Shown here: positions 1 to 64,000 of the stretch, one piece after another
How positions within the stretch are numbered: position 1 is the stretch's first letter
Layout of the letters: the number at the start of each line of letters is the position of its first letter
DNA from: Chloroflexota bacterium
GTDB taxonomy: Bacteria > Chloroflexota > Anaerolineae > Anaerolineales > Villigracilaceae
Assembly (NCBI GenBank): GCA_021414245.1
Contig: JAIOOU010000003.1
Coordinates: forward strand, 124,001-188,000
Direction: 5' to 3'
DNA length: 64,000 nucleotides
Notes under the pieces: model-generated
Told to the model about the DNA's origin: nothing
The model's database searches: none
What the model saw: only the letters and a program-made list of their open reading frames with translations
Program-made: the position numbers and the translations under genes

Positions 1-68
1 ATAAAAATAGCAGGCAAAATGTCAGCGTCCTGGATTAAAGGTCTTGTGCAGGGGATTCCCGAGGAAAA

Positions 69-236
69 ATGAGTTTGAAATTGGCTCTGCTTTTTATTAC
101 CATGGATTTACTAACGATCGCGGTTTATCCATTTGTGTTTATATACGGAAAGCTGCGCAAACTGTCAAAACCTCGCAACAAGGTTGCCGGGATAAATGTC
201 CCGATACCTCTTTCCAGTTCTCCAGTTGGTGATTGA
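69..236 (+). CDS. small hydrophobic (putative single-pass membrane) protein, 55 aa, not in the supplied ORF track
   Basis: ATG at 69 preceded by GAGGAAAA; reads MSLKLALLFITMDLLTIAVYPFVFIYGKLRKLSKPRNKVAGINVPIPLSSSPVGD*; hydrophobic N-terminal segment followed by a basic stretch. Confidence 0.5.
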   Translation: MSLKLALLFITMDLLTIAVYPFVFIYGKLRKLSKPRNKVAGINVPIPLSSSPVGD

Positions 237-270
237 ATGGAAAGAGCGGATTGTGGAAGGTAGGGTTTCG

Positions 271-978
271 ATGCGGATTCAAAAAATAAATTTCCGGGAC
301 CAAAAAGCTATCTGTGTTTTTCCCACTGAAAGAGTTGAATTGGAGCAGGCCATTGTTGGGTTGGAACTGGCGGATCGGTATCCTGTTATTGTTTTAATTG
401 GTGGAGTGATTGCTCCTCAATACGCAGGGGCCACGTGGAAGGCTATCCAGATAATATCGAGGCTTGCAGAAGACTTGAAAGCCCTAGTTGTTTGCGGTGG
501 GACCGCCATGGGGGTGATGACTGAAATTGGGCGGGCCCGGTCGCAGAATCATTATGCTTTTCCACTGCTGGGGATGGCTCCCGAGGAATTGGTTACCTGG
601 CCTGATGGCCCACGCGGCACGAGATTCTTATGGTGGGGTGTCAAACGCTGGCAGTTGGAACCGCATCACACACATTTTATTCTGGTGCCGGGAAGGCAAT
701 TTGGGGATGAATCCCCCTGGATCGCAGATGCAGCCGGCATTCTTTCCAAGGGACATCGTTCCGTAACGATCCTGATCAATGGGGGCGAAATCTCACGAGG
801 TGATGTTCAATTGAGCCTGGAGAAAGGACGTCCGGTCATTGCAATGGGGCACACTGGACGCCTGGCCGATGAATTTTCAAGACAAACCCATCGGCATAAA
901 TTGGTCACAGTTGTTTCAGCGACAGCCGAGCAAAGGATCGTTGATGTGGTCAGCGCCTCATTATTGGAAAGAGAGTAG
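271..978 (+). CDS. SLOG/LSDAT-type (TRPM-like SLOG) nucleotide-ligand-binding domain protein
   Basis: ORF 196..978, likely start ATG 271; motifs VVCGGTAMGVM and ILINGGEISRGDVQLSLEKGRPVIAMGHTGRLADE typical of prokaryotic LSDAT/SLOG proteins. Confidence 0.6.
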   Translation: MRIQKINFRDQKAICVFPTERVELEQAIVGLELADRYPVIVLIGGVIAPQYAGATWKAIQIISRLAEDLKALVVCGGTAMGVMTEIGRARSQNHYAFPLLGMAPEELVTWPDGPRGTRFLWWGVKRWQLEPHHTHFILVPGRQFGDESPWIADAAGILSKGHRSVTILINGGEISRGDVQLSLEKGRPVIAMGHTGRLADEFSRQTHRHKLVTVVSATAEQRIVDVVSASLLERE

Positions 979-1033
979 GCCCTCAAGATTTGCTGCCTCT
1001 CAGTCATCCCTGACCAGCCTGGAGTGAATATCC

Positions 1034-2521
1034 ATGAATGCAAAAAATCAAAATCATCGCTCTTTATTAAAGAGCATTGCACATCGTGTCATGATTGAAC
1101 GCGGCATGTTGCCTGATTTTTCAAGTGAAACGCTTGCCGAACTTGAAAAACTTTCGAAACAGACGGCGGGAGATGACTCTGCTGGTATTCGAGACCTAAG
1201 GAACATGCTTTGGTGTTCCATCGACAATAATGATTCGCGGGACCTGGATCAATTGACCGCGGCTGAGATCCTGCCGTCAAGCAGGGTGAAGATTCTTGTT
1301 GCCATCGCTGATGTGGCTTCCCTGATCGCCAAAGGATCGGCAATCGATCTGCATGCACGCAATAACACCACCTCGGTTTATACCGCGGCGGAGATCTTCC
1401 CGATGCTGCCCGAAAAGGTTTCGACTGATATGACCTCGCTGAATTTTGGGGAGGACCGCCGGGCGGTCATTGTTGAAATGCTTGTTGGCCCTGACGGCAC
1501 TGTCCAGGATTCTGACATCTACGAAGCCTGGGTGCATAATTACGCAAAGTTGGCATATCCGGTTGTGGCGGCCTGGCTCGAAAATACACAGGCGGCCCCG
1601 GAAGCGATTGCAGCAATCAGCGGGCTTGCAGAGAATTTACGGCTCCAGGACCGGATGGCTCAAAACATGAAGAATTTGAGGCATATTCAGGGAGCGTTGA
1701 GCCTGGAAACCATTGAGGCCAGGCCCATATTCGATGGCGATCAAATTCGTTTGCTTGAGATCGAAGAGAAGAATCGGGCCAAAGAGATTATAGAAAATTT
1801 CATGATTGCAGTGAATGGTGTGACGGCGCGTTATCTTTCGGCTAAAAAATTCCCCTCGATTCGGCGGGTGGTCCGCATTCCCAAACGCTGGGATCGGATC
1901 GTCAAGATTGCTGCTGATCTCAATTTTTCCCTTCCCGAAACTCCGGACTCGAAGGCATTGGATGAATTTCTCGTTAAGCAAAAATCTGTGGATGCCGTAC
2001 GTTTCCCGGACCTGTCCCTGACGGTGATCAAGCTCCTGGGGGCAGGTGAATATATAGCAGAACTTCCAGGTGGGGAAGTTCCCGGTCACTTTGGCCTGGC
2101 GGTCAAAGATTATTCCCACTCAACAGCCCCCAATCGCAGATATCCTGACCTGCTGACCCAGCGTCTGTTAAAAGCCGCCCTGGAAGGAAAAGCTATACCA
2201 TATACCAAGGACGAGTTGGATGTTCTGGCAACTCACTGCACGCAGGCGGAGGACTCGGCCAACAAAATTGAACGCCAGGTTGGAAAATCCGCTGCAGCAC
2301 TTGTGCTTGAAGACCGCATCGGAGAGCAGTTTGATTCAGTTGTCACCGGTGCATCTGAAAAAGGGACATGGGTTCGGCTGTTCAGCATGCCGGTGGAGGG
2401 CAGGCTCTCAAATGGATTTGAAGGTTTGGATGTGGGTGAAACGGTCCGGGTCATGCTGACCTCCGTGGATGTTCAGAAGGGGTTTATTGATTTCAAGAAG
2501 GTCAGCTTTTCCAGGAAATGA
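1034..2521 (+). CDS. RNB-domain (RNase II family) exoribonuclease
   Basis: VAIADVASLIAKGSAIDLHARNNTTSVYTAAEIFPMLPEKVS and YSHSTAPNRRYPDLLTQRLL match RNB catalytic-core motifs. Confidence 0.9.
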   Translation: MNAKNQNHRSLLKSIAHRVMIERGMLPDFSSETLAELEKLSKQTAGDDSAGIRDLRNMLWCSIDNNDSRDLDQLTAAEILPSSRVKILVAIADVASLIAKGSAIDLHARNNTTSVYTAAEIFPMLPEKVSTDMTSLNFGEDRRAVIVEMLVGPDGTVQDSDIYEAWVHNYAKLAYPVVAAWLENTQAAPEAIAAISGLAENLRLQDRMAQNMKNLRHIQGALSLETIEARPIFDGDQIRLLEIEEKNRAKEIIENFMIAVNGVTARYLSAKKFPSIRRVVRIPKRWDRIVKIAADLNFSLPETPDSKALDEFLVKQKSVDAVRFPDLSLTVIKLLGAGEYIAELPGGEVPGHFGLAVKDYSHSTAPNRRYPDLLTQRLLKAALEGKAIPYTKDELDVLATHCTQAEDSANKIERQVGKSAAALVLEDRIGEQFDSVVTGASEKGTWVRLFSMPVEGRLSNGFEGLDVGETVRVMLTSVDVQKGFIDFKKVSFSRK

Positions 2522-2557
2522 TGTTCAAAAAATGATGTGAGAAAAAGGATGAAACAT

Positions 2558-2962
2558 ATGAGTCAAAAGGCAGGTTTATGGATCGACCATCGCAAGGCTG
2601 TGATTATGCTTGTGTCCGAAGATGGTGAGGAATTGAAGACAATAGACTCCAGCATGGAGAAACGGGTTCGTTTTTCGGGAGGCGATGGTTCGGAGGATGG
2701 CTCGTCTGAGGATGTGCGTGACCGAAAATTTGGAAACCATCTCAACAACTATTATGATGAAGTAATTGCAGTTGTGCGAAATGCCAGTGCGATCTTGATC
2801 TTCGGGCCGGGAGAGGCCAAGATGGAATTGGATAAACGCCTTGAACATGCCGGGTTAAAAAAACATGTGTTACCCCTGGAGACTGTTGACAAAATGACTG
2901 AGCAACAGATCTCATCAAAGGTCCGTGAGCATTTCTCAATAAAAAACGCTGGAAGAGTCTGA
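2558..2962 (+). CDS. hypothetical protein, possibly eRF1-domain-like (BaeRF-like)
   Basis: ORF 2537..2962, probable start ATG 2558; AGLWIDHRKAVIMLV ... ILIFGPGEAKMELDKRLE pattern. Confidence 0.5.
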   Translation: MSQKAGLWIDHRKAVIMLVSEDGEELKTIDSSMEKRVRFSGGDGSEDGSSEDVRDRKFGNHLNNYYDEVIAVVRNASAILIFGPGEAKMELDKRLEHAGLKKHVLPLETVDKMTEQQISSKVREHFSIKNAGRV

Positions 2963-3040
2963 CAAGACTTTTCACCTCTTCATTTGCAGTGTATATTTGC
3001 AGTGGACATTGAATCGAAGACAGTGCCTCATGCCGGCAAC

Positions 3041-3068
3041 AAAAAGCCCCGGAATTCCGGGGCTTTTT
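3041..3068. terminator. perfectly symmetric bidirectional terminator between convergent genes
   Basis: AAAAAGCCCCGGAATTCCGGGGCTTTTT. Confidence 0.85.
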
Positions 3069-3083
3069 GTTTTGTTTAGAAGG

Positions 3084-3485
3084 TTAGGCAGTAACCGCCG
3101 GGCGGAATTTATACCCGTATACGATCAGGCCGCGTTCATCACCGTCGTTGCGCATTTTGCGGGTGACCATTTCGACGGGCATGCCGATCTCAATGGGTTG
3201 TTCACCCACGTCGGTCAACTGGGCGGTCAACATGGGGCCTTCCTCAAGTTTTACGATGGCCACCGTGTAGGGGGCGTTCGCGTCGAAGCCAGCCGGGGCC
3301 TCATAAACGGTCGTAAAGGAGTAAACTTCGCCCTTACCGCTGAAGGCAAATTGCTCTTTTGCTTCGTCACCGCAATTGGGGCAGACATCGCGGGGCGGGA
3401 AGATCTTGTATTCGCAGTGCGGACAAACCTCGCCGACCAGTCCGTATCGTTGTTTTTTGAGGCGCCAGTGTCTTGGGATTTCCAT
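3084..3485 (-). CDS. Zn-ribbon/OB-fold (DUF35-type) acyl-CoA-associated protein
   Basis: CPHCEYKIFPPRDVCPNCG rubredoxin-like zinc ribbon followed by an OB-fold-like segment (GKGEVYSFTTVYEAPAGFD). Confidence 0.85.
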   Translation of the reverse strand: MEIPRHWRLKKQRYGLVGEVCPHCEYKIFPPRDVCPNCGDEAKEQFAFSGKGEVYSFTTVYEAPAGFDANAPYTVAIVKLEEGPMLTAQLTDVGEQPIEIGMPVEMVTRKMRNDGDERGLIVYGYKFRPAVTA

Positions 3486-3556
3486 TTGGTTAGTTCCTTT
3501 CTATGAGTCTAATTCTATCCCGTGCACCTATCAAAGACTATCAGGCTTAAAACAAG

Positions 3557-3586
3557 AGACCGCCGGCAGAAACCTGCCGGCGGTCT
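3557..3586 (-). terminator. strong hairpin downstream of the 3608..3943 gene
   Basis: AGACCGCCGGCAGAAACCTGCCGGCGGTCT, followed on the minus strand by CTTGTTTTAAG. Confidence 0.6.
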
Positions 3587-3607
3587 GGACAAATTCGGAC
3601 CTACTTA

Positions 3608-3943
3608 CTACTCCTTTTCGGTCAGGTAGTGGAGCAGAACCAGCCCGAGGCCGAGAAAAAGCGGGACGAAGCCGCCCAGCATCCACGGTCCGAGATGAAG
3701 CGGGTAATTTTGACCTGAATCAAATCCGATCGGATAGAGTCCCAGCGAAAGCGCAAATCCAAGCGCGGAAATGGCAATTCCCCAACGAAGCAGGCCTTTT
3801 CCCGGTCTCACCTCGGGGCGGGTCAGGCCCTTTTCCGCAAGGGCAATCGTTTCCTTGTAGCTCATATAACGCATGAAGGCCAGGAACCCAAAGATGATGG
3901 CAAGTGCGGCAACACTGCCAAGGCAGGGGAATATGTCGTTCAT
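3608..3943 (-). CDS. small integral membrane protein
   Basis: 111 aa with about three hydrophobic segments. Confidence 0.65.
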   Translation of the reverse strand: MNDIFPCLGSVAALAIIFGFLAFMRYMSYKETIALAEKGLTRPEVRPGKGLLRWGIAISALGFALSLGLYPIGFDSGQNYPLHLGPWMLGGFVPLFLGLGLVLLHYLTEKE

Positions 3944-3961
3944 GAAAATTCCTTTCGGATC

Positions 3962-3998
3962 AATAACAGGGCGTGGTCCAATTCCACGCCCTGTTATT
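3962..3998 (-). terminator. terminator downstream of the DUF4097 gene
   Basis: AATAACAGGGCGTGG TCCAATT CCACGCCCTGTTATT. Confidence 0.75.
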
Positions 3999-5303
3999 TT
4001 ACTTGATGACCGCGATGTTGATGCCTCCGCTATTGGTCTGGACGGTCAGTTGTTCGCCTCCGCCGTTGATGCTTCCCGCGATCCGGTCCTTCTCCGAATT
4101 GGAACTTCCGTTGGTGGTGACCGTGATGGGCAGGTCGGAACTGATGTCTCCAAAATCGGTGCTGAGATCCACCGAGAGCTGGCTGTCTGCCGGCAGGCTG
4201 AGATCGATGCCGCCAAAATCGGACTTGATCAGGTGCGGGCCCAGCCCGAGCGAGCCGCTGAATTCAACGGTGCCGCTGTTGGTCTTCAGGTCCAGGGTGA
4301 CGGACTCGGCATTCTCGATGCTGATGCCTCCGAAATCCGTATGGGCCTTGAGTTTGCCTTTTGCACCTTTTACGGTGATCGAGCCGCTGTTGGTGTGCAG
4401 ATCATAGGAGCCGGACATGGCCTGTTCGAGATCGATCTCACCAAAGTCGTTGTTCACCTTGATTTCACGGGTGATCGTCAGCCGGCTCAGCGAAACCTTG
4501 CCGCTGTTGGTTTCAACGGTGAGCGAAACCCCGGAACCGTTCTCGTATTTGATGTCGCCGAAATCGGATTTTGTGAATACCTCTCCGGCGGCCCGGACGT
4601 CGTTCAGTTTGATCGTTCCGCTGTTGGATTGCGCCTTGATATTTTTGGCATTGACCTTTTCGAGGGTGACCGAGCCGAAATCCGTGTGCAGGTCAACCTC
4701 TTCGCTGCCGGCCTTGACCGAAGTTGCGCTGATCTTGCCGCTGCTGCTGTCCACCGACAACCCGCCTTCGAGGTTTTCAACGTTCACGTCGCCAAAGTCA
4801 TTTGCGATGACCGCGTTTCCTTTAATGTCCGAGACGTTCACTTCGCCGAAGCTGGTGTCCACGTCCACGCTGGCGGCATTCGGGACCGTGACGATGAAAT
4901 CGACGGTGTTGATGTTGTTGCTTATGTTCATGGACTTCGGCAGTTCATATTTAAGGGTAATGGCATTGCCGTTCTGTTCGACGGTGTATTGGATGCCTTT
5001 CACCTCCTCGTCTGCGCGGGCCTGGGTTGAATCGTAGGCAGTCTTGACTACCTTGACCGTCACCGTCTGCACATCCGCACCCGTGACGGTGACATCGCCG
5101 GCATCGTCGGCTACTTTCAAGGTAATCGCCTCCTCTGCATCCACTTTGAGGGTTTTGCTCTCCTCCAATACGGAGGAGATGTTCCGCCTGTCGAACGGGT
5201 TGTTGACGGCGAAGCCGTTGGCAAAATAGATCACCGATCCGATGCCAACGCACACCAGAACCAGTGCGGCCACCAAAAGGGTTATTACAACAGGTCTTTT
5301 CAT
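3999..5303 (-). CDS. DUF4097-family beta-strand repeat protein with N-terminal membrane anchor
   Basis: N-terminal hydrophobic helix; repeated alternation of (S/T/N)DFGxI and TNSGxI/V motifs. Confidence 0.85.
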   Translation of the reverse strand: MKRPVVITLLVAALVLVCVGIGSVIYFANGFAVNNPFDRRNISSVLEESKTLKVDAEEAITLKVADDAGDVTVTGADVQTVTVKVVKTAYDSTQARADEEVKGIQYTVEQNGNAITLKYELPKSMNISNNINTVDFIVTVPNAASVDVDTSFGEVNVSDIKGNAVIANDFGDVNVENLEGGLSVDSSSGKISATSVKAGSEEVDLHTDFGSVTLEKVNAKNIKAQSNSGTIKLNDVRAAGEVFTKSDFGDIKYENGSGVSLTVETNSGKVSLSRLTITREIKVNNDFGEIDLEQAMSGSYDLHTNSGSITVKGAKGKLKAHTDFGGISIENAESVTLDLKTNSGTVEFSGSLGLGPHLIKSDFGGIDLSLPADSQLSVDLSTDFGDISSDLPITVTTNGSSNSEKDRIAGSINGGGEQLTVQTNSGGINIAVIK

Positions 5304-5358
5304 TTTCGTTCTCCTTGTTTACAAATTGCCGCTTAATGCGGTAGGATATTCCACTACC

Positions 5359-5387
5359 TTTGACAGGCTGGAAGCGAAAAAGTTTCA
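5359..5387 (-). promoter_or_regulatory. candidate ECF-type promoter for the DUF4097 gene
   Basis: minus strand reads TGAAAC (5387-5382)-N17-GTCAAA (5364-5359). Confidence 0.55.
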
Positions 5388-5420
5388 CCTTTTCCCGATC
5401 CGGAAAAGGCAGGCCCGGGG

Positions 5421-5449
5421 TGAAACTTTTTTCTGTTTTCCCTGTCTAA
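5421..5449 (+). promoter_or_regulatory. candidate ECF-type (autoregulatory) promoter for the sigma factor gene
   Basis: TGAAAC (5421-5426)-N17-GTCTAA (5444-5449). Confidence 0.55.
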
Positions 5450-5464
5450 CCCTGTAGAGAACCC

Positions 5465-6037
5465 ATGTCAGCCACGGAAACCACCCTCATCCAGCGCGCG
5501 CAGAAAGGCGATCATGACGCCTTTTCCGCGTTGGTCGATGCACATCAGCGTTATATCTACAATCTTGCCCTGCGCGTCGTCAAGGACGAGAACGAGGCCC
5601 TTGACCTGACGCAGGAAACGTTCGTCCGCGCCTGGACAGCCCTGCCCAATTTCAAAGGTCAGTCCCAATTCCGCACCTGGCTCTATCGCATCGTTACCAA
5701 CCTGTGCTACAACCGTCTGCCCAACCTGCGTCGCTCGCTTAATGACCTTGGGGATGATGTGCTGGAATACCTGCCTGAAACCGACTCCGGATTTGAGGAC
5801 CCTGCCCGGGAATTCGAATCCAATGAAACCAGAAGTCAGGTGGAGCAGGCCATGCAGGATCTGGACGAAAATTACCGGCTGCTGCTGACTCTGCGCTATC
5901 AGAACGAACTCTCCTATGAGGAGATCGCATCGACTCTTAACCTGCCGCTGGGTACTGTTAAAACCGGCATTTTTCGTGCGAAGGCACAACTGCGAAACAC
6001 GCTTGCCACCCTGGAGGACTCATGGATAACCGTTTAA
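5465..6037 (+). CDS. ECF-type RNA polymerase sigma-70 factor
   Basis: ALRVVKDENEALDLTQETFVRAW (region 2) and LSYEEIASTLNLPLGTVKTGIFRAKAQLR (region 4). Confidence 0.95.
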   Translation: MSATETTLIQRAQKGDHDAFSALVDAHQRYIYNLALRVVKDENEALDLTQETFVRAWTALPNFKGQSQFRTWLYRIVTNLCYNRLPNLRRSLNDLGDDVLEYLPETDSGFEDPAREFESNETRSQVEQAMQDLDENYRLLLTLRYQNELSYEEIASTLNLPLGTVKTGIFRAKAQLRNTLATLEDSWITV

Positions 6038-6399
6038 CCCCGGAAAAAGTAGATGCGCTTTTGGAGGATGCATTGAAAAACCAGCCGCTGGCCCCGATGC
6101 CGCGCAGCATCACTTCGAATGTGATGGCCCGCATCCAGAAAGATGCCCGCCCGGTCCTTGTGACCTGGAATGACTTTGCTTTAAGTCTGGTCATTGCACT
6201 AAGTATCGGCGCGGTTTTCTTTGCCCTCCAAAACCTGCCCCCGGTCCTGGTGGCAAAACTTCGCATGCAGGGCATCCTTTTCTATCACGACCTTCTGGTG
6301 AATGGCCGAACCCTGATTCCCGCCATCCTGTTTGGCCTCTCCGCCCTGCTGGCCGCATGGACCATTCCCTACTTGCGAAGGGAATACATGAAATCCTGA
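6022..6399 (+). CDS. putative membrane-bound anti-sigma-like partner
   Basis: overlaps the 3' end of the sigma gene; 125 aa with two hydrophobic segments. Confidence 0.55.
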   Translation: MDNRLTPEKVDALLEDALKNQPLAPMPRSITSNVMARIQKDARPVLVTWNDFALSLVIALSIGAVFFALQNLPPVLVAKLRMQGILFYHDLLVNGRTLIPAILFGLSALLAAWTIPYLRREYMKS

Positions 6400-6485
6400 A
6401 GTAATGTTCCCTTTGCCGGATAGGGGGCAAGACCGGACCGGTAATCCATAATATAATCACCTCCTGTTGAGGTGGTCGTCCCTTC

Positions 6486-7706
6486 ATGAAAATCCTGTTG
6501 ATCAATCAAGCATTCGTCTCTCCGGATGAGCCCGGGCATACCCGTCATTTTGAAATGGCCCAATATTTACGCAGCCGCGGACATGAACTGGTCATCGTTG
6601 CCAGTGACCTGAATTACCAGACCGGACAGCGCACCGTCGAGCGGACCGGTCCCTTTGCCGAACAGATCATCGACGGAGTGAGAATCCTGCGGGCGTACAT
6701 TTACCCTGCCCTGCATCGCAGTTATTTTTGGCGCATTATTTCATTTTTCAGCTTTATGTTCAGTTCCGTGTGGACGGCCCTCTCTGTAAAAAACGCCGAT
6801 CTTATTATGGGAACGACGCCTCCCATCTTTCAAGCCGTCTCTGCCTGGTTCGTAGCGCTGATCCGGCGCAAACCCTTTTTGCTTGAAGTGCGTGATCTGT
6901 GGCCTGAATTCGGGGTCAGCATGGGGGTCCTCAAAAACCCGCTCATCATCGCCCTGGCGCGCTGGCTTGAGAATTTCCTGTATGCGCGTGCCACACACAT
7001 CCTGGTCAATTCACCGGCCTACCGGGAATACATGCTGAAAAAAGGCGTGCCCGCTGAAAAGGTCACCTATATTCCCTATGGAACCGATGTCGACATGTTC
7101 AACCCTGGCGTGGACGGCTTTTCCATTCGTAGAAAACTTAACCTCGAAAATGAATTCATCGTGTTGTATGCAGGCGCCCTCGGTCAGGCCAATGACATCG
7201 ATACCGTCCTGCGGGCCGCGGAACGATTGAACGGCGAATCCAAAATCCGCATCGTGCTTTTTGGGGACGGCAAGGAACGCTCCCGTCTGGAATCCGAAGC
7301 CAGGCGCATGCAACTCAACAACTTGATCTTCGCAGGAGTCTGTCCCAAAAAGGAGATGCCGCTCGTCATCTCGTCCGCGGACCTGTGCCTGGCCATCCTG
7401 CAGGATGTGCCCATGTTCCGCACCACCTATCCGAACAAGGTTTTTGACTACATGGCCTCTGCCCGCGCCACTTTGCTCGTGATCGACGGCGTGGTCCGCG
7501 AAGTGATCGAAGCCTCTGCTGGGGGGGTGTTTGTTCCTCCCGGCGATGATGAACAGCTTGCCCGAACCATTCTCGAGCTTTCGAAAGACCCGCAGCGCGT
7601 AAAACAAATGGGATTAAATGCCCGTGATTATTTGGTGAAACATCTGGACCGCCGCGATAAACTCAACGAAACCCTGGCCTTGTTGGAAAGACTGGTGCGG
7701 CCATGA
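6486..7706 (+). CDS. glycosyltransferase family 4 (WbuB-like)
   Basis: GHTRHFEMAQYLRSRGHEL, VLYAGALGQANDIDTVLRAAERL, PNKVFDYMASARATLLV. Confidence 0.9.
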   Translation: MKILLINQAFVSPDEPGHTRHFEMAQYLRSRGHELVIVASDLNYQTGQRTVERTGPFAEQIIDGVRILRAYIYPALHRSYFWRIISFFSFMFSSVWTALSVKNADLIMGTTPPIFQAVSAWFVALIRRKPFLLEVRDLWPEFGVSMGVLKNPLIIALARWLENFLYARATHILVNSPAYREYMLKKGVPAEKVTYIPYGTDVDMFNPGVDGFSIRRKLNLENEFIVLYAGALGQANDIDTVLRAAERLNGESKIRIVLFGDGKERSRLESEARRMQLNNLIFAGVCPKKEMPLVISSADLCLAILQDVPMFRTTYPNKVFDYMASARATLLVIDGVVREVIEASAGGVFVPPGDDEQLARTILELSKDPQRVKQMGLNARDYLVKHLDRRDKLNETLALLERLVRP

Positions 7707-8572
7707 AAGTCTTTGTAACCGGAGCGACCGGGTTCACGGGTACATACGTCGTTCCTCTATTATTGGAGGCCGGATACGAAGTCCGCTGTCTGTATCGCGA
7801 GACCAGCGACCGCTCGCATCTTTCCCAACCCGAAATTGAGTGGGTCCTCGGAGATGTATCCAAGCCTGAGGCATTGGCTTCCGCCATGCAGGGGACGGAT
7901 GCCCTTGTCAACATAGCTTCGCTTGGCTTTGGTCACGCAGACTCGATTATTCGTGCGGCGCACAAGGCTGGCGTCCAGCGCGCGGTCTTTATCAGTACAA
8001 CTGCCATCTTTACGCGGCTGAATGCAGGCAGCAGGAAAGTGCGCCTTGCCGCTGAACTTGCCATTGAGACCAGCGGGCTGACATATACGATCTTGCGTCC
8101 CACCATGATCTATGGCAGTGACGGGGATCGCAACATGTGCCGCCTGATCCGCTGGCTGCGGATTTTGCCCTTTTTTCCGGTTTTTGGAGATGGGCAATAT
8201 CTTCAACAGCCGATCTTTGTGGGTGACCTGGCTCAGGCCGTCGTAAGCAGCCTGGGGTCGGATAAAACCAGCCGCAAAAGTTACAACCTCGCCGGTCGCG
8301 AGGCGCTTAGCTACGATCAGGTCATCGACACCATCGCAAGGCAATTGAAGAAATGTATTTGGAAGATACACGTCCCTGCCGGACCGGTAATCGCCATGTT
8401 AAGTTTTCTTGAGCGGTTTCATATCCCATCTCCGATCAAAGCCGAGCAGGTCCTGCGCCTGAACGAGAACAAGAATTTTTCTTATGAGGAAGCACGCATG
8501 GATTTTGGTTTTCAACCTTGTTCCTTTTCTGATGGCATCAAATTGGAACTGGACCAGATAATGGGGTATTAA
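7703..8572 (+). CDS. NAD(P)-dependent epimerase/dehydratase (SDR family)
   Basis: MKVFVTGATGFTGTYVVPLLLEAG Rossmann motif. Confidence 0.9.
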   Translation: MKVFVTGATGFTGTYVVPLLLEAGYEVRCLYRETSDRSHLSQPEIEWVLGDVSKPEALASAMQGTDALVNIASLGFGHADSIIRAAHKAGVQRAVFISTTAIFTRLNAGSRKVRLAAELAIETSGLTYTILRPTMIYGSDGDRNMCRLIRWLRILPFFPVFGDGQYLQQPIFVGDLAQAVVSSLGSDKTSRKSYNLAGREALSYDQVIDTIARQLKKCIWKIHVPAGPVIAMLSFLERFHIPSPIKAEQVLRLNENKNFSYEEARMDFGFQPCSFSDGIKLELDQIMGY

Positions 8573-8574
8573 TC

Positions 8575-9591
8575 ATGCCATGGATCGCATTTATTTCCCT
8601 GGCCATCCTGTCCTACCTTGGGGTTTATTGGATCCGTCGCTATGCCGAAAAGCGCCAGCTGTTGGACCATCCCAATGAGCGCAGTTCGCATTCCACGCCC
8701 ACGCCGCGCGGCGGAGGGCTGGCGATCGTGCTGCTCGTTTTGGGAACCGGCCTGTGGTCCGCGAGGGAAGCGGGGCTTAATCAAAGCCTGGTGTATCTCG
8801 GCTGCGGGACCGTCATTGCCTGGCTGGGCTGGCGTGACGATGTCCATTCGCTTTCTCCGCGGACCCGGTTTGTAGCCCAGGGCATTGCTGCGGCCGTGTC
8901 TATTTTGGGGATGGGATATTTCAAATCCGTCACCATTCCCTTGTTTGGCGTGCTGCATCTCGGTGTCATCGGAATCGTGATCACCTTTTTTTGGATCGTC
9001 GGCCTGACCAACGCATATAACTTTATGGACGGCATTGACGGCATTGCGGGCGGCGTGGCTTTGAGCGCCGGCCTCGGCTGGACCTGGCTTTCCTCTGCGA
9101 GCGGCCATTGGGGAAATTCGTTTGTCTTCTGGATCGCTCTTTCGATCAGCGCGGCCAGTCTGGGATTTCTTGGCCACAACTGGCCGCCGGCCCGGATCTT
9201 TATGGGCGACGTGGCCAGCACTTTTCTTGGTTACAGTTTTGCCGTCCTGCCCCTGCTGTCCGCGGACAAGGGCGGGGATGCCCTCATGCTCGGCACCCTC
9301 TTGATGTGGGTCTTCATTATGGATGCCGGGGTTACTTTCATCCGCCGCGCACTCAAACGTGAAAAAATTTTTTCCGCGCATCGCACGCACCTCTATCAAC
9401 GCCTGGTCATCGGTGGATACAGTCATGCAGCAGTCAGCTCCCTGTTCATCTTGTTAACCCTGCTTGCAGGCATGCTTTCGTATCTGTGGGCGCGCGGCAG
9501 TGCGATCGCCCCGGCCTTTATCTTTTTGGGACTTCCGCTGATCTGGATTCTCCTGTCTGTTCACGCTTCCCGGCTAAAGAATGTTGACTAA
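8575..9591 (+). CDS. MraY/WecA-like glycosyl-phosphate transferase
   Basis: HPNERSSHSTPTPRGGG, AYNFMDGIDGIAGG, MGDVASTFLGY; multiple hydrophobic segments. Confidence 0.9.
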   Translation: MPWIAFISLAILSYLGVYWIRRYAEKRQLLDHPNERSSHSTPTPRGGGLAIVLLVLGTGLWSAREAGLNQSLVYLGCGTVIAWLGWRDDVHSLSPRTRFVAQGIAAAVSILGMGYFKSVTIPLFGVLHLGVIGIVITFFWIVGLTNAYNFMDGIDGIAGGVALSAGLGWTWLSSASGHWGNSFVFWIALSISAASLGFLGHNWPPARIFMGDVASTFLGYSFAVLPLLSADKGGDALMLGTLLMWVFIMDAGVTFIRRALKREKIFSAHRTHLYQRLVIGGYSHAAVSSLFILLTLLAGMLSYLWARGSAIAPAFIFLGLPLIWILLSVHASRLKNVD

Positions 9592-11659
9592 ACTCCGGAC
9601 CCTCGCTTCGCTCTTCCGGCAGGCTGGTTTTCGCTGGTCGATATTTCGCGCCGCTTACGCTTTTCGCCTGCGCACGGGATGGATCCGTTTGCAGCTGCCG
9701 GCGTATAAATGGACAGATCGTCCGCTCCAAACCTGGCTCCGGAAGGATATTCCATCGACGCCGAAATCGTATCTGGAGTGGCGCAGGGAAAATGCTCCTG
9801 CATTTTTCTTCAAGGAAGCCAGCCTGCCGAAACAGGTCCCTTGGGATAAACAAACCGCCATCGACGAGGCCGGGCGGATTCTTTCCGGTGAGATCAAATA
9901 CTTTGCCCATGAGTTTCAAACGACAGGCTTTCCTCCTGTGTGGTCCATGGATCCTGTCTCGGGGTTGGGATTGCCTGAAAATCAGTACTGGTCCACGCTC
10001 TCCCATGATGGGGCGGTGGACATTAAGTTTATTTGGGAGGCCAGCCGCTTTGGCATGGTCTATCCATTGGTCCGCGCCTATGCAGCCACAAAAGATGAAA
10101 AATATGCCCGGGCTTTTTGGAAATTGATCCTCGATTGGGCCGAACATAACCAGCCCAACACCGGTCCCAACTGGATGGATGGTCAGGAGATCGCCCTGCG
10201 CCTGATGGCCTGGAGCTTTGGCTTTTATGCATTTCTGGATTCCCCTTCCACAAAACCTGAATATGTTTCTCAATTTGTAACGATGGTCGCCGCCCAGGCA
10301 CAGCGGATTTACCGGAACCTTGGCTATGCCATTTCCACCCAAAGTAATCACACCATCAGCGAAGCCTTCGGACTGTGGCTGACGGGCACACTTTTTCCTG
10401 AATTGAATGGGTCGGATGGATATCTTTCGGTGGGACGCAAGCTTCTGGAAGGCGAAGCTGTCAGGCAGCTCTTTCCGGATGGCAGTTACTCGATGTATTC
10501 GCTTAACTATCATCGCTTCGTACTGCAGACCTATTTTTATGTCATGCGATTGGGGGAGCTGAACCATTCCAAATTTCCGGAGTCTGTATATCGTGTAGCC
10601 ACTTCGTCGATTGCCTACCTTTCTCAATTGATCGATCCGCAAACCGGTCAAATGCCGGTGTATGGCTCCAATGACGGCGCGCTTGTCCTGCCCCTCAATG
10701 ATTGCGATTTCACCGACTACCGTCCGCTCCTGCAGCTTGGCTCTTTTATAACGAACAGAAGGAGAATTTTTGAACCCGGTCCATGGGATGAGGATTTATT
10801 CTGGCTGTGTGGTCCACAGTCATTACAAGATGATGTCGAGAAATCGGTGCAAGCTGACCGGGGGTTTTCAGATGGGGGAATCTATGTTTTGCACGGACCA
10901 CAATCCAAAGTTGTCATCCGCTGCACGGATTTTCGGTCGCGTCCTTCACACGCCGACCAGCTTCACGTGGACCTGTGGTGGCAGGGCCACAACATTGCCT
11001 GTGATGCTGGAACTTATCTTTACAGCGGCTCCGGTCCCTGGCGCAATGGGCTGGCCCACACAGACGTCCACAATACTGTATCCGTTGATTCAAATGATCA
11101 GATGAGCATGGTCAGTCGTTTCACCTGGATAAATTGGGCGCAGGGGAATGTCCTTCAACAGGCCGAAGATCTCTGGCGGGGGGAACACGACGGATACCGC
11201 CGATTATCCGACCCGGTGACTCATAAGCGGACCATTCACAAGCTTGGGAATGACCGCTGGCTGGTGATTGACCATTTGCATGGCGCGCAGCCGCATCATT
11301 ACGCGCTTCATTGGCTGCTTAACGATTTCCCTTATATAAAAAACGGGAACAGTATTTATTTATGGCCGGAGACGGGGAAATATAAGGTTCAGATGGGATT
11401 GGTGGAAGGGGAGTCCACTTTCTCGCTGGTTCGCGCCGACCCCAACTCCACCCGCGGCTGGCGTTCGCGATATTACGGTCACAAAGAGCCCGCCATTTCT
11501 GCCATGCTCGAGGCGGATCGACCCAATGCCTGTTTCTGGACCTTCTTCGGGTTTGAATCCGATTTGATCGGAATGGAAGGAAAGATGTTGACAGTTAAGT
11601 CACCGGGAATGAATTCATCCATTGATCTCGCTGCATCAGACCTGAATACCCCTCTCTAG
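9581..11659 (+). CDS. heparinase II/III family (alginate-lyase-like) protein
   Basis: heparinase II/III-like central region (SRPSHADQLHVDLWWQGHNIACDAGTYLY...HNTVSVD). Confidence 0.85.
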   Translation: MLTKLRTLASLFRQAGFRWSIFRAAYAFRLRTGWIRLQLPAYKWTDRPLQTWLRKDIPSTPKSYLEWRRENAPAFFFKEASLPKQVPWDKQTAIDEAGRILSGEIKYFAHEFQTTGFPPVWSMDPVSGLGLPENQYWSTLSHDGAVDIKFIWEASRFGMVYPLVRAYAATKDEKYARAFWKLILDWAEHNQPNTGPNWMDGQEIALRLMAWSFGFYAFLDSPSTKPEYVSQFVTMVAAQAQRIYRNLGYAISTQSNHTISEAFGLWLTGTLFPELNGSDGYLSVGRKLLEGEAVRQLFPDGSYSMYSLNYHRFVLQTYFYVMRLGELNHSKFPESVYRVATSSIAYLSQLIDPQTGQMPVYGSNDGALVLPLNDCDFTDYRPLLQLGSFITNRRRIFEPGPWDEDLFWLCGPQSLQDDVEKSVQADRGFSDGGIYVLHGPQSKVVIRCTDFRSRPSHADQLHVDLWWQGHNIACDAGTYLYSGSGPWRNGLAHTDVHNTVSVDSNDQMSMVSRFTWINWAQGNVLQQAEDLWRGEHDGYRRLSDPVTHKRTIHKLGNDRWLVIDHLHGAQPHHYALHWLLNDFPYIKNGNSIYLWPETGKYKVQMGLVEGESTFSLVRADPNSTRGWRSRYYGHKEPAISAMLEADRPNACFWTFFGFESDLIGMEGKMLTVKSPGMNSSIDLAASDLNTPL

Positions 11660-11676
11660 GAGGGGTGCTTTTTTAT
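11649..11676 (+). terminator. intrinsic terminator overlapping the heparinase stop codon
   Basis: CCCCTCTCTAGGAGGGGTGCTTTTTT. Confidence 0.8.
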
Positions 11677-11700
11677 TTTAGCCGGCTATACTCGCGAATC

Positions 11701-13242
11701 ATGAGAAACATCCTGATAATCCTTGTTCTGACTTGTCTGTTATCGGCCTGTGCCACGTCAGCGCCCATCTCTGTTCCAAAGGTCGAAGTTGGGCCTCTGG
11801 CAGGCGAGTGGCTGGGCGGCTTTATTCAGGACGATGGAACGGCCGTTTCTCTGCTCGTTGATTTTGACGACGGCAGGGGTGTCTTAAAGATCCAACCTTT
11901 CACGAAATCATGGGATCTGGCGGACCTGGTTCAGGATGGAGGCAGTGTCGCCTTTGTCTTGATTGGAAAATTGGCGGATCCGTTTGAACAAATTCAGTTT
12001 GAAGGTGATTTTTCCGGCACCGGACTTGCCGGCAAACTGACCTGGAACGATGATTCCCATGAAGTTGAATTTATCAGGCTTGCGCCGATGGATTCCGCTC
12101 TGCTGGAAAAATATGTTGGCGTATATCGTTTTGACTCCGGTCGCACGGTCAGCGTGTTGCTTTGCCCAAGCTACAATGACGCCCGGCGGGAATATTTCCC
12201 GCCGGGCTTGATGTTCACTGACCTGGCGACTGGCGATTCGCGTGGACTGTATTCTCTGGAAGATTACACCTTTGGCATTGGGTCGGCGCGTGTATTGGCC
12301 TACCCCTTGGAAAAAGAACGTATCCGGTTCACAATGGATGCTGCGGGCGAAGTCACTGGGCTGGAGTCAATGATTGCGAATGATGCGGCAAAGATGGAGA
12401 CAGCATCCCGAATCAATTATTCTGTGGAGGATGTTAAATTCACCAGCGCGGATGGAGCCGTGATGGCAGGCTTGCTTACCTCGCCTGAAACTTCCGGTCC
12501 TCACCCGGCGTTCATGATGCTGCACGGTTCCGAGCCCGGGATTAAGGACGGATTTGGCCAGCAAATACTGGCTCATTATATGATCAGCCATGGGATCGCC
12601 CTCTTGACCTATGACAAACGCGGAGTGGGTGATTCGAATGGCGTTTACCGCGAAAGCGCAGACGCCGCCAATATAAAACTGATCGCTTTGGATGCTGTGG
12701 CCGGGACGGACTATCTTTCCACGCGACCGGAGGTGGACCCTGATCGGATCGGTTTGATCGGCGGCAGCCAGGCGGGCTGGGTGATTCCGGTTGCAGCTGC
12801 ACAATCAACTCAGGTGGATTTCTTTGTGATATTTTCAGGTCCGGTTGTTTCCACTGCCCAGGAGGACCATTTCAGTACGGTCACCAATGACGGCGAGTCG
12901 GCTGTAGTGTACGATGCCGAAAAACTTGACCAGGCCTTGCGTGGCATGAATCCTTCCGGCATAGCCTTCATTCCTGGCATCAATGACCTGACCCAGCCCG
13001 GTCTGTGGTTGTGGGGCAGTGTCGATAAAAATGTGCCAGCCACGGTCAGTGCGGAGAATCTGCAAACCTTGATCGATGCCGGGAAGAGCAATTTTACTTA
13101 CGTGATGCTTCCGAATGGCGATCACAATCTAAATGAGTCCGCGCATGGATATTTTGCGGAGATACCCTATGCGCCCCGGGTGCTTTATTTTTCAGCGTTG
13201 ACTGGTTGGTTAAAGGAAAACGGCATCATTCCTGTGGAATGA
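11701..13242 (+). CDS. secreted alpha/beta-hydrolase lipoprotein
   Basis: ORF 11665..13242, likely start ATG 11701; lipobox LLSAC; GLIGGSQAGW nucleophile elbow. Confidence 0.8.
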   Translation: MRNILIILVLTCLLSACATSAPISVPKVEVGPLAGEWLGGFIQDDGTAVSLLVDFDDGRGVLKIQPFTKSWDLADLVQDGGSVAFVLIGKLADPFEQIQFEGDFSGTGLAGKLTWNDDSHEVEFIRLAPMDSALLEKYVGVYRFDSGRTVSVLLCPSYNDARREYFPPGLMFTDLATGDSRGLYSLEDYTFGIGSARVLAYPLEKERIRFTMDAAGEVTGLESMIANDAAKMETASRINYSVEDVKFTSADGAVMAGLLTSPETSGPHPAFMMLHGSEPGIKDGFGQQILAHYMISHGIALLTYDKRGVGDSNGVYRESADAANIKLIALDAVAGTDYLSTRPEVDPDRIGLIGGSQAGWVIPVAAAQSTQVDFFVIFSGPVVSTAQEDHFSTVTNDGESAVVYDAEKLDQALRGMNPSGIAFIPGINDLTQPGLWLWGSVDKNVPATVSAENLQTLIDAGKSNFTYVMLPNGDHNLNESAHGYFAEIPYAPRVLYFSALTGWLKENGIIPVE

Positions 13243-13260
13243 TGCCGTGCGTTTTTTTTT
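13220..13260 (+). terminator. terminator whose stem contains the stop codon
   Basis: ACGGCATCATTCC TGT GGAATGATGCCGT GCGTTTTTTTTT. Confidence 0.85.
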
Positions 13261-13263
13261 CGA

Positions 13264-14421
13264 TTAAAGTGCCATCAGTACGTGACTGACGGCCGTGGAG
13301 GCCGGCCCGCCAAGGGACTGAATGAGCCCGTACTTTGCGTTGGCGATCTGGTTCGCTTCCGCCTGACCCCGTAACTGGGTGACCGCTTCTGCGGCTTGAT
13401 ACACGCCGGAAGCGCCGCCCGGGAATCCGCGGGCCTTCATGCCGCCCATGGTGGCACACGGGATGCGCCCCTTCAACCCAATGGAACCGTCTTCGGCCAG
13501 CTTCCAGCCTTTGCCTTTGATCGCGAATCCGACAGCCTCGAGGGACAAGGCGGCGTAAATGCTAAAGATATCGTGATATTCAAAGAAGCTGACCTGGTCC
13601 AGGATGATCCCGGCTTGTTTCATGGCCCAGCCGGCCGAAGTCTGGGCGGTATCAAAGTACAGCATATCCTTGCGGTCATGCAGGGCGAGCGTGTCTGACG
13701 AGGCTGCCGAGCCGGCGATCTTCACGAGCTGATTCGGAAAATTGGACGGGAGCAGCTCGCGGCGGGTCAGAACCAGCGCGGCAGCGCCATCCGCATTGGG
13801 GGCCACATCAAACAGATTGACTGGGTCGCTGACCATTTCCGCTTTGGAGTAGGTCTCCGGTTTGATCGCTTTTCTGAACATCGCGTTTTTATTGGCAACG
13901 CCGTTGGCATGCGCCGTCAATGCGAAGTTGGCCAGCCCGTGCGCCGGGACATTGTGTTCGTGCATGTAGCGCTTCATCAGCAACGCGGCCTGGGCGGTGG
14001 TGGTCATGCCCTGCACGGCTTCGAAATCCGAATCGCTGGTGGTGGAGACAGCCTCCTCCACTTCCGGGCCGACCTTGTCGGTGAATTTCTCGATCCCGAC
14101 CACCAGGGCTACATCCACCATGCCGCTGGCGACGGCGAGATAACCCTGGCGCAAGGCTGCGCCGCCCGAAGCGCCCGCCGCTTCGACGGTCGCGGCTTCG
14201 ATACCGGTCAGACCGGCGTAGTCCGCGATGAGCGCGCCAAGATGCGCCTGATTGGAAAGGTTTGGCGCGAACATGTTGCCCACGTAAAGGGCCTGGGGAT
14301 TTAACCCGCCAGCGTCATGCTGCGCGGCCTGGATGGCGCGCAGCGCAAGATCGCGCAGGCTGATATCCCAATGTTCGCCGACCTGAGTTTGACCGATCCC
14401 TGCGATTACCACGTCTGTCAT
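13264..14421 (-). CDS. thiolase-family (SCP-x/archaeal-type acetoacetyl-CoA thiolase) protein
   Basis: VVIAGIGQTQVGEHW, EAAGASGGAALRQGYLAVASG, YHDIFSIYAALSLEAVGF, GGMKARGFPGGASGVYQ. Confidence 0.85.
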   Translation of the reverse strand: MTDVVIAGIGQTQVGEHWDISLRDLALRAIQAAQHDAGGLNPQALYVGNMFAPNLSNQAHLGALIADYAGLTGIEAATVEAAGASGGAALRQGYLAVASGMVDVALVVGIEKFTDKVGPEVEEAVSTTSDSDFEAVQGMTTTAQAALLMKRYMHEHNVPAHGLANFALTAHANGVANKNAMFRKAIKPETYSKAEMVSDPVNLFDVAPNADGAAALVLTRRELLPSNFPNQLVKIAGSAASSDTLALHDRKDMLYFDTAQTSAGWAMKQAGIILDQVSFFEYHDIFSIYAALSLEAVGFAIKGKGWKLAEDGSIGLKGRIPCATMGGMKARGFPGGASGVYQAAEAVTQLRGQAEANQIANAKYGLIQSLGGPASTAVSHVLMAL

Positions 14422-14466
14422 GTGTTGTCCTTGTTATCGTTGCGGCCATTTAAAAGAACGGCCCGG

Positions 14467-14859
14467 TTATTTTGCTGCAAAAAGGAAGCTGGTTTTTTCA
14501 CGGGCGGGTTCCTGCAGGATAATACGGGCCGGGCCGATCAGCGTCCATGAGCTGTTTACGGGCGGCTTCATGAGCAGGGTCACAGGGTATTGAACCGCGG
14601 CCGGGATGGTGACAAATGCGGTTCCGGACTCATCGGTCCGCCCCCCGAATTGCGCGCCGCCTTCCAGCTGAACAATGAATATTGCGTCCTTCAGAGGTGT
14701 ATCCGCTGGGTCGAGCTGACCGTTTCCATTTGCGTCCACAAAGGCATATCCCGAGAAATAACTGTCGGCCACAGACGCGGCGGTTGGTGTGGACGTGAAA
14801 GCATTACAACCGGTCATGACCAGCGTCCATGTGAACAGAAAGCAGAGGTTTCGGTTCAT
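14467..14859 (-). CDS. putative lipoprotein with SdrD B/Cna-B-like region
   Basis: N-terminal lipobox VMTGC; SGYAFVDANGNGQLDPADTPLKDAIFIV. Confidence 0.6.
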   Translation of the reverse strand: MNRNLCFLFTWTLVMTGCNAFTSTPTAASVADSYFSGYAFVDANGNGQLDPADTPLKDAIFIVQLEGGAQFGGRTDESGTAFVTIPAAVQYPVTLLMKPPVNSSWTLIGPARIILQEPAREKTSFLFAAK

Positions 14860-14876
14860 TGAGTTATGGATTCCCT

Positions 14877-15959
14877 TTATTTCATCGCCAATTTGCCGCG
14901 ATAGCGGACATAGGTTGCATAATCGATCTCGGTGCGCCTTGCGATGTACTCCTGGGTCTTCACGGCCAGTCCCTGGCGTGCGGTGACTTTGTCGGTGACG
15001 AGAATGTCAAAGGCGTCTGAGCCGGCCCCGGAGCCGAAGGAGACGCACAGGATCCTGTCACCGGGCTGAGCCACATCCAGAGTCGCAGTCAGGCCGATCA
15101 TGGCCGCGCCTGCATAGGTATTCCCGATCGTGTGGACCAGGAGTCCCGGCGCGATCTGTTCGGCGGAAAATCCAAGCTGGCCCGCGACGCGCTGCGGGAA
15201 TTTTGTATTGGGCTGGTGGAAGACGGCCCACTGGTAATCTTTTGCGGTGGTGCCGCTGGCTTCCATCAAATGTGTGGCAGCTTCGGTGATGTGCTTGAAG
15301 TAGGCGGGCTCGCCCGTGAAGCGCATGCCGTGCTCGGGATACTTTTGATATTCACGCCGCCAGAAATCAGGAGTATCGGTCACGTAGGAATATGAGGAGT
15401 TGATGACCGCCAGTGACTCTTCGGCGGGTCCGATGATGTACGCGCCGCCGCCCGCGCCCGCGGTATATTCGAGTGCGTCGCCAGGCTTTCCTTGCGCGGT
15501 ATCCATGCCGATGGCCATGGCGTAATGCGCCATGCCGGAGCCGACCATTCCCATCGCGGCCACCATCGCTTCGGTGCCGGCCTTGCAGGCGAATTCAAAA
15601 TCTGCACCTTGCGTGTTGGGGACCGCTCCGATCGCTTCCGCAACCACGGTGGAAGTTGGTTTGACCGCATACGGGTGAGACTCGGACCCGACCCAGACCG
15701 CGCGCAGTTCGTGCGGATCAATTTGAGCACGCAGCATGGCATTACGTGCCGCCTCGATCGACATGGTGATCACGTCTTCATCGAGACCGGGCACGGCCTT
15801 CTCTTTGATGGGAAGTCCGCTGGTCTTACCGGTCCATACGCGCGCGACCTCCTTCGCGGGCAGACGATAGCGCGGCACATACGCGCCGTATCCGACAATG
15901 CCGACGGGCTTGTTCGGTTTGAGGAGGGTGGGGGAGTGTTGATGGGTGGGGGTTGTCAT
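14877..15959 (-). CDS. hydroxymethylglutaryl-CoA synthase (archaeal type)
   Basis: [77 protein letters not shown]. Confidence 0.9.
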
Positions 15960-15977
15960 AAGTTTCCTTATTGAACA

Positions 15978-16790
15978 CTATTTTGAAGGATCAAAGATTT
16001 CGCCAAAGTTAGCACTAGGTATTCCATTAGACCAATGCATTCTGCCGACAGAAACACCTAAACCTTTGCATACTTCTTTAATTGCTGGTTCATATACCTT
16101 TGGAAAGTCTGAACCGACTAAAACTGCTTTTAATGCACCTTCGATGCTTACATATTCTTCCGATTTGCTGTCACTATGTAGGAGCCATCTATACTCTGAT
16201 TCATTTTCCCAGTCAGGGAATTTTGTTAGGAAATACTCATTATGATGCTCAAAGAGAAATTTCCTGATCCCGTTTGTTAATCCGAGATCGATAATATCGG
16301 AATAATCGATGGGTCTTGTCACTGCTGCATTATAATTTTTATAACTAACCGGACCATGAAATATCTTACACCGGTCTTTTAGCGAAGATACAATATTGGA
16401 ATGAAGTATCTTTCCGTCAAATATCAAACAAACTCCTGAATGGTTGTCCGCATATTGTGCCCACATTCTAGGGCGATTCCAACCATGTTGGAATCTCGGC
16501 ATGATTTCGTTTTTCATTAAAGATTTATACTTCCGTTTAGGTAAATGCTGAGTCATGCACAGCACTTTCCATTCTTCTTTTGATATTCTATAAACCTCTT
16601 CGCTCTCAGGAAACGGGTACGAATCTCTTGGTTTGTAATTCTCCGGATATATAATCGCAAATGATCTCCATTTAGACTCTTTGGGATCATTGGTAAGACC
16701 CAACTGCCCAAGTCTTATTTGCCTTTTAAATAGGATTTTTTCTAGAGCCGTATCTTTTTTTGTGTAATGACAGAGTTCTCTAGGTATCAT
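15978..16790 (-). CDS. DUF2971-family protein of unknown function
   Basis: LCHYTKKDTALEKILFKRQIRLGQLGLTNDPKESKW and MWAQYADNHSGVCLIFD pattern; visibly more A/T-rich than its neighbours. Confidence 0.75.
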   Translation of the reverse strand: MIPRELCHYTKKDTALEKILFKRQIRLGQLGLTNDPKESKWRSFAIIYPENYKPRDSYPFPESEEVYRISKEEWKVLCMTQHLPKRKYKSLMKNEIMPRFQHGWNRPRMWAQYADNHSGVCLIFDGKILHSNIVSSLKDRCKIFHGPVSYKNYNAAVTRPIDYSDIIDLGLTNGIRKFLFEHHNEYFLTKFPDWENESEYRWLLHSDSKSEEYVSIEGALKAVLVGSDFPKVYEPAIKEVCKGLGVSVGRMHWSNGIPSANFGEIFDPSK

Positions 16791-16855
16791 TTTGCCTTTA
16801 TATCTATCTAAACTTTGACTTCAATCCAGCCTGCCTGTTCAAATCCGGGTCATCA

Positions 16856-18184
16856 CTACGAAATCAATTCCTTCAAGATTTCCTCCGCTCTGGTCACCCT
16901 TATGGCTTTTTCCGCCACCATCTGTGCGGCGACTCTCTCGATCTGGTCGCCTTTGGCTCCGGCGGCCAGCGCGATCTGCCGGGCATGCAGGGTCATGTGT
17001 CCGCGCTGGATGCCTTCCGTGGCGAGGGCGCGCAGGGCGGCCATATTTTGAGCCAATCCCACGCAGGCGACGATCTCGGCCAGTTCAGCGGCGGTCGTGA
17101 TGCCCATCATCTTTACCGCGGCTTGTGCAGCCGGATGGACCTTGGTCGCGCCGCCCACAATTCCTACGGCCATCGGAATCTCGATCGTGCCGACTAAATT
17201 TCCGTTCGCATCCTTGCCCCAGGTGGACAGGGAGGTATATCTGCCCGAGCGCGCAGCATAGGCATGCGCGCCCGCCTCGATGGCGCGCCAGTCATTGCCG
17301 GTGGCAAGCACCACCGCGTCCACGCCGTTCATGATGCCTTTGTTGTGGGTCGCAGCCCGGTACGGGTCACTGGCCGCGAAGGCATACGCGGCGATGATGC
17401 CATCGCGCACGGTCTCGCCTTTGAAGGTTTCGAAGCCAACCGTCAATTCGTTGACCGGAACCGTGCAGCGCGCCCGCGCCATGCGCCGGTCTGAAAGATT
17501 GGAGAGGATGCGCAAGTGCACTTTTCCGCCCGTGATGGCCTCGATCTGCGGCGCGAGCCTTTCACAGGCAGTGTTGACCGCGTTCGCGCCCATCGCATCG
17601 CGCACGTCATAGATGAGATGTACGACCAGGAACGGTCCGATGGGGGAGTCCTCGATCAGACGAATCTCCAGGTCCCTGGCACCGCCTCCCATCATGCGCA
17701 GAGTTGATTCCGCCCGATCGGCATTGGCCAGCAGTTCGGCCTTGTGCTCATACAGTTTTAAACGTGCCTCGTCCATGTTGACCACATTAATGAGCTGCAT
17801 CTGTCCGATCATCAGGGATTCGGTGGTGGTGGCGGTGAATCCGCCGCCCGCCCGGACCAGTTTTGCCATGAACGACACCCCAGCCACAATGGAGGGTTCC
17901 TCGACTACAAAGGGAATGAGCACGTCCCGTCCGTTGATCATGAAATTCAACCCGACCCCGATCGGGAGCGAATACATTCCGACCACATTTTCGATCATGT
18001 GGTCCGCTGTTTCAGCGGAAAGTCCGCCCGTGGTAAACGGAAGCAGGTCTTCGGGAGTCAGAGGCGAGGCGTCCACCAACTTTGCGCGCCTCTCCTCGAG
18101 GGTCAGGTTGTAAAATCCGGAAATGCGGGAATTGGTCATTTGTTGGTCCAAGTGTAGTTTGAGTGCTCTTTCAAATTCTATCAA
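16856..18184 (-). CDS. hydroxymethylglutaryl-CoA reductase, class II (degradative-type sequence)
   Basis: ISGFYNLTLEERRAKL, ENVVGMYSLPIGVGLNFMINGRD, VEEPSIVAGVSFMAKL, ATHNKGIMNGVDAVVLATGNDWRA. Confidence 0.92.
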   Translation of the reverse strand: MIEFERALKLHLDQQMTNSRISGFYNLTLEERRAKLVDASPLTPEDLLPFTTGGLSAETADHMIENVVGMYSLPIGVGLNFMINGRDVLIPFVVEEPSIVAGVSFMAKLVRAGGGFTATTTESLMIGQMQLINVVNMDEARLKLYEHKAELLANADRAESTLRMMGGGARDLEIRLIEDSPIGPFLVVHLIYDVRDAMGANAVNTACERLAPQIEAITGGKVHLRILSNLSDRRMARARCTVPVNELTVGFETFKGETVRDGIIAAYAFAASDPYRAATHNKGIMNGVDAVVLATGNDWRAIEAGAHAYAARSGRYTSLSTWGKDANGNLVGTIEIPMAVGIVGGATKVHPAAQAAVKMMGITTAAELAEIVACVGLAQNMAALRALATEGIQRGHMTLHARQIALAAGAKGDQIERVAAQMVAEKAIRVTRAEEILKELIS

Positions 18185-18226
18185 AATGCCGTGGATTGAT
18201 TATAATGTCTGCGAGGTATCTTTGAT

Positions 18227-19900
18227 ATGTTGTTGACCCGTGAACAATTACAGGAAAGACTGTTTGCCCTCCATCGCGCAAGCCTGGAATTGGTGAAGGA
18301 TGTGTCCCTTGAACCCCTGCTCGAGAAGATCGCATCCACGGCCTGTGAACAGGCCGGTGCACAATATGCCGCCCTGGGTGTTCTGGACGACGAAGGCAAA
18401 CTCAAGCAATTTATCACGGTTGGGATGACGGAATCCCAGATTAAAAGGATCTCCCACCCTCCGACCGGGTTGGGGTTGCTGGGCGAATTGATGGACGCGG
18501 TGGATCCCCTGCGCATTCCCGTGATCGCAGACCATCCCCGTTCCGTCGGATTTCCAGCATACCATCCCAAAATGGTCTCCTTTTTGGGAGTGCCGATCCG
18601 TACCGGGGATAAACAACTGGGCCAGATCTATCTGACCGAAAAAAAGGATGCGCCTGAATTCACCGCGGATGATGAAATGATCATCCAAATGCTGGCTGCT
18701 TACGCCGCCACGGCCATCACGAATGCGCGCTTGTATGAACATATGAAGGAACGCGACCTGGCCCTTACCCGCCGCAATGTGGATATGGGGCTGTTGAACG
18801 GCATCGCATCCACCCTGACCTCGAGTCTGGAACTCGACGAGATCCTCAACAAAACGCTCGGACTGGTTATGAACTATATGAAGGTCGAGGCAGGCGATAT
18901 CTTCCTCCTGGAGGAGGATAAGGTCACGCTTCGCATGGTTTTGCACCGCGGCCAGGCTGCGGAAGCCTTCTGGACCCGGAATATATTCAGTGTGGGCGAG
19001 GGGTACCCGGGAATTGTTGCCAAGACCCGCCAGCCCATGATCGGGACACATCTTGAAAATGACGCGAATTTTCAGCGTGATGCGGTGGTCAAGGCGGGAT
19101 TCCAGCAAATTGCCTGTATTCCACTCGTGGCAGGCGAAAGCCTGATGGGGGTGATGAGTGTCGTCACGCGTGCAGTCGAGCCTTTTGATGAAAGAAGCAT
19201 TCAACTGCTCACGGCGGTAGGAACCTGGGCCGGGCTGGCCATTGAAAATGCACGCCTGCACTCGGATGCGCGCCGGCTTGCAGTTCTTGAGGAACGTGAT
19301 CGCATCGGCATGGACCTGCACGACGGCATTATTCAGTCCATTTACGGGGTTGGATTGTCTCTGGAAGGCGCAAAGCTGAACCTGGATGGAGATCCGGCCG
19401 CAGCCAAGGAGCGGATTCACAAGGCCATAGACGGATTAAACCAGGCGATTCGCGATATCCGCGCTTATATTCTTGATTTGCGCCCGCGTCAGCTTGGAAA
19501 TGAAGGCTTAATGAGCGGAATCAAACGGCTGATCGCTGAATATCGTGCCCATACCTTCTCGGATGTGAATTTTACGGGTCCGGATGAACTCAAAGACCTG
19601 CCTCATACCCAGTCTTTGGCCCTTTTTCACATCTGTCAGGAGGCATTGGCAAACGCAGCCAAGCATGCCAAGGCAAAAAATGTGCAGATCGCAGTGTGGT
19701 ACACGGATGAACGGGCCCTGCTTGAAATCAAAGATGACGGCACAGGCTTTGACATGGAGAAGATACATACTTCGATCGGCCATGGACTCGCAAACATGCA
19801 GACACGTGCGCATGCAGTGGGTGGTGATATTGATATTTCATCCAGTGTGCAAGAGGGAACAACCATTTTTGTATGGGTTCCGCGCGCGATCAAACACTGA
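18227..19900 (+). CDS. GAF-domain sensor histidine kinase (HisKA_3/NarX-like)
   Basis: two GAF-like regions; LEERDRIGMDLHDGIIQSIYGVGLSLE; IKDDGTGFD...GHGLANMQTRAHAVGG. Confidence 0.9.
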   Translation: MLLTREQLQERLFALHRASLELVKDVSLEPLLEKIASTACEQAGAQYAALGVLDDEGKLKQFITVGMTESQIKRISHPPTGLGLLGELMDAVDPLRIPVIADHPRSVGFPAYHPKMVSFLGVPIRTGDKQLGQIYLTEKKDAPEFTADDEMIIQMLAAYAATAITNARLYEHMKERDLALTRRNVDMGLLNGIASTLTSSLELDEILNKTLGLVMNYMKVEAGDIFLLEEDKVTLRMVLHRGQAAEAFWTRNIFSVGEGYPGIVAKTRQPMIGTHLENDANFQRDAVVKAGFQQIACIPLVAGESLMGVMSVVTRAVEPFDERSIQLLTAVGTWAGLAIENARLHSDARRLAVLEERDRIGMDLHDGIIQSIYGVGLSLEGAKLNLDGDPAAAKERIHKAIDGLNQAIRDIRAYILDLRPRQLGNEGLMSGIKRLIAEYRAHTFSDVNFTGPDELKDLPHTQSLALFHICQEALANAAKHAKAKNVQIAVWYTDERALLEIKDDGTGFDMEKIHTSIGHGLANMQTRAHAVGGDIDISSSVQEGTTIFVWVPRAIKH

Positions 19901-19973
19901 ATCGCATGAATCGATGAATCATTGCTGAATGAATCACAGGAATTCGTGTTTCACGAATGGCAATTCGAAAAAG

Positions 19974-19982
19974 TTATCCACA
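19974..19982 (+). promoter_or_regulatory. consensus DnaA box in the dnaA upstream region (candidate oriC)
   Basis: TTATCCACA in the 464-bp intergenic region upstream of dnaA. Confidence 0.5.
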
Positions 19983-20364
19983 GGCATTTTTTAAGATAGA
20001 TATGTGTCATCCGGCCTGAAAAAGCCCCGGATACCCATATATGGGGGGTTGGGGGGTGGTTATGGTTGTGCTTGGCTGAAACGCCTGTTCTATTCGAAAG
20101 CCCATTAACGATTGATTACGAGTTGATTCTTTAACATAGGGTAACCTTAATAAAACAAATCTTTTTAACTTCACGTAGGTCTAACGCCTGTTATCTATTG
20201 AAAGTATCTGCTAGAATGTAAGCACGCTGATATAAAGGATATGTGTCTCATGTATCCGAAGTCCCTGAAGGAAAATTTTTAACAACACTGCATATCAAGT
20301 CCCTAAGCCGCAGGATCATGGCGGGCTAGTTAATGCACTCTACATCTCACTCTTAGGATCTTAT

Positions 20365-21714
20365 ATGAACGCTGAGCAGGCTTGGCAATCAGTTCTCGCA
20401 CAACTTCAAATGGAAATGCCGCGCGCCTCCTTCGATACCTGGGTGCGCGATACCCGTCCCCTGGCGTATGAAAATGGGATCATTACCGTTGGAGTCCGCA
20501 ATGCATATGCGCGCGACTGGCTGGAAAGCAGGCTGTCAAGCACCGTCAGCCGGTTATTGATCGGAATCCTGAACTCAAATGTCTCGGTTGAGTTCATCGT
20601 AACCCAGGCTGACGAGAACGAATCAATTTCGGACCCCGAATCTGCTCCGGCTTCGATCGAAATCACCTCTCCCGAGCCAAAAGCGCGCCATGTGACGTTG
20701 AATCCGCGCTATACCTTTGATACCTATGTGGTGGGTTCAGGCAATCGCCTTGCCCATGCCGCCTGTCAGGCTGTTGCAGAGAAGCCGGCTCGTGCCTATA
20801 ACCCTCTTTTCCTCTATGGAGGCGTGGGTTTGGGTAAGACCCACCTCCTGCACGCCATTGGAAACGCCTGTCACGCCAGCGGACTGAATGTTTTGTATGT
20901 TTCCTCCGAGGAATTCACGAATGACATGATCACCGCCATTCGTACCCACACCACCCAGGCTTTCCGCGAAAAATACCGTTCGGCGGACGTGTTGCTGGTC
21001 GACGATATCCAGTTCATTGCCGGCAAGGAGTCGACGCAGGAGGAATTCTTCCACACCTTCAACACCCTGCATGGACAGGACAAACAGATCATTGTTTCGT
21101 CCGACCGACCTCCTAAGTCCCTGGTGACCCTTGAGGAACGTCTGCGCTCCCGCTTTGAGTGGGGTTTAAGCGCAGACATTCAGGCGCCCGATTTTGAAAC
21201 GCGCCTTGCCATTCTGCGCTCCAAGGCGGAGCGGACAGGCCGGCACATCTCCGATGATATTCTGGAGAGCATCGCCAAACGCGTACAGTCCAATATTCGT
21301 GAACTGGAAGGTGCCCTCAACCGAATTATTGCCTTTGCGGACCTGAGCGGTTCCGCCCTGACCCCCAGCCTGGTGGAAGTGGCCCTATCGGATCTTTTGC
21401 CTTCGCGCGGCGATATCGAGCCGGCCCGCGTGGTCGACCTGGTGGCTCGCAAGTTCAACCTGACGGTTGAAAAGTTGCTCGGCCGCGACCGCACCAAGGA
21501 TGTGGCTTTCCCCCGCCAGATCGCCATGTATTTGCTGCGCGAGGAAACCAATTACTCCTTCCCGCAGATCGGCGAAGTCCTCGGCGGACGTGATCATTCA
21601 ACGGTCATGTACGCCATCGAAAAAATTGCGGACCAGATCAAACACGATGATCGGTTGCAACGGGACATCGTCTCGCTCAAGCAGCAGATCAACGGTCAGG
21701 CCGCGACCGCCTAA
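20365..21714 (+). CDS. dnaA: chromosomal replication initiator protein DnaA
   Basis: PLFLYGGVGLGKTHLLHAIGN, VLLVDDIQFIAGKESTQEEFFHTFN, C-terminal signature FPQIGEVLGGRDHSTVMYAIEKI. Confidence 0.98.
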   Translation: MNAEQAWQSVLAQLQMEMPRASFDTWVRDTRPLAYENGIITVGVRNAYARDWLESRLSSTVSRLLIGILNSNVSVEFIVTQADENESISDPESAPASIEITSPEPKARHVTLNPRYTFDTYVVGSGNRLAHAACQAVAEKPARAYNPLFLYGGVGLGKTHLLHAIGNACHASGLNVLYVSSEEFTNDMITAIRTHTTQAFREKYRSADVLLVDDIQFIAGKESTQEEFFHTFNTLHGQDKQIIVSSDRPPKSLVTLEERLRSRFEWGLSADIQAPDFETRLAILRSKAERTGRHISDDILESIAKRVQSNIRELEGALNRIIAFADLSGSALTPSLVEVALSDLLPSRGDIEPARVVDLVARKFNLTVEKLLGRDRTKDVAFPRQIAMYLLREETNYSFPQIGEVLGGRDHSTVMYAIEKIADQIKHDDRLQRDIVSLKQQINGQAATA

Positions 21715-21729
21715 TGCCCCAATGAATGA

Positions 21730-21764
21730 AAACAGCCCTGAAGATTTCAGGGCTGTTTTTTTTT
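21730..21764 (+). terminator. intrinsic terminator downstream of dnaA
   Basis: ACAGCCCTGAAGATTTCAGGGCTGTTTTTTTTT. Confidence 0.85.
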
Positions 21765-21843
21765 GAAGGTGGGGAATAGCTATCTTCTGTCATTCTGGAG
21801 ATGTTTTCCTTTATCCTGAATGATACAACATCAGGTTTGGTAC

Positions 21844-22722
21844 TTACGGGATTTTCATGTTCAATCCGGCATCAGGGGTGCCGCGCCACATTTCGATCCT
21901 CCGGAAGGATTCAACATAGCCAAGTTTATATAACGCGGGCAGGTGCGGGTCGTTGACCTGGACATTCTCGATCTGCGTATCGAGCCGGGGGTATTGCGAA
22001 TACAAATGCGATAGCAGGGCGAAAGCCACCGTGGCAGGGTCCCCCTTTTCAGTTTTGAACGCGAAGCGGGTCAGGGAGAATTTCTGGCGTTGATAGACCA
22101 GCCAGCCGCGGCTGCCATCCGCCAGTGTAAGCCGGATCCCGGAAACTTCGTTCGCATTGACCAGGGATTCGGATTGGTTGGTCCAGGGCTGGGTTCCGCG
22201 ATCATGTCCAACCAGGACAAGACAGGTGGCCCGGTCGAGTCGTTCTGCATCTGCAATGACCGGCTCCGGGGCCAACAGGTTGGGCGATCGTCTCATCACG
22301 AGCAGTTCCCCGATCTCCTGAAATCCCAACTTTAGGAACAATTGATGCGCGGGAACATTGTTCTTGATGACCTCCAACATAATAAAATCCCTTTGCAGCG
22401 AAGCCGCCTGTTCAATCAATCCTTCCATCAAGGCTTTGCCCACGCCGCCGCGCCGGGTATTGGGAAGCACGCCCAAACGGGTGATCCAAGCCCGTTTCTT
22501 TCGGACCCCCAGCATGGCCACACCCAACATCTCTTCTTCATTCTGGCTGGTGGCCACCAGGGAATGTTCCAGGTCCACATCATAGATGCGGACATATTCC
22601 GCCAGGCGGGCTGCATTCATGGGCATGGGGACCATGTAGTCCACCCGCGTCTGGTTATAAATGGCTGTCAACTGGTCCAGGCTGTATCGGCTGGCTGGGA
22701 GAAGTGTTATGGACTGACTCAT
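21844..22722 (-). CDS. GNAT-family N-acetyltransferase
   Basis: ITRLGVLPNTRRGGVGKALMEGLIEQA acetyl-CoA-binding motif. Confidence 0.85.
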   Translation of the reverse strand: MSQSITLLPASRYSLDQLTAIYNQTRVDYMVPMPMNAARLAEYVRIYDVDLEHSLVATSQNEEEMLGVAMLGVRKKRAWITRLGVLPNTRRGGVGKALMEGLIEQAASLQRDFIMLEVIKNNVPAHQLFLKLGFQEIGELLVMRRSPNLLAPEPVIADAERLDRATCLVLVGHDRGTQPWTNQSESLVNANEVSGIRLTLADGSRGWLVYQRQKFSLTRFAFKTEKGDPATVAFALLSHLYSQYPRLDTQIENVQVNDPHLPALYKLGYVESFRRIEMWRGTPDAGLNMKIP

Positions 22723-22725
22723 GGA

Positions 22726-23094
22726 TCAGCTTTTTAAAAAGGACGCGACCTGGGCGGCAAAATCTTTGACTTTCACGATCGGTTTGCTGATGTAACCATT
22801 ACAGCCGTAGCTGTCCACCATTTGTTTTGCGGTTTCGTGGGGCCAGGCGGTAAAGGCGATGATCGGCGTGGAATCCAGCACGCGTTCGGCCCGCAGCCAG
22901 CCGGCCAGGGTCTGACCGTCGTAATCGGGCAGGCCGAGGTCAAGCAGGATCAGGTCGGGAAGGTGGGCCAGAGCCAGGCGCAGGCCGCTTTCCGCGTCGG
23001 CAGCATGTACAACTTCATACTCGCGCGGGGCCAGGGCTTTTCGCACCAGGGCAACATTATCGGGGATATCTTCGATCAACAGGATTTTTGTCAT
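22726..23094 (-). CDS. single-domain response regulator
   Basis: ORF 22726..23331; REC domain begins at internal ATG 23094: MTKILLIEDIPDNVALVRKAL...LPDLILLDLGLPDYDG. Confidence 0.9.
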   Translation of the reverse strand: MTKILLIEDIPDNVALVRKALAPREYEVVHAADAESGLRLALAHLPDLILLDLGLPDYDGQTLAGWLRAERVLDSTPIIAFTAWPHETAKQMVDSYGCNGYISKPIVKVKDFAAQVASFLKS

Positions 23095-23214
23095 GGGTTT
23101 CTTGTCCGAATGGATATTTTGAGACGGTTTCCTGGGACCGAGTATAGCATGCGCCCCGGCTTGTTTGTTGTATAATTTTCCCGCTGCATCAACCCTGAAA
23201 AGGAGGAAAGCCCA

Positions 23215-24786
23215 ATGTCGAACACAGTGGTCCGCCCCTATATCACAAAAGATGAACCGTTCGGCCCGATCGACTCGATCGATATTGATTCCAAGGACTT
23301 GGAAGCGCTGGAACTCCTTTTTGAACCGCACAACTGGATCTATAAGAATCTAAGACATCGTCCGTCCATTATTATCGGACGGCGCGGCTCCGGCAAGACC
23401 TCCTATTTGCGGAGTGTGTTCTTCGACAAAAAATACGACTATTACACGGAGATTCGCACGGCCCGCGTGCTCAGCCAGGTGGCGAAGGTCATCCAGAGGA
23501 TGTCGAAGGAGGCTTTTTTCCCGGAGATGGTCTCGGAGCTGTGGGAAATGGTGATCTGGATCGGTGTCTTTTCCGAGATTCGCAAGAATTCCCTGCTGCC
23601 GTCCGATGACCTGTATGCGGTCAATGCCTACCTTGACATGTTGAACATTCGCGGCCGGGAGAATGTGGACAGCGTGCTTTCCCATCTTGCCACGCAGCTG
23701 GATGAAACCATGGACCGCAACCCCAACGGTGGGGCCACGGAGATCATGAAGGAATTCGACCGCAGCAAGTTCGAACATGTCCGCTCGGTGGTGATGCAAA
23801 GCTTTGAACACTCCAAAAAGAAGTTCGTGGTCCTGATGGATTCGCTGGACGACTTTCAGCTGGATATTGATTCGGTTTCCCATTCCATGCAGGGGCTCTT
23901 GAAGCTGGTCGGGTCCATGAACAAGCCGCGCGATATTGTGGACATCCGTTTCTGTCTGCCGGCCGAGGTCTATCACCGCTTCATCAAGATCTCCTCCAAC
24001 CCGAACAAGGATTTTCGGCGCGCGCTCAAACTTCAATGGACGGCCGGGGAACTGATCCTGATCGGCGCCCAACGCTTGAAGTTCTATCTTGAGATTTATT
24101 ATCCGGACCTGCTGAAGGCCATCCAGCCCCTGGATGTGACCAAACGAACGGATGCCTTAAGACTCTTTCAGGCGGTCCTTCCTGAAAGGATTACGAATCA
24201 GGCCGGGTTTCAGGAAGATACGATGTCTTATGTCCTACGGCACACTCAATTGTTGCCCAGGCATTTTCTTATGCTCCTGAATTCGATCTTCAAAAGCAAT
24301 GGATCAACCCAGAAGTTGAATCCCTTTCCAATTGGTCAGGAGCGCATTGTCAACGGGATCCGCATGGTGGAGGACCTGATCGTTGGCGAGATCTTTGTGG
24401 CCTTCAAATTAATTTATCCCACTGCAGGTGAGACCTGCCGCCGCAGCCTGCCCGAGCTGGGGCATAAATTCACGATGGGGGACCTCCACCGCGTTTTTAC
24501 CCGGCATGGCAAGGCCGTCTTTGAAAATGATAATCTTTTCGATTTTCAACGCATGCTGCTCGAGATCGGCGCCATTGGCAGGGTCATCCCCGGCAAGGAA
24601 AAGGATGTGTATATCAAGGGAAATTTTGAATACACCATCTCGCATGAACTGGCACTCAGCCAGGATGATGAACTGTGTGTTCACCCGCTGTTCTCGGGTA
24701 TCTTTCATGGGAATGGCAGAGAACGTCCGGTTTATCCGTATGGGAGTGTTTTGGAAGACGAGGATTACCGGGATCATGATGATTAG
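23215..24786 (+). CDS. P-loop ATPase (STAND/Sll1717-like), function unknown
   Basis: Walker A-like GRRGSGKTS, Walker B-like KFVVLMDSLDDF. Confidence 0.65.
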   Translation: MSNTVVRPYITKDEPFGPIDSIDIDSKDLEALELLFEPHNWIYKNLRHRPSIIIGRRGSGKTSYLRSVFFDKKYDYYTEIRTARVLSQVAKVIQRMSKEAFFPEMVSELWEMVIWIGVFSEIRKNSLLPSDDLYAVNAYLDMLNIRGRENVDSVLSHLATQLDETMDRNPNGGATEIMKEFDRSKFEHVRSVVMQSFEHSKKKFVVLMDSLDDFQLDIDSVSHSMQGLLKLVGSMNKPRDIVDIRFCLPAEVYHRFIKISSNPNKDFRRALKLQWTAGELILIGAQRLKFYLEIYYPDLLKAIQPLDVTKRTDALRLFQAVLPERITNQAGFQEDTMSYVLRHTQLLPRHFLMLLNSIFKSNGSTQKLNPFPIGQERIVNGIRMVEDLIVGEIFVAFKLIYPTAGETCRRSLPELGHKFTMGDLHRVFTRHGKAVFENDNLFDFQRMLLEIGAIGRVIPGKEKDVYIKGNFEYTISHELALSQDDELCVHPLFSGIFHGNGRERPVYPYGSVLEDEDYRDHDD

Positions 24787-24797
24787 AGATGGTTGTG

Positions 24798-24834
24798 AAC
24801 AGGCCCGATCAGTGGATCGGGCCTGTTCTTTTTA
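24798..24834 (+). terminator. intrinsic terminator
   Basis: GAACAGGCCCGATCAGTGGATCGGGCCTGTTCTTTTT. Confidence 0.85.
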
Positions 24835-24936
24835 TGCCATAACAGATTAAAGATGCTACAATGAATTAGGAACGCGTGCCCGATTATTGGGGAATCTGCG
24901 GTGCAGCCGTTTCATGGTTTCAAAAAGGAGCTCACC

Positions 24937-25356
24937 TTGAAAAGAAGAAATCCATTGCTGGCCGGCCTGTTCAATGTGCTGGTGCCCGGGTCGCATTATC
25001 TGTATGTGCGAAATGACTGGAGAAAGTTCATCCTGTTCCTGATTGCGGGTGTTGCTGCCATTGGTGCATCGATCCTCGTTGGGAATACGATCCAAAACAT
25101 GAAGGTCTATACCCTTTCCCAGGGATTATGCACCGGTATTCTGTTATCCATCGTTCTTGGAGTGCTGTTCTATAACGGCCTGACGGATGCCTCCTCTCAC
25201 AATAGCGGAACAGACAGTGCGGCCCACTATAAGACCATGCGGGAAGGCAGCCGGGTTGCGAGACTCGAAGTGCTCAACAAACAGCGCGCAGAGGGTTTGA
25301 TCTCGGATGAGGAGTACATGGAGTCAAAAAAAGAGATCGAGGCCGGGAGAAAGTAA
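24937..25356 (+). CDS. small membrane protein with SHOCT-like C-terminus
   Basis: TTG start after AAAAAGGAG; two hydrophobic helices; LNKQRAEGLISDEEYMESKKEI C-terminal motif. Confidence 0.6.
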   Translation: MKRRNPLLAGLFNVLVPGSHYLYVRNDWRKFILFLIAGVAAIGASILVGNTIQNMKVYTLSQGLCTGILLSIVLGVLFYNGLTDASSHNSGTDSAAHYKTMREGSRVARLEVLNKQRAEGLISDEEYMESKKEIEAGRK

Positions 25357-25465
25357 GCCGCCCATCAGGCCGAAAGGAGGAATGGCCTGGCTGGTGAGGA
25401 TGTGACATGTTTACATTTACATCCTGATATTTTGACTGCCTGCATTGAAAAAACGAATCTCTCCC

Positions 25466-25494
25466 TTGACACATCCCGCCCTCCGTCATAGAAT
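25466..25494 (+). promoter_or_regulatory. sigma70-type promoter of the trp operon leader
   Basis: TTGACA (25466-25471)-N17-TAGAAT (25489-25494). Confidence 0.8.
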
Positions 25495-25513
25495 AGCGCC
25501 CAATACCATACAT

Positions 25514-25545
<32 letters not shown>

Positions 25546-25728
25546 CGATTACCAGAGAGCCGGGCGGAAGTTCTGAAAGCAAGGCAAAAGCGCAGAAGTG
25601 GAATGGACCTCCGAGTTGAAAGGATGAACGCACCAGGTGCAAGTATTCCAATTCGGGTGCTCCCGTTACAGAGCAAGGGTATAACCACAAAGCGTGGCGT
25701 ACCTGAAAAAGTGAAGCTGGTTTCTTTC

Positions 25729-25757
25729 CCCTGTTGCATCACGACAGGGATTTTTTG
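25729..25757 (+). terminator. internal U-tract hairpin within the T-box leader (stem III or auxiliary terminator)
   Basis: CCCTGT-TGCATCACG-ACAGGGATTTTTTG. Confidence 0.5.
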
Positions 25758-25791
25758 TTAAAAGACAGCTTAAGCCTGGGTGGCACCACGG

Positions 25792-25830
25792 GAGTCCCCT
25801 CTCGTCCCTTTGGACGGAGGGGACTCTTTT
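25792..25830 (+). terminator. T-box-regulated intrinsic terminator
   Basis: GAGTCCCCTCTCGTCCCTTTGGACGGAGGGGACTCTTTT. Confidence 0.9.
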
Positions 25831-25851
25831 AATTCTTCGTGCAGGACATTT

Positions 25852-25922
25852 ACCGCGAGGAGCGCAAAGAGTGGCAGGAAACCCAGTTGTCTTTCTTAGC
25901 GACCTTCGCGAGCTTGGCGGTT
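25852..25922. repeat. imperfect inverted repeat of the ACCxCGAAG type in the trpE leader
   Basis: ACCGCGAGGAGCGCAAAGAGTGGCAGGAAA versus reverse complement ACCGCCAAGCTCGCGAAGGTCGCTAAGAAA. Confidence 0.55.
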
Positions 25923-25936
25923 CAAAAGGAGAAATT

Positions 25937-27376
25937 ATGCTGCTTGAATCAACCACAGTCCAAACCATCATCCGCGAGATATCCGCGGACCTTGAGACCC
26001 CCGTCAGTTTGTATCTCAAGCTGCGCGGCAACGGCCCATCCTTTTTATTGGAATCCGTAGAAGGCGGGGAACGCATCGCGCGCTATTCATTTATCGGCGT
26101 GCAGCCCAGGGCGGAATATATTCTGCGCGACGGCCAGATTGAGATCGGGGAAAACGGTGAAACCCGAATTGTTCAACTCGATCAGCCCGACCCGACGATC
26201 TTTTTGCAAAATGAGATCAGCCGCTTTCCCGCCGTCCGCCTGCCGAATGCGCCGCGTTTTACGGGCGGGCTGGTGGGCTATCTCGGATACGAATCTGTTC
26301 GTTATTTTGAACCAACTCTAAAGTCAAAAATGAAGCGTGCAGATATTCCAGATGGAATTTATTTGCTGGCCGATACCATCGTCGCATTTGATCATGCGCG
26401 CCGCACCATCTTCCTGATTGCAAATGTTTTGGATGGGGATACACAAGCCGCCGAAGACAAGCTTGATTCAATTGCGGCACGAATTCATGAACCTTTGCCT
26501 GCTGCCCAAAAAATAAATGTAAAGCCATCGAAGGTCAGGGCCAGCCATACGCAGGGGACTTATGAAGACATGGTGCGCGCCGCCAAGGAGCACATTGCCG
26601 CGGGCGACATATTTCAAGTGGTGCTATCCCAGCGTTTTTCGCGCGAAACGAATGTCGAACCTTTCGATGTCTATCGCGCTGTGCGACGTCTTAACCCTTC
26701 GCCGTACATGTTCTTTTTTGATTTCGGACTTGTGGACGATGAACCGCTTTATATTGTTGGATCGTCGCCCGAGATGTTCGTGCGTTTGGAGGGAAGAACC
26801 GCTTCACTCCGACCGATCGCCGGGACGCGCCCCCGGGGAGCAAATGCGGAGGCTGACGCATCGCTTGCCAAAGACCTGCTCGCCGACTCGAAGGAACGCG
26901 CGGAGCATGTCATGCTGGTGGACCTCGGCCGCAACGATCTGGGCCGTGTCTGTGAATATGGCACGATTAAAGTTTCTGACTTTTTCAGCGTTGAAAAATA
27001 TTCACACGTCATGCACATCGTCTCCCACGTCGAAGGGATTCTGCGCCCCGAACTGACCGCCTTCGATCTGGTCCGTGCAGCCTTCCCCGCCGGGACCGTC
27101 AGCGGCGCGCCGAAGGTCCGCGCGATGGAAATCATCGCCGAGCTGGAACCCAACGCGCGCAACGCTTATGCAGGCATGATCGGCTACTTTGGCTTCGACG
27201 GCGCCATGGATACCTGTCTTGCCATCCGCACCATGGTCGGGCGCGGGAATACGGTCAGCGTGCAGGCGGGCGCGGGTATCGTAGCCGATTCGGACCCGTC
27301 CACGGAGTATCAAGAGACGGTGAATAAAGCGAGTGCGATGTTGAGGGCGATAGACGCAGCGGAATCAAATTCATAG
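25937..27376 (+). CDS. trpE: anthranilate synthase component I
   Basis: start ATG 25937 after AAAAGGAG; LRPIAGTRPRGANAEAD, VDLGRNDLGRVCEYGTIKV, PAGTVSGAPKVRAMEII. Confidence 0.95.
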   Translation: MLLESTTVQTIIREISADLETPVSLYLKLRGNGPSFLLESVEGGERIARYSFIGVQPRAEYILRDGQIEIGENGETRIVQLDQPDPTIFLQNEISRFPAVRLPNAPRFTGGLVGYLGYESVRYFEPTLKSKMKRADIPDGIYLLADTIVAFDHARRTIFLIANVLDGDTQAAEDKLDSIAARIHEPLPAAQKINVKPSKVRASHTQGTYEDMVRAAKEHIAAGDIFQVVLSQRFSRETNVEPFDVYRAVRRLNPSPYMFFFDFGLVDDEPLYIVGSSPEMFVRLEGRTASLRPIAGTRPRGANAEADASLAKDLLADSKERAEHVMLVDLGRNDLGRVCEYGTIKVSDFFSVEKYSHVMHIVSHVEGILRPELTAFDLVRAAFPAGTVSGAPKVRAMEIIAELEPNARNAYAGMIGYFGFDGAMDTCLAIRTMVGRGNTVSVQAGAGIVADSDPSTEYQETVNKASAMLRAIDAAESNS

Positions 27377-27383
27377 AAACCTG

Positions 27384-27521
27384 GGTGGTCGAGTAGCCCG
27401 AGGCGACAGCCGAGGGCGTATCGAGACCACCAGTTGATGAAATACTTTCAATAATAAGAATTGCTTTTGTCACTGTTGGTCTCGGTACGGGCGAGAAAAA
27501 CACTCGCCCTACTCGACCAAC
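27384..27521. repeat. two palindromic units of the GGTCGAGTAG...GTATCGAGACC type
   Basis: GGTGGTCGAGTAG...GCGTATCGAGACCACC (27384-27431) and GTTGGTCTCGGTACGGGCGAG...CTCGCCCTACTCGACCAAC (27475-27521). Confidence 0.75.
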
Positions 27522-27548
27522 GGATTTTGGAAAAAGAAAGGATTACCC

Positions 27549-28601
27549 ATGACAAACAAGCCCCGCCTTCTCACCGGTGACCGTCCCACAGGGCGCCTGC
27601 ACCTTGGTCATTATGTCGGCTCGCTGCGCAATCGCGTGCGCCTGCAGCATCAATATGATTCCTTCTTCATCATTGCCGATCTGCATACCATGACCACCAA
27701 ACCCGAGCCGCAGTACATCAGGGAGATTCCCAATTTCATCCGCGAAATCGTTCTGGATTATCTCGCCGTTGGCATTGACCCGAATGTCAGTACCATTTTT
27801 GTGCAATCTGCGATTCCAGAGACTTATGAATTGAATCTGCTCTTTGAAATGCTGGTCACTGTGCCGCGGCTCGAACGAATGCCCACTCTCAAAGACATGG
27901 CACGCGACGCCCACATTGACTCCATGCCGTTTGGTCTGCTTGGTTATCCCGTCCTGCAGGCCGTGGATATTTTGCTGCCGCGCGCGAATGTTGTTCCGGT
28001 TGGACGCGACAACCAATCGCATGTGGAACTCGCCCGTGAAATGGCGCGCAGGTTTAATAATCTTTATGGCGCTGAAGTTTTCCCCGAACCAGAGCCCATC
28101 ATCGGCGAAGTCCCCATGCTCGTCGGCACGGACGGACAAAGCAAGATGTCCAAGTCCCTTGGCAATGCCATCTATTTATCCGATGATGCAAAGACCGTCG
28201 AGGAAAAAGTCAAGGGCATGTATACCGACCCCAAACGCCTGCGCGCCACGGACCCGGGCACTGTGGAAGGGAATCCCGTTTTCATCTATCACGACGCGTT
28301 CAACCCCTCCTACGCCGAAGTGGATGATCTCAAGGAACGCTATCGCAAGGGACAGGTCGGCGATGTAGAGGTGAAGGGGAAGCTGGCCAAAGCCATCAAC
28401 ACCTTCCTCGAGCCCTTCCGCGAAAAACGCGCATATTACCTTGCGCATCCCACCATCCCGCGCGATGTCCTCGCCAACGGTATCCGAAGCATGCAAGCCG
28501 AAGCCAAAGAGACCATGAAGCTCGTCCGCGATGTCACGGGCTTATCGTATTCCCTCGACCTCTTTGCTGATGAAGTCGATATCTTTGGAAATGAAGAATG
28601 A
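27549..28601 (+). CDS. trpS: tryptophanyl-tRNA synthetase
   Basis: [17 protein letters not shown] (HIGH-like) and KMSKS. Confidence 0.95.
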
Positions 28602-28604
28602 TAG

Positions 28605-28723
28605 GTCGTTGCGAGCAGGGTGCTCTTCCCGACGAAGCAACCTCCTCATAACTGGAGATTGCTTCGGGCACACCTGCCCTGGCGAGCGTTGCCAGGGCAA
28701 AACAAAAACGCCCTCGCAACGAC
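28605..28723. repeat. palindromic repeat, GTCGTTGCGAG...CTCGCAACGAC family
   Basis: GTCGTTGCGAGCAGGG...GACGAAGCAACCTCC...GGAGATTGCTTCGGG...CCCTCGCAACGAC. Confidence 0.8.
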
Positions 28724-28742
28724 ATTGGAAACGGAGAACCTC

Positions 28743-30356
28743 ATGTTAGCTCTAATAGATAATTATGATTCTTTTACCTACAACCTCGTGCAATATCTCG
28801 GCGAACTTGGCGCGGATATTCGCGTCTTCCGCAACGATCAAATTTCATTGAACGAATTGATCGCTCTCAAGCCGGACCACCTTGTCATCTCCCCAGGTCC
28901 GGGCGAACCCATCAAAGATGGCGGCGTATCTCCCGAAGCCATCAAGCACTTCACGGGCAAGATTCCCGTGCTCGGTGTCTGTCTCGGGCATCAATGTCTC
29001 GGTGCCGTTTATGGCGGCAAAGTGGATCGTGCCCCACGCCTTATGCACGGCAAGACTTCCCCCGTCACGCACAACGGACAGGGGGTCTTCAAAGATATTC
29101 CTTCGCCGTTTGATGCGATGCGCTATCACTCGCTCGTGGTCTATGAGCCCATTCCCGTTGAATTGGAGATCGTTGCACAGACATCCGAAGGCGAGATCAT
29201 GGCCCTTAAGCACAAACAGCATCCGACGTATGGCGTGCAATTTCATCCTGAGTCCATTCTCACCGAGCACGGTAAACAATTGCTCAGGAATTTCCTTGAA
29301 ATCAGGATTGCTCCGCCGCCATCCACTGAACCGATCCTGCTCAAGCCATTCATCGCCAAGGCGATCAACCGCGCCGACCTGACCGTTGAAGAAGCCGAAG
29401 AGGCCATGAATGTCATCATGACCGGTCAGGCCACGCCTGCACAGATTGGCTCTTATCTGACTGCGTTACGCATGAAAGGAGAGACCATTCCTGAGGTCAC
29501 AGGTTCTGTGCGTGCGATGCGTTCCGCTGCGGTCAAGGTAAAACTTGCCAATCCGCGCGAACGCGTTTACGACATTGTCGGCACAGGCGGCGATGGCGCA
29601 CACACTTTTAATATTTCCACAGCCGCGGCATTTATCCTGGCTGGTACAGGGCGCAAGGTGGCCAAGCATGGTAATCGTGCCCAATCCTCCCATTGTGGTT
29701 CCGCAGATGTACTCTCGGCGCTGGGGGTCAGTCTCGATCTCACACCCGAGCAAATCGCCCACGCCATCGATACCATTGGCATTGGGTTTATGTTTGCCGC
29801 AAAATTTCACCCTGCCATGAAATATGCCATCGGTCCGCGCAAGGAGATCGGTCAACGCACCATCTTCAATGTCCTCGGGCCGCTCACCAACCCCGCAGGC
29901 GCGAACATTCAGCTCACGGGCGTTTATGCTGCCGCCCTCACCGAGCCGCTCGCCAATGTTCTCAAGGAACTTGGCTCTCGCGCCGCGCTCATCATCTACG
30001 GCGCGGGCGGCACTGATGAACTCAACACCACGGGCATCAATCGCATCAGTCAGCTCAGGGATGGCGCGGTCAGTACCTACGATCTTGATCCCACCGAATT
30101 CGGTTTCCCTCTTGCCACGATGGAAGATTTACGCGGCGGCACGCCCGACGAATCCGCGGCGATGATGAGAGAGATTCTGAGCGGCAAGCTCAAAGGCGCG
30201 CGCCGCGACTCCATTCTGCTCAACGCCGCTGGCGCTCTCGCCGCCGAAACTGGTGATTTCAAGTCCGCGCTTGTGGAAGTCACCGCTTCACTAGACAGTG
30301 GCGCAGCCTTCGCCAAACTCAACGCCCTCGTTGAGTACTCAAAATCCGTTTCGTAA
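28743..30356 (+). CDS. trpGD: fused anthranilate synthase component II / anthranilate phosphoribosyltransferase
   Basis: ATG 28743; GATase PGPGEP and VCLGHQCLG plus QFHPESILTEHG, then TrpD VGTGGDGAHTFNIST and KHGNRAQSSHCGSADVLSALG. Confidence 0.95.
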   Translation: MLALIDNYDSFTYNLVQYLGELGADIRVFRNDQISLNELIALKPDHLVISPGPGEPIKDGGVSPEAIKHFTGKIPVLGVCLGHQCLGAVYGGKVDRAPRLMHGKTSPVTHNGQGVFKDIPSPFDAMRYHSLVVYEPIPVELEIVAQTSEGEIMALKHKQHPTYGVQFHPESILTEHGKQLLRNFLEIRIAPPPSTEPILLKPFIAKAINRADLTVEEAEEAMNVIMTGQATPAQIGSYLTALRMKGETIPEVTGSVRAMRSAAVKVKLANPRERVYDIVGTGGDGAHTFNISTAAAFILAGTGRKVAKHGNRAQSSHCGSADVLSALGVSLDLTPEQIAHAIDTIGIGFMFAAKFHPAMKYAIGPRKEIGQRTIFNVLGPLTNPAGANIQLTGVYAAALTEPLANVLKELGSRAALIIYGAGGTDELNTTGINRISQLRDGAVSTYDLDPTEFGFPLATMEDLRGGTPDESAAMMREILSGKLKGARRDSILLNAAGALAAETGDFKSALVEVTASLDSGAAFAKLNALVEYSKSVS

Positions 30357-30391
30357 GGGCACAACGCCGCTGGCCTCCATATCAATACAAC

Positions 30392-31183
30392 ATGACAAAC
30401 ATTCTCGAAAAAATCATCGCACAAAAGAAATTGGAAATTGCGGCGCTCGACGCCTCAGCATTACGCCACGCCGCAGAGCAGAGTCCTGCACCCAGAGATT
30501 TTCTTGCTGCCATAAAGCGCCGCCGCTTCGCCCCCCGCCCAAGCCTGATCGCTGAACTAAAAAGAGCCTCTCCTTCCAAGGGGATTCTCGCCCCGCACCT
30601 CGACCTCTTCCAAGTAGCCGATATCTACACCCAAAACGGTGCCGCCGCCATCAGTGTCCTCACCGATGAAAAATTCTTCATGGGCAAACTCGAAACCCTT
30701 CACGATTTACGTTTCACTCATCACTCCACCTTGCCCCTTCTTCGCAAAGACTTTACCATCGACGAAACCCAAATCTACGAAGCCCGAGCCAACGGCGCCG
30801 ACGCCATCCTCCTCATCGCCGCCGTGCTGACCGATGACAGGCACTTCGCCGACCTGCATGCCTGCGTCCTGGATCTGGGGTTGACCGCCTTGATTGAAGT
30901 CCACGACGAAGCCGAAACCGAGCGAGCCTTGAAGTTGAAAGATGTAAAACTAATCGGAATCAATAACCGCAATCTCGCCACCTTCGAGATTGCGGTTGCC
31001 ACAACAGAACGCCTCCGCCCGATGATCTCACCTGAGATCGCCGTCGTCGCCGAAAGCGGTATCTTCACTGCGTTCGATGTTGACCGCCTGGCAAATATAA
31101 ATATTGATGCGATCCTGGTCGGCGAAGCATTGGTCACTTCAGAAGATATCCCTGCGAAAGTAAGAGAGTTGGCCGGTGCATAG
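30392..31183 (+). CDS. trpC: indole-3-glycerol phosphate synthase
   Basis: LIAELKRASPSKGILAPHLD, LIGINNRNLATFEI, VVAESGIFTAFDV. Confidence 0.95.
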   Translation: MTNILEKIIAQKKLEIAALDASALRHAAEQSPAPRDFLAAIKRRRFAPRPSLIAELKRASPSKGILAPHLDLFQVADIYTQNGAAAISVLTDEKFFMGKLETLHDLRFTHHSTLPLLRKDFTIDETQIYEARANGADAILLIAAVLTDDRHFADLHACVLDLGLTALIEVHDEAETERALKLKDVKLIGINNRNLATFEIAVATTERLRPMISPEIAVVAESGIFTAFDVDRLANINIDAILVGEALVTSEDIPAKVRELAGA

Positions 31184-31281
31184 CATGTCGTTGCGAGGAG
31201 GGAGTTCTTCCCTACGAAGCAATCTCCAGTTAAACGGAGATTGCTTCGGGCAAAGATCAAGAGCGCCCTCGCAACGACATG
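31184..31281. repeat. second copy of the GTCGTTGCGAG...CTCGCAACGAC palindromic repeat
   Basis: ATGTCGTTGCGAGGAGGG...CTACGAAGCAATCTCC...GGAGATTGCTTCGGG...GCCCTCGCAACGACAT. Confidence 0.85.
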
Positions 31282-31294
31282 GTTAAGAGAGATT

Positions 31295-31924
31295 ATGACA
31301 ATCATAAAAATCTGCGGAATCAAGACCTTGAAAGATGCCTTCGCCGCCATTGATGCAGGCGCGGATTATTTGGGATTCAATTTCTATCCCGGGAGCGTCC
31401 GTTTTATTGAGAAAGAAACTTGTGCGGAAATAACATCCATTTTGAAGAAAGAACACCCGCAAATAAAACTTGTTGGCGTCTTTGTGAATTCATCAGTGGA
31501 TGAAGTGAAGGATATTTTGGAAGCTTGTTCACTGGATTTGGCTCAACTCCACGGCGATGAAACATATGAGATATTTGCTCAACTTGAGCCGAACGTGTTC
31601 AGGGCTTTTCGCGGAATTCCATCTGATGTCATAGGTTATGAGCGTAGTGAAGCACCAGCTTTCTTGGTGGATGCGGCGGTCAAAGGTGTCTACGGCGGGA
31701 GCGGCGTTACAGCAAATTGGTCCGCGGCAACGGAGTTGGCGAAGAAGTATCCGTTGTTATTGGCAGGCGGGCTAACTCCAGAGAATGTCGCAGACGCGGT
31801 GCGGCAGGTGAAGCCCTGGGGGGTGGATGTTGCCTCCGGCGTTGAATCAGCCCCGGGCGAGAAAGATGCGATTAAGATGTCCGCGTTTGTAAAAGCGGTT
31901 CGAGAAGTCGAAAATCGAAAGTAG
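31295..31924 (+). CDS. trpF: phosphoribosylanthranilate isomerase
   Basis: start ATG 31295; IKICGIKTLKDA, DYLGFNFYPGSVRFI, LAQLHGDE, LLAGGLTPENV. Confidence 0.95.
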   Translation: MTIIKICGIKTLKDAFAAIDAGADYLGFNFYPGSVRFIEKETCAEITSILKKEHPQIKLVGVFVNSSVDEVKDILEACSLDLAQLHGDETYEIFAQLEPNVFRAFRGIPSDVIGYERSEAPAFLVDAAVKGVYGGSGVTANWSAATELAKKYPLLLAGGLTPENVADAVRQVKPWGVDVASGVESAPGEKDAIKMSAFVKAVREVENRK

Positions 31925-31936
31925 GAAACAGAAATC

Positions 31937-33133
31937 ATGTCAACTTTATTACCTCCCAAGTTTGGACCGTATGGGGGACAGTTTGTCCCCGAAACATTGA
32001 TGCCTGCATTGATCGAGTTGGAGAAGGCATTTGTGGATGCACAAAAAGATAAGGGATTCAGGAAAGAATTCGAAGGATTGCTTGCATCTTTCGTTGGCAG
32101 GCCTACTCCGTTAACTTATGCAAAAAGATTGTCGGAACAATTAGGCGGCGCGCAAATTTATTTGAAGCGTGAAGACCTCGCGCATACCGGCGCACATAAA
32201 ATCAATAACGCATTGGGCCAGGCCTTGCTGGTGAAGCGGATGGGAAAGAAGCGCGTCGTTGCCGAGACGGGGGCAGGGCAGCACGGCGTGGCATCCGCCA
32301 CTGCTGCGGCATTGCTCGGACTCGAATGCGTGGTGTACATGGGCTCGGTGGATATTACGCGGCAGGAACCGAATGTCTTCCGTATGAAGTTGCTCGGAGC
32401 GGAAGTGCGCCCTGTTGAGTCGGGTACGAAGACATTGAAGGATGCCATCAACGAAGCCATCCGCGATTGGGTGACGAATGTTGGCGATACGCATTATTTG
32501 CTCGGCTCGGCGTTGGGGCCTCATCCATACCCAACCATCGTGCGTGAGTTTCAATCGGTGATTGGCATTGAAGCGCGTGAACAAATGTTGCGCGATGTGG
32601 GGCGTTTGCCTGATACAGTTATTGCGTGTGTGGGCGGCGGGTCAAACGCCATCGGCGTCTTCAGCGGATTTGTGGACGATGAACACGTTGAGCTGGTCGG
32701 CGTCGAGGCAGGTGGTGCTGGAATTGAAACAGGTAGGCACGCGGCGAGATTCGGCGATGCGGCCGGGGCGCGCGTGGGTGTCATTCATGGTACGCGCACC
32801 TACGTTTTGCAGGATGAAGATGGACAAATTGCGGAGACACATTCCGTTTCAGCGGGATTGGATTACGCGGCGGTTGGTCCCGAGCATGCCATGATGCGCG
32901 ATAGCGAACGCGCATTTTACACATCCGCAACAGATACGGAAGCGTTGAGCGCTTTCCAAATGTTGTGCCATACCGAAGGGATTATCCCCGCGCTTGAGTC
33001 ATCTCATGCCGTGGCGGAAGTTATCAAGCGCGCGCCGAAGATGCGAAAAGATCAGGTGATTCTGGTTAATCTTTCGGGACGCGGGGATAAGGATCTGAAT
33101 ACGGTTATCACGGAATTGGGGCAAAACCTTTAA
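31937..33133 (+). CDS. trpB: tryptophan synthase beta subunit
   Basis: [22 protein letters not shown] (PLP lysine), [25 protein letters not shown]. Confidence 0.98.
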
Positions 33134-33276
33134 CCACAAAGGGCACGAAGGTCATGAAGTTGGTAAAGTAATGATTGTGGTTTTGTGTTTTAGGACATTG
33201 TGAATGATGGACTAAAAGAAGTCAATATATTGCGCCCTGTATTAAATCTTTGTGCTCTTTGTGTTCTTCGTGGTTA
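33131..33276. repeat. 146-bp element with ~29-bp imperfect terminal inverted repeats
   Basis: TAACCACAAAGGGCACGAAGGTCATGAAG versus reverse complement TAACCACGAAGAACACAAAGAGCACAAAG. Confidence 0.8.
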
Positions 33277-33298
33277 AGCCCTTTTCAAAGGAATTATT

Positions 33299-34069
33299 AT
33301 GAACAGAATCGAAATCGCATTCCAAAACAAGCCGATCTTCATGCCGTATTTTCCCTTGGGCTATCCCGACTTGGAGACTTCCATCGACGTGATCGAGGTG
33401 CTCGCCAACAACGGCGCGGATTTGATCGAAGTGGGCTTGTCCTTCTCCGATCCACTGGCGGATGGACCGGTAATTCAAAAGGCAACGCAAGTTGCGCTGG
33501 AACATGGCATCACGATCAGGAAGTCACTCACGGCGATTGCAGAACTGCGCAAACGCGGCGTGACCATCCCGTTGATTTTGATGGGCTATTTCAATCCCAT
33601 GCTCGCGTATGGACTGGAGAAGTTCGTCAAAGATGCACGCGAAGCAGGGGTGGATGGGTTTATCATTCCCGATCTTCCCCTGGAGGAAGCGGCGGAATTT
33701 CAAGCCCTGGTGGGGGATATGCCTCTCATCCAAATGCTTGCGCCGACTTCGCCGAATGAGCGCATGGAAACCATTGCGCGAAACGCAAGGGGCTTTATTT
33801 ATCTTGTATCGGTCACTGGTGTAACAGGAGCACGCACATCCATTTCAGAGGGTCTCGCGGATTTGATCGCCCGCGTGCGTGAGCACACGTCCGTGCCTGT
33901 GTGCGTGGGTTTTGGAATTGGTACACCTGAACAAGCCAAAGAAGTTGGTGAAATGGCGGATGGAGTCATTGTGGGAACTGCTTGTGTGCGGACGATTGGT
34001 GGAAGTGAAAATCCAGTAGAGACGGCAAAAGAGTTTGCAAAGAGTTTTAAGGATGAAATGGCAAACTAA
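33299..34069 (+). CDS. trpA: tryptophan synthase alpha subunit
   Basis: MPYFPLGYPDLETS, DLIEVGLSFSDPLADGPVIQ, FIIPDLPLEEA, VCVGFGIGTPEQAKEV. Confidence 0.97.
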   Translation: MNRIEIAFQNKPIFMPYFPLGYPDLETSIDVIEVLANNGADLIEVGLSFSDPLADGPVIQKATQVALEHGITIRKSLTAIAELRKRGVTIPLILMGYFNPMLAYGLEKFVKDAREAGVDGFIIPDLPLEEAAEFQALVGDMPLIQMLAPTSPNERMETIARNARGFIYLVSVTGVTGARTSISEGLADLIARVREHTSVPVCVGFGIGTPEQAKEVGEMADGVIVGTACVRTIGGSENPVETAKEFAKSFKDEMAN

Positions 34070-34143
34070 ATAAAACAGAATGAAATAGTAGCTGTTCAAT
34101 ACATTAAAGTCTTTCACCTATCGAAACCTTTGGAGGAGTAACT

Positions 34144-35172
34144 ATGAAAAAAATTCTTTTCCCCATTCTAGCCTTGATTCTTGTTGCCTGTGCAACATCG
34201 CAGGTGACAACTACTTCGGAAGTAATAGCTAGTTTACCGCCATCTACTATGACTATTGTGCCTACTCCAACTTTGAATCCACAGTTTGTCTTTTTGCAAG
34301 AACAAATTGCGGATTCAGGTAACCGCTTTGCCCTTTTGCCTGATGGAACAATTCAAGAGACAACATTAGAAGGTATAAAAATAATTCCAGGAATATCAGT
34401 GGATAATGAAGGACAAATTAGGTTAATGGTGAATGGGGAAGAAGTTGTGCTCTCTTTAGCTGATATGAACTTAAATGAGATAGATGGTATCAAAATTAAA
34501 GGATTTACTTATGATGAACATACTAATGAATGGGCAAAGACTAAGTTTCAAGTAAATGATGACTACAAAAATTTTCTTGAATGTTATGTTCCACCTGAAG
34601 CGATATTGGATAAAAGTTACGTTGAATACCTAAAAACGCTCGATTGGCCGGATTTTGATCTAGCGAGCTTGAAGTTTCAGGTAATGGTTAAAGCTGGTAA
34701 CAATAACCAATATGAAAATTTGACGTACGATTTTTACACCGCGCCTAACTATCCTGACCCAAAGACAAGACCATTTCAAAGAAAAGTATTTTGCCACACA
34801 ATATACAACGAAACATTCTATGGCGTTGTGCCGACGCGTTATTATAGCAATGGAGTGAATCCTCAAGATTATCCTTGGGTAATCGGATTGATATATTTAG
34901 GACCAGTGGGCGAAGGGGAATCATCAGTGGCTGGTAAACAATCTTTTATGAATACGTATGTCGAGGAGATGAATTTCCCTGTATATAAAATGACAAACCT
35001 CTTATTTCCGCCTGGATTCACCCCAATTCCAGACCCATTGCCAACAGCAATATTCGAAAAATATCCAGACATGCAAGCTCGTTTCGATGCATTTATTGCT
35101 GGCGATCCTACATCGCTTGATGGGATAGCATTGCCAGTTGAAGATATAAGTCTTGGAAAATATTACAAGTAA
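34144..35172 (+). CDS. hypothetical lipoprotein
   Basis: lipobox ILVACATS; A/T-rich codon usage; no family recognised. Confidence 0.7.
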   Translation: MKKILFPILALILVACATSQVTTTSEVIASLPPSTMTIVPTPTLNPQFVFLQEQIADSGNRFALLPDGTIQETTLEGIKIIPGISVDNEGQIRLMVNGEEVVLSLADMNLNEIDGIKIKGFTYDEHTNEWAKTKFQVNDDYKNFLECYVPPEAILDKSYVEYLKTLDWPDFDLASLKFQVMVKAGNNNQYENLTYDFYTAPNYPDPKTRPFQRKVFCHTIYNETFYGVVPTRYYSNGVNPQDYPWVIGLIYLGPVGEGESSVAGKQSFMNTYVEEMNFPVYKMTNLLFPPGFTPIPDPLPTAIFEKYPDMQARFDAFIAGDPTSLDGIALPVEDISLGKYYK

Positions 35173-35192
35173 TTTTTTAAGTAAGTTGAAAA

Positions 35193-36260
35193 TTACAAAT
35201 CCTCGCGTTGGACTCCATTGAATCCTAAAATAAAGTCCGTGCCATAAGCTTTGCTTGGCGTTTGAAATCCAATTTTGTAATCCGAAGATAAAATGCGTTT
35301 CATCATTTCCACGGAAGTTAGCGCGGTCAGATGATACGCTTCGGGGGTGCGTAATTTTGCACGGACCGTTTGCTTTCCGTCTGTCACCTCGGCGATCAAC
35401 AGGCTAAAGCCGTTTTCATTTTGTTTTCGCGAAGGACCCGGTGCAAAAAACTTTCCGATCAGCCACTTGATGAAATCCCTGGCCCAGCGGGTGTACAGGA
35501 TCGGGCCGACGAAGCGGGTCAGGCGCATCAGGTTGACCATGACGGCTGGGAAGCTCATGTACACGGTCACGTTGGGAATGCCGGTGCTGTGATAAGCCGT
35601 GCTGACATCGCCCCAGCCCATCGAGATCAGTCGCGAAGGTCCGCGGCCAAAGTCCACATACTTGCTGTCCCACACATTCGGCACACTGATGATCTTCCCG
35701 TCGCGGCGGATGCGTCCCTGCCGCTGGCTGTTCTCAATTCCAGAGCGGGCCGTACCGCGCGAGACTCCGCCGCCGATGCTTTTTATAAACAACTCAAGAT
35801 GGGTCGCGCCGGACAGTTTGCCTGCCGCATAGGCGATCAAGCAATCCGATGGAACGACATCGAATCCGCCGCCGGGCAGCAGCATAATGCCGGCGCGCTG
35901 CGCGTCGCCGTCCATGGCGGCCAGGGCCTCGAAGCCTTCGATCTCGCCGCTGATGTCGACGTAATGGCGCTTCGTGCGGAGGCAGGCCTCCGCCATCTGG
36001 CGGTAGGTCAACACGAAGGGACCTGCGCAGTGCAGAACCGCAACCACTTCCATCAAGGCCGCATCCAGTGCAGCGCTGTCGCTGATTGGAAATGCACGAT
36101 ACTCCAGGTTGTATTTTTCCGCCTGGCTGCGCAGCTGTTCCTCATCCCGTCCAGCCAGCAAAGGCCGCAACCCCTCCTTCACAGCCTGTTCAACGATCAG
36201 TTTTCCCGTATATCCATAAGAACCGTAAATCAGAAAATTTTTCAAACTCGCTCCGTCCAT
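35193..36260 (-). CDS. saccharopine dehydrogenase-like / trans-acting enoyl reductase family protein
   Basis: NFLIYGSYGYTGKLIVEQAV and VLHCAGPFVLTYRQMAEACLRTKRHYVDISGE. Confidence 0.85.
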   Translation of the reverse strand: MDGASLKNFLIYGSYGYTGKLIVEQAVKEGLRPLLAGRDEEQLRSQAEKYNLEYRAFPISDSAALDAALMEVVAVLHCAGPFVLTYRQMAEACLRTKRHYVDISGEIEGFEALAAMDGDAQRAGIMLLPGGGFDVVPSDCLIAYAAGKLSGATHLELFIKSIGGGVSRGTARSGIENSQRQGRIRRDGKIISVPNVWDSKYVDFGRGPSRLISMGWGDVSTAYHSTGIPNVTVYMSFPAVMVNLMRLTRFVGPILYTRWARDFIKWLIGKFFAPGPSRKQNENGFSLLIAEVTDGKQTVRAKLRTPEAYHLTALTSVEMMKRILSSDYKIGFQTPSKAYGTDFILGFNGVQREDL

Positions 36261-37066
36261 GCCGGGCTGGCATATTTTTCCTTGACCAATTCTTCTGCTC
36301 TTTCAGATTCAGACCTGGATAGTTCCCCGCGCTGAAAGTGGATTTCCAGCTGCGCTTCAAATCCCCGGACGAAGGCCTGGGCGGCAGTTTCCCAATCAGT
36401 TGCCATCCCCAGAATGGACTCAATCGTCGTTGCCCGCGCCAGCAATCGTTGCGCGGCGTGTTCTCTTGCAGCCTCATCCCTGAATACCAAAGCCTGACAG
36501 ATGCGCGCCAGGTCACCCGTCAAAGGAAGCGAACCATGCTGCAATACACCTTCCTTCCTACGGGCCTGTGCTGAACCAATCAGTTTTTTTTCATTGACTG
36601 TGATCTCATAGGTGGACGGTACTTCAAAGCAGACAGGATTTAGGTTTTGCGTGGCGGGTTCGTCCGATGGAACACGTTCCTTCATCTCGACCGGCAGGCC
36701 CAGATCATGAAGCGCGAACAGCAAAGCCTGGGCAATCCGGTTATAGGATTCCAGAACGCCGCCCGCAAGAACGGGTTCCTCCGCACTGCCCGTGACTGAA
36801 TATGTCAATTCATCCGAATGCAGGATCGCCCTCCCGCCCGTCACACGCCGGACAACCTCCCAGCCGCGGGCTTTCACCCGTTCCATGTCCACATCTGAAA
36901 AGGACTGTGCATGGCCCAGCGACAGACAGGCAGGTTCCCAGGCATATAAACGCAGGGTCGGTTGTGAATCGCCCCGATGAATATGCTCGAGGATGGATTC
37001 GTCCACGGCCATGTTCCAGGCACCGCGCGCGGGGGGAGTATGGAGAAGTCGCCAGGATTGGGTCAT
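36242..37066 (-). CDS. lipoate--protein ligase family protein
   Basis: MAVDESILEHI, RRVTGGRAILHSDELTYSV, KKLIGSAQARRKEGVLQHGSLPL. Confidence 0.9.
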   Translation of the reverse strand: MTQSWRLLHTPPARGAWNMAVDESILEHIHRGDSQPTLRLYAWEPACLSLGHAQSFSDVDMERVKARGWEVVRRVTGGRAILHSDELTYSVTGSAEEPVLAGGVLESYNRIAQALLFALHDLGLPVEMKERVPSDEPATQNLNPVCFEVPSTYEITVNEKKLIGSAQARRKEGVLQHGSLPLTGDLARICQALVFRDEAAREHAAQRLLARATTIESILGMATDWETAAQAFVRGFEAQLEIHFQRGELSRSESERAEELVKEKYASPAWTERV

Positions 37067-37069
37067 GGA

Positions 37070-37981
37070 TCAGGCGGAAATTGGATTGAGTTCTTTCATG
37101 ACCTGTTTGATCACCTTGTCATTCATTTCTTCGAGGGGAGGCTTGACCGCCCAGTGTGGCATGTCATGTTGCCGATGCAGAAGCGCCTTCAAGACCGGTG
37201 GAAATGGCACGTATTTTTCCAGGATTTTTCGTTGCATTGAAACCCGTGCCTGGATTTCAGAGGGATCCCCGCCATTCATGCAGGTATCCCAGATGTCGCG
37301 CAGGTCGTGGGAAAACAAATTGGCGAGGGCAGTGATGGCGCCCTGTGCCATGTTCTGGAGAGCGTGATGAAAATCCGAATCGGTGCCGTTCAAGACGAGC
37401 AGGTCCCTGCCGAAGCGTTGACCCACCGCAACGGTGAAGGCTTCATCGTGGGAGGAATCCTTGATCCCTGCAAATTGAACGGGGAAGGCGTCCTTCAAAC
37501 GGGCCAGCAGGTCCAATGAAAAACCAACACCGGATGTGCCCGGGATGTGATAACCGAGCACATGTCCCCTGGCGGGAACGGCTTTTGTGATCAGCTCACT
37601 GAACCATTGGTACAGACCTTCATCCGTTGCCTTTCGAAAGTAATAGGGCGGCAGGACAACCACTCCATCATAGCCAAGGTCAAAAGAGAGTTTGGTCAGC
37701 TCGATGCTTTCGGAGAGACTGGGTGTGCCGGTGCCTGCCAGTAATTTGAAACCCGGTAATTGCTGGCGGTAAACACGCGCCGAGCGCAGAAAGGTTTCGC
37801 GTTCCTTGGGGGAGAAGGAGGGCCCTTCTCCAGTGGTGCCGAAGAGCAGTGCGCCGTGACATCCCCGGGAGGCGAGAAAGCGCAGGAGAACGGGAACAGC
37901 TTCCAGGTCAAGGGTTGAATCGTGCTTGAGGGGAGTTACTGCCGCGGCGTAGACCCCGGCCAGGGGATGCAGGTCAGTCAT
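37070..37981 (-). CDS. dihydrodipicolinate synthase/N-acetylneuraminate lyase family protein
   Basis: GVYAAAVTPLKHDSTLDLEAV, GALLFGTTGEGPSFSPKER, GIKDSSHD. Confidence 0.88.
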   Translation of the reverse strand: MTDLHPLAGVYAAAVTPLKHDSTLDLEAVPVLLRFLASRGCHGALLFGTTGEGPSFSPKERETFLRSARVYRQQLPGFKLLAGTGTPSLSESIELTKLSFDLGYDGVVVLPPYYFRKATDEGLYQWFSELITKAVPARGHVLGYHIPGTSGVGFSLDLLARLKDAFPVQFAGIKDSSHDEAFTVAVGQRFGRDLLVLNGTDSDFHHALQNMAQGAITALANLFSHDLRDIWDTCMNGGDPSEIQARVSMQRKILEKYVPFPPVLKALLHRQHDMPHWAVKPPLEEMNDKVIKQVMKELNPISA

Positions 37982-37986
37982 GAGGG

Positions 37987-38844
37987 TTACTTCTTTTTCT
38001 TTCTTTTGACGAATTTTTTCGCGGCTTCATGAGGAGGCAACAACGGCTCGCCTTTTTCCTTAACCAAATAATGCTGATGGTCGAGGGTCCAAAGATACAA
38101 GTCGGCTTCGGTCCTGTTGGGGAAATCCTTCAAGATGTCGCTCTTGCGGATAACTTCCACGATGGGCATGTACACAGTATCGTACCAGTGCGCCACCGCC
38201 TCCTCCTCGGAGATGTCCCGTTTCAAGTCCAGCCCCATGAAATACAGGTGTACCGCGATATGCTCGAGCATGCGTTCAAAGCCGTCCGGGATGGTCGTTT
38301 TGATGTTTGCCTCAGGGCGGAGATTGTCGAGGGCTGTGCGTTCCAGAAAGCGGACTTTTGTGCCGAGGATCTCCAGGTCTTCAGGTTTGATGTCTGGTGT
38401 GATGTTTACGCGGGTGGCGCATTCGCGGATCTCTGCGTCGATGAATTCCTGTCCCTTCTCGCGGGCGACCGAAACGCGGTGATGACCGTCAACCACGAAA
38501 TAAACCTCGCCGACCTTGTAAAGGACCACCGGAGGCAGGTTGACATCCTGATAAAAGGCGCGATCAACTTTTTGCCAGCGGCTGGCAAGTTGGTCCTCCT
38601 TGGGAAGGAAGGCCCGGTCGAATTCATGATACCGGTTCAGACTCCCAGCGATCTGATTCACACGAATGGTTTTCACGCCCCGATAGATCGGACCGCCGAT
38701 ATGCAATTTTTCCTTGATCTCATCATAGGAGAGCAGGGTCGTGGCATGCTGGCCGGAGAGCACGGCCATGGCCTGGTTGATAAAGGATTTGAAGCGCGCC
38801 TTGCCAAAATCGGCGCGTACACGGGAATCTAATTCGTCAGACAT
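37987..38844 (-). CDS. ParB/Srx-fold N-terminal domain protein
   Basis: PPVVLYKVGEVYFVVDGHHRVSVAREKG. Confidence 0.7.
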   Translation of the reverse strand: MSDELDSRVRADFGKARFKSFINQAMAVLSGQHATTLLSYDEIKEKLHIGGPIYRGVKTIRVNQIAGSLNRYHEFDRAFLPKEDQLASRWQKVDRAFYQDVNLPPVVLYKVGEVYFVVDGHHRVSVAREKGQEFIDAEIRECATRVNITPDIKPEDLEILGTKVRFLERTALDNLRPEANIKTTIPDGFERMLEHIAVHLYFMGLDLKRDISEEEAVAHWYDTVYMPIVEVIRKSDILKDFPNRTEADLYLWTLDHQHYLVKEKGEPLLPPHEAAKKFVKRKKKK

Positions 38845-39471
38845 TTAATGACTCACTTCTAATGCTTTGTAGGGGTATACATTGATGATTCTGGTCAGGC
38901 CCACGTTGGTTTCGACGTTTTCGAGGTTCCTTCTATATACGTGCATGTGACCGTGGAAATGGTATCTGGGCTGGGAAATCCGGATCAGCCAGTTAAGTGC
39001 CTTCAATCCAACATGGGCACGGTCCGTATCGTCGTGAATGCCGTAGGGCGGCGAATGGCTGATCAGAATATCCAGGGCACGGCCATACTGAAGCCGGTTC
39101 AGCAGCAGGCGGGGCAGCATGCTGAATGCCCGTACATAGGCCTCTGACTGCGAGTACTGGTTAATTCCATCCGGCCGGTAACGGATGCATCCACCGAACC
39201 CGCCGATCAGGAATTTATTGTGGCGGACAATTTTCAGGTCCAGGTTGACCCCGCCTTCGGCATGAGCTTCCTTTTTGGTCAGGTCGAACCTTGGGTCATG
39301 GTTTCCGGGCACGTAGAACATACGCACATTGATGATCGTCACCAGGTATTCCAGATATTCGTAGGAAAGGTCCCCGCAGCCGAGAATCAGTTCAGCCCCC
39401 TGAAAATGCCCGCTGGAGGAAAGGGTGTACAGGCGTTCCAAAACCTGGTCGCTGACCGCTAGGATCTTCAC
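38845..39471 (-). CDS. metallophosphoesterase
   Basis: LILGCGDLSYEYLEYL, FYVPGNHD, DILISHSPP, FHGHMH. Confidence 0.9.
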   Translation of the reverse strand: MKILAVSDQVLERLYTLSSSGHFQGAELILGCGDLSYEYLEYLVTIINVRMFYVPGNHDPRFDLTKKEAHAEGGVNLDLKIVRHNKFLIGGFGGCIRYRPDGINQYSQSEAYVRAFSMLPRLLLNRLQYGRALDILISHSPPYGIHDDTDRAHVGLKALNWLIRISQPRYHFHGHMHVYRRNLENVETNVGLTRIINVYPYKALEVSH

Positions 39472-39626
39472 AGGATTGTATTTTGCCGTAGAACCGGTTT
39501 CCTAGCAAGCGGATTTTCCCATCAAATTGCAACTGTTTGGCATTTGCAAATCCATACACTGGGCACTATAATTCATTAATTAGAAGTTAATAGGAGCCTC
39601 CGCTGGAAACCAAAAACATTTCTTCC

Positions 39627-41483
39627 ATGGATTCGGGAGAGGATAACTCAGCTTCCCGTCAGCAACTCTCATCCGGGATCACTCTTGTCGACCGTTACAC
39701 CATTCAGGATGTGATCGGGGTTGGCGGCATGGGGTCTGTTTATCGCGCCAGGGACCTGCATTTTCCCAATGTGGTCAAACTGGTCGCGGTAAAGGAAATG
39801 ATCAACCTTGCCCCGGATCCGCTCATTCGCCAGACCATCGTGCAGAATTTTGAGCGCGAAGCCAACATGCTTGCCACGCTCAATCATCCTGCGATTCCGC
39901 GCATTTATGATTATTTCACCCAGAACGATCATTCCTACCTGGTCCTGGAATTTGTCCATGGGAAGGACCTCGAAACGGTGATCAGCGATGCCAACGGTTT
40001 CCTTCCGGAGGATCAGGTCATCAGCTGGGCCATCCAGCTTTGTGACGTGCTGGCCTATCTCCATGGACACAAACCGGATCCGATTATATTTCGCGACATG
40101 AAACCCTCCAATGTGATGATTAATCATAATGGGGATGTGGTTCTGGTCGATTTCGGGATTGCCAAGACCTTTCAAACCGGCCAGAAGGGGACCATGATCG
40201 GAACCGAAGGATATTCGCCGCCCGAACAATACCGCGGTGAAGCCACTCCAATTGCCGATATTTATTCCCTCGGGGCGGCCCTGCATCATGCCATTACACG
40301 CCGTGATCCGAGACTCGAGCCTCCGTTCTCGTTTGCGGAACGCCCCATTCGGCGGATCAATCCCAACATTTCGGCCGAATTTGAGGCTGTGGTTAATACA
40401 GCCCTCCAATACAACCCATCAGATCGTTTTACCAGCGCCACGGCAATGAAGGATGCCTTGATGAATGTTGCGCGCAAGACCGGCACACTTTCAAAGATCA
40501 CCTCCGCGCTGCCCGCCTCGAGTGCGGGCGTGAAGCCGCTCTGGTCCTTTAAGTGTGAGGATGAGATCCGCAGCACGCCCTTCCTAAACCAAGGCTCATT
40601 GTATATTGGCTGTTACGATAATAATTTGTATGCCCTGAATGCCGCGGATGGTCAATTCCAATGGAAATATGCGGCGGAAGGCGGAATTGTTTCCCGCCCC
40701 ACTGTGTACGATGGTAATATTTTCTTCGGGTCCGAAGATCAGCGCCTGCACGTCATCAGCGCGCGCACGGGCAAAGTCATATGGACCTACTACACGGAAG
40801 GGAAGATCTACTCCTCCCCCCGTATTTCCGACGGACATGTTTTCTTCGGCTCCGATGATCAGGACCTGCATGCGGTCAATGTCAACAGCGGAAGAGCCAT
40901 CTGGAAGTTTTCCACCGATGCCCCCATCCATTCCACACCTCTGGTTGCGAATGAGATGATCTATTTTGGCACAGAGGGCGGCTCCTTTTATGCCCTAGAT
41001 TTTCGCGGAGCAATGAAATGGCGCTTTCAGGCCAAACGTGCAGTGACCTCCTCTCCGATCCTGAAGGGGCAGGCCATTTACGTAGCCTCGGTTGATTCAA
41101 CCCTGTACTCCCTGGATTCGAAGAATGGCTGGGCAATTTGGAAATACCGGCTGGGCAAAGGCTCGGTATCCTCACCTGCACTGGCTGATGATCTGATATT
41201 TGTCGGCGCGGCAGATGGATTTATTTATTGTGTCGATTCCCGTACTTCCAAGGAAGTATGGCGTTTTAAGACCGAAAACCAGGTGAGCAGTTCCCCAACC
41301 ATTTACAAGGATTCAATGTATTGCGGTTCGGTGGATGGTAATATGTACTGTCTTGAATACCGGACCGGCCGTTTACGCTGGAAATTTGAGACCCAGGCGG
41401 CCATCACCGGTTCGCCGATTGTGCTTGATGATATTGTTTATTTTGGCTCAACAGACCATCATGTGTATGCCCTGTTTGCCTAA
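39627..41483 (+). CDS. serine/threonine protein kinase with C-terminal PQQ-like beta-propeller
   Basis: GVGGMGSVYRARD, PIIFRDMKPSNVMI, VDFGIAKTF, followed by eight xSP-type blade repeats; no hydrophobic segment between the domains. Confidence 0.95.
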   Translation: MDSGEDNSASRQQLSSGITLVDRYTIQDVIGVGGMGSVYRARDLHFPNVVKLVAVKEMINLAPDPLIRQTIVQNFEREANMLATLNHPAIPRIYDYFTQNDHSYLVLEFVHGKDLETVISDANGFLPEDQVISWAIQLCDVLAYLHGHKPDPIIFRDMKPSNVMINHNGDVVLVDFGIAKTFQTGQKGTMIGTEGYSPPEQYRGEATPIADIYSLGAALHHAITRRDPRLEPPFSFAERPIRRINPNISAEFEAVVNTALQYNPSDRFTSATAMKDALMNVARKTGTLSKITSALPASSAGVKPLWSFKCEDEIRSTPFLNQGSLYIGCYDNNLYALNAADGQFQWKYAAEGGIVSRPTVYDGNIFFGSEDQRLHVISARTGKVIWTYYTEGKIYSSPRISDGHVFFGSDDQDLHAVNVNSGRAIWKFSTDAPIHSTPLVANEMIYFGTEGGSFYALDFRGAMKWRFQAKRAVTSSPILKGQAIYVASVDSTLYSLDSKNGWAIWKYRLGKGSVSSPALADDLIFVGAADGFIYCVDSRTSKEVWRFKTENQVSSSPTIYKDSMYCGSVDGNMYCLEYRTGRLRWKFETQAAITGSPIVLDDIVYFGSTDHHVYALFA

Positions 41484-41494
41484 AAGGAGTCCTC

Positions 41495-42412
41495 GTGGCT
41501 GATTTTTTTCGAAAATTGTTTGGTGCTAAAGAAGAACCTGAATCTCCGAAAACAAAACAGGTTGACATGGTGACGACCGCCCCATTAACTGATCAGCAGA
41601 TCAGTTCGATTGTGGCGAATCAAAACCAAAAATATGAAATCAAACAGCTTGTGGCCAGCGCGGGACAATCCGTCGGGAAACAACGCGAACATAATGAAGA
41701 CAGTCTGCTGGCTCTCACAACTACCATCTCCGGGAGTGCCGAGAGCATTCCCTTTGGCTTGTATATTGTTGCCGATGGCATGGGCGGGCATCAATTTGGA
41801 GAGGTGGCCAGCAATGCCGCCATTCGGATCATGGGCGGTAACATCTCCAAGAAATTTCATTCCTATCTCTACAATTTACCCACACAGGGATTGCAGGACT
41901 CTTTGCAGGAGGTGATGGAAGCTTCGATTCTTGAGGCCCATCAATATGTACAACGGGAAGCTCCCGGCAGCGGGACTACGGTCACGGCTGCGCTCGTCCT
42001 TGGGCAGCAGGTGACGATTGCCCATGTCGGGGATAGCCGAGCCTATTCCATCTACTCGGACGGGAGAATTGAACCGATCACGCGTGACCATTCACTGGTC
42101 AAGCGACTTGAGGAACTCGGACACCTCAGCAAGGATGAAGCTGAAAACTTTCCCCATCGAAATGTTTTGATCCGCGCCCTGGGTCAGGGCGAAACGCTGG
42201 AAGCTGATATCTTTACCGTTCCCTTTCCACAGACTGGTTATCTGATGATCTGCAGTGACGGTCTTTGGGGAGTGATCAATGAAAAGGATATTCTGCGCGC
42301 GATTACAGAGGCGCCCAATTTGCATCGCGCCTGTCAGAATCTTGTGGATGCAGCCAACGCAGCCGGGGGACCCGATAATATTACGGTTATCCTCGCGCAA
42401 ATGATCGGATAA
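41495..42412 (+). CDS. PP2C-family protein phosphatase
   Basis: KQREHNEDSLLAL, YIVADGMGGHQFGEVAS, IAHVGDSRAY, MICSDGLWGVI, GGPDNITVIL. Confidence 0.95.
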   Translation: MADFFRKLFGAKEEPESPKTKQVDMVTTAPLTDQQISSIVANQNQKYEIKQLVASAGQSVGKQREHNEDSLLALTTTISGSAESIPFGLYIVADGMGGHQFGEVASNAAIRIMGGNISKKFHSYLYNLPTQGLQDSLQEVMEASILEAHQYVQREAPGSGTTVTAALVLGQQVTIAHVGDSRAYSIYSDGRIEPITRDHSLVKRLEELGHLSKDEAENFPHRNVLIRALGQGETLEADIFTVPFPQTGYLMICSDGLWGVINEKDILRAITEAPNLHRACQNLVDAANAAGGPDNITVILAQMIG

Positions 42413-42414
42413 AA

Positions 42415-43896
42415 ATGCCCTCCAACAAGCTGGATCATTACGCCATTCTTGGAGTCTTCCGTGATGCCTCACAGGAAGAGATTAAACGCGCGTATTTTGA
42501 AGCGGCTCAAAGATTGCATCCGGATAAAAATGTGGCTGCCGGGGAAACGGAATTATTCCTGGAAATTCAACAGTCCTATGAAATTCTCTCCAATCCCAAG
42601 CGTCGGAGTTTGTACGATGCAACGCTTCCGCCGATTATTGATGAGAACTCCATTGTTAAACACGAGGTGTTTTTCAGCCGCACCAACCTTGTAAAGGTGG
42701 GCGAGCCGCAACTGATCTATGTGCTGTTGGATGTAAGCCCGCGCGATCAAAAGGAAAGCCTGCCAGCCCCTCCATTGAACATCTGCCTGGTTTTGGACCG
42801 TTCCACATCCATGCAAGGCGAAAAAATGGACATGGTCAAGGCAACCGCGATCCAGTTGCTCCGCAGCCTGCGCCCCGTGGATGTCTTTAGCATGGTCACT
42901 TTCAGTGACCGTGCCGAGGTGATCATCCCAGCCGGACTCAATGTGGATAGCCGCAAGCAGGAGGGGCGGATCCAGATGATCCAGGCCTCCGGCGCCACTG
43001 AGATTTTTAATGGCCTTGAGGCCGGCATCAAGGAGATCCGTCGTACTCTTGACCCTTCGCGGGTGAATCACATCATTTTGCTTACGGACGGGCAGACCTA
43101 CGGGGATGAACAAGCCTGTTTGCAGCTTGCCGAGCAGGCAGCTGCCCAGAATATAGGGATCAGCGGCATGGGCATCGGCCATGAATGGAATGATATTTTT
43201 CTGGATGCGATCGCCAGTAAAACGGGTGGATCTTCGGCATATATTGCCAAACCCAAGGATATTCAACGGCTGCTGGTTGAAAAGTTTAATGCCCTGGTGA
43301 GTACTTATGCAGATGATGTTCTTCTGGAATTCAAGGAGCAGGAGGATGTGAAGATCAATTACGTGTTCCGTTTACAGCCTGAAGGCGGGGCTGTTCAAAT
43401 GGAATCCCCAATGCATCTTGGTCCGATTCTGCGGGACACCTCCCTGCATGTATTATTTGAAATTCTTGTCGGACCTTCGGCCATGGAAAAGGATGCCATT
43501 ACCCTTCTGAATGGATCATTGAAGATCTCCATTGCAGCCCGCTCCACTCCAGTTCCACCCATCCGGTTGAATCTGGCCCGTGATGTTGCCTCCGATCCCT
43601 CCCCTGAGCCTCCCCCCACGCGGATCTTGAGTGCGCTTTCACGTCTTACCCTGTATCGTATGCAGGAACGCGCCCGTGTAGCTGCGGATGCAGGTGAATA
43701 CGATGCTGCTGCGCGACATTTACAAAACCTGGCTACTCATCTGTTATCACAGGGCGAAAGTTCGCTGGCAAAAACTGCTTTGTTTGAAGCGGATAATCTT
43801 GAAAAGATGCATGCCTGGAGTGCCAGCGGAAACAAGGATATTAAATACAGCACCCGTGCACTCTTGTTGGCAGGGTCGAAGGAGAAGGCACGATGA
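42415..43896 (+). CDS. J-domain - VWA-domain fusion protein
   Basis: N-terminal DHYAILGVFRDASQEEIKRAYFEAAQRLHPDKN (HPD motif); VWA MIDAS DRSTSMQGEK, ATEIFNG, LLTDGQTYGDE. Confidence 0.92.
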   Translation: MPSNKLDHYAILGVFRDASQEEIKRAYFEAAQRLHPDKNVAAGETELFLEIQQSYEILSNPKRRSLYDATLPPIIDENSIVKHEVFFSRTNLVKVGEPQLIYVLLDVSPRDQKESLPAPPLNICLVLDRSTSMQGEKMDMVKATAIQLLRSLRPVDVFSMVTFSDRAEVIIPAGLNVDSRKQEGRIQMIQASGATEIFNGLEAGIKEIRRTLDPSRVNHIILLTDGQTYGDEQACLQLAEQAAAQNIGISGMGIGHEWNDIFLDAIASKTGGSSAYIAKPKDIQRLLVEKFNALVSTYADDVLLEFKEQEDVKINYVFRLQPEGGAVQMESPMHLGPILRDTSLHVLFEILVGPSAMEKDAITLLNGSLKISIAARSTPVPPIRLNLARDVASDPSPEPPPTRILSALSRLTLYRMQERARVAADAGEYDAAARHLQNLATHLLSQGESSLAKTALFEADNLEKMHAWSASGNKDIKYSTRALLLAGSKEKAR

Positions 43897-44402
43897 TCGA
43901 ATGTTCCAATTGTAAACATTCAAATTTGGATGGAACGATGTTCTGCGCGGAATGCGGTGCTCAGCTGATCGGCAAGGATAACCTCACAACCCAAAATATA
44001 TCCACACAACAATTCAGCCAGGTCAGCCCTCAAAAACCCAAAACGGATGTGTATCAGCCTTTTGACGGGAGTGATGCCTGGGGAAGTCTGCACTTGCTGG
44101 ATACCGGGCAGGTCCTGCCGCTTTCCACCAGAAATGAATTTACCATGGGCCGGGTGAGTGAAGGTCAGCCGATCATGCCGGATATCGACCTGTCTCCCTA
44201 TCAGGCTTATGCCGCAGGCGTATCAAGGCTGCATGGCGTGATCAAGAGAGTCGGAAACAATATTGTCATCGTGGATCTGGGGTCAGCCAATGGGACTTAT
44301 ATCAATGGAAAACGGCTCTCCCCCAATGCGGAACAGACCCTTAGCCATGGAGATATTATTGCACTCGGAAAATTAAAGATGCAGATCCTCCTTAAGAGTT
44401 GA
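43893..44402 (+). CDS. zinc ribbon - FHA domain protein
   Basis: CSNCKHSNLDGTMFCAECGAQL; FHA motifs TMGR...SRLHGVIKRVGNNIVIVDLGSANGTYINGKRL. Confidence 0.92.
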   Translation: MIECSNCKHSNLDGTMFCAECGAQLIGKDNLTTQNISTQQFSQVSPQKPKTDVYQPFDGSDAWGSLHLLDTGQVLPLSTRNEFTMGRVSEGQPIMPDIDLSPYQAYAAGVSRLHGVIKRVGNNIVIVDLGSANGTYINGKRLSPNAEQTLSHGDIIALGKLKMQILLKS

Positions 44403-44426
44403 TAAAAAGGAAAGAGAGAATATTTC

Positions 44427-44672
44427 ATGCCGTATTCCGTGATTATCCATATTGCCGGGGAACCTTCCGTGGCCGGCGAGATCGAAGAACTTCCCAAGCC
44501 CACTGATACCAGCATTTTGGTGATGAACCCGCGCCAAAAGGATGGCAAGGACCTGCATTACATTGATAATAATGTTGTCAAGGTCATCTGGCCGATGGCC
44601 AAGGTCAGTTTTATCGAGATCCTTGAAAGCGCAGAGGAAGAAAAGATCATAGGCTTCGTAAGGGACAAATAA
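44427..44672 (+). CDS. small conserved-looking protein
   Basis: 81-aa ORF in tight operon spacing between the FHA gene and response regulator. Confidence 0.6.
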
Positions 44673-44674
44673 AC

Positions 44675-45394
44675 ATGACTGAGTCATTGGAGCGTCGTCG
44701 CATCCTGGTTGTGGATGATGAGGAACGCATGGTGCGTTTCATACGCATGAACCTGGAACACGATGGTTTTCAGGTCAGTGAGGCCTTTAATGGCAAGCAG
44801 GCCATTCAAAAACTTCGCGATGTCACCCCGGACCTTATTCTTTTGGATATTATGATGCCGGACCTGGATGGTTTTGAGGTCCTCGAAACCATTCGCGAGA
44901 TCACCACCGTGCCAGTTATCATGTTGACCGCAAAAGGCGAGGAGGATGACCGGGTACGCGGACTGGAGGGCGGCGCGGACGATTACGTCACCAAGCCGTT
45001 CAGCCCAAGGGAACTGGTCAGCCGGGTAAAAGCGGTGTTGCGCCGGACCGAGGGCGCCACCGGTTCCATGCACGGACTGCTTGAGATCGACAAACGGCTT
45101 AAGATCGATTTCGACCGCCGGGAGATCTGGCTGGAAGGCAAACTGGTGAAACTTCGCCCGACGGAATATCGCCTGCTCTTTCATCTGGTTCAAAATGCGG
45201 GCTGGGTGGTTTCGCACGATCAATTGCTCCAGAAGGTTTGGGGGTATGAATACCGCGATGAACCGCATTATGTGCGCCTTTATATTAATTACCTGAGGCA
45301 GAAACTCGAAAAGGATCCTGCCGACCCCAAGTACATTCTCACCGAGCGGGGAGTGGGGTACCGGTTTGTGGATTTTAAACGCGCAAAAGAGTAG
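44675..45394 (+). CDS. OmpR/PhoB-family response regulator
   Basis: [29 protein letters not shown], winged-helix [28 protein letters not shown]. Confidence 0.95.
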
Positions 45395-45419
45395 CGAAAA
45401 ATTCTAACAAAATGAATAC

Positions 45420-45456
45420 AAAACGCCTGCGTTTTTCTAACGCGGGCGTTTTAAAT
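45420..45456 (+). terminator. intrinsic terminator
   Basis: AACGCCTGCG TTTTTCTA ACGCGGGCGTTTT. Confidence 0.7.
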
Positions 45457-45499
45457 TAAGCGTGTAAGTTCAAACCAATCTAACCCAAAGGAGGTACCT

Positions 45500-45943
45500 A
45501 TGTCAAACTTAATTCGTTGGGAACCCGCTCGTGAAATGATGACCTTGCGTGAAGCCATGGATCACCTCTTCGATGATGCCTTCACACGGCCGTTGCGCAT
45601 GAACGATGCTCGTTGGTCCATTCCGGCTGTCGATATGTATCAGACCGACAACGAGATCGTGGTCAAAGCCGCCATCCCGGGCGTCAAGGCTGATGAAGTG
45701 CAGATCAATGTCACGGGCGAAATCCTCACCCTCAAAGGCGAGATCAAGGAGAAGGAGGAGGTGAAGGAAAAGGCCTATCATCTCCGCGAACAGCGCTGGG
45801 GCATGTTTGAAAGATCCATCGCCCTGCCCACAGATGTGATCGCGGATAAGGCTAGGGCTGAATTCGAGAACGGCGTTCTCACCATTACCCTCCCGAAGGC
45901 CGAGGAAGTCCGCCCGAAATCCATCACCATCAAGACGAAATAA
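45500..45943 (+). CDS. Hsp20/alpha-crystallin family small heat-shock protein
   Basis: VDMYQTDNEIVVKAAIPGVKADEVQINVTGEILTLKGEIK, RSIALPTDVIADKARAEFENGVLTITLPK. Confidence 0.95.
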   Translation: MSNLIRWEPAREMMTLREAMDHLFDDAFTRPLRMNDARWSIPAVDMYQTDNEIVVKAAIPGVKADEVQINVTGEILTLKGEIKEKEEVKEKAYHLREQRWGMFERSIALPTDVIADKARAEFENGVLTITLPKAEEVRPKSITIKTK

Positions 45944-45956
45944 TAATACTTCCACA

Positions 45957-45988
45957 AAAGGAGCCGGATCGATCCGGCTCCTTTTTGA
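45957..45988 (+). terminator. intrinsic terminator
   Basis: AAAAGGAGCCGGATCGATCCGGCTCCTTTTTG. Confidence 0.85.
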
Positions 45989-46071
45989 TTCGCAAAGGAC
46001 GCCTGATTTTCTAAAGAAGGAGGCTTCACTTGTGCAACAAGCGGTATGATTGGGAAATTGGAGATCCTGGC

Positions 46072-47319
46072 ATGACTGAATCACTCTTGAATCTGCGGGT
46101 CAACCCGGACCGGATGCTGGCTGCGTTTGACCAACTGGCCTTGACCGGCGCAACTGGAGACGGCGGAGTAAGCCGGGTCACCTTTAGCGATCCGCATTTG
46201 CAGGCACGCAAATGGTTCCGTGAACAGATTGAACGCTCCGGCTTTGAATTCCGTACCGATGGGGCAGGAAATCATTCCGCTTTTCTGCCCTGCGGAGATA
46301 AAAAGGCATCCACACTTCTTTTCGGCTCACATCTTGATTCTGTGCCCAATGGCGGACGGTTTGATGGTGCCCTCGGTGTGATGGCGGCTTTTGAGGTGTT
46401 GCGAACTGTCAAGGAAAACGGGATCAGCTTGAAGTTAAATCTTGAAGCGATTGACTTCACGGATGAAGAAGGCACGCATTTGAGTCTGTTTGGGAGCAGT
46501 GCACTGTCGGGCCATCTTCGTCCGGAGGATTTAAAAAATCCATACAGTGGACGTGAAAATTTTGCGGCCGGGCTGGCACGGGCGGGGTTAACCGAAGAGG
46601 GCCTTTTGCGGTCCGGGCGTGCAAAAGGATCTATTGCCGGATATTTGGAAGTGCACATCGAACAGGGAAAACGACTGGAGCGTGCGGGAATTGATATTGG
46701 CGTGGTCTCCGCCATTGTGGGGTATGGTTCTTATCGAATGAGTTATGTGGGCCGGGCGGACCATGCCGGCTCGACTGCGATGGAAGACCGTCTGGATGCG
46801 GGGCAGGGCGTGGCTGCCTTTATTTTGGCCGTGCGGGAAGCCGTGATGCATGAGTTCCCAAATTGTGTTGCGAATATCGGCAGGCTCGAGTTTGTGCCCG
46901 GCGCGTCGAATATTGTTCCAGCGCGGGCCGACTTTTTGCTGGAGTTTCGCTCGCCCGATGAAAAGCAGCTTTTACAGTTGGACACAGCCCTGGTGGAATT
47001 GGCTCATCAAAAAGCAAAACAATTCGGCTTGAAGTTAACAGTGAAGCCTCTTGGAAAACATAAGCCCAATTTGATGAGTATCGAAATTCAGCAGGCATTT
47101 CAAAAATCCTGTTTGGGTCTGGGGTTGTCGAGCACGGTGCTTGCCTCCGGCGCGATCCACGATGCCCAATCCCTTGTGGGCTTGTGTCCGATCGGGATGA
47201 TCTTTGTGCCGTCCGTGGATGGCGCCAGCCATGCGCCGCGCGAATTTACCCAATGGGACGATTGTGTAAATGGTGCCAATGTGCTGCTTCAAACCATCCT
47301 CACACTGGCTGCAAATTGA
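46072..47319 (+). CDS. Zn-dependent amidohydrolase (allantoate amidohydrolase/N-carbamoyl-L-amino-acid hydrolase family)
   Basis: FGSHLDSVPNGGRFDGALGVMAAFEVL, DEEGTHLSLFGSSALSG, LEVHIEQGKRLERAG, GASHAPREFTQWDDCVNGANVL. Confidence 0.92.
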   Translation: MTESLLNLRVNPDRMLAAFDQLALTGATGDGGVSRVTFSDPHLQARKWFREQIERSGFEFRTDGAGNHSAFLPCGDKKASTLLFGSHLDSVPNGGRFDGALGVMAAFEVLRTVKENGISLKLNLEAIDFTDEEGTHLSLFGSSALSGHLRPEDLKNPYSGRENFAAGLARAGLTEEGLLRSGRAKGSIAGYLEVHIEQGKRLERAGIDIGVVSAIVGYGSYRMSYVGRADHAGSTAMEDRLDAGQGVAAFILAVREAVMHEFPNCVANIGRLEFVPGASNIVPARADFLLEFRSPDEKQLLQLDTALVELAHQKAKQFGLKLTVKPLGKHKPNLMSIEIQQAFQKSCLGLGLSSTVLASGAIHDAQSLVGLCPIGMIFVPSVDGASHAPREFTQWDDCVNGANVLLQTILTLAAN

Positions 47320-47337
47320 AGATGAGGGCAGAATCCT

Positions 47338-48351
47338 GTGAAAAACTTTGACCCGAAATACAATGAACTTCCGAAGACCGAGATCCATTGCCACCTCGAA
47401 GGCGCGATCCGCACCCAAACGATCATCGATATCGCCCGCGAATATAATTTGAAACTCCCTGCTTATGTTCCGGATGAATTGGACCGGCATGTCAAGGTCC
47501 ATGACCAGCTGCGGGATCTCGAAGCCGTGCTGGAGGCATTCGGAATTTTTCAAAACAGCATTACTTCACCGCTTGTATTCGAACGCATGGCCTGGGAATT
47601 GTTCGAAGATTGCGCCCGCCAGAATATCAAATTGTTCGAAGTCCGATTTTCGCCGGATTGGGCATTTCATGGCCACGATCTGGATTGGGATGCCTGTCTG
47701 GAGGGTTTGCTTCGTGCACAGGAGCAGGCTGAAAAAAAGTTTGATATGGCGATTGGAATCATCGCGATCACCTCGCGCGGCATGGGCGCTGAATCGTGTG
47801 TCAAAACCGTGGATTGGGCGATCCGCCACCGAAGCCATATCCAGGCAGTTGATCTTGCGGACGGGGAGTTGTTGTATCCGATGAGTGATTTTGTCAAACC
47901 GATCCTGAAAGCCAGGGATGCGGGGTTGAAAGTCACCATTCACTCCGGCGAGGATACGCCCGCCTCCGCGGTTTGGGACACCATCCACGCCTTTCAACCT
48001 GACCGGATTGGTCACGGCATTCACAGTATTGAGGATATGAAAGTCGTGGATTTGATTCGCGAACGCGATATCACGCTTGAAGTAAACCCCTGGAGCAATT
48101 ATCTGACGAATTCCGTCCGCACCATTGAGGAGCATCCGCTGAAGAAGCTGTTTGACCTGGGTGTAAAGGTCACGATCAATTCCGACGACCCTGAAGTTCT
48201 GGAGACGAATGTCAACAACGAATACCGCATCGCCCAGGAGATCCTGGGCATGAGCATGGAGGAGATCGCCACATGTAATCGGTATGCTTTTGAGGCCTCC
48301 TTTATCAACGCCGCTTCCAAACAAAGGATTTGGGACCAATACTTTATTTGA
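47338..48351 (+). CDS. adenosine deaminase family protein
   Basis: LPKTEIHCHLEGAIRTQTI, VTIHSGED, RIGHGIHSIED, VTINSDDPEVLET. Confidence 0.92.
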   Translation: MKNFDPKYNELPKTEIHCHLEGAIRTQTIIDIAREYNLKLPAYVPDELDRHVKVHDQLRDLEAVLEAFGIFQNSITSPLVFERMAWELFEDCARQNIKLFEVRFSPDWAFHGHDLDWDACLEGLLRAQEQAEKKFDMAIGIIAITSRGMGAESCVKTVDWAIRHRSHIQAVDLADGELLYPMSDFVKPILKARDAGLKVTIHSGEDTPASAVWDTIHAFQPDRIGHGIHSIEDMKVVDLIRERDITLEVNPWSNYLTNSVRTIEEHPLKKLFDLGVKVTINSDDPEVLETNVNNEYRIAQEILGMSMEEIATCNRYAFEASFINAASKQRIWDQYFI

Positions 48352-48363
48352 ACGGTTAACTGG

Positions 48364-49800
48364 CTATTTCCCGCCTTTTCGCCGGTTCAGGGAAGATTCC
48401 GGATTGTCCGCATAATGCTTTTCCTTGTCCAAGTACATGGCTTCATCAGCGCGGGTAAAGGTTTTCTCAAGGCCTTCATTTTTAAGACGGGTTGCTGAAC
48501 CGAGGGCAAGCCGCAGTTCCGACCCCTGATAATATTTGTTGTTCAGGATGATGAAGGATTGAATGCGTTCGATGAATTCCTGCGGGTCTTGATTTTCCAG
48601 AATTGCAATAAACTCGTCGCCGCCGATCCGGGCGGCAATTTCTCCCTGGTTAAAAACAGCTTTTAGCACCTCCGCAGCGCGCCGAATCAGGTTGTCGCCC
48701 GCCTGATGCCCCATTGAATCATTCACGCGTTTCAAGCCGTCCAAGTCCGCCAGGATAAAACTGATCTGATCCTTCGATTCAGCCAGTTTGCCGACCTCCT
48801 CCTCAAAATATGCGCGGTTATATAAACCGGTCATGACGTCGTGGGTGCCGAGATACCGGAGATATTCTTCAGATTTTTTGCGGGCAGTGATATCCTGGAT
48901 CGCGACCATGACCCAGGAGAAATCCTTTTCATGGCCGGGCATGAGGCGCCAGTCCAGATGGATGTTGAAGGGTTCTCCGGAAAGTGAATAATTGATGCCT
49001 TCGTGTTCGTAACTGGTTTTTCCATTCCACATATCCAGTAATTCAGCGGTAAAATGTCCCCGCATTTCATCCCGGAACACCTTGCCCAGATTTGAAAGCA
49101 ATTCCCCTTTTGTCTGTGAGCCATATAGTTCGAGGGTTTTCAGATTCACATCTGTCACTGCGATCCTGCTCATGAATTGATCGACAAGCTCCGGGTGTTC
49201 CAAGAGGTGATGGCGCAGATCAGTGATACCCCTGCTGCGAAGTTGATCGAACAATTCCGCGATCCCGCGATAATTTTCCTCCCAAAGTGAAATCGGGGCG
49301 TGCGTGAACAGATTTTGAAAACGGTCCTCGGCCTTTTTAAGCAGCGTGATATCCTCAATGGCGACCATGACACATTCCCATGTTTCCAGGCACTCGGGCA
49401 GGATTTGCCAGTGCAGGCGGATGTTCAACGGTTCATCCTGCAGCGTATAGTTAATTCCCTCTCCCGACCAGCTGGTCTCGTTGTTCCACAGGGCGAGCAA
49501 TTCAGCGAGGAAATGTCCGCGCATTTCATCGCGAAAAATCCTGTCCAGATTATTGAGGAGCTCGGTTTCGGACCCGGCACCGAACATGGTCAGGGTCCTG
49601 GTGTTGACGTGTTTCACCTTGATCAATCTCATGCAGGCGTCTATACCGTCCGGATGTTGATTGAAATAGGCGGACAGATCGCCGACTCCCTGGTTTCGGA
49701 GTCCCTGAAAGTAGTGTTTAATCCCGCTGTAATCCTGCTCCCATAAGGAGATGGGGGCGTGTTCGAACAGACTTTGATGGTGGTCAACCTGGATCGGCAT
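48364..49800 (-). CDS. tandem-PAS diguanylate cyclase (GGDEF)
   Basis: two repeated ~150-aa modules starting LFEHAPISLWEQDYSGI / LFTHAPISLWEENYRGI; GGDEF motif ARIGGDEFIAIL. Confidence 0.92.
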   Translation of the reverse strand: MPIQVDHHQSLFEHAPISLWEQDYSGIKHYFQGLRNQGVGDLSAYFNQHPDGIDACMRLIKVKHVNTRTLTMFGAGSETELLNNLDRIFRDEMRGHFLAELLALWNNETSWSGEGINYTLQDEPLNIRLHWQILPECLETWECVMVAIEDITLLKKAEDRFQNLFTHAPISLWEENYRGIAELFDQLRSRGITDLRHHLLEHPELVDQFMSRIAVTDVNLKTLELYGSQTKGELLSNLGKVFRDEMRGHFTAELLDMWNGKTSYEHEGINYSLSGEPFNIHLDWRLMPGHEKDFSWVMVAIQDITARKKSEEYLRYLGTHDVMTGLYNRAYFEEEVGKLAESKDQISFILADLDGLKRVNDSMGHQAGDNLIRRAAEVLKAVFNQGEIAARIGGDEFIAILENQDPQEFIERIQSFIILNNKYYQGSELRLALGSATRLKNEGLEKTFTRADEAMYLDKEKHYADNPESSLNRRKGGK

Positions 49801-49854
49801 GGTGCACTCCTTGAATTGTCTGATTATACAAAGGAAAACCGTGTAAATTCAAAA

Positions 49855-49884
49855 TTGACCGAATCGGAACCCTTGCGGTATAAT
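49855..49884 (+). promoter_or_regulatory. sigma70-type promoter upstream of rpmH
   Basis: TTGACC (49855-49860)-N18-TATAAT (49879-49884). Confidence 0.7.
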
Positions 49885-49967
49885 ACCCCGCCAGTCTAAC
49901 CCTTGCATGCCGGTTCCGTTTGCGGGATTTGCGCAATCATTTTTTACATAATAAGGAAGTATTTCGA

Positions 49968-50138
49968 ATGGTGAAAAGAACATACCAACCCAAGATCCGC
50001 CGCCGCGTGCGTGTACACGGCTTCAGACAACGCATGTCCACGGCTGACGGCCGTAACGTGCTCAAGCGCCGCCGTCTGCGCGGCCGCTACAGGCTCACTG
50101 TGAGATCCAACGAACACGTCAAGAAAACTCGTTGGTAG
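49968..50138 (+). CDS. rpmH: 50S ribosomal protein L34
   Basis: start at internal ATG 49968: [45 protein letters not shown]. Confidence 0.97.
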
Positions 50139-50183
50139 GAAACTGCGTATTCTTAATACGCGGAGAAAATTATCGAGGCACGG

Positions 50184-50534
50184 GTGCAGAGAAGATTTCG
50201 TCTGTCCCGATCTGAAGATTTCAAGCGGGTGCGGCGAATTGGCAAGTCCTATGCCCACCCGCTTGTTGTGTTAGTTGCGCAGGCCAATGAAACCTCTGCG
50301 AATGTTCGGGTGGGGGTGGCGGCCGGAAAGTCAACCGGCGGGGCGGTTGATCGGAATCGAGCCAAAAGACTCCTGCGGGAGGCCATGCGCCCCCATCTTG
50401 AGACTCTCGCTTCCGGTTGGGACTTGATCCTGATCGCCCGGCCCGCGCTTGTGACCGCCACTTTGGAAGATACCCGTTCCGCCCTGTTCAACCTGCTGAG
50501 ACGTGCAAAACTATTACCTGCGGATGAATCCTGA
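50184..50534 (+). CDS. rnpA: ribonuclease P protein component
   Basis: GTG start; [38 protein letters not shown]. Confidence 0.95.
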
Positions 50535-50820
50535 AGAAGAATTCCATTTACATGATTATTCCCACGAGCCGCGTTTGCGCGATTTGCCGCGTACAGTGGT
50601 GAATTGGCCGCGCATCGGGTTGCTGGCTTTGTTTCGTTTATATCAAATGATCGTCTCCCCGTTCATTCCGGCAAATACCTGCCGCTTTTACCCATCCTGC
50701 TCCCATTATGGCTATCAAGCCGTTTATAAACACGGTGTCTTGAAGGGCTCGCTGATGGCGATCTGGCGTGTTTTGCGTTGTAATCCGTTTAATCCGGGCG
50801 GGTACGACCCTGTTCTTTAG
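50503..50820 (+). CDS. yidD: membrane protein insertion efficiency factor YidD
   Basis: [61 protein letters not shown]; alternative start ATG 50524. Confidence 0.95.
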
Positions 50821-50875
50821 CGACATTCTCACAGCGGCCGGGTGTTGCTGTGATTAATTAGGAGAAGTAACCAAC

Positions 50876-51961
50876 TTGAAAACAAAACGATTGACCTTGA
50901 TTTCATTGCTCATGCTGCTGGGTTCGTTGATCCTTAGTGCATGCAGCGGGGGACGGGGAGTTTCCAATAATTGGCATGGACTGACTGCCGACTCGGAACG
51001 TGCCTATCTGTCAGACGGAACCTTTGTGTACGCCGTGGATTTGAAGACCGGCAAGGAAGTCTGGCATTTCCCTCCACAAGCTGATTCCAAAATGATGTTC
51101 TATGCAACACCGGTGCTCACTGCAGACGGTCAACTTCTGATTGGGAGTGCAGGTACCAAACATCCCTTCTACAGCATTGATTCCGCCACCGGCAAGGAGA
51201 ACTGGGCAGTGCCCTTCACCGAAAACAAGGGAGCCTGGCTGGCTTCCCCTCTTGTCGTTAATGACAGGATCTATGCGCCGAACACCGACGGTTTCCTTTA
51301 TACAATTGACATGAATGGAAAGTCGGCTGCCGACCCCATTGAACTCGGCGGAGCATTATGGTCCGCACCCTCCACGGACGGCACTTTGTTATATGTAACC
51401 TCCCTGGACCATCATTTTCATGTGATTGATCCGACTTCCGGTCAATCGAAAACGCCGATTGATCTTGGCGGCGCCGCTCCCAGCAGCCCAGCCGTGGGTG
51501 ATGGAATGGTCTACGTCGGTTCCTTTGCCGCGACAGTCGAAGCCATTCAGGCCAATGGCGACCACAAGGTTATTGCGACCGCAGACAACTGGATCTGGGG
51601 TTCCCCGATTCTGGATGGGAACACCCTGTATTACGCCGATCTTGATGGAAAGATCTATTCCCTGGATCTTGCCAGCGGAAAACAAAACTGGGACACCGTC
51701 CAGCCGGACGGCCCAGTCGTGGCGAGCCTGTTGGTTGTGGGGGACCAGATCTACGTCGGGACCGAAGCGGGGACTCTGGTCGCGCTCGACCGCGATGGAA
51801 AAACCCTCTGGGATAAAACCGTTGGCGGTAAGATCTATACCACGCCTGTTCTGTCAGGTGATTTGATTCTCGTTGCGCCGTACACGGCTGATTTCATTCT
51901 TGCCGCCTACGATGCGGAAGGCAAACAGGCCTGGATCTTCACGCCTGTTGCCGCTAAATAA
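50876..51961 (+). CDS. PQQ-like beta-propeller repeat lipoprotein
   Basis: TTG start; lipobox LILSAC; blade repeats YAVDLKTGKEVWHF, YSIDSATGKENWAV, YSLDLASGKQNWD. Confidence 0.85.
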   Translation: MKTKRLTLISLLMLLGSLILSACSGGRGVSNNWHGLTADSERAYLSDGTFVYAVDLKTGKEVWHFPPQADSKMMFYATPVLTADGQLLIGSAGTKHPFYSIDSATGKENWAVPFTENKGAWLASPLVVNDRIYAPNTDGFLYTIDMNGKSAADPIELGGALWSAPSTDGTLLYVTSLDHHFHVIDPTSGQSKTPIDLGGAAPSSPAVGDGMVYVGSFAATVEAIQANGDHKVIATADNWIWGSPILDGNTLYYADLDGKIYSLDLASGKQNWDTVQPDGPVVASLLVVGDQIYVGTEAGTLVALDRDGKTLWDKTVGGKIYTTPVLSGDLILVAPYTADFILAAYDAEGKQAWIFTPVAAK

Positions 51962-51973
51962 GGAAACTGAGCC

Positions 51974-52759
51974 ATGTGGGATACCATTATCATCCACCCG
52001 ATGACCAATCTTCTGTTGTTGATCTATGACCTATTGGGTCATGGTCCGCACACCTTTGGCCTTGCGATCATCCTTTTTACCATCATCATCAAGGTGATCA
52101 CCTGGCCCTTGAATGCCTCCCAGGTCAAGGGAGCGCAGGCCATGCAGGAACTCCAGAACGACAAGGAATGGCAGGAGATCCAAAAGAAATATGCAAAGGA
52201 TAAGGAAAAGATCGCCCAGGAACAGATGCGTATTTACAAGGAACGCGGCATCAATCCCTTTGCATCCTGCCTGCCGACCCTGATCCAGTTCCCGATCATC
52301 ATTGGTCTGTATCAAAGCATTACGCGCGCCCTGTCGATCACCCCGTTTGACATGTTAAAGCTCGCCCGCACGATCTACCCCTTCCAGAATGTGGAGGGGA
52401 TCATTCCGCTCAACAGCAAATTTCTGTGGATGGACCTCGGCCGGCCCGAATCGATTCAGATTCTGGGATTTGCCCTGCCGACTCTGGCGATCATTGTGGC
52501 CCTGACCACCTACATTCAATCCAAGCTGACCATGCCCGCCACTTCGAATCCCAATGACCAATCCGCGCAGATGACCGGCATGATGAGCATTTACATGCCC
52601 CTGATGCTGGGCTGGTTTGCCCTGAATTTCGCATCCGGGATCGCGATCTATTTCATCACAAGTAACTTGTTGGGTATTGCCCAGTACGCCGCAACAGGCC
52701 GGGCCAACTGGCGTAACCTGCTGCCCGGCGGCAACAAACAAACCGTCAAGAAAAAATAG
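51974..52759 (+). CDS. yidC: YidC/Oxa1-family membrane protein insertase
   Basis: GLAIILFTIIIKVITWPLNASQVKGAQAMQELQ, RGINPFASCLPTLIQFPIIIGLYQSI. Confidence 0.95.
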   Translation: MWDTIIIHPMTNLLLLIYDLLGHGPHTFGLAIILFTIIIKVITWPLNASQVKGAQAMQELQNDKEWQEIQKKYAKDKEKIAQEQMRIYKERGINPFASCLPTLIQFPIIIGLYQSITRALSITPFDMLKLARTIYPFQNVEGIIPLNSKFLWMDLGRPESIQILGFALPTLAIIVALTTYIQSKLTMPATSNPNDQSAQMTGMMSIYMPLMLGWFALNFASGIAIYFITSNLLGIAQYAATGRANWRNLLPGGNKQTVKKK

Positions 52760-52768
52760 GGAGGCTCC

Positions 52769-53608
52769 ATGAGCGGAACTACGCTTGAGATCATTGCCCC
52801 AACTGTTGAAGAGGCCCTTGCCCAGGGACTCTCCCAACTTGGACTTACGGCAGATGCTGTTTCCATTGAAGTGTTGGATTCAGGCAGCAAGGGGTTGTTC
52901 GGGCTTGGCGGGCGGCAGGTGCGTGTCCGGCTGACTGTAAATCCGGAGCCCGGTGAGGAGATTCCTGCCGCTGCATCCGCACCCTCCGCACCCGCGCGAT
53001 CGGGGCCGCGCTCAAAGCCTGCGCCTGCAAAACAGAGCGACTCAGCACCCAAGGCGAAGGAAAGCAAACCCCGCCGCGCCGAGAAGAAGCCTGAAGACAA
53101 GGCTCCCGTGGCTGCCAAAAAGTTTGACCATGATGAGCATGACTCGATCCTGGATACGACCGAATCGATCGTATCGAAACTGATCCATCATTTGGGCATG
53201 GAAGCGCAGGTTTCCGCGCATTATGACGAGTCGAGTTCAGACGACCGCCGCACCATCCACGTGGATGTGCGCGGCGACAATCTCAGTTCCCTGATCGGCC
53301 GTCAGGCCGAAACCTTGAATTCATTTCAATATGTTGCCTCCCTGATGGTCGGCAAGGCCACCCAGCAATGGGTGCAGCTTGTGGTGGATGTCGAAGGCTA
53401 CCGCAGCCGCCGCGACAAACAGGTCCGCCAGATTGCCCTGCGCATGGTGGACCAGGTCATCAAGACCGGCAAGAAAGCCACCCTTGAGCCGATGACAGCC
53501 AGTGAACGACGCGCGATCCATATTGAATTGCGCGGTCATCCGGCGGTCACGACCGAAAGCACGGGCGAAGAGCCGCACCGCAAAGTGGTCATTCTGCCGA
53601 AGGAATAA
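52769..53608 (+). CDS. Jag/KhpB-type RNA-binding protein (Jag-N, KH, R3H)
   Basis: Jag-N TVEEALAQGLSQLGLTADAVSIEVLDSGSKGLFGLGGRQVRVR; R3H-like ALRMVDQVIKTGKKATLEPMTASERRAIHIEL. Confidence 0.9.
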   Translation: MSGTTLEIIAPTVEEALAQGLSQLGLTADAVSIEVLDSGSKGLFGLGGRQVRVRLTVNPEPGEEIPAAASAPSAPARSGPRSKPAPAKQSDSAPKAKESKPRRAEKKPEDKAPVAAKKFDHDEHDSILDTTESIVSKLIHHLGMEAQVSAHYDESSSDDRRTIHVDVRGDNLSSLIGRQAETLNSFQYVASLMVGKATQQWVQLVVDVEGYRSRRDKQVRQIALRMVDQVIKTGKKATLEPMTASERRAIHIELRGHPAVTTESTGEEPHRKVVILPKE

Positions 53609-53625
53609 ATTCCTGTGCTCCATTA

Positions 53626-53657
53626 AGAAAGGCCGCCCACGGGCGGCCTTTCTTTTT
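53626..53657 (+). terminator. intrinsic terminator
   Basis: AGAAAGGCCGCCCACGGGCGGCCTTTCTTTTT. Confidence 0.85.
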
Positions 53658-53721
53658 ACCATTATTTTGTCATTCTCCCTGTGGCGGATGAAAGATTACC
53701 CCCTACGGTATAATTCGACCC

Positions 53722-54582
53722 ATGCCTGATCTTGTCCCGCTTCAACCTGTCGATTATCTTGTGATCGGTCATATTGCGGTGGACATTTCTCCCGCATCCG
53801 CGACAGGTGTACAGCTGGGAGGAACGGTTTCCTATTCCGCGCTAACAGCCCGGGCGCTGGGACTGCGGGTCGGGGTGGTGACTTCCTCCGCGGAGGGCGC
53901 GCCCTTGCAGGCCCTGGATGGGATCCAGATTATCAATGTTCCCGCGGAACACAGCACCACCTTTGAAAACGTAAAAACAAAGGATGGCCGCAGACAGACC
54001 TTGCATCATCAGGCCCTGCCCATCACTTTGGATCAGATCCCCCCTGCCTGGCGGAACGCTCCGATCATTCATCTTGCACCGATTGCGCGCGAATTGAACG
54101 CATCTCTGCCGGAAAAACTATCGGGGACTTTGCTGGGAATCACCCCGCAGGGTTGGATGCGGGTTTGGGATGAGAATGGCCGGGTGGCTGCCGGTCCCTG
54201 GGAAAACAGGGAGCAGGCCCTCCGTTATGCAGGAGCCGTGGTCATGAGTGTGGAGGATGTCGATCGCGATCTGGAACTGGTCGAAGAGATGGCGCATCAG
54301 ACCCGCATCCTGTGTCTGACGGAAGGGGAGGCGGGCTCGGTCCTGTACTGGAATGGAGACCGCCGTCGTTTTCGACCTCCAGTTGTTGAAGAAGTGGATG
54401 CCACGGGTGCTGGCGATATTTTTGCAGCCGCATTTTTTGTCCGTTTGCAGGCCACGCGCGATCCCTGGGAGGCTGCACGATTTGCCACACAACTTGCGGC
54501 GCGTTCCGTGACCCGGACCGGCCTGAAGGGGATTCCCACCTCAAGGGAAATAGATGAATGTCTGATGGAGGTATTATCGTGA
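53722..54582 (+). CDS. PfkB-family carbohydrate kinase
   Basis: GGTVSYSALTARALGLRVGVVTS; C-terminal signature VDATGAGDIFAAAFFVRL. Confidence 0.88.
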   Translation: MPDLVPLQPVDYLVIGHIAVDISPASATGVQLGGTVSYSALTARALGLRVGVVTSSAEGAPLQALDGIQIINVPAEHSTTFENVKTKDGRRQTLHHQALPITLDQIPPAWRNAPIIHLAPIARELNASLPEKLSGTLLGITPQGWMRVWDENGRVAAGPWENREQALRYAGAVVMSVEDVDRDLELVEEMAHQTRILCLTEGEAGSVLYWNGDRRRFRPPVVEEVDATGAGDIFAAAFFVRLQATRDPWEAARFATQLAARSVTRTGLKGIPTSREIDECLMEVLS

Positions 54583-55358
54583 CGCGTATTTATACGCTCG
54601 TAAATCAAAAAGGCGGGGTGGGTAAAACCACGACAACGATCAACCTGGGCGCCTACCTGGCCGAATTTGGGCAGCGGGTGCTGGTGGTGGATCTTGACCC
54701 GCAGGCCAATGCAACCTCCTGTCTGGGTGTGGATAAGCTGGGTGTGAAGGGCGGCACCTATGAAGCCCTGCTTGGGGATACCAATATTTTTTCCTATGTT
54801 TTATTGAATGAAAGATTAAAATTATCCCTGCTTCCCTCCTCGCCGTCCCTTGCAGGTGCGGAGGTGGAGTTGGTGGATGAACTGGCCCGGGAAATGCGCC
54901 TGCGCAAGGCGATCGCTCCGCTGGCTGATAAATTTGACTACGTATTGATCGATTGCCCGCCCTCCCTTGGCCTGCTGACTGTGAATGGGCTGATGGCGGC
55001 CATGGATGGCGTCATCGTGCCTGTGCAATGTGAATATTTGGCCCTGGAAGGTTTGGGACAATTGACTCAGACCATTGAACGCGTCCGATCCCTGCTCTTT
55101 CCGGAGTTGAGCGTGCGCGGCGTGGTGTTGACCATGTTCGACAACCGCACAAACCTGTCCACAGATGTGGTTACGGAAGTGAATAAACATTTTCCAGACC
55201 AGGTCTTCAAGAGCGTCATCCCGCGCAGCGTCCGTCTCGCGGAAGCGCCTTCGTATGGTTTGCCGATCTCGATCTATGCACCCGGCTCGGTGGGCGCGCA
55301 GGCGTATGAAGCGCTGGCGAAGGAATTGTTGAAGAGCGATGGTGTGAAGGCCAGGTAG
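54579..55358 (+). CDS. parA: ParA-family chromosome partitioning ATPase
   Basis: GTG start 54579: TRIYTLVNQKGGVGKTTTTINLGAYLA; VLIDCPPSLGLLTVN. Confidence 0.93.
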   Translation: MTRIYTLVNQKGGVGKTTTTINLGAYLAEFGQRVLVVDLDPQANATSCLGVDKLGVKGGTYEALLGDTNIFSYVLLNERLKLSLLPSSPSLAGAEVELVDELAREMRLRKAIAPLADKFDYVLIDCPPSLGLLTVNGLMAAMDGVIVPVQCEYLALEGLGQLTQTIERVRSLLFPELSVRGVVLTMFDNRTNLSTDVVTEVNKHFPDQVFKSVIPRSVRLAEAPSYGLPISIYAPGSVGAQAYEALAKELLKSDGVKAR

Positions 55359-55392
55359 CGCGCCCTTCCCGTAAGGACATTAAGGAGTTTGT

Positions 55393-56250
55393 ATGGCTCA
55401 ACGAACAGGTCTTGGAAAAGGATTGGATGCGCTCATCCCATCAGGTGCAAAACCCGGCTCTTCCAACACGGGAGCAGGTGGGGTGATGCAGGTGGCTGTG
55501 GATGCCATCCGGCCGAACCCACGCCAGCCGCGTGTGCATTTCAAGGAGGAGGATCTGGCGGAATTGGCTGCATCCATTCGTGAACATGGCGTGATTCAGC
55601 CGTTGATCGTCTCCCCAAAACCGGATGGGACCTATATCCTGATCGCAGGCGAACGCCGCTGGCAGGCCTCCCAAAAGGCCGGTTTACGCACCGTCCCGGT
55701 CATCCCGCGTGAGGCGACCAATCAGGAATTGCTCGAGATCGCCTTGATCGAAAATGTGCAGCGTGCGGACCTGAATTCAATGGAGGAAGCTGAAGCCTAT
55801 CGGCAGCTGGTTGAGGAATTCGGGCTTTCGCACGAATCGGTTGCAAAGAGAGTCGGGAAAAATCGTGTCACGGTCACCAACACGCTGCGTTTGCTGGGAC
55901 TTGCCGAAACGGTGAAGCAGGCCCTGGTCGATGGCAAGCTGACCGAAGGTCATGCCCGGGCGTTGCTGGCCCTGTCCACGCAAAAGGCGCAGGCTTCCAT
56001 CCTGCAAACGGTATTGAACCTGTCCTTAAGCGTTCGTCAGACCGAGGAATTGGTTCGCAAGCTGGCCGGACAAAAACCGATCAAGGCCAAAAAGCCCGGC
56101 CGAAATGCGGATGTGAACGATGTTGAAAAGCGGCTGCAAAACAGTCTGGGTACAAAGGTCGCCTTGAAGCACGGGAAAAAAGGCGGTACGGTCACGATCT
56201 ATTATTATTCCAACGAGGAATTGGATTCGCTGCTGGAGAAGTTAACCTAG
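55393..56250 (+). CDS. parB: ParB-family chromosome partitioning protein
   Basis: IRPNPRQPRVHF, LAASIREHGVIQPLIV, YILIAGERRWQASQKAGL, VAKRVGKNRVTVTNTLRLL. Confidence 0.95.
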   Translation: MAQRTGLGKGLDALIPSGAKPGSSNTGAGGVMQVAVDAIRPNPRQPRVHFKEEDLAELAASIREHGVIQPLIVSPKPDGTYILIAGERRWQASQKAGLRTVPVIPREATNQELLEIALIENVQRADLNSMEEAEAYRQLVEEFGLSHESVAKRVGKNRVTVTNTLRLLGLAETVKQALVDGKLTEGHARALLALSTQKAQASILQTVLNLSLSVRQTEELVRKLAGQKPIKAKKPGRNADVNDVEKRLQNSLGTKVALKHGKKGGTVTIYYYSNEELDSLLEKLT

Positions 56251-56269
56251 CTGCTTTGGAAAATTAGTC

Positions 56270-57859
56270 ATGAAACTCATTCATAATGCCCGGATTTATC
56301 CACTCGATGGCTCCGTAAAAATGGCCTCCGCCATATTATTGGACGGTGGACGCATCCTGGCAGTGGGGGAGATGCAGGATCTTGAATTGCTTGCTCATGG
56401 CCGGCTGGACAAAGAGGATATGAATGGCAGGACCATCCTGCCTGGCCTGACCGACGCGCATATCCACATTCAGCATTATGCCCTTTCCCTGGCGCGCATT
56501 GACTGTGAAACGAAGAGCAGGCAGGAATGCCTTGAGCGGGTGGCTGAGCGGGTCCGGAAGGCAAGGCCCGGTGAATGGATTCTTGGACACGGTTGGAATC
56601 ATAATGAATGGTCTCTCGATGGCAAGTGGCCCACGGCTGGCGACTTGGATGCAATCGCGCCAAACAACCCGGTCTATTTAACGGTCAAATCTCTGCACGC
56701 GGCCTGGGCGAACAACGCTGCGTTGAAACTTGCAAATGTCACAGACGACACGCCTGATCCAAAAAATGGCGCCATCCAACGGGATGCCTCCGGCCGCGCC
56801 ACCGGCATTTTGCTGGAAACCGCCATGCAATTGGTGGCAGACGTCATCCCCGAACCCTCCCTTTCAACAATTGAAACTGCCATTGAAAAAGCCCAGCCGA
56901 TTTTATGGAAAATGGGCTTGACCGGGATTCACGATTTCGACCGCCGGGATGCCTTCATGGCGCTGCAAAATTTACATGCCGCCGGTAAATTGAAATTGCG
57001 TGTCAACAAGAATCTGCCTGTGGAAAGTGTCCAGCAGGCCAATGACCTGGGGCTGCGCACGGGTTTTGGCAATGATTGGTTATGGATCGGTTCAGTCAAA
57101 GCCTTTATGGATGGCGCACTGGGTCCGCATACGGCAGCCATGTTCCAGCCGTATCTTGGCGACGGCGAGAACCGCGGCATTCTTAACATGGATGGCGAGG
57201 AATTGTTCGAGTTGTGTCGCAAGGCCGCGGACGTCGGCTTAAGCATGACTGTCCACGCGATTGGGGACCGGGCCAATCACGAAGTCTTGAATGCATACCA
57301 ACAGCTGCGCAATTATGAAAAGGAAAAAGGCCTGCGCCATTTGCGCCATCGAATTGAGCATGTGCAGATCCTGCATCCGGATGATGCGCCGCGTCTTGCG
57401 CAATTGAATGTGATCGCCTCCATGCAGCCCATCCACGCGCCCTCGGATATGTCCGCTGCCGATCGGTTTTGGGGGGAACGCTCGGCCCTGGCTTATGCCT
57501 GGCGGACCCAACTGGATCACGGCGCGCCGCTTGCCTTTGGATCGGATGCCCCGATCGAATCCCCCAACCCGTTTTTGGGATTGCACGCCGCGGTCACCCG
57601 ACGAAGGACAGACGGTTCACCCTCCGCCGACGGCTGGTACCCCGAACAAAAATTAACCCTGACTGAAGCATTGTCTGCTTATACCGTTGGAGCTGCATAC
57701 GCCGCCAATGCAGAGAACCGGCTGGGCAAACTTGCTCCCAACCATTTGGCAGACCTGATCGTTCTGGATCAGGATATTTTTTCACTCGACCCCGATGAAT
57801 TGCTGGATATGCATGCCAGTGCCACGATGATCAACGGGGAATGGGTGTTGGAGAGCTGA
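56270..57859 (+). CDS. amidohydrolase family protein (YtcJ-like)
   Basis: GRTILPGLTDAHIHIQHYALSLARIDC, VHAIGDRANHEVLNAYQ, FGSDAPIESPNPFLGLHAAVTRR. Confidence 0.92.
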   Translation: MKLIHNARIYPLDGSVKMASAILLDGGRILAVGEMQDLELLAHGRLDKEDMNGRTILPGLTDAHIHIQHYALSLARIDCETKSRQECLERVAERVRKARPGEWILGHGWNHNEWSLDGKWPTAGDLDAIAPNNPVYLTVKSLHAAWANNAALKLANVTDDTPDPKNGAIQRDASGRATGILLETAMQLVADVIPEPSLSTIETAIEKAQPILWKMGLTGIHDFDRRDAFMALQNLHAAGKLKLRVNKNLPVESVQQANDLGLRTGFGNDWLWIGSVKAFMDGALGPHTAAMFQPYLGDGENRGILNMDGEELFELCRKAADVGLSMTVHAIGDRANHEVLNAYQQLRNYEKEKGLRHLRHRIEHVQILHPDDAPRLAQLNVIASMQPIHAPSDMSAADRFWGERSALAYAWRTQLDHGAPLAFGSDAPIESPNPFLGLHAAVTRRRTDGSPSADGWYPEQKLTLTEALSAYTVGAAYAANAENRLGKLAPNHLADLIVLDQDIFSLDPDELLDMHASATMINGEWVLES

Positions 57860-57862
57860 TTC

Positions 57863-58885
57863 ATGGCACAAACCCTGCCGAAGTTGACTCCTGAAATGCT
57901 GATCCCAAGATTGGGGGAGTATCTTGTTCAAAAAGGATTAATTCAGGAGGCTGATCTGCAAAAGGCACTTGCCTATCAGCAGGAACAATTGGCCCTCGGA
58001 AAACAGTGCCTGCTTGGTCAGGCATTGATGGACTTGAGGATGCTGGACCGCGATACACTGGACCAGGTGGTGACCGAACAGATTATCCAGCTGCGGACCG
58101 CCCTGCAGGCTTCGCACCGCACCCTGGAACAACGTGTACGGGAACGCACCGGTGACTTAAACGATGCTCTTCAAAAGCTTTCTGAATTGAGCCAGATGAA
58201 GGCCAATTTTGTTGCGAATATCTCCCACGAACTGCGCACTCCTCTCACACATGTAAAGGGGTATCTTGAACTGCTGGTCACCGAGTCCCTGGGGCCCATC
58301 TCGGATGAACAGCGTCATGCCATACAGATCAGCCAAAAGTCAACGGCCAAGCTGGAGGGCCTGATTGAAGACCTAATCATGTTCTCACTCGCAACTCGCG
58401 GCGAGATGAGCATGAAACTCGAAAAGGTGGATGTCCGCAGGATCGCCTCCCTGGCTGTTTTATCCGCCTCCAATAAGGCGGAGGAGCGCGGAGTCAAGGT
58501 GCAAATATCTGCAACAGATTCCATTCCATCCGTCCAGGCGGACCCGGAAAAGATCGGCTGGGTGTTGAATCAGCTCCTCGATAACGGGATCAAATTCACC
58601 CCGTCGGGTGGAAGCGTGGTGATCTCCCTCAAGGAAGCGGCAAGCAACCTCATCCTGATCGCGATATCGGATACGGGCATCGGAATCCCGGCCGGTCGTT
58701 TAAGGGAGATCTTTGAGCCATTCCATCAACTGGATGCCTCATCCACACGAAATTATGGCGGTACCGGATTGGGTTTGTCCCTTGTCCGGCAGATCATTGA
58801 AGCCCACGGTTCCATGCTGGATGTCCAATCCGTAGTTGGAAAAGGCTCCACTTTTAAATTCCCGTTGCTGGCACTCCGCGATTAA
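57863..58885 (+). CDS. sensor histidine kinase with N-terminal MshEN/GspE-N-like module
   Basis: PRLGEYLVQKGLIQEADLQKALAYQQ...GKQCLLGQALMDLRMLDRDTLDQVVTEQ; FVANISHELRTPLTHVKGYLEL; GTGLGLSLVRQI. Confidence 0.88.
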   Translation: MAQTLPKLTPEMLIPRLGEYLVQKGLIQEADLQKALAYQQEQLALGKQCLLGQALMDLRMLDRDTLDQVVTEQIIQLRTALQASHRTLEQRVRERTGDLNDALQKLSELSQMKANFVANISHELRTPLTHVKGYLELLVTESLGPISDEQRHAIQISQKSTAKLEGLIEDLIMFSLATRGEMSMKLEKVDVRRIASLAVLSASNKAEERGVKVQISATDSIPSVQADPEKIGWVLNQLLDNGIKFTPSGGSVVISLKEAASNLILIAISDTGIGIPAGRLREIFEPFHQLDASSTRNYGGTGLGLSLVRQIIEAHGSMLDVQSVVGKGSTFKFPLLALRD

Positions 58886-58892
58886 GGCCCCT

Positions 58893-60086
58893 ATGGATAC
58901 CCAAACCCTTTCCTTGTTGCATGATATTTTTCAGGAAGTCCAACAGAAGCAGGATTGGAAAACTGCGCTTGATACCTTATTCGTGTCGCTGCGCGGGTAT
59001 TTTGTCTTCGACAATGTAGCCATTTACCTTGTGGACCCGCAGACCGATGGGATGGAGGTCGCCTATGCCAGGGCGGTGGGGCGCGGCAAAACTGCGGAGG
59101 CCGATGGGGTCTGGGGTGGAAGTGTTGCCAATGAGGTGATTGCTGCGGGCCGGATGATCATCAGGGAAACCAAACGCGAATCTGAAAATGCGAACCGCAT
59201 GGACCTTGCATATCTTCTTGGATTTCCGTTGTATGTCGGTTCCAAGTTGAGCGGCGCGCTCGTGTTTATTCGATTTGGCGGGCCGGAATATTCGAGCCTG
59301 CATATTCAAATGGCATCCCTGCAGGCTTTTTGGGCAGCGGCCTTAATCGAGCGCCGCGATCTTCAGGAGGCACGCCTTCAGTTGGATTCTGTCCAGCGCC
59401 AGATGCGGCTGCAGGATGATTTTGTTTCGACCATTTCGCATGAATTACGCACGCCACTGGGGTTTATTAAAGGATACAGCACCAGTCTGCTGCGCCAGGA
59501 TACCACCTGGGATCAATCCACCCAGCTGGAATTTCTGACCATTATTGACGAGGAGGCTGATCGTTTGGCCCATTTGATTGAGGACATGCTTGAGTCAGCC
59601 CGGCTGCAGAGCAAGACTCTTCAGTTTAAGTTTTCACCGGTCAGAATCGAGGCCATTCTGCGCGATGTGGCCACGCGCATTAATACACACATTCCCGAAT
59701 TGAAGATCACCATAGACCAGGAACCCCTCCCTTCCGTTCAAGCGGATGGGATTCGCATTTCACAGGTTTTCGAGAATTTATTCAGCAATGCGATCAAGTA
59801 TGCACCGAATTCAGAGATCCATATCGTGATGTCGGCAGTGGAGCGGGGGGTCCGAATCGCGTTTGCCGACCACGGGGACGGCATCCCTCAGGAGTACCTG
59901 CCCTTTATTTTTGAACGATTTTACCGGGTTCCCGGTGAGCGTACCGCCAAGGGAACCGGACTGGGGTTATACATTTGCAAGCAAATCGTTATGGCACATC
60001 ATGGTAATATTTGGGTAGAGTCTGTATTGGATAAGGGCACGACTTTTATCGTGGAGTTGCCCATCGATCCCTCCACCGACAAATAA
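58893..60086 (+). CDS. GAF-domain sensor histidine kinase
   Basis: start ATG 58893; FVSTISHELRTPLGFIKGYSTSL; GTGLGLYICKQIV. Confidence 0.92.
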   Translation: MDTQTLSLLHDIFQEVQQKQDWKTALDTLFVSLRGYFVFDNVAIYLVDPQTDGMEVAYARAVGRGKTAEADGVWGGSVANEVIAAGRMIIRETKRESENANRMDLAYLLGFPLYVGSKLSGALVFIRFGGPEYSSLHIQMASLQAFWAAALIERRDLQEARLQLDSVQRQMRLQDDFVSTISHELRTPLGFIKGYSTSLLRQDTTWDQSTQLEFLTIIDEEADRLAHLIEDMLESARLQSKTLQFKFSPVRIEAILRDVATRINTHIPELKITIDQEPLPSVQADGIRISQVFENLFSNAIKYAPNSEIHIVMSAVERGVRIAFADHGDGIPQEYLPFIFERFYRVPGERTAKGTGLGLYICKQIVMAHHGNIWVESVLDKGTTFIVELPIDPSTDK

Positions 60087-60109
60087 ACATACTTTTTGAA
60101 GGAGATCAC

Positions 60110-60805
60110 ATGGCCAAGCGGATATTGATCGTGGATGATGAACCTCGTTATTTGCGTCTTTTGGAGGCGAATCTTCGCACCGAAGGGTATGAAGTGGCGA
60201 CCGCACAGGACGGTATGCAGGCCCTGGATGTATTTTCGGCGCAGCCGATTGACCTTGTCCTGATGGATGTCATGATGCCCCGTTTGGATGGATTCGGCGC
60301 CTGCCAGCGTTTGCGTGAATTTTCGAATGTGCCCATTGTGATCCTAACTGCGCGTGGAGAGGAACAGGATCGCGTCCGCGGTCTTGATCTTGGGGCGGAT
60401 GATTATCTGGTGAAGCCATTTTCGGCCACTGAACTTCTGGCCCGGGTTCGCGCAGTTTTGCGTCGAGCCCAGCCGCTTGCGGAAACCGGTCAGGCGCGTT
60501 TCTTCACGCACGACGATCTTAAGATCGATTTTGCGCGTGCCGAAGTTTGGCGTGGTGAAGAGCCTGTTTCGCTTTCCGCCACTGAGTACCGGCTGCTGCT
60601 TCAATTTGCCCATAACATTGGCAAGATTCTCACGTCTGAGGACCTGTTGACCAGTGTCTGGGGCGCTGAATACAAGACCGACAAGGAAATATTGTGGGTC
60701 AGCATTGCCCGCCTTCGTCAAAAACTGGAGGCGGATGCCCACAGCCCACGTCATATCGTCACGCGTTCCGGGTTGGGGTATCTGATGCCGCCAACGGAAT
60801 CATGA
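60110..60805 (+). CDS. OmpR/PhoB-family response regulator
   Basis: KRILIVDDEPRYLRLLEANL, DLVLMDVMMPRLDG, VWGAEYKTDKEILWVSIARLRQKLE. Confidence 0.95.
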   Translation: MAKRILIVDDEPRYLRLLEANLRTEGYEVATAQDGMQALDVFSAQPIDLVLMDVMMPRLDGFGACQRLREFSNVPIVILTARGEEQDRVRGLDLGADDYLVKPFSATELLARVRAVLRRAQPLAETGQARFFTHDDLKIDFARAEVWRGEEPVSLSATEYRLLLQFAHNIGKILTSEDLLTSVWGAEYKTDKEILWVSIARLRQKLEADAHSPRHIVTRSGLGYLMPPTES

Positions 60806-60845
60806 CTTCGGTGCCTGGTCTATCCGGCACGAAGGAGTGTTGATC

Positions 60846-61997
60846 ATGTCTGCAAAGAAAATCCTGATCGTGGATGCGGATGTTGCCAGTCGAAACTTTA
60901 TCGCCCGCAATCTCATCGATCAAAAATATGAAGTAATCCAGGCTGGTTCCGGCAGGGAGGGATTGATATATGCATGGAGGGATCGCCCGGATCTGGCCAT
61001 TATTGACCCGAGGATCGACGATATCAAAGGGGAGGTGATCGCCTCCAAGTTAAAGCAGGATCCGCGCACGGCCAACATGCCTCTGATTGCCCTGAGCAGC
61101 GATTCAAGCGTCATACACATTAAATCCTGCATGGATGCCGGTTTCAGCGAATACATTACGAAATCCGGGCAGGCGCTTACCATGCTCAACGAGACGATTA
61201 ACCGCCTTTTTGGAATCAGCTCGGCCGTTATCAAACAGGGCGGCTTGTTGATGGTCTTCCTGAGTGCAAAAGGTGGAACCGGCACATCGTCAATGTGCGC
61301 CAATATTGCCATGATGGTCGCCCAAAACCAGCCGGAGGCGCGGGTGGTGGTCCTGGATCTGGTCTTGCCGATCGGTTCCATTGCACCCATCGTTGGTTAT
61401 GAGGGGAATCAAAATATCGTAACAGTCACAGACATGCCGCCCGGGGAAACCACTCCCGAGTTTTTCAGGAACGAATTGCCGGAAATCAAGACCTGGCGTT
61501 TTCATCTGCTTTCGGGATCACCGGACCCTGAAAGCAGCAATCACTTGCAGGTGGGACGCATCTGGGATATCGTCAAAGCGCTCAAAGAATCCTATGATTA
61601 CGTCTTCGTGGATCTCGGACGGTCGCTCTCCAAGATCAGCCTGCCGCTGATTCAACATGCGGATTTGATCACACTGATCATGAGCACGGATATCAGCACG
61701 GTTACATTAACGAAAACCCTGTGGCAATACTTGAGGAGCAAGGGGGTGGAAGAGTCCACTGTGTATGCCATACTCAACCGGGCAGTGGGTCTGGAAGGCA
61801 TGAGCAAGGCCGAGGCGGAAAAGGTGGTTGAGATCCCGGTCAGGGTCACCATGCCGTATCTTAGCAGTAATATGGCTTTTGCCAATACCTACCATCAACC
61901 TTTCACCCTTAAATTCCCCAAAGATACGGCTGCGATTGTCTTTCAGGAATGTGCACGGGAGATGAGCACCCTGGCCCGCAAACTCAGGGCGGGCTGA
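60846..61997 (+). CDS. CpaE-like protein: receiver domain plus MinD/ParA-type ATPase
   Basis: REC-like KKILIVDADVASRNFI...DLAIIDPRIDD; deviant Walker A FLSAKGGTGTSSMCANIA. Confidence 0.85.
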   Translation: MSAKKILIVDADVASRNFIARNLIDQKYEVIQAGSGREGLIYAWRDRPDLAIIDPRIDDIKGEVIASKLKQDPRTANMPLIALSSDSSVIHIKSCMDAGFSEYITKSGQALTMLNETINRLFGISSAVIKQGGLLMVFLSAKGGTGTSSMCANIAMMVAQNQPEARVVVLDLVLPIGSIAPIVGYEGNQNIVTVTDMPPGETTPEFFRNELPEIKTWRFHLLSGSPDPESSNHLQVGRIWDIVKALKESYDYVFVDLGRSLSKISLPLIQHADLITLIMSTDISTVTLTKTLWQYLRSKGVEESTVYAILNRAVGLEGMSKAEAEKVVEIPVRVTMPYLSSNMAFANTYHQPFTLKFPKDTAAIVFQECAREMSTLARKLRAG

Positions 61998-62045
61998 AAT
62001 CCTGAAGCGTGCAGAATCCTGCGTTCCTACAACCTGGAGAAATCA

Positions 62046-62345
62046 ATGACAATTGAATATGACGAAAAAGGAAAGTACTACACGGATGTTGTCACAAAAC
62101 TGCCTGTGGCGGCCATCATTCAAACCACCGCGCATTTGATAAGAGGTTTCATTCATATTCGCAAAGGGGACCGCCTGAAGAACGAATTAGAGGGGAAGGA
62201 TCTGTTTATCGCGGTCACGAATGCCGTTGTGCATGACGCCGAGGACAAGGCTCTTTATCGGGCCTCATTCATGGCCGTTCAAAGGGCCCAGATCGTCTGG
62301 ATTTTGCCTGTTGAGGGTGAACCCAATCAACAGGATGCAAGCTAA
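62046..62345 (+). CDS. small protein of unknown function between cpaE- and cpaF-like genes (possibly DUF6812-like)
   Basis: 99 aa; stop codon overlaps the region of the next start; motif AIIQTTAHLIRGFIHIRKGDRLKNEL...LFIAVTNAVV. Confidence 0.7.
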   Translation: MTIEYDEKGKYYTDVVTKLPVAAIIQTTAHLIRGFIHIRKGDRLKNELEGKDLFIAVTNAVVHDAEDKALYRASFMAVQRAQIVWILPVEGEPNQQDAS

Positions 62346-63664
62346 TGTCGATGTTGAATCAAGAGGGTGCGTCACGATTTACCAGTCAGGATCTCGTGCG
62401 CCTGAAAAAATACCTTGCAGACAATCTATTAAGAGCCGTTGAAATGGACGGGGTGCCTGCCCTGCAAAGAAATTCCTATTTGCAGCAGCAGATCGTACAA
62501 ATCTACGAGCAGACCCAGCTCAAACTCCCGGATGATCTGAGAAAACAGATCTTTACCCAGGTTTTGAATGACCTGTTGGGATATGGCCCGATCCAGACCC
62601 TGTTGGATGATGAAGAGATCACGGAGATCATGGTCAACGGACCCAAAAAGGTCTTTGTGGAGAAGAACGGACAACTTACCAAGAGCACGGTCGCTTTTGA
62701 CGATGACGACCATGTACTGCGGATTATTGACCGGATCATTCTTCCCCTGGGGCGGCGCATCGATGCGGATTCCCCTACTGTGGATGCGCGCCTGCCGGAT
62801 GGATCACGTGTGAATGCCGTGGTGCGGCCGGTAGCGATTGATGGCCCGTCCATTACTATTCGCAAATTCCGCAAGGACAAGCTAAAAACCGAGGATTTGA
62901 TCAACTTTGGCTCGTTGACGAAACAAATGGCCGATTTTTTGGAAGCCTGCGTCAGGGCCCGTTTTAATATTGTCATTTCCGGCGGCACCGGTTCGGGGAA
63001 GACCACGCTCCTGAATGTCATGTCAGGTTTCATTCCCGAGAACGAGCGTATCATCACGATCGAAGATGCCGCGGAATTGCAGCTCCAGCAGGATCATGTC
63101 ATGCGTATGGAGACCAAGGCGGCAAACGCGGATGGGCAGCATGCCGTCACGATTCGCGAACTTGTGAAGAATTCCCTGCGCATGCGTCCGGATCGGATCG
63201 TGGTTGGGGAGGTCCGTGGTGGCGAGGCCCTAGATATGCTCCAGGCCATGAATACAGGCCATGACGGCTCCCTGACCACTGTGCATTCCAATACCCCCAG
63301 GGATGCGCTCTCCCGCATCGAGACCCTTGTCCTCATGGCAGGCATGGATTTGCCTCTTAAGGTGGTCCGTCAACAGATATCCTCCGCCGTCGATCTGATC
63401 GTCCAACAAACCCGTTTGAAGGACGGCCAGCGCAAAGTCACCTCTGTCACCGAGGTGGCTGGCATGGAGGGCGACATTATCATATTAAGTGAGATATTCA
63501 AGTTCACCCAGACCGGTGTCGCAACGGATGGGAAAGTTCTTGGCGAGGTGAGTGCGACCGGAATCCGGCCAAACTTTACTCCCCGGCTCGAAGCGGCTGG
63601 TTTCCGCCTCGGGGCGGAAATATTTTCTCCAAAACCCTCAAGTGCCCAGAATACGCGCCGCTGA
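62345..63664 (+). CDS. CpaF/TadA-family secretion ATPase
   Basis: DRIILPLGRRIDADSPTVDARLPDGSRVNAVV, NIVISGGTGSGKTTLLNVMSGFIP, RIITIEDAAELQLQQDHVMRMET, GEVRGGEALDMLQAMNTGHDGSLTTVHSN. Confidence 0.95.
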   Translation: MSMLNQEGASRFTSQDLVRLKKYLADNLLRAVEMDGVPALQRNSYLQQQIVQIYEQTQLKLPDDLRKQIFTQVLNDLLGYGPIQTLLDDEEITEIMVNGPKKVFVEKNGQLTKSTVAFDDDDHVLRIIDRIILPLGRRIDADSPTVDARLPDGSRVNAVVRPVAIDGPSITIRKFRKDKLKTEDLINFGSLTKQMADFLEACVRARFNIVISGGTGSGKTTLLNVMSGFIPENERIITIEDAAELQLQQDHVMRMETKAANADGQHAVTIRELVKNSLRMRPDRIVVGEVRGGEALDMLQAMNTGHDGSLTTVHSNTPRDALSRIETLVLMAGMDLPLKVVRQQISSAVDLIVQQTRLKDGQRKVTSVTEVAGMEGDIIILSEIFKFTQTGVATDGKVLGEVSATGIRPNFTPRLEAAGFRLGAEIFSPKPSSAQNTRR

Positions 63665-63708
63665 TACACTCTGCTATAATCTAGGCATATTACTTAATAA
63701 GAGGAAAT

Positions 63709-64000
63709 ATGACGAATGCCCAAATAACGATTCGCGAAAAGAAACTGGGTCTGCTCATCCGGGATGCCCGCATGGCGGAACGCCGCAGCATCAAGGAATG
63801 TGCGGATGCCATCGGCATCAAGCCTGGTTTGTTCCGTGCTTATGAGGAAGGTCGTCGTGCACCCTCCCTGCCTGAACTTGAAACGCTTGTTTATTATCTC
63901 AAGCTGCCGATCTCGCATTTTTGGGGCAAGGAGACCAAATCCGACTCGTCCTCACCGGTCGAGTTACTGGATACGTCACGCCTGATTGCCTTACGTCAGC
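63709..64000 (+). CDS. XRE-type helix-turn-helix protein, truncated by the window end
   Basis: ATG 63709 after AGAGGAAAT; open to the window end: MTNAQITIREKKLGLLIRDARMAERRSIKECADAIGIKPGLFRAYEEGRRAPSLPELETLVYYLKLPISHFWGKE... Confidence 0.8.
   Translation, partial: MTNAQITIREKKLGLLIRDARMAERRSIKECADAIGIKPGLFRAYEEGRRAPSLPELETLVYYLKLPISHFWGKETKSDSSSPVELLDTSRLIALRQ

Follow-up and report, generated by a model that had tools for sequence, protein, structure and literature searches.

Two divergent ECF-type promoters predicted between a sigma factor gene and a DUF4097 gene in a member of the Anaerolineae

The DNA between an ECF sigma factor gene and a divergently oriented DUF4097 gene in a Chloroflexota bacterium (Anaerolineales, Villigracilaceae) is best read as two divergent promoters, both of which would be recognised by the adjacent sigma factor. 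This factor would thus control its own gene, the divergent operon and a gene for a PHP-domain protein located elsewhere in the genome. We estimate the probability of this reading, derived from sequence comparisons, at about 0.92. The assignment of both promoters to this sigma factor follows from their genetic linkage and co-conservation. The proposal supplies an exact promoter motif, along with a testable regulon of small size, in a phylum where the control of envelope stress has hardly been studied, and it ties DUF4097, DUF6249 and PHP-domain proteins, otherwise uncharacterised, to one regulator.

Promoter motifs in the intergenic region

A preliminary description of the window (the whole stretch of 64,000 nucleotides that was analysed) had reported an inverted repeat in this region, and the repeat is indeed present at 5377–5432. 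Its 13-nt arms, AAAAAGTTTCACC at 5377–5389 and GGTGAAACTTTTTT at 5419–5432, are made up of two inverted –35 elements and their T-tracts, and the loop is not conserved. Read outwards, the arms give the two patterns that had been proposed. On the plus strand, towards the sigma and anti-sigma genes, the –35 element TGAAAC (5421–5426) with its T-tract is followed, after a spacer of 17 nt, by the –10 element GTCTAA (5444–5449), the predicted promoter spanning 5421–5449. On the minus strand, towards the DUF4097 and DUF6249 genes, TGAAAC (5387–5382) is separated by the same 17 nt from GTCAAA (5364–5359), so that this promoter spans 5387–5359. These are the only exact matches to the motif in the whole window. 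The promoters had been called facing; divergent is the right word, since they lie back to back with the –35 elements innermost.

In the 3.87-Mb genome, TGAAAC-N16..18-GTCWAA occurs exactly at three sites, each with N17; the pair at the sigma locus accounts for two. By count alone, this short motif is not above chance in the genome scan (3+1 sites with the reversed-pattern control), nor is there an excess when up to two mismatches are allowed (12 found vs 8.6 expected), and the plain genome count was not taken as evidence. The significance of the motif comes from its pairing within one intergenic region, from its conservation and from its extended form, TGAAACTTT-N13-TGTCNAA, which has three exact sites in the genome when about 0.007 would be expected with equal base frequencies.

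A purine is found 7 nt past the –10 element in all 34 sites of the genus, and it is preceded by T in 29 of them. This pattern predicts transcription starts at A5456 on the plus strand and at 5352 on the minus strand. Given that the ATG of the sigma gene sits 9–15 nt after the –10 element in the genus, the leader of the sigma mRNA would be very short, ~9 nt in the window (5450–5464 region) and about 3–9 nt across the genus, and translation of the gene may start on an mRNA with almost no leader. The predicted leader of the DUF4097 gene, ~49 nt, is normal and includes a Shine-Dalgarno sequence, AAGGAG, ahead of the ATG at 5303.

Conservation of the motifs and origin of the palindrome

The search within the genus comprised 60 relatives and the genome itself, and the sigma orthologues form a group with 76–100% identity. 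Full upstream DNA was available in 17 genomes, including its own (loci L034–L050). Both motifs, with 17-nt spacers, are present in 17/17 of these loci with a full sigma orthologue, and the consensus derived for the genus is TGAAACTTTT(T/C)(C/T)-N8-CCTGTC(T/A)AA. A wider set consisted of 41 Anaerolineae loci from named genomes, whose sigma proteins are 45–89% identical. Both motifs, with at most one mismatch, were found in 36 of the 41, whereas only one of 2050 block-shuffled controls had them both; the class loci share descent, and these counts are to be read as non-independent events. Exact motifs in the class set amount to 63 at a spacer of 17 and 5 at 18, the remaining spacers between 10 and 25 giving none; in Leptolinea sp. 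HRD-7 (L196), the spacer measures 18 nt on both sides. In five of the 41 loci, the search did not detect the sigma-side motif, and the paired motif was absent upstream of those paralogous ECF genes that were retrieved.

Within the genus, the arms are separated by anything from 33 to 106 nt, and most species share no related sequence between the –35 elements. In every species the arms pair only over TGAAAC, a few bases of the T-tract and 0–2 more pairs. The palindrome is therefore a by-product of two inverted promoters. In loci L036–L049, palindromic repeats that differ between species, of the GGACCATAGACCGT and CCCTCTCCC types, were observed between the –35 elements, as if the inter-promoter DNA served as a landing site for small repeats.

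A pair of identical half sites in inverted orientation between divergent genes could also be expected of an operator to which a dimeric regulator binds at both arms together. This is very improbable, since such a variable arm distance within one genus makes a fixed dimer geometry impossible and largely refutes the operator. What remains constant is the 17-nt distance from each arm to the GTC on its outer side, and the PHP gene is preceded by a similar site on its own. It had been suggested as well that the arms might act as a terminator-like hairpin. There is a terminator-like match on the minus strand, and the fold is somewhat more stable than that of shuffled sequences (z –2.3 on the plus strand, –1.3 on the minus strand). 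However, the palindrome lies upstream of both predicted starts, neither the loop nor the arm distance is conserved, there is no match to an Rfam family, and the arms match across species only to the extent that promoter conservation demands. A conserved GC-rich stem with a T-run downstream of a transcribed gene was not found here, and an intrinsic terminator or other RNA hairpin, largely refuted, can be given scarcely any credence. Conservation in orthologous loci had been put forward as a check of the promoters, with a hairpin kept and motifs lost as the pattern that would speak against them; the reverse is observed, with the motifs conserved and the hairpin not.

The regulon and the PHP-domain gene

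The genome-wide scan that had been suggested proved workable. The third exact extended site is found on another contig (G000:C10:86972-87000; L102:2001-2029), where it precedes a PHP-domain gene by ~65 nt, and similar sites recur before the orthologues of this gene in most sigma-bearing relatives. Inspection by eye indicated that a surE-like ORF comes after the PHP gene, and that the surroundings are a PhoR-like kinase on one side and a PstS-like gene on the other.

The 41 genomes of the genus contain 40 exact extended sites, 33 of which are at the sigma locus. The other seven are all just upstream of ORFs: five before the PHP gene, one before a gene for an ABC ATPase (G027) and one before a gene for a HlyD-type protein (G023). 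As a control for spacing, the extended motif with a spacer one base longer gave no exact site in the genus genomes. When one mismatch is allowed, further PHP genes appear, together with a second DUF4097 gene located elsewhere in the genome (L107, L108; G018, G031). When PHP upstream regions were scored with a weight matrix, leaving out two paralogous genes and six regions that could not be scored, a positive site was present in 14/16 regions from sigma-bearing genomes and in 5/12 from genomes without a detected full-length sigma orthologue, G019, where only part of the sigma gene is present, at the end of a contig, being counted among the latter. The PHP gene scored in the sigma-bearing genomes G009 and G007 had no motif. 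A scan of 13 genomes from more distant relatives gave 13 exact extended sites, 11 of them at the sigma locus, and the regulon thus looks small; weaker sites would be missed by such a scan.

It is conceivable that both promoters are real and are read mainly by another ECF sigma factor. Five more ECF matches at E ≤ 1e-20 exist in the genome, and a good motif is kept before the PHP gene in four genomes in which no sigma orthologue was detected (G032, G014, G033 and G020; loci L142, L140, L150 and L145). The sites in sigma-less genomes may be due to incomplete assemblies, to a recent loss of the sigma gene or to another ECF factor. On the other hand, the paired motif tracks this sigma orthologue across the class, the exact extended sites of the other genomes sit almost all at this locus, and the paralogous ECF genes were retrieved without the paired motif, all of which makes control by another factor unlikely. 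Control by the adjacent sigma factor of itself and of the divergent envelope protein, as originally suggested, is supported both by conservation and by the regulon scan.

According to this model of autoregulation by the adjacent factor, a signal, probably envelope stress, would free the sigma factor from a membrane anti-sigma encoded at 6022–6399. The complex of sigma and RNA polymerase would then bind TGAAACTTTT and CTGTC(T/A)AA on both strands, and transcription would start 7 nt past each –10 element. On one side, more sigma and anti-sigma would be made; on the other, the toastrack DUF4097 and DUF6249 membrane proteins. The PHP-domain gene would be the third target.

Products of the locus and comparison with known systems

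The gene at 5465–6037 on the plus strand encodes an ECF sigma factor of 190 aa that resembles SigW and RpoE. It has Sigma70_r2 at 23–89 and Sigma70_r4_2 at 125–176, scores above the TIGR02937 cutoff and, as is usual for ECF (group 4) factors, contains regions 2 and 4 only, with neither region 1 nor region 3. Its putative autoregulated promoter has the AAC-type –35 and the GTC/CGT-type –10 of this group. Its relatives in the PDB include chains with the labels sigma-H, E. coli sigma E and B. subtilis SigW. The protein misses the SigW equivalog cutoffs TIGR02948 and NF007223 (125 bits vs 243 and 149 vs 209, respectively), and we therefore regard it as an ECF sigma factor working like SigW/RpoE, not as SigW itself. 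The closest named relatives come from Anaerolineales MAGs (Chloroflexota), one of them labelled Candidatus Villigracilaceae.

Overlapping the sigma gene by 16 nt, a second gene (6022–6399, plus strand) encodes a membrane protein of 125 aa that is conserved across the sigma loci and is a putative anti-sigma. It has no zinc motif. Two cytosolic helices (7–20 and 28–41) are predicted, followed by two predicted membrane helices, which are preceded by the segment ALxxxPLxPxPxxxxxxVMxRI; the predicted structure has a pTM of 0.38. No Pfam match was obtained, and a sequence search of the PDB gave no useful one. With no Hx3Cx2C and only two cytosolic helices predicted, the protein falls outside the class I anti-sigma domain (ASDI). 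In a distant homologue (L200), an Hx3Cx2C region whose match to zf-HC2 is marginally below the cutoff (E 1.8e-4, 22.0 vs 22.2 bits) precedes the shared segment, and the product of 6022–6399 consequently looks like an anti-sigma lacking the zinc three-helix bundle. It may be a minimal anti-sigma. Known class I anti-sigmas contact region 4 through the three-helix bundle and region 2 through the fourth helix (PMC7406223), which by analogy suggests that the protein studied here may hold mainly region 2.

On the other strand, the divergent target (3999–5303) is a LiaG-like DUF4097/toastrack protein with an N-terminal membrane anchor, matching PF13349 with 101.8 bits vs a gathering threshold of 22.9, and the second gene of the divergent transcript (3608–3943) encodes a DUF6249 membrane protein. 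The class largely retains the order sigma – small membrane protein / DUF4097 – DUF6249. DUF6249 is the most conserved divergent partner: DUF4097 was not found at L182, L187, L189, L198 and L199, where the divergent gene is that of DUF6249. DUF6249 may be the core output.

A circuit of this type, with an autoregulated ECF sigma factor, a divergent target and a tiny regulon, is common and well known. A literature search on DUF6249 and on ECF factors in Anaerolineae returned nothing relevant, and the specific system appears to be undescribed in the searchable literature. As a tentative proposal, which we consider somewhat doubtful, it could represent a class-wide, self-contained envelope-stress module of Anaerolineae, comprising an ECF regulon of 2–3 promoters, a minimal short-helix anti-sigma lacking the three-helix bundle, toastrack/DUF6249 as the conserved output, perhaps with feedback on the sensor, and a nearly leaderless sigma mRNA.

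The promoter of B. subtilis SigW has been described as TGAAACN16,17CGTA (PMC2375139). The –35 element of the window is identical, the spacing is nearly so, and a putative anti-sigma adjoins the sigma gene, as in SigW/RsiW. Moreover, the alignment of the sigma factor with SigW extends over its length (5wuq, E 7e-28; NF007223, E 1.3e-43). The promoters depart from the SigW type in the –10 element, which is (T/G)GTC(T/A)AA instead of CGTA; distant SigW-like genes of Exiguobacterium have TGAAAC promoters with TGAAACATTT...CGTATA upstream. The locus also differs from SigW/RsiW in the lack of a zinc motif in the putative anti-sigma and in having a toastrack/DUF6249 pair as the divergent target.

In E. 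coli, RpoE (sigma E) uses a –35 element GGAACTT and a –10 element near GTCTAA. The core of the sigma-gene promoter, AACTT-N15-GTCTAA, fits this pattern, and the sigma factor aligns with chain A of 1or7 (E 1.5e-28). In contrast to RpoE, the –35 element starts with TGA and not with GGA, and the anti-sigma candidate has no sequence match to RseA structures. Judged by its motifs, the promoter is a combination of the –35 element and spacing of SigW with an RpoE-like –10 element.

Finally, a survey of the PSP system notes that, in some toastrack contexts, sigma factors are linked in the operon (PMC11237479). The locus has in common with Lia/PSP systems a membrane-anchored toastrack protein encoded close to a transcriptional regulator with a presumed role in envelope stress. 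It differs in that control would be exerted by an ECF sigma factor with a putative anti-sigma, no LiaRS-type two-component system being present at the locus, and in having DUF6249 as the partner.

Follow-up and report, generated by a model that had tools for sequence, protein, structure and literature searches.

A conserved kinase, phosphatase, VWA and FHA gene unit of Chloroflexota, a candidate ArnAB-like phospho-threonine switch

Organization of the gene unit

Six co-directional, tightly packed genes form one unit on the forward strand (39603–45394) of the 64,000-nt stretch of Chloroflexota DNA analysed here (the window). In order, they encode a kinase-propeller, a PP2C phosphatase, a J-VWA protein, a zinc ribbon-FHA reader, an 81-aa protein and an OmpR-type response regulator. 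An earlier note on this DNA had described five tightly spaced genes directly followed by an OmpR-type regulator. All five are present, co-directional and closely packed; the regulator starts 2 bp downstream at a position conserved across the class, and belongs to the unit as its sixth gene. In relatives, the median intergenic gaps along the unit are 11, 2, -4, 16 and 1 bp. Upstream of the kinase gene lies a conserved sigma-70-type promoter (TTGCAA-N17-TATAAT, 39544–39572, +), which agrees with the consensus at 10/12 positions, is the sole exact match within the window (0 expected) and recurs in this position in 30 of 55 named relatives. At the end of the transcription unit, after the regulator gene, folding revealed a terminator-like hairpin (45420–45452, +) with a 14-bp stem (-21.9 kcal/mol, z -6.3). 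A simple terminator scan of the window did not call this hairpin, probably because its T-run sits inside the stem. Rfam and tRNA scans across the window gave no matches.

The kinase gene is annotated to start at ATG 39627. It very probably begins upstream at CTG 39603, since a Shine-Dalgarno sequence (AGGAG) is located at 39592 and the upstream coding sequence is conserved; some relatives have an ATG where the CTG stands. The resulting reading frame (39603–41483, +) encodes a soluble Ser/Thr kinase (Pkinase 9e-43) fused to a PQQ/BamB-like propeller, recognized by propeller models. As had been proposed, the propeller has eight blades (exactly eight W-x-[FY] repeats of about 40 aa each), and the best KD-19 window of 1.46 indicates that the protein lacks a transmembrane segment. 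The catalytic residues K56, E78, D157, N162, D175 and T193 of the kinase are present in 50/50 homologues and T189 in 48/50. The PP2C phosphatase gene (41495–42412, +) was likewise confirmed by strong model matches (PP2C 3.6e-18; Stp1-type model 9e-65), its metal-site Asp residues being conserved in 49–50 of 50 homologues.

The third gene (42415–43896, +) encodes a fusion of a J domain and a VWA domain, with strong matches to both (DnaJ 4e-20, VWA 2e-17). The J domain (residues 7–68) is followed by a beta-sandwich/VWA region (81–392), a helical bundle (402–470) and a disordered tail. MIDAS residues D128, S130, S132, T195 and D225 are invariant or near-invariant, as were all catalytic, FHA-pocket and zinc residues that we checked in the unit. 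In the AF2 model (pLDDT 82.7; low in the tail), the best PDB fold match by Foldseek was the ArnA–ArnB complex 8s05; 5a8j and ArnE structures were matched as well. The Catenulispora VWA protein 4fx5 scores almost equal to 8s05. A VWA domain with beta-sandwich and helices is a widespread fold, which weakens the likeness to ArnB.

The reader (43893–44402, +) consists of a zinc ribbon, a linker and an FHA domain, an ArnA-like architecture. The FHA domain is strongly predicted (8e-16) and its pThr-pocket residues R87, S111 and N133 are conserved in 52/52 homologues. The zinc ribbon scores just under the cut-off, yet each of its four Cys is retained by 52/52 homologues; both halves of the proposed zinc ribbon-FHA protein hold up. 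Archaeal ArnA (zinc finger-FHA) was among the best annotated PDB matches (8.3e-7). The match to the curated OdhI model NF041660 (33 bits) is below the threshold of 200.

The 81-aa ORF (44427–44672, +) has no match in Pfam or NCBIfam. Judged by its conservation, it is a real protein and represents a family of its own, present in 113 of 114 sampled Anaerolineae genomes that have a VWA orthologue. A sequence search of the family against the PDB gave nothing significant. The five-stranded structure model (pLDDT 85.7) predicts an Sm-like small beta-barrel: its top 50 PDB fold matches are nearly all Sm/LSm proteins, with TM scores of 0.5-0.6 and a best E value of 0.008, none being <=0.001. A search of viral contigs revealed no relative of this protein.

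The OmpR/PhoB-type regulator (44675–45394, +; Response_reg and Trans_reg_C) is part of the unit only in Anaerolineae. Its phospho-acceptor D58 and K107 are present in 40/40 sequences. Where a histidine kinase partner was sought downstream of the regulator, the loci checked contained only unrelated neighbours. An AfsK/AfsR-like system, in which this regulator is the main target of the kinase and transcription is controlled through it, with the VWA, FHA and PP2C proteins in no more than a tuning role, would accord with the conserved regulator position in Anaerolineae and with the resemblance of the kinase-propeller to Streptomyces AfsK, likewise a cytosolic Ser/Thr kinase with a C-terminal PQQ-like propeller. 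The propeller fusion is thus not the distinctive trait that it had been taken for. The match to the curated AfsK model (1e-70) reaches 239 bits and so falls well below the cut-off of 1300, and AfsK is not known to lie in such an operon. Regulator residue T106, which corresponds to a site phosphorylated in WalR, would also suit this explanation, but the surrounding V-T-K-P-F is common throughout the regulator family. Moreover, the Chloroflexia lack the regulator but retain the other five genes, and its intact two-component residues suggest that it probably answers a histidine kinase. We therefore regard an AfsK/AfsR-like function as unlikely.

Phylogenetic distribution

The best 80 loci of a scan of genome contigs are titled Anaerolineae or Chloroflexota (among them one Herpetosiphon and one Brevefilum). 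Of 80 named relatives, 69 preserve the full order of the unit, and in the other 11 it is interrupted by contig ends. The possibility, raised with the earlier note, that the genes are not conserved as a unit is decisively contradicted by this co-occurrence across genomes. There is one conserved copy per genome, in strict order, and almost every member of the genus has it, a distribution typical of core rather than accessory loci.

None of the Chloroflexia examined has the J domain, which had been considered a hallmark; family f2 lacks it too, as do about 11 of the 114 Anaerolineae orthologues. As the Chloroflexia keep the five genes without it, the J domain is an optional add-on. This also bears on the idea of a proteostasis module, in which the J-VWA protein and a neighbouring Hsp20 would serve as a phosphorylation-switched scaffold recruiting clients to Hsp70. 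The HPD motif is invariant among the J-bearing close orthologues, and in many relatives hsp20 is the downstream neighbour of the unit. On the other hand, hsp20 lies beyond the hairpin and is not constantly present, and the remaining genes are kept where the J domain is missing; we consider such a module distinctly unlikely.

VWA matches on plasmids of Cyanobacteria and Deinococcus were rejected as members of the same system, as they adjoin MerR regulators instead. In the four plasmid loci that we read, no kinase/PP2C/FHA set was found beside the VWA gene.

Conserved threonine motifs

FHA domains recognize pThr according to a pThr+3 rule (PMC4037201). The corresponding signature, Thr-x-x-Leu/Ile, is conserved in disordered segments of at least four proteins of the unit. 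Counted from the CTG start, the kinase N-terminus carries T-K-N-I (T3-x-x-I6, 39609–39620, +), and T[RKQHE]x[ILMVF] occurs in 88 of 96 kinase N-termini (shuffle mean 22, max 34). In the N-terminal segment of the PP2C protein, the motif is T28-A-P-L31 (41576–41587, +). The Thr is conserved in 42 of 50 diverse orthologues, with a hydrophobic +3 residue in 98%, and T.P[LIVMF] was found in 41 of 50, compared to a shuffle mean of 5.4 (max 12). The reader has T33-Q-N-I36 in its linker (43989–44000, +), with the Thr in 49 of 52 diverse orthologues and a hydrophobic +3 in 96%; TxxPhi is present in 121 of 133 unique linkers (shuffle mean 76, max 89). For other Thr residues of the same PP2C and reader segments, the +3 position is hydrophobic in only 28–36% (28% for PP2C). 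Finally, the J-VWA tail contains T480-R-A-L483 (43852–43863, +; consensus K-Y-G-T-R-x-L), of which T480, R481 and L483 are invariant across 25 diverse sequences, and T[RK]x[LIMV] occurs in 135 of 139 unique tails. The J-VWA protein had been named as candidate substrate, a view that gains support from this motif. In one lineage (L075, L096), the Thr has been lost from both the PP2C motif and the FHA linker, which is what coupling of these two motifs would predict. The motif accounts for neither the Sm-like protein nor the regulator.

TxxPhi may, however, reflect what the kinase prefers as substrate and not what the FHA domain binds: the motifs could be substrate or docking sites through which the kinase controls each enzyme directly, without FHA assembly. 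Bacterial Ser/Thr kinases reportedly favour a hydrophobic +3 residue, and Pro occupies position +2 of the PP2C motif in 38 of 42 cases. Against direct control, four proteins that are unrelated but encoded in a single operon share the +3 signature, and the FHA reader of this operon is intact, which is what a set of FHA ligands predicts. The two kinds of use are not mutually exclusive. Direct control instead of FHA assembly seems unlikely to us. The pThr+3 selectivity of FHA domains is not universal, which counts against the switch proposed below.

A proposed ArnAB-like switch

With writer, eraser and reader all present, the unit qualifies as the conserved phosphosignalling system that the earlier note had envisaged. 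We propose, with a probability of about 0.6, that it works as a self-contained phospho-threonine switch on the plan of ArnA-ArnB of Sulfolobus acidocaldarius and brings its own kinase and phosphatase. In ArnAB, the zinc finger mediates a loose complex and binding of the FHA domain to pThr residues in the ArnB C-terminus a tight one; ArnC acts as kinase and PP2A as phosphatase (PMC12852372, PMC6509490). In both systems, the reader combines an N-terminal zinc ribbon with a C-terminal FHA domain, its partner has a VWA domain inserted in a beta-sandwich and then a C-terminal helical bundle, and a kinase (ArnC/ArnD in Sulfolobus) and a Ser/Thr phosphatase act on the pair. The Chloroflexota unit differs in being bacterial, in its dedicated PP2C and propeller-kinase encoded in the same operon, and in the addition of a J domain, an Sm-like protein and a regulator. 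Furthermore, ArnB has many redundant phospho-sites in its helical bundle, whereas J-VWA has a single conserved tail Thr. As Pfam ArnB_C gave no match at E<=1, we class the unit as ArnAB-like and not as a member.

Sequence and statistics show the gene content, the conservation of the unit, the motifs and the intact active and binding sites; phosphorylation, binding, switching, signal and output are our inference. According to our proposal, the propeller would sense an intracellular ligand or partner and thereby control the kinase. The latter would phosphorylate the Thr-x-x-Leu/Ile tags at its own N-terminus, PP2C T28, reader T33 and J-VWA T480, which would then be bound by the FHA domain. By analogy to ArnAB, the zinc ribbon would loosely tether reader and VWA protein before phosphorylation, and the FHA-pThr contact would afterwards create a tight complex. 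Reader T33 might be bound in cis by the FHA domain of the same molecule, which is the arrangement of GarA/OdhI, or connect reader copies in trans. The phosphorylated N-terminus of the kinase could dock the reader as in PknG, and PP2C, recruited via its own tag, would reset the switch. Where present, the J domain may recruit DnaK for remodelling of the complex or of a VWA client; in Anaerolineae, the regulator would carry the output to transcription. A fuller version is in our view evenly balanced: an FHA ligand would be present in every one of the kinase, phosphatase, VWA scaffold and reader, the single operon would encode a self-organising phospho-threonine complex conserved across Chloroflexota, and a new Sm-like family would be a further component.

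Parts of this scheme have precedents (PMC8546545), both for a phosphorylated FHA-substrate peptide and for a kinase whose phosphorylated N-terminus docks an FHA domain. GarA and OdhI share a phosphorylatable T-x-x-hydrophobic peptide ahead of the FHA domain, which here is T33-x-x-I36 with a putative phospho-site, but lack a zinc ribbon, act on TCA-cycle enzymes and have no VWA partner. PknG, too, has a disordered, Thr-rich N-terminal segment able to dock an FHA domain; it carries TPR instead of a propeller.

Ser/Thr kinases are widespread in bacteria, but sequence seldom allows one to predict what they phosphorylate and which proteins read the result; here, a single operon supplies writer, eraser and reader together with four exact candidate phospho-sites. 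If our proposal is true, an ArnAB-like module, hitherto described as an archaeal motility regulator, exists in a bacterial phylum with enzymes dedicated to it, and a family of Sm-like proteins that lacks annotation gains its first functional setting. The unit is a core, single-copy locus of many Anaerolineae, which are abundant and mostly uncultured and whose signalling is almost unknown.

Relation to other kinase-phosphatase systems

The likeness to TerY-P triads pointed out earlier holds insofar as kinase, PP2C and VWA genes are adjacent. It is not the closest likeness, as no TerD gene was found in the whole genome (control genomes were positive) and ArnA-ArnB matches better. Kinase, PP2C and VWA triads have been described in actinobacterial conflict systems, where FHA reader, Sm-like protein and TxxL/I set are not described (PMC7159879); no ter or GAP1-N2 genes were seen here. 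A defence or stress module of this type might also be suggested by the matches of the kinase domain to the PD-T4-6 and Mad6 defence kinase models, but these cover the generic kinase domain only and no other defence gene is part of the unit. Core-type conservation already weakens the case for such a module, which we judge very improbable.

A PADLOC defence system was rejected: matches were limited to the generic kinase domain and to weak ones for PP2C and the response regulator, and none of its models matched the VWA, FHA and 81-aa proteins. Kinase, PP2C, FHA and VWA domain also cooperate in the threonine phosphorylation pathway of type VI secretion systems (PpkA/PppA/Fha). In the Chloroflexota unit, by contrast, VWA is a separate protein, and the annotated part of the window contains no secretion genes. 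The host genome encodes 14 FHA domains and 10 kinase domains, so that cross-talk is possible.

Structure and conservation of the unit

Six genes on the + strand encode, in this order, a kinase-propeller protein, a PP2C phosphatase, a J-VWA protein, a zinc ribbon-FHA protein, an 81-aa protein and an OmpR-type regulator. The earlier note had described the kinase as fused to an apparently eight-bladed propeller without a transmembrane segment, which is borne out by eight W-x-[FY] repeats of ~40 residues apiece and by our finding no hydrophobic segment in this protein. As judged from the sequence, the start codon of the kinase is probably CTG 39603 rather than ATG 39627, because the upstream stretch is conserved as coding sequence, a Shine-Dalgarno motif (AGGAG) lies at 39592, and some relatives have an ATG at the same place. 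The probable non-canonical start (window 39603-39626) is kept as CTG in several relatives. The unit is preceded by the only exact TTGCAA-N17-TATAAT promoter in the window (39544-39572, + strand), which is kept in close relatives, and ends in a hairpin with a 14-bp stem (-21.9 kcal/mol, z -6.3).

A search for co-occurrence shows the cluster to be conserved as a unit: 69 of 80 named relatives have all six genes in order, and the remaining 11 are all interrupted by contig ends. Within the genus, J-VWA is present in 36 of the 37 genomes searched, and most of the families sampled from the order have it too; across loci of the order the six genes keep their arrangement and the genes outside vary. 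The 81-aa gene was found, as a single copy each, in 127 of 298 sampled Anaerolineae genomes, and in 113 of the 114 with a VWA orthologue (E<=1e-105); as these genomes are related to one another, a Fisher value for the association cannot be taken as a true probability. The Chloroflexia retain the order kinase-PP2C-VWA-FHA-81aa without J domain and regulator, and family f2 and ~11 of the 114 orthologues likewise lack the J domain; the core thus consists of five genes, the J domain is optional and the regulator is an Anaerolineae addition. The J domain of one relative (locus L052) lacks HPD. More distant loci read PP2C-kinase-PP2C-VWA-FHA, without the 81-aa gene. Beyond Chloroflexota, no such unit was found in the two collections searched, plasmids and viral contigs. 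Four plasmid loci (L194-L197; Cyanobacteria, Deinococcus) carry VWA proteins of related type directly 3' of a MerR-family regulator gene, a recurrent pair; in one of these loci a macro domain is found next to CRISPR-associated genes.

A role in defence is weakened by this core-type conservation, and the matches to defence models were generic only. Likewise, the absence of TerD weakens a reading as a TerY-P type kinase/phosphatase/VWA system. The likeness to AfsK is confined to the kinase.

Catalytic residues and candidate phospho-sites

Kinase residues K56, E78, D157, N162, D175 and the activation-loop T193 are present in 50/50 orthologues, the metal-site aspartates of PP2C in 49-50/50, the FHA pocket (R87, S111, N133) and the four zinc cysteines in 52/52, and D58 and K107 of the regulator in 40/40; the VWA MIDAS residues are invariant or nearly so.

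The ligand of FHA domains is pThr, and many of them also recognise the residue at +3, e.g. pTxxI, although not all are selective at this position (PMC4037201). A Thr-x-x-Leu/Ile motif, a candidate FHA ligand, lies outside the folded domains of four proteins of the unit. In PP2C (T28-A-P-L31), Thr is found in 42 of 50 diverse orthologues, with a hydrophobic +3 residue in 41 and Pro at +2 in 38 of these 42. The motif between ribbon and FHA domain (T33-Q-N-I36) has Thr in 49/52 and a hydrophobic +3 in 47/49; it occurs in 121 of 133 unique linkers (shuffle mean 76, maximum 89). In these two motifs +1, +2 and +4 are nearly never hydrophobic. As a control, +3 is hydrophobic for 28% (PP2C) and 36% (FHA protein) of the other Thr residues in the same segments, and for 12% and 29% of the Ser residues. 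The VWA tail, which is probably disordered given its low confidence in the model, contains K-Y-G-T480-R-x-L483 in 135 of 139 unique tails, by a profile anchored on T with R or K at +1. At the kinase N-terminus, typically (L/M)-E-T-[RKQH]-x-[IL], the count is 88/96 (shuffle mean 22, maximum 34); of the four motifs this one is the most open to bias, as its profile was anchored on T plus a polar residue and true starts are uncertain in some genomes. Chloroflexia kinases (L087, L089, L107) have several tandem T-R-Q-I type motifs 5' of the kinase domain; in Anaerolineae there is usually one. PP2C Thr and FHA-linker Thr are lost jointly in one lineage (L075 and L096, both of family f49 in the same class), which retains the VWA tail motif despite this loss; L075 also has a RelA/SpoT gene 3' of the regulator.

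Likeness to the archaeal ArnA-ArnB switch

The best PDB match of the J-VWA AF2 model (pLDDT 82.7) is the Sulfolobus ArnAB complex (8s05, E 6e-22), and the ArnB paralog 5a8j ranks fourth. An independent match links the FHA protein to ArnA chains (8s05_C and 5a8i, ~1e-6), which rank ahead of GarA and OdhI. ArnA comprises a zinc finger and an FHA domain, ArnB a VWA domain, a split beta-sandwich and a helical bundle; unphosphorylated, the two are in loose contact via the zinc finger, a tight FHA-pThr complex forms once ArnC has phosphorylated the C-terminal region of ArnB, and PP2A is the phosphatase reported (PMC12852372, PMC6509490, PMC7472852). The PknG-OdhI/GarA system sets a precedent both for an FHA domain that docks on the phosphorylated N-terminus of a kinase and for a phosphorylated peptide N-terminal to FHA (PMC8546545).

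With moderate confidence, by analogy, we propose that the locus works like ArnAB. The weight of the comparison lies on the reader-VWA pair and the motifs and not on the fold, because the VWA fold alone is common (the score of 4fx5 comes close to that of 8s05). We did not assign the locus to ArnAB itself: the ArnB_C model gave no match, the layout of phospho-sites differs, and reader-VWA binding is predicted only. Bacterial VWA proteins of ArnB-like shape are mentioned in the 2026 ArnAB paper, which in the sections covered names no reader-VWA pair from bacteria that has enzymes of its own; the literature covered was open-access, and an earlier description may exist elsewhere. A second FHA domain beside a VWA domain, possibly a paralogous reader-VWA pair, is encoded in the same genome (contig C3, 9232-10419).

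In the mechanism that we infer, the propeller would sense, the kinase would write TxxL/I tags, the FHA protein would gather kinase, PP2C and VWA, and PP2C would erase the tags; the J domain, where present, would add Hsp70. Output via the regulator is plausible in Anaerolineae only.

None of Pfam, NCBIfam and PADLOC gave a match for the 81-aa protein. Its model is a five-stranded barrel of good confidence, and Sm/LSm proteins make up nearly all of its 50 best fold matches in the PDB, but with a best E-value of only 0.008; on the model we call it Sm-like, not Sm.

Genomic neighbourhood

In this genome the unit sits between origin-type gene groups (20365-21714 and 49962-56250), with dnaA and rpmH recognised by Pfam and genes resembling yidC, jag, parA and parB in sequence around 51974-56250; across the wider order the flanks differ. 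Close to the origin genes, a predicted lipoprotein has PQQ/BamB-like propeller repeats (50876-51961). Tryptophan biosynthesis genes (25871-34069) encode TrpE, a TrpGD-type fusion, TrpC, TrpA and a PALP enzyme, probably TrpB; the same stretch includes a gene for a class I tRNA synthetase of the W/Y type. HMG-CoA reductase (16856-18184) and a thiolase (13264-14421) suggest that this Chloroflexota genome encodes a mevalonate-type route to isoprenoids.
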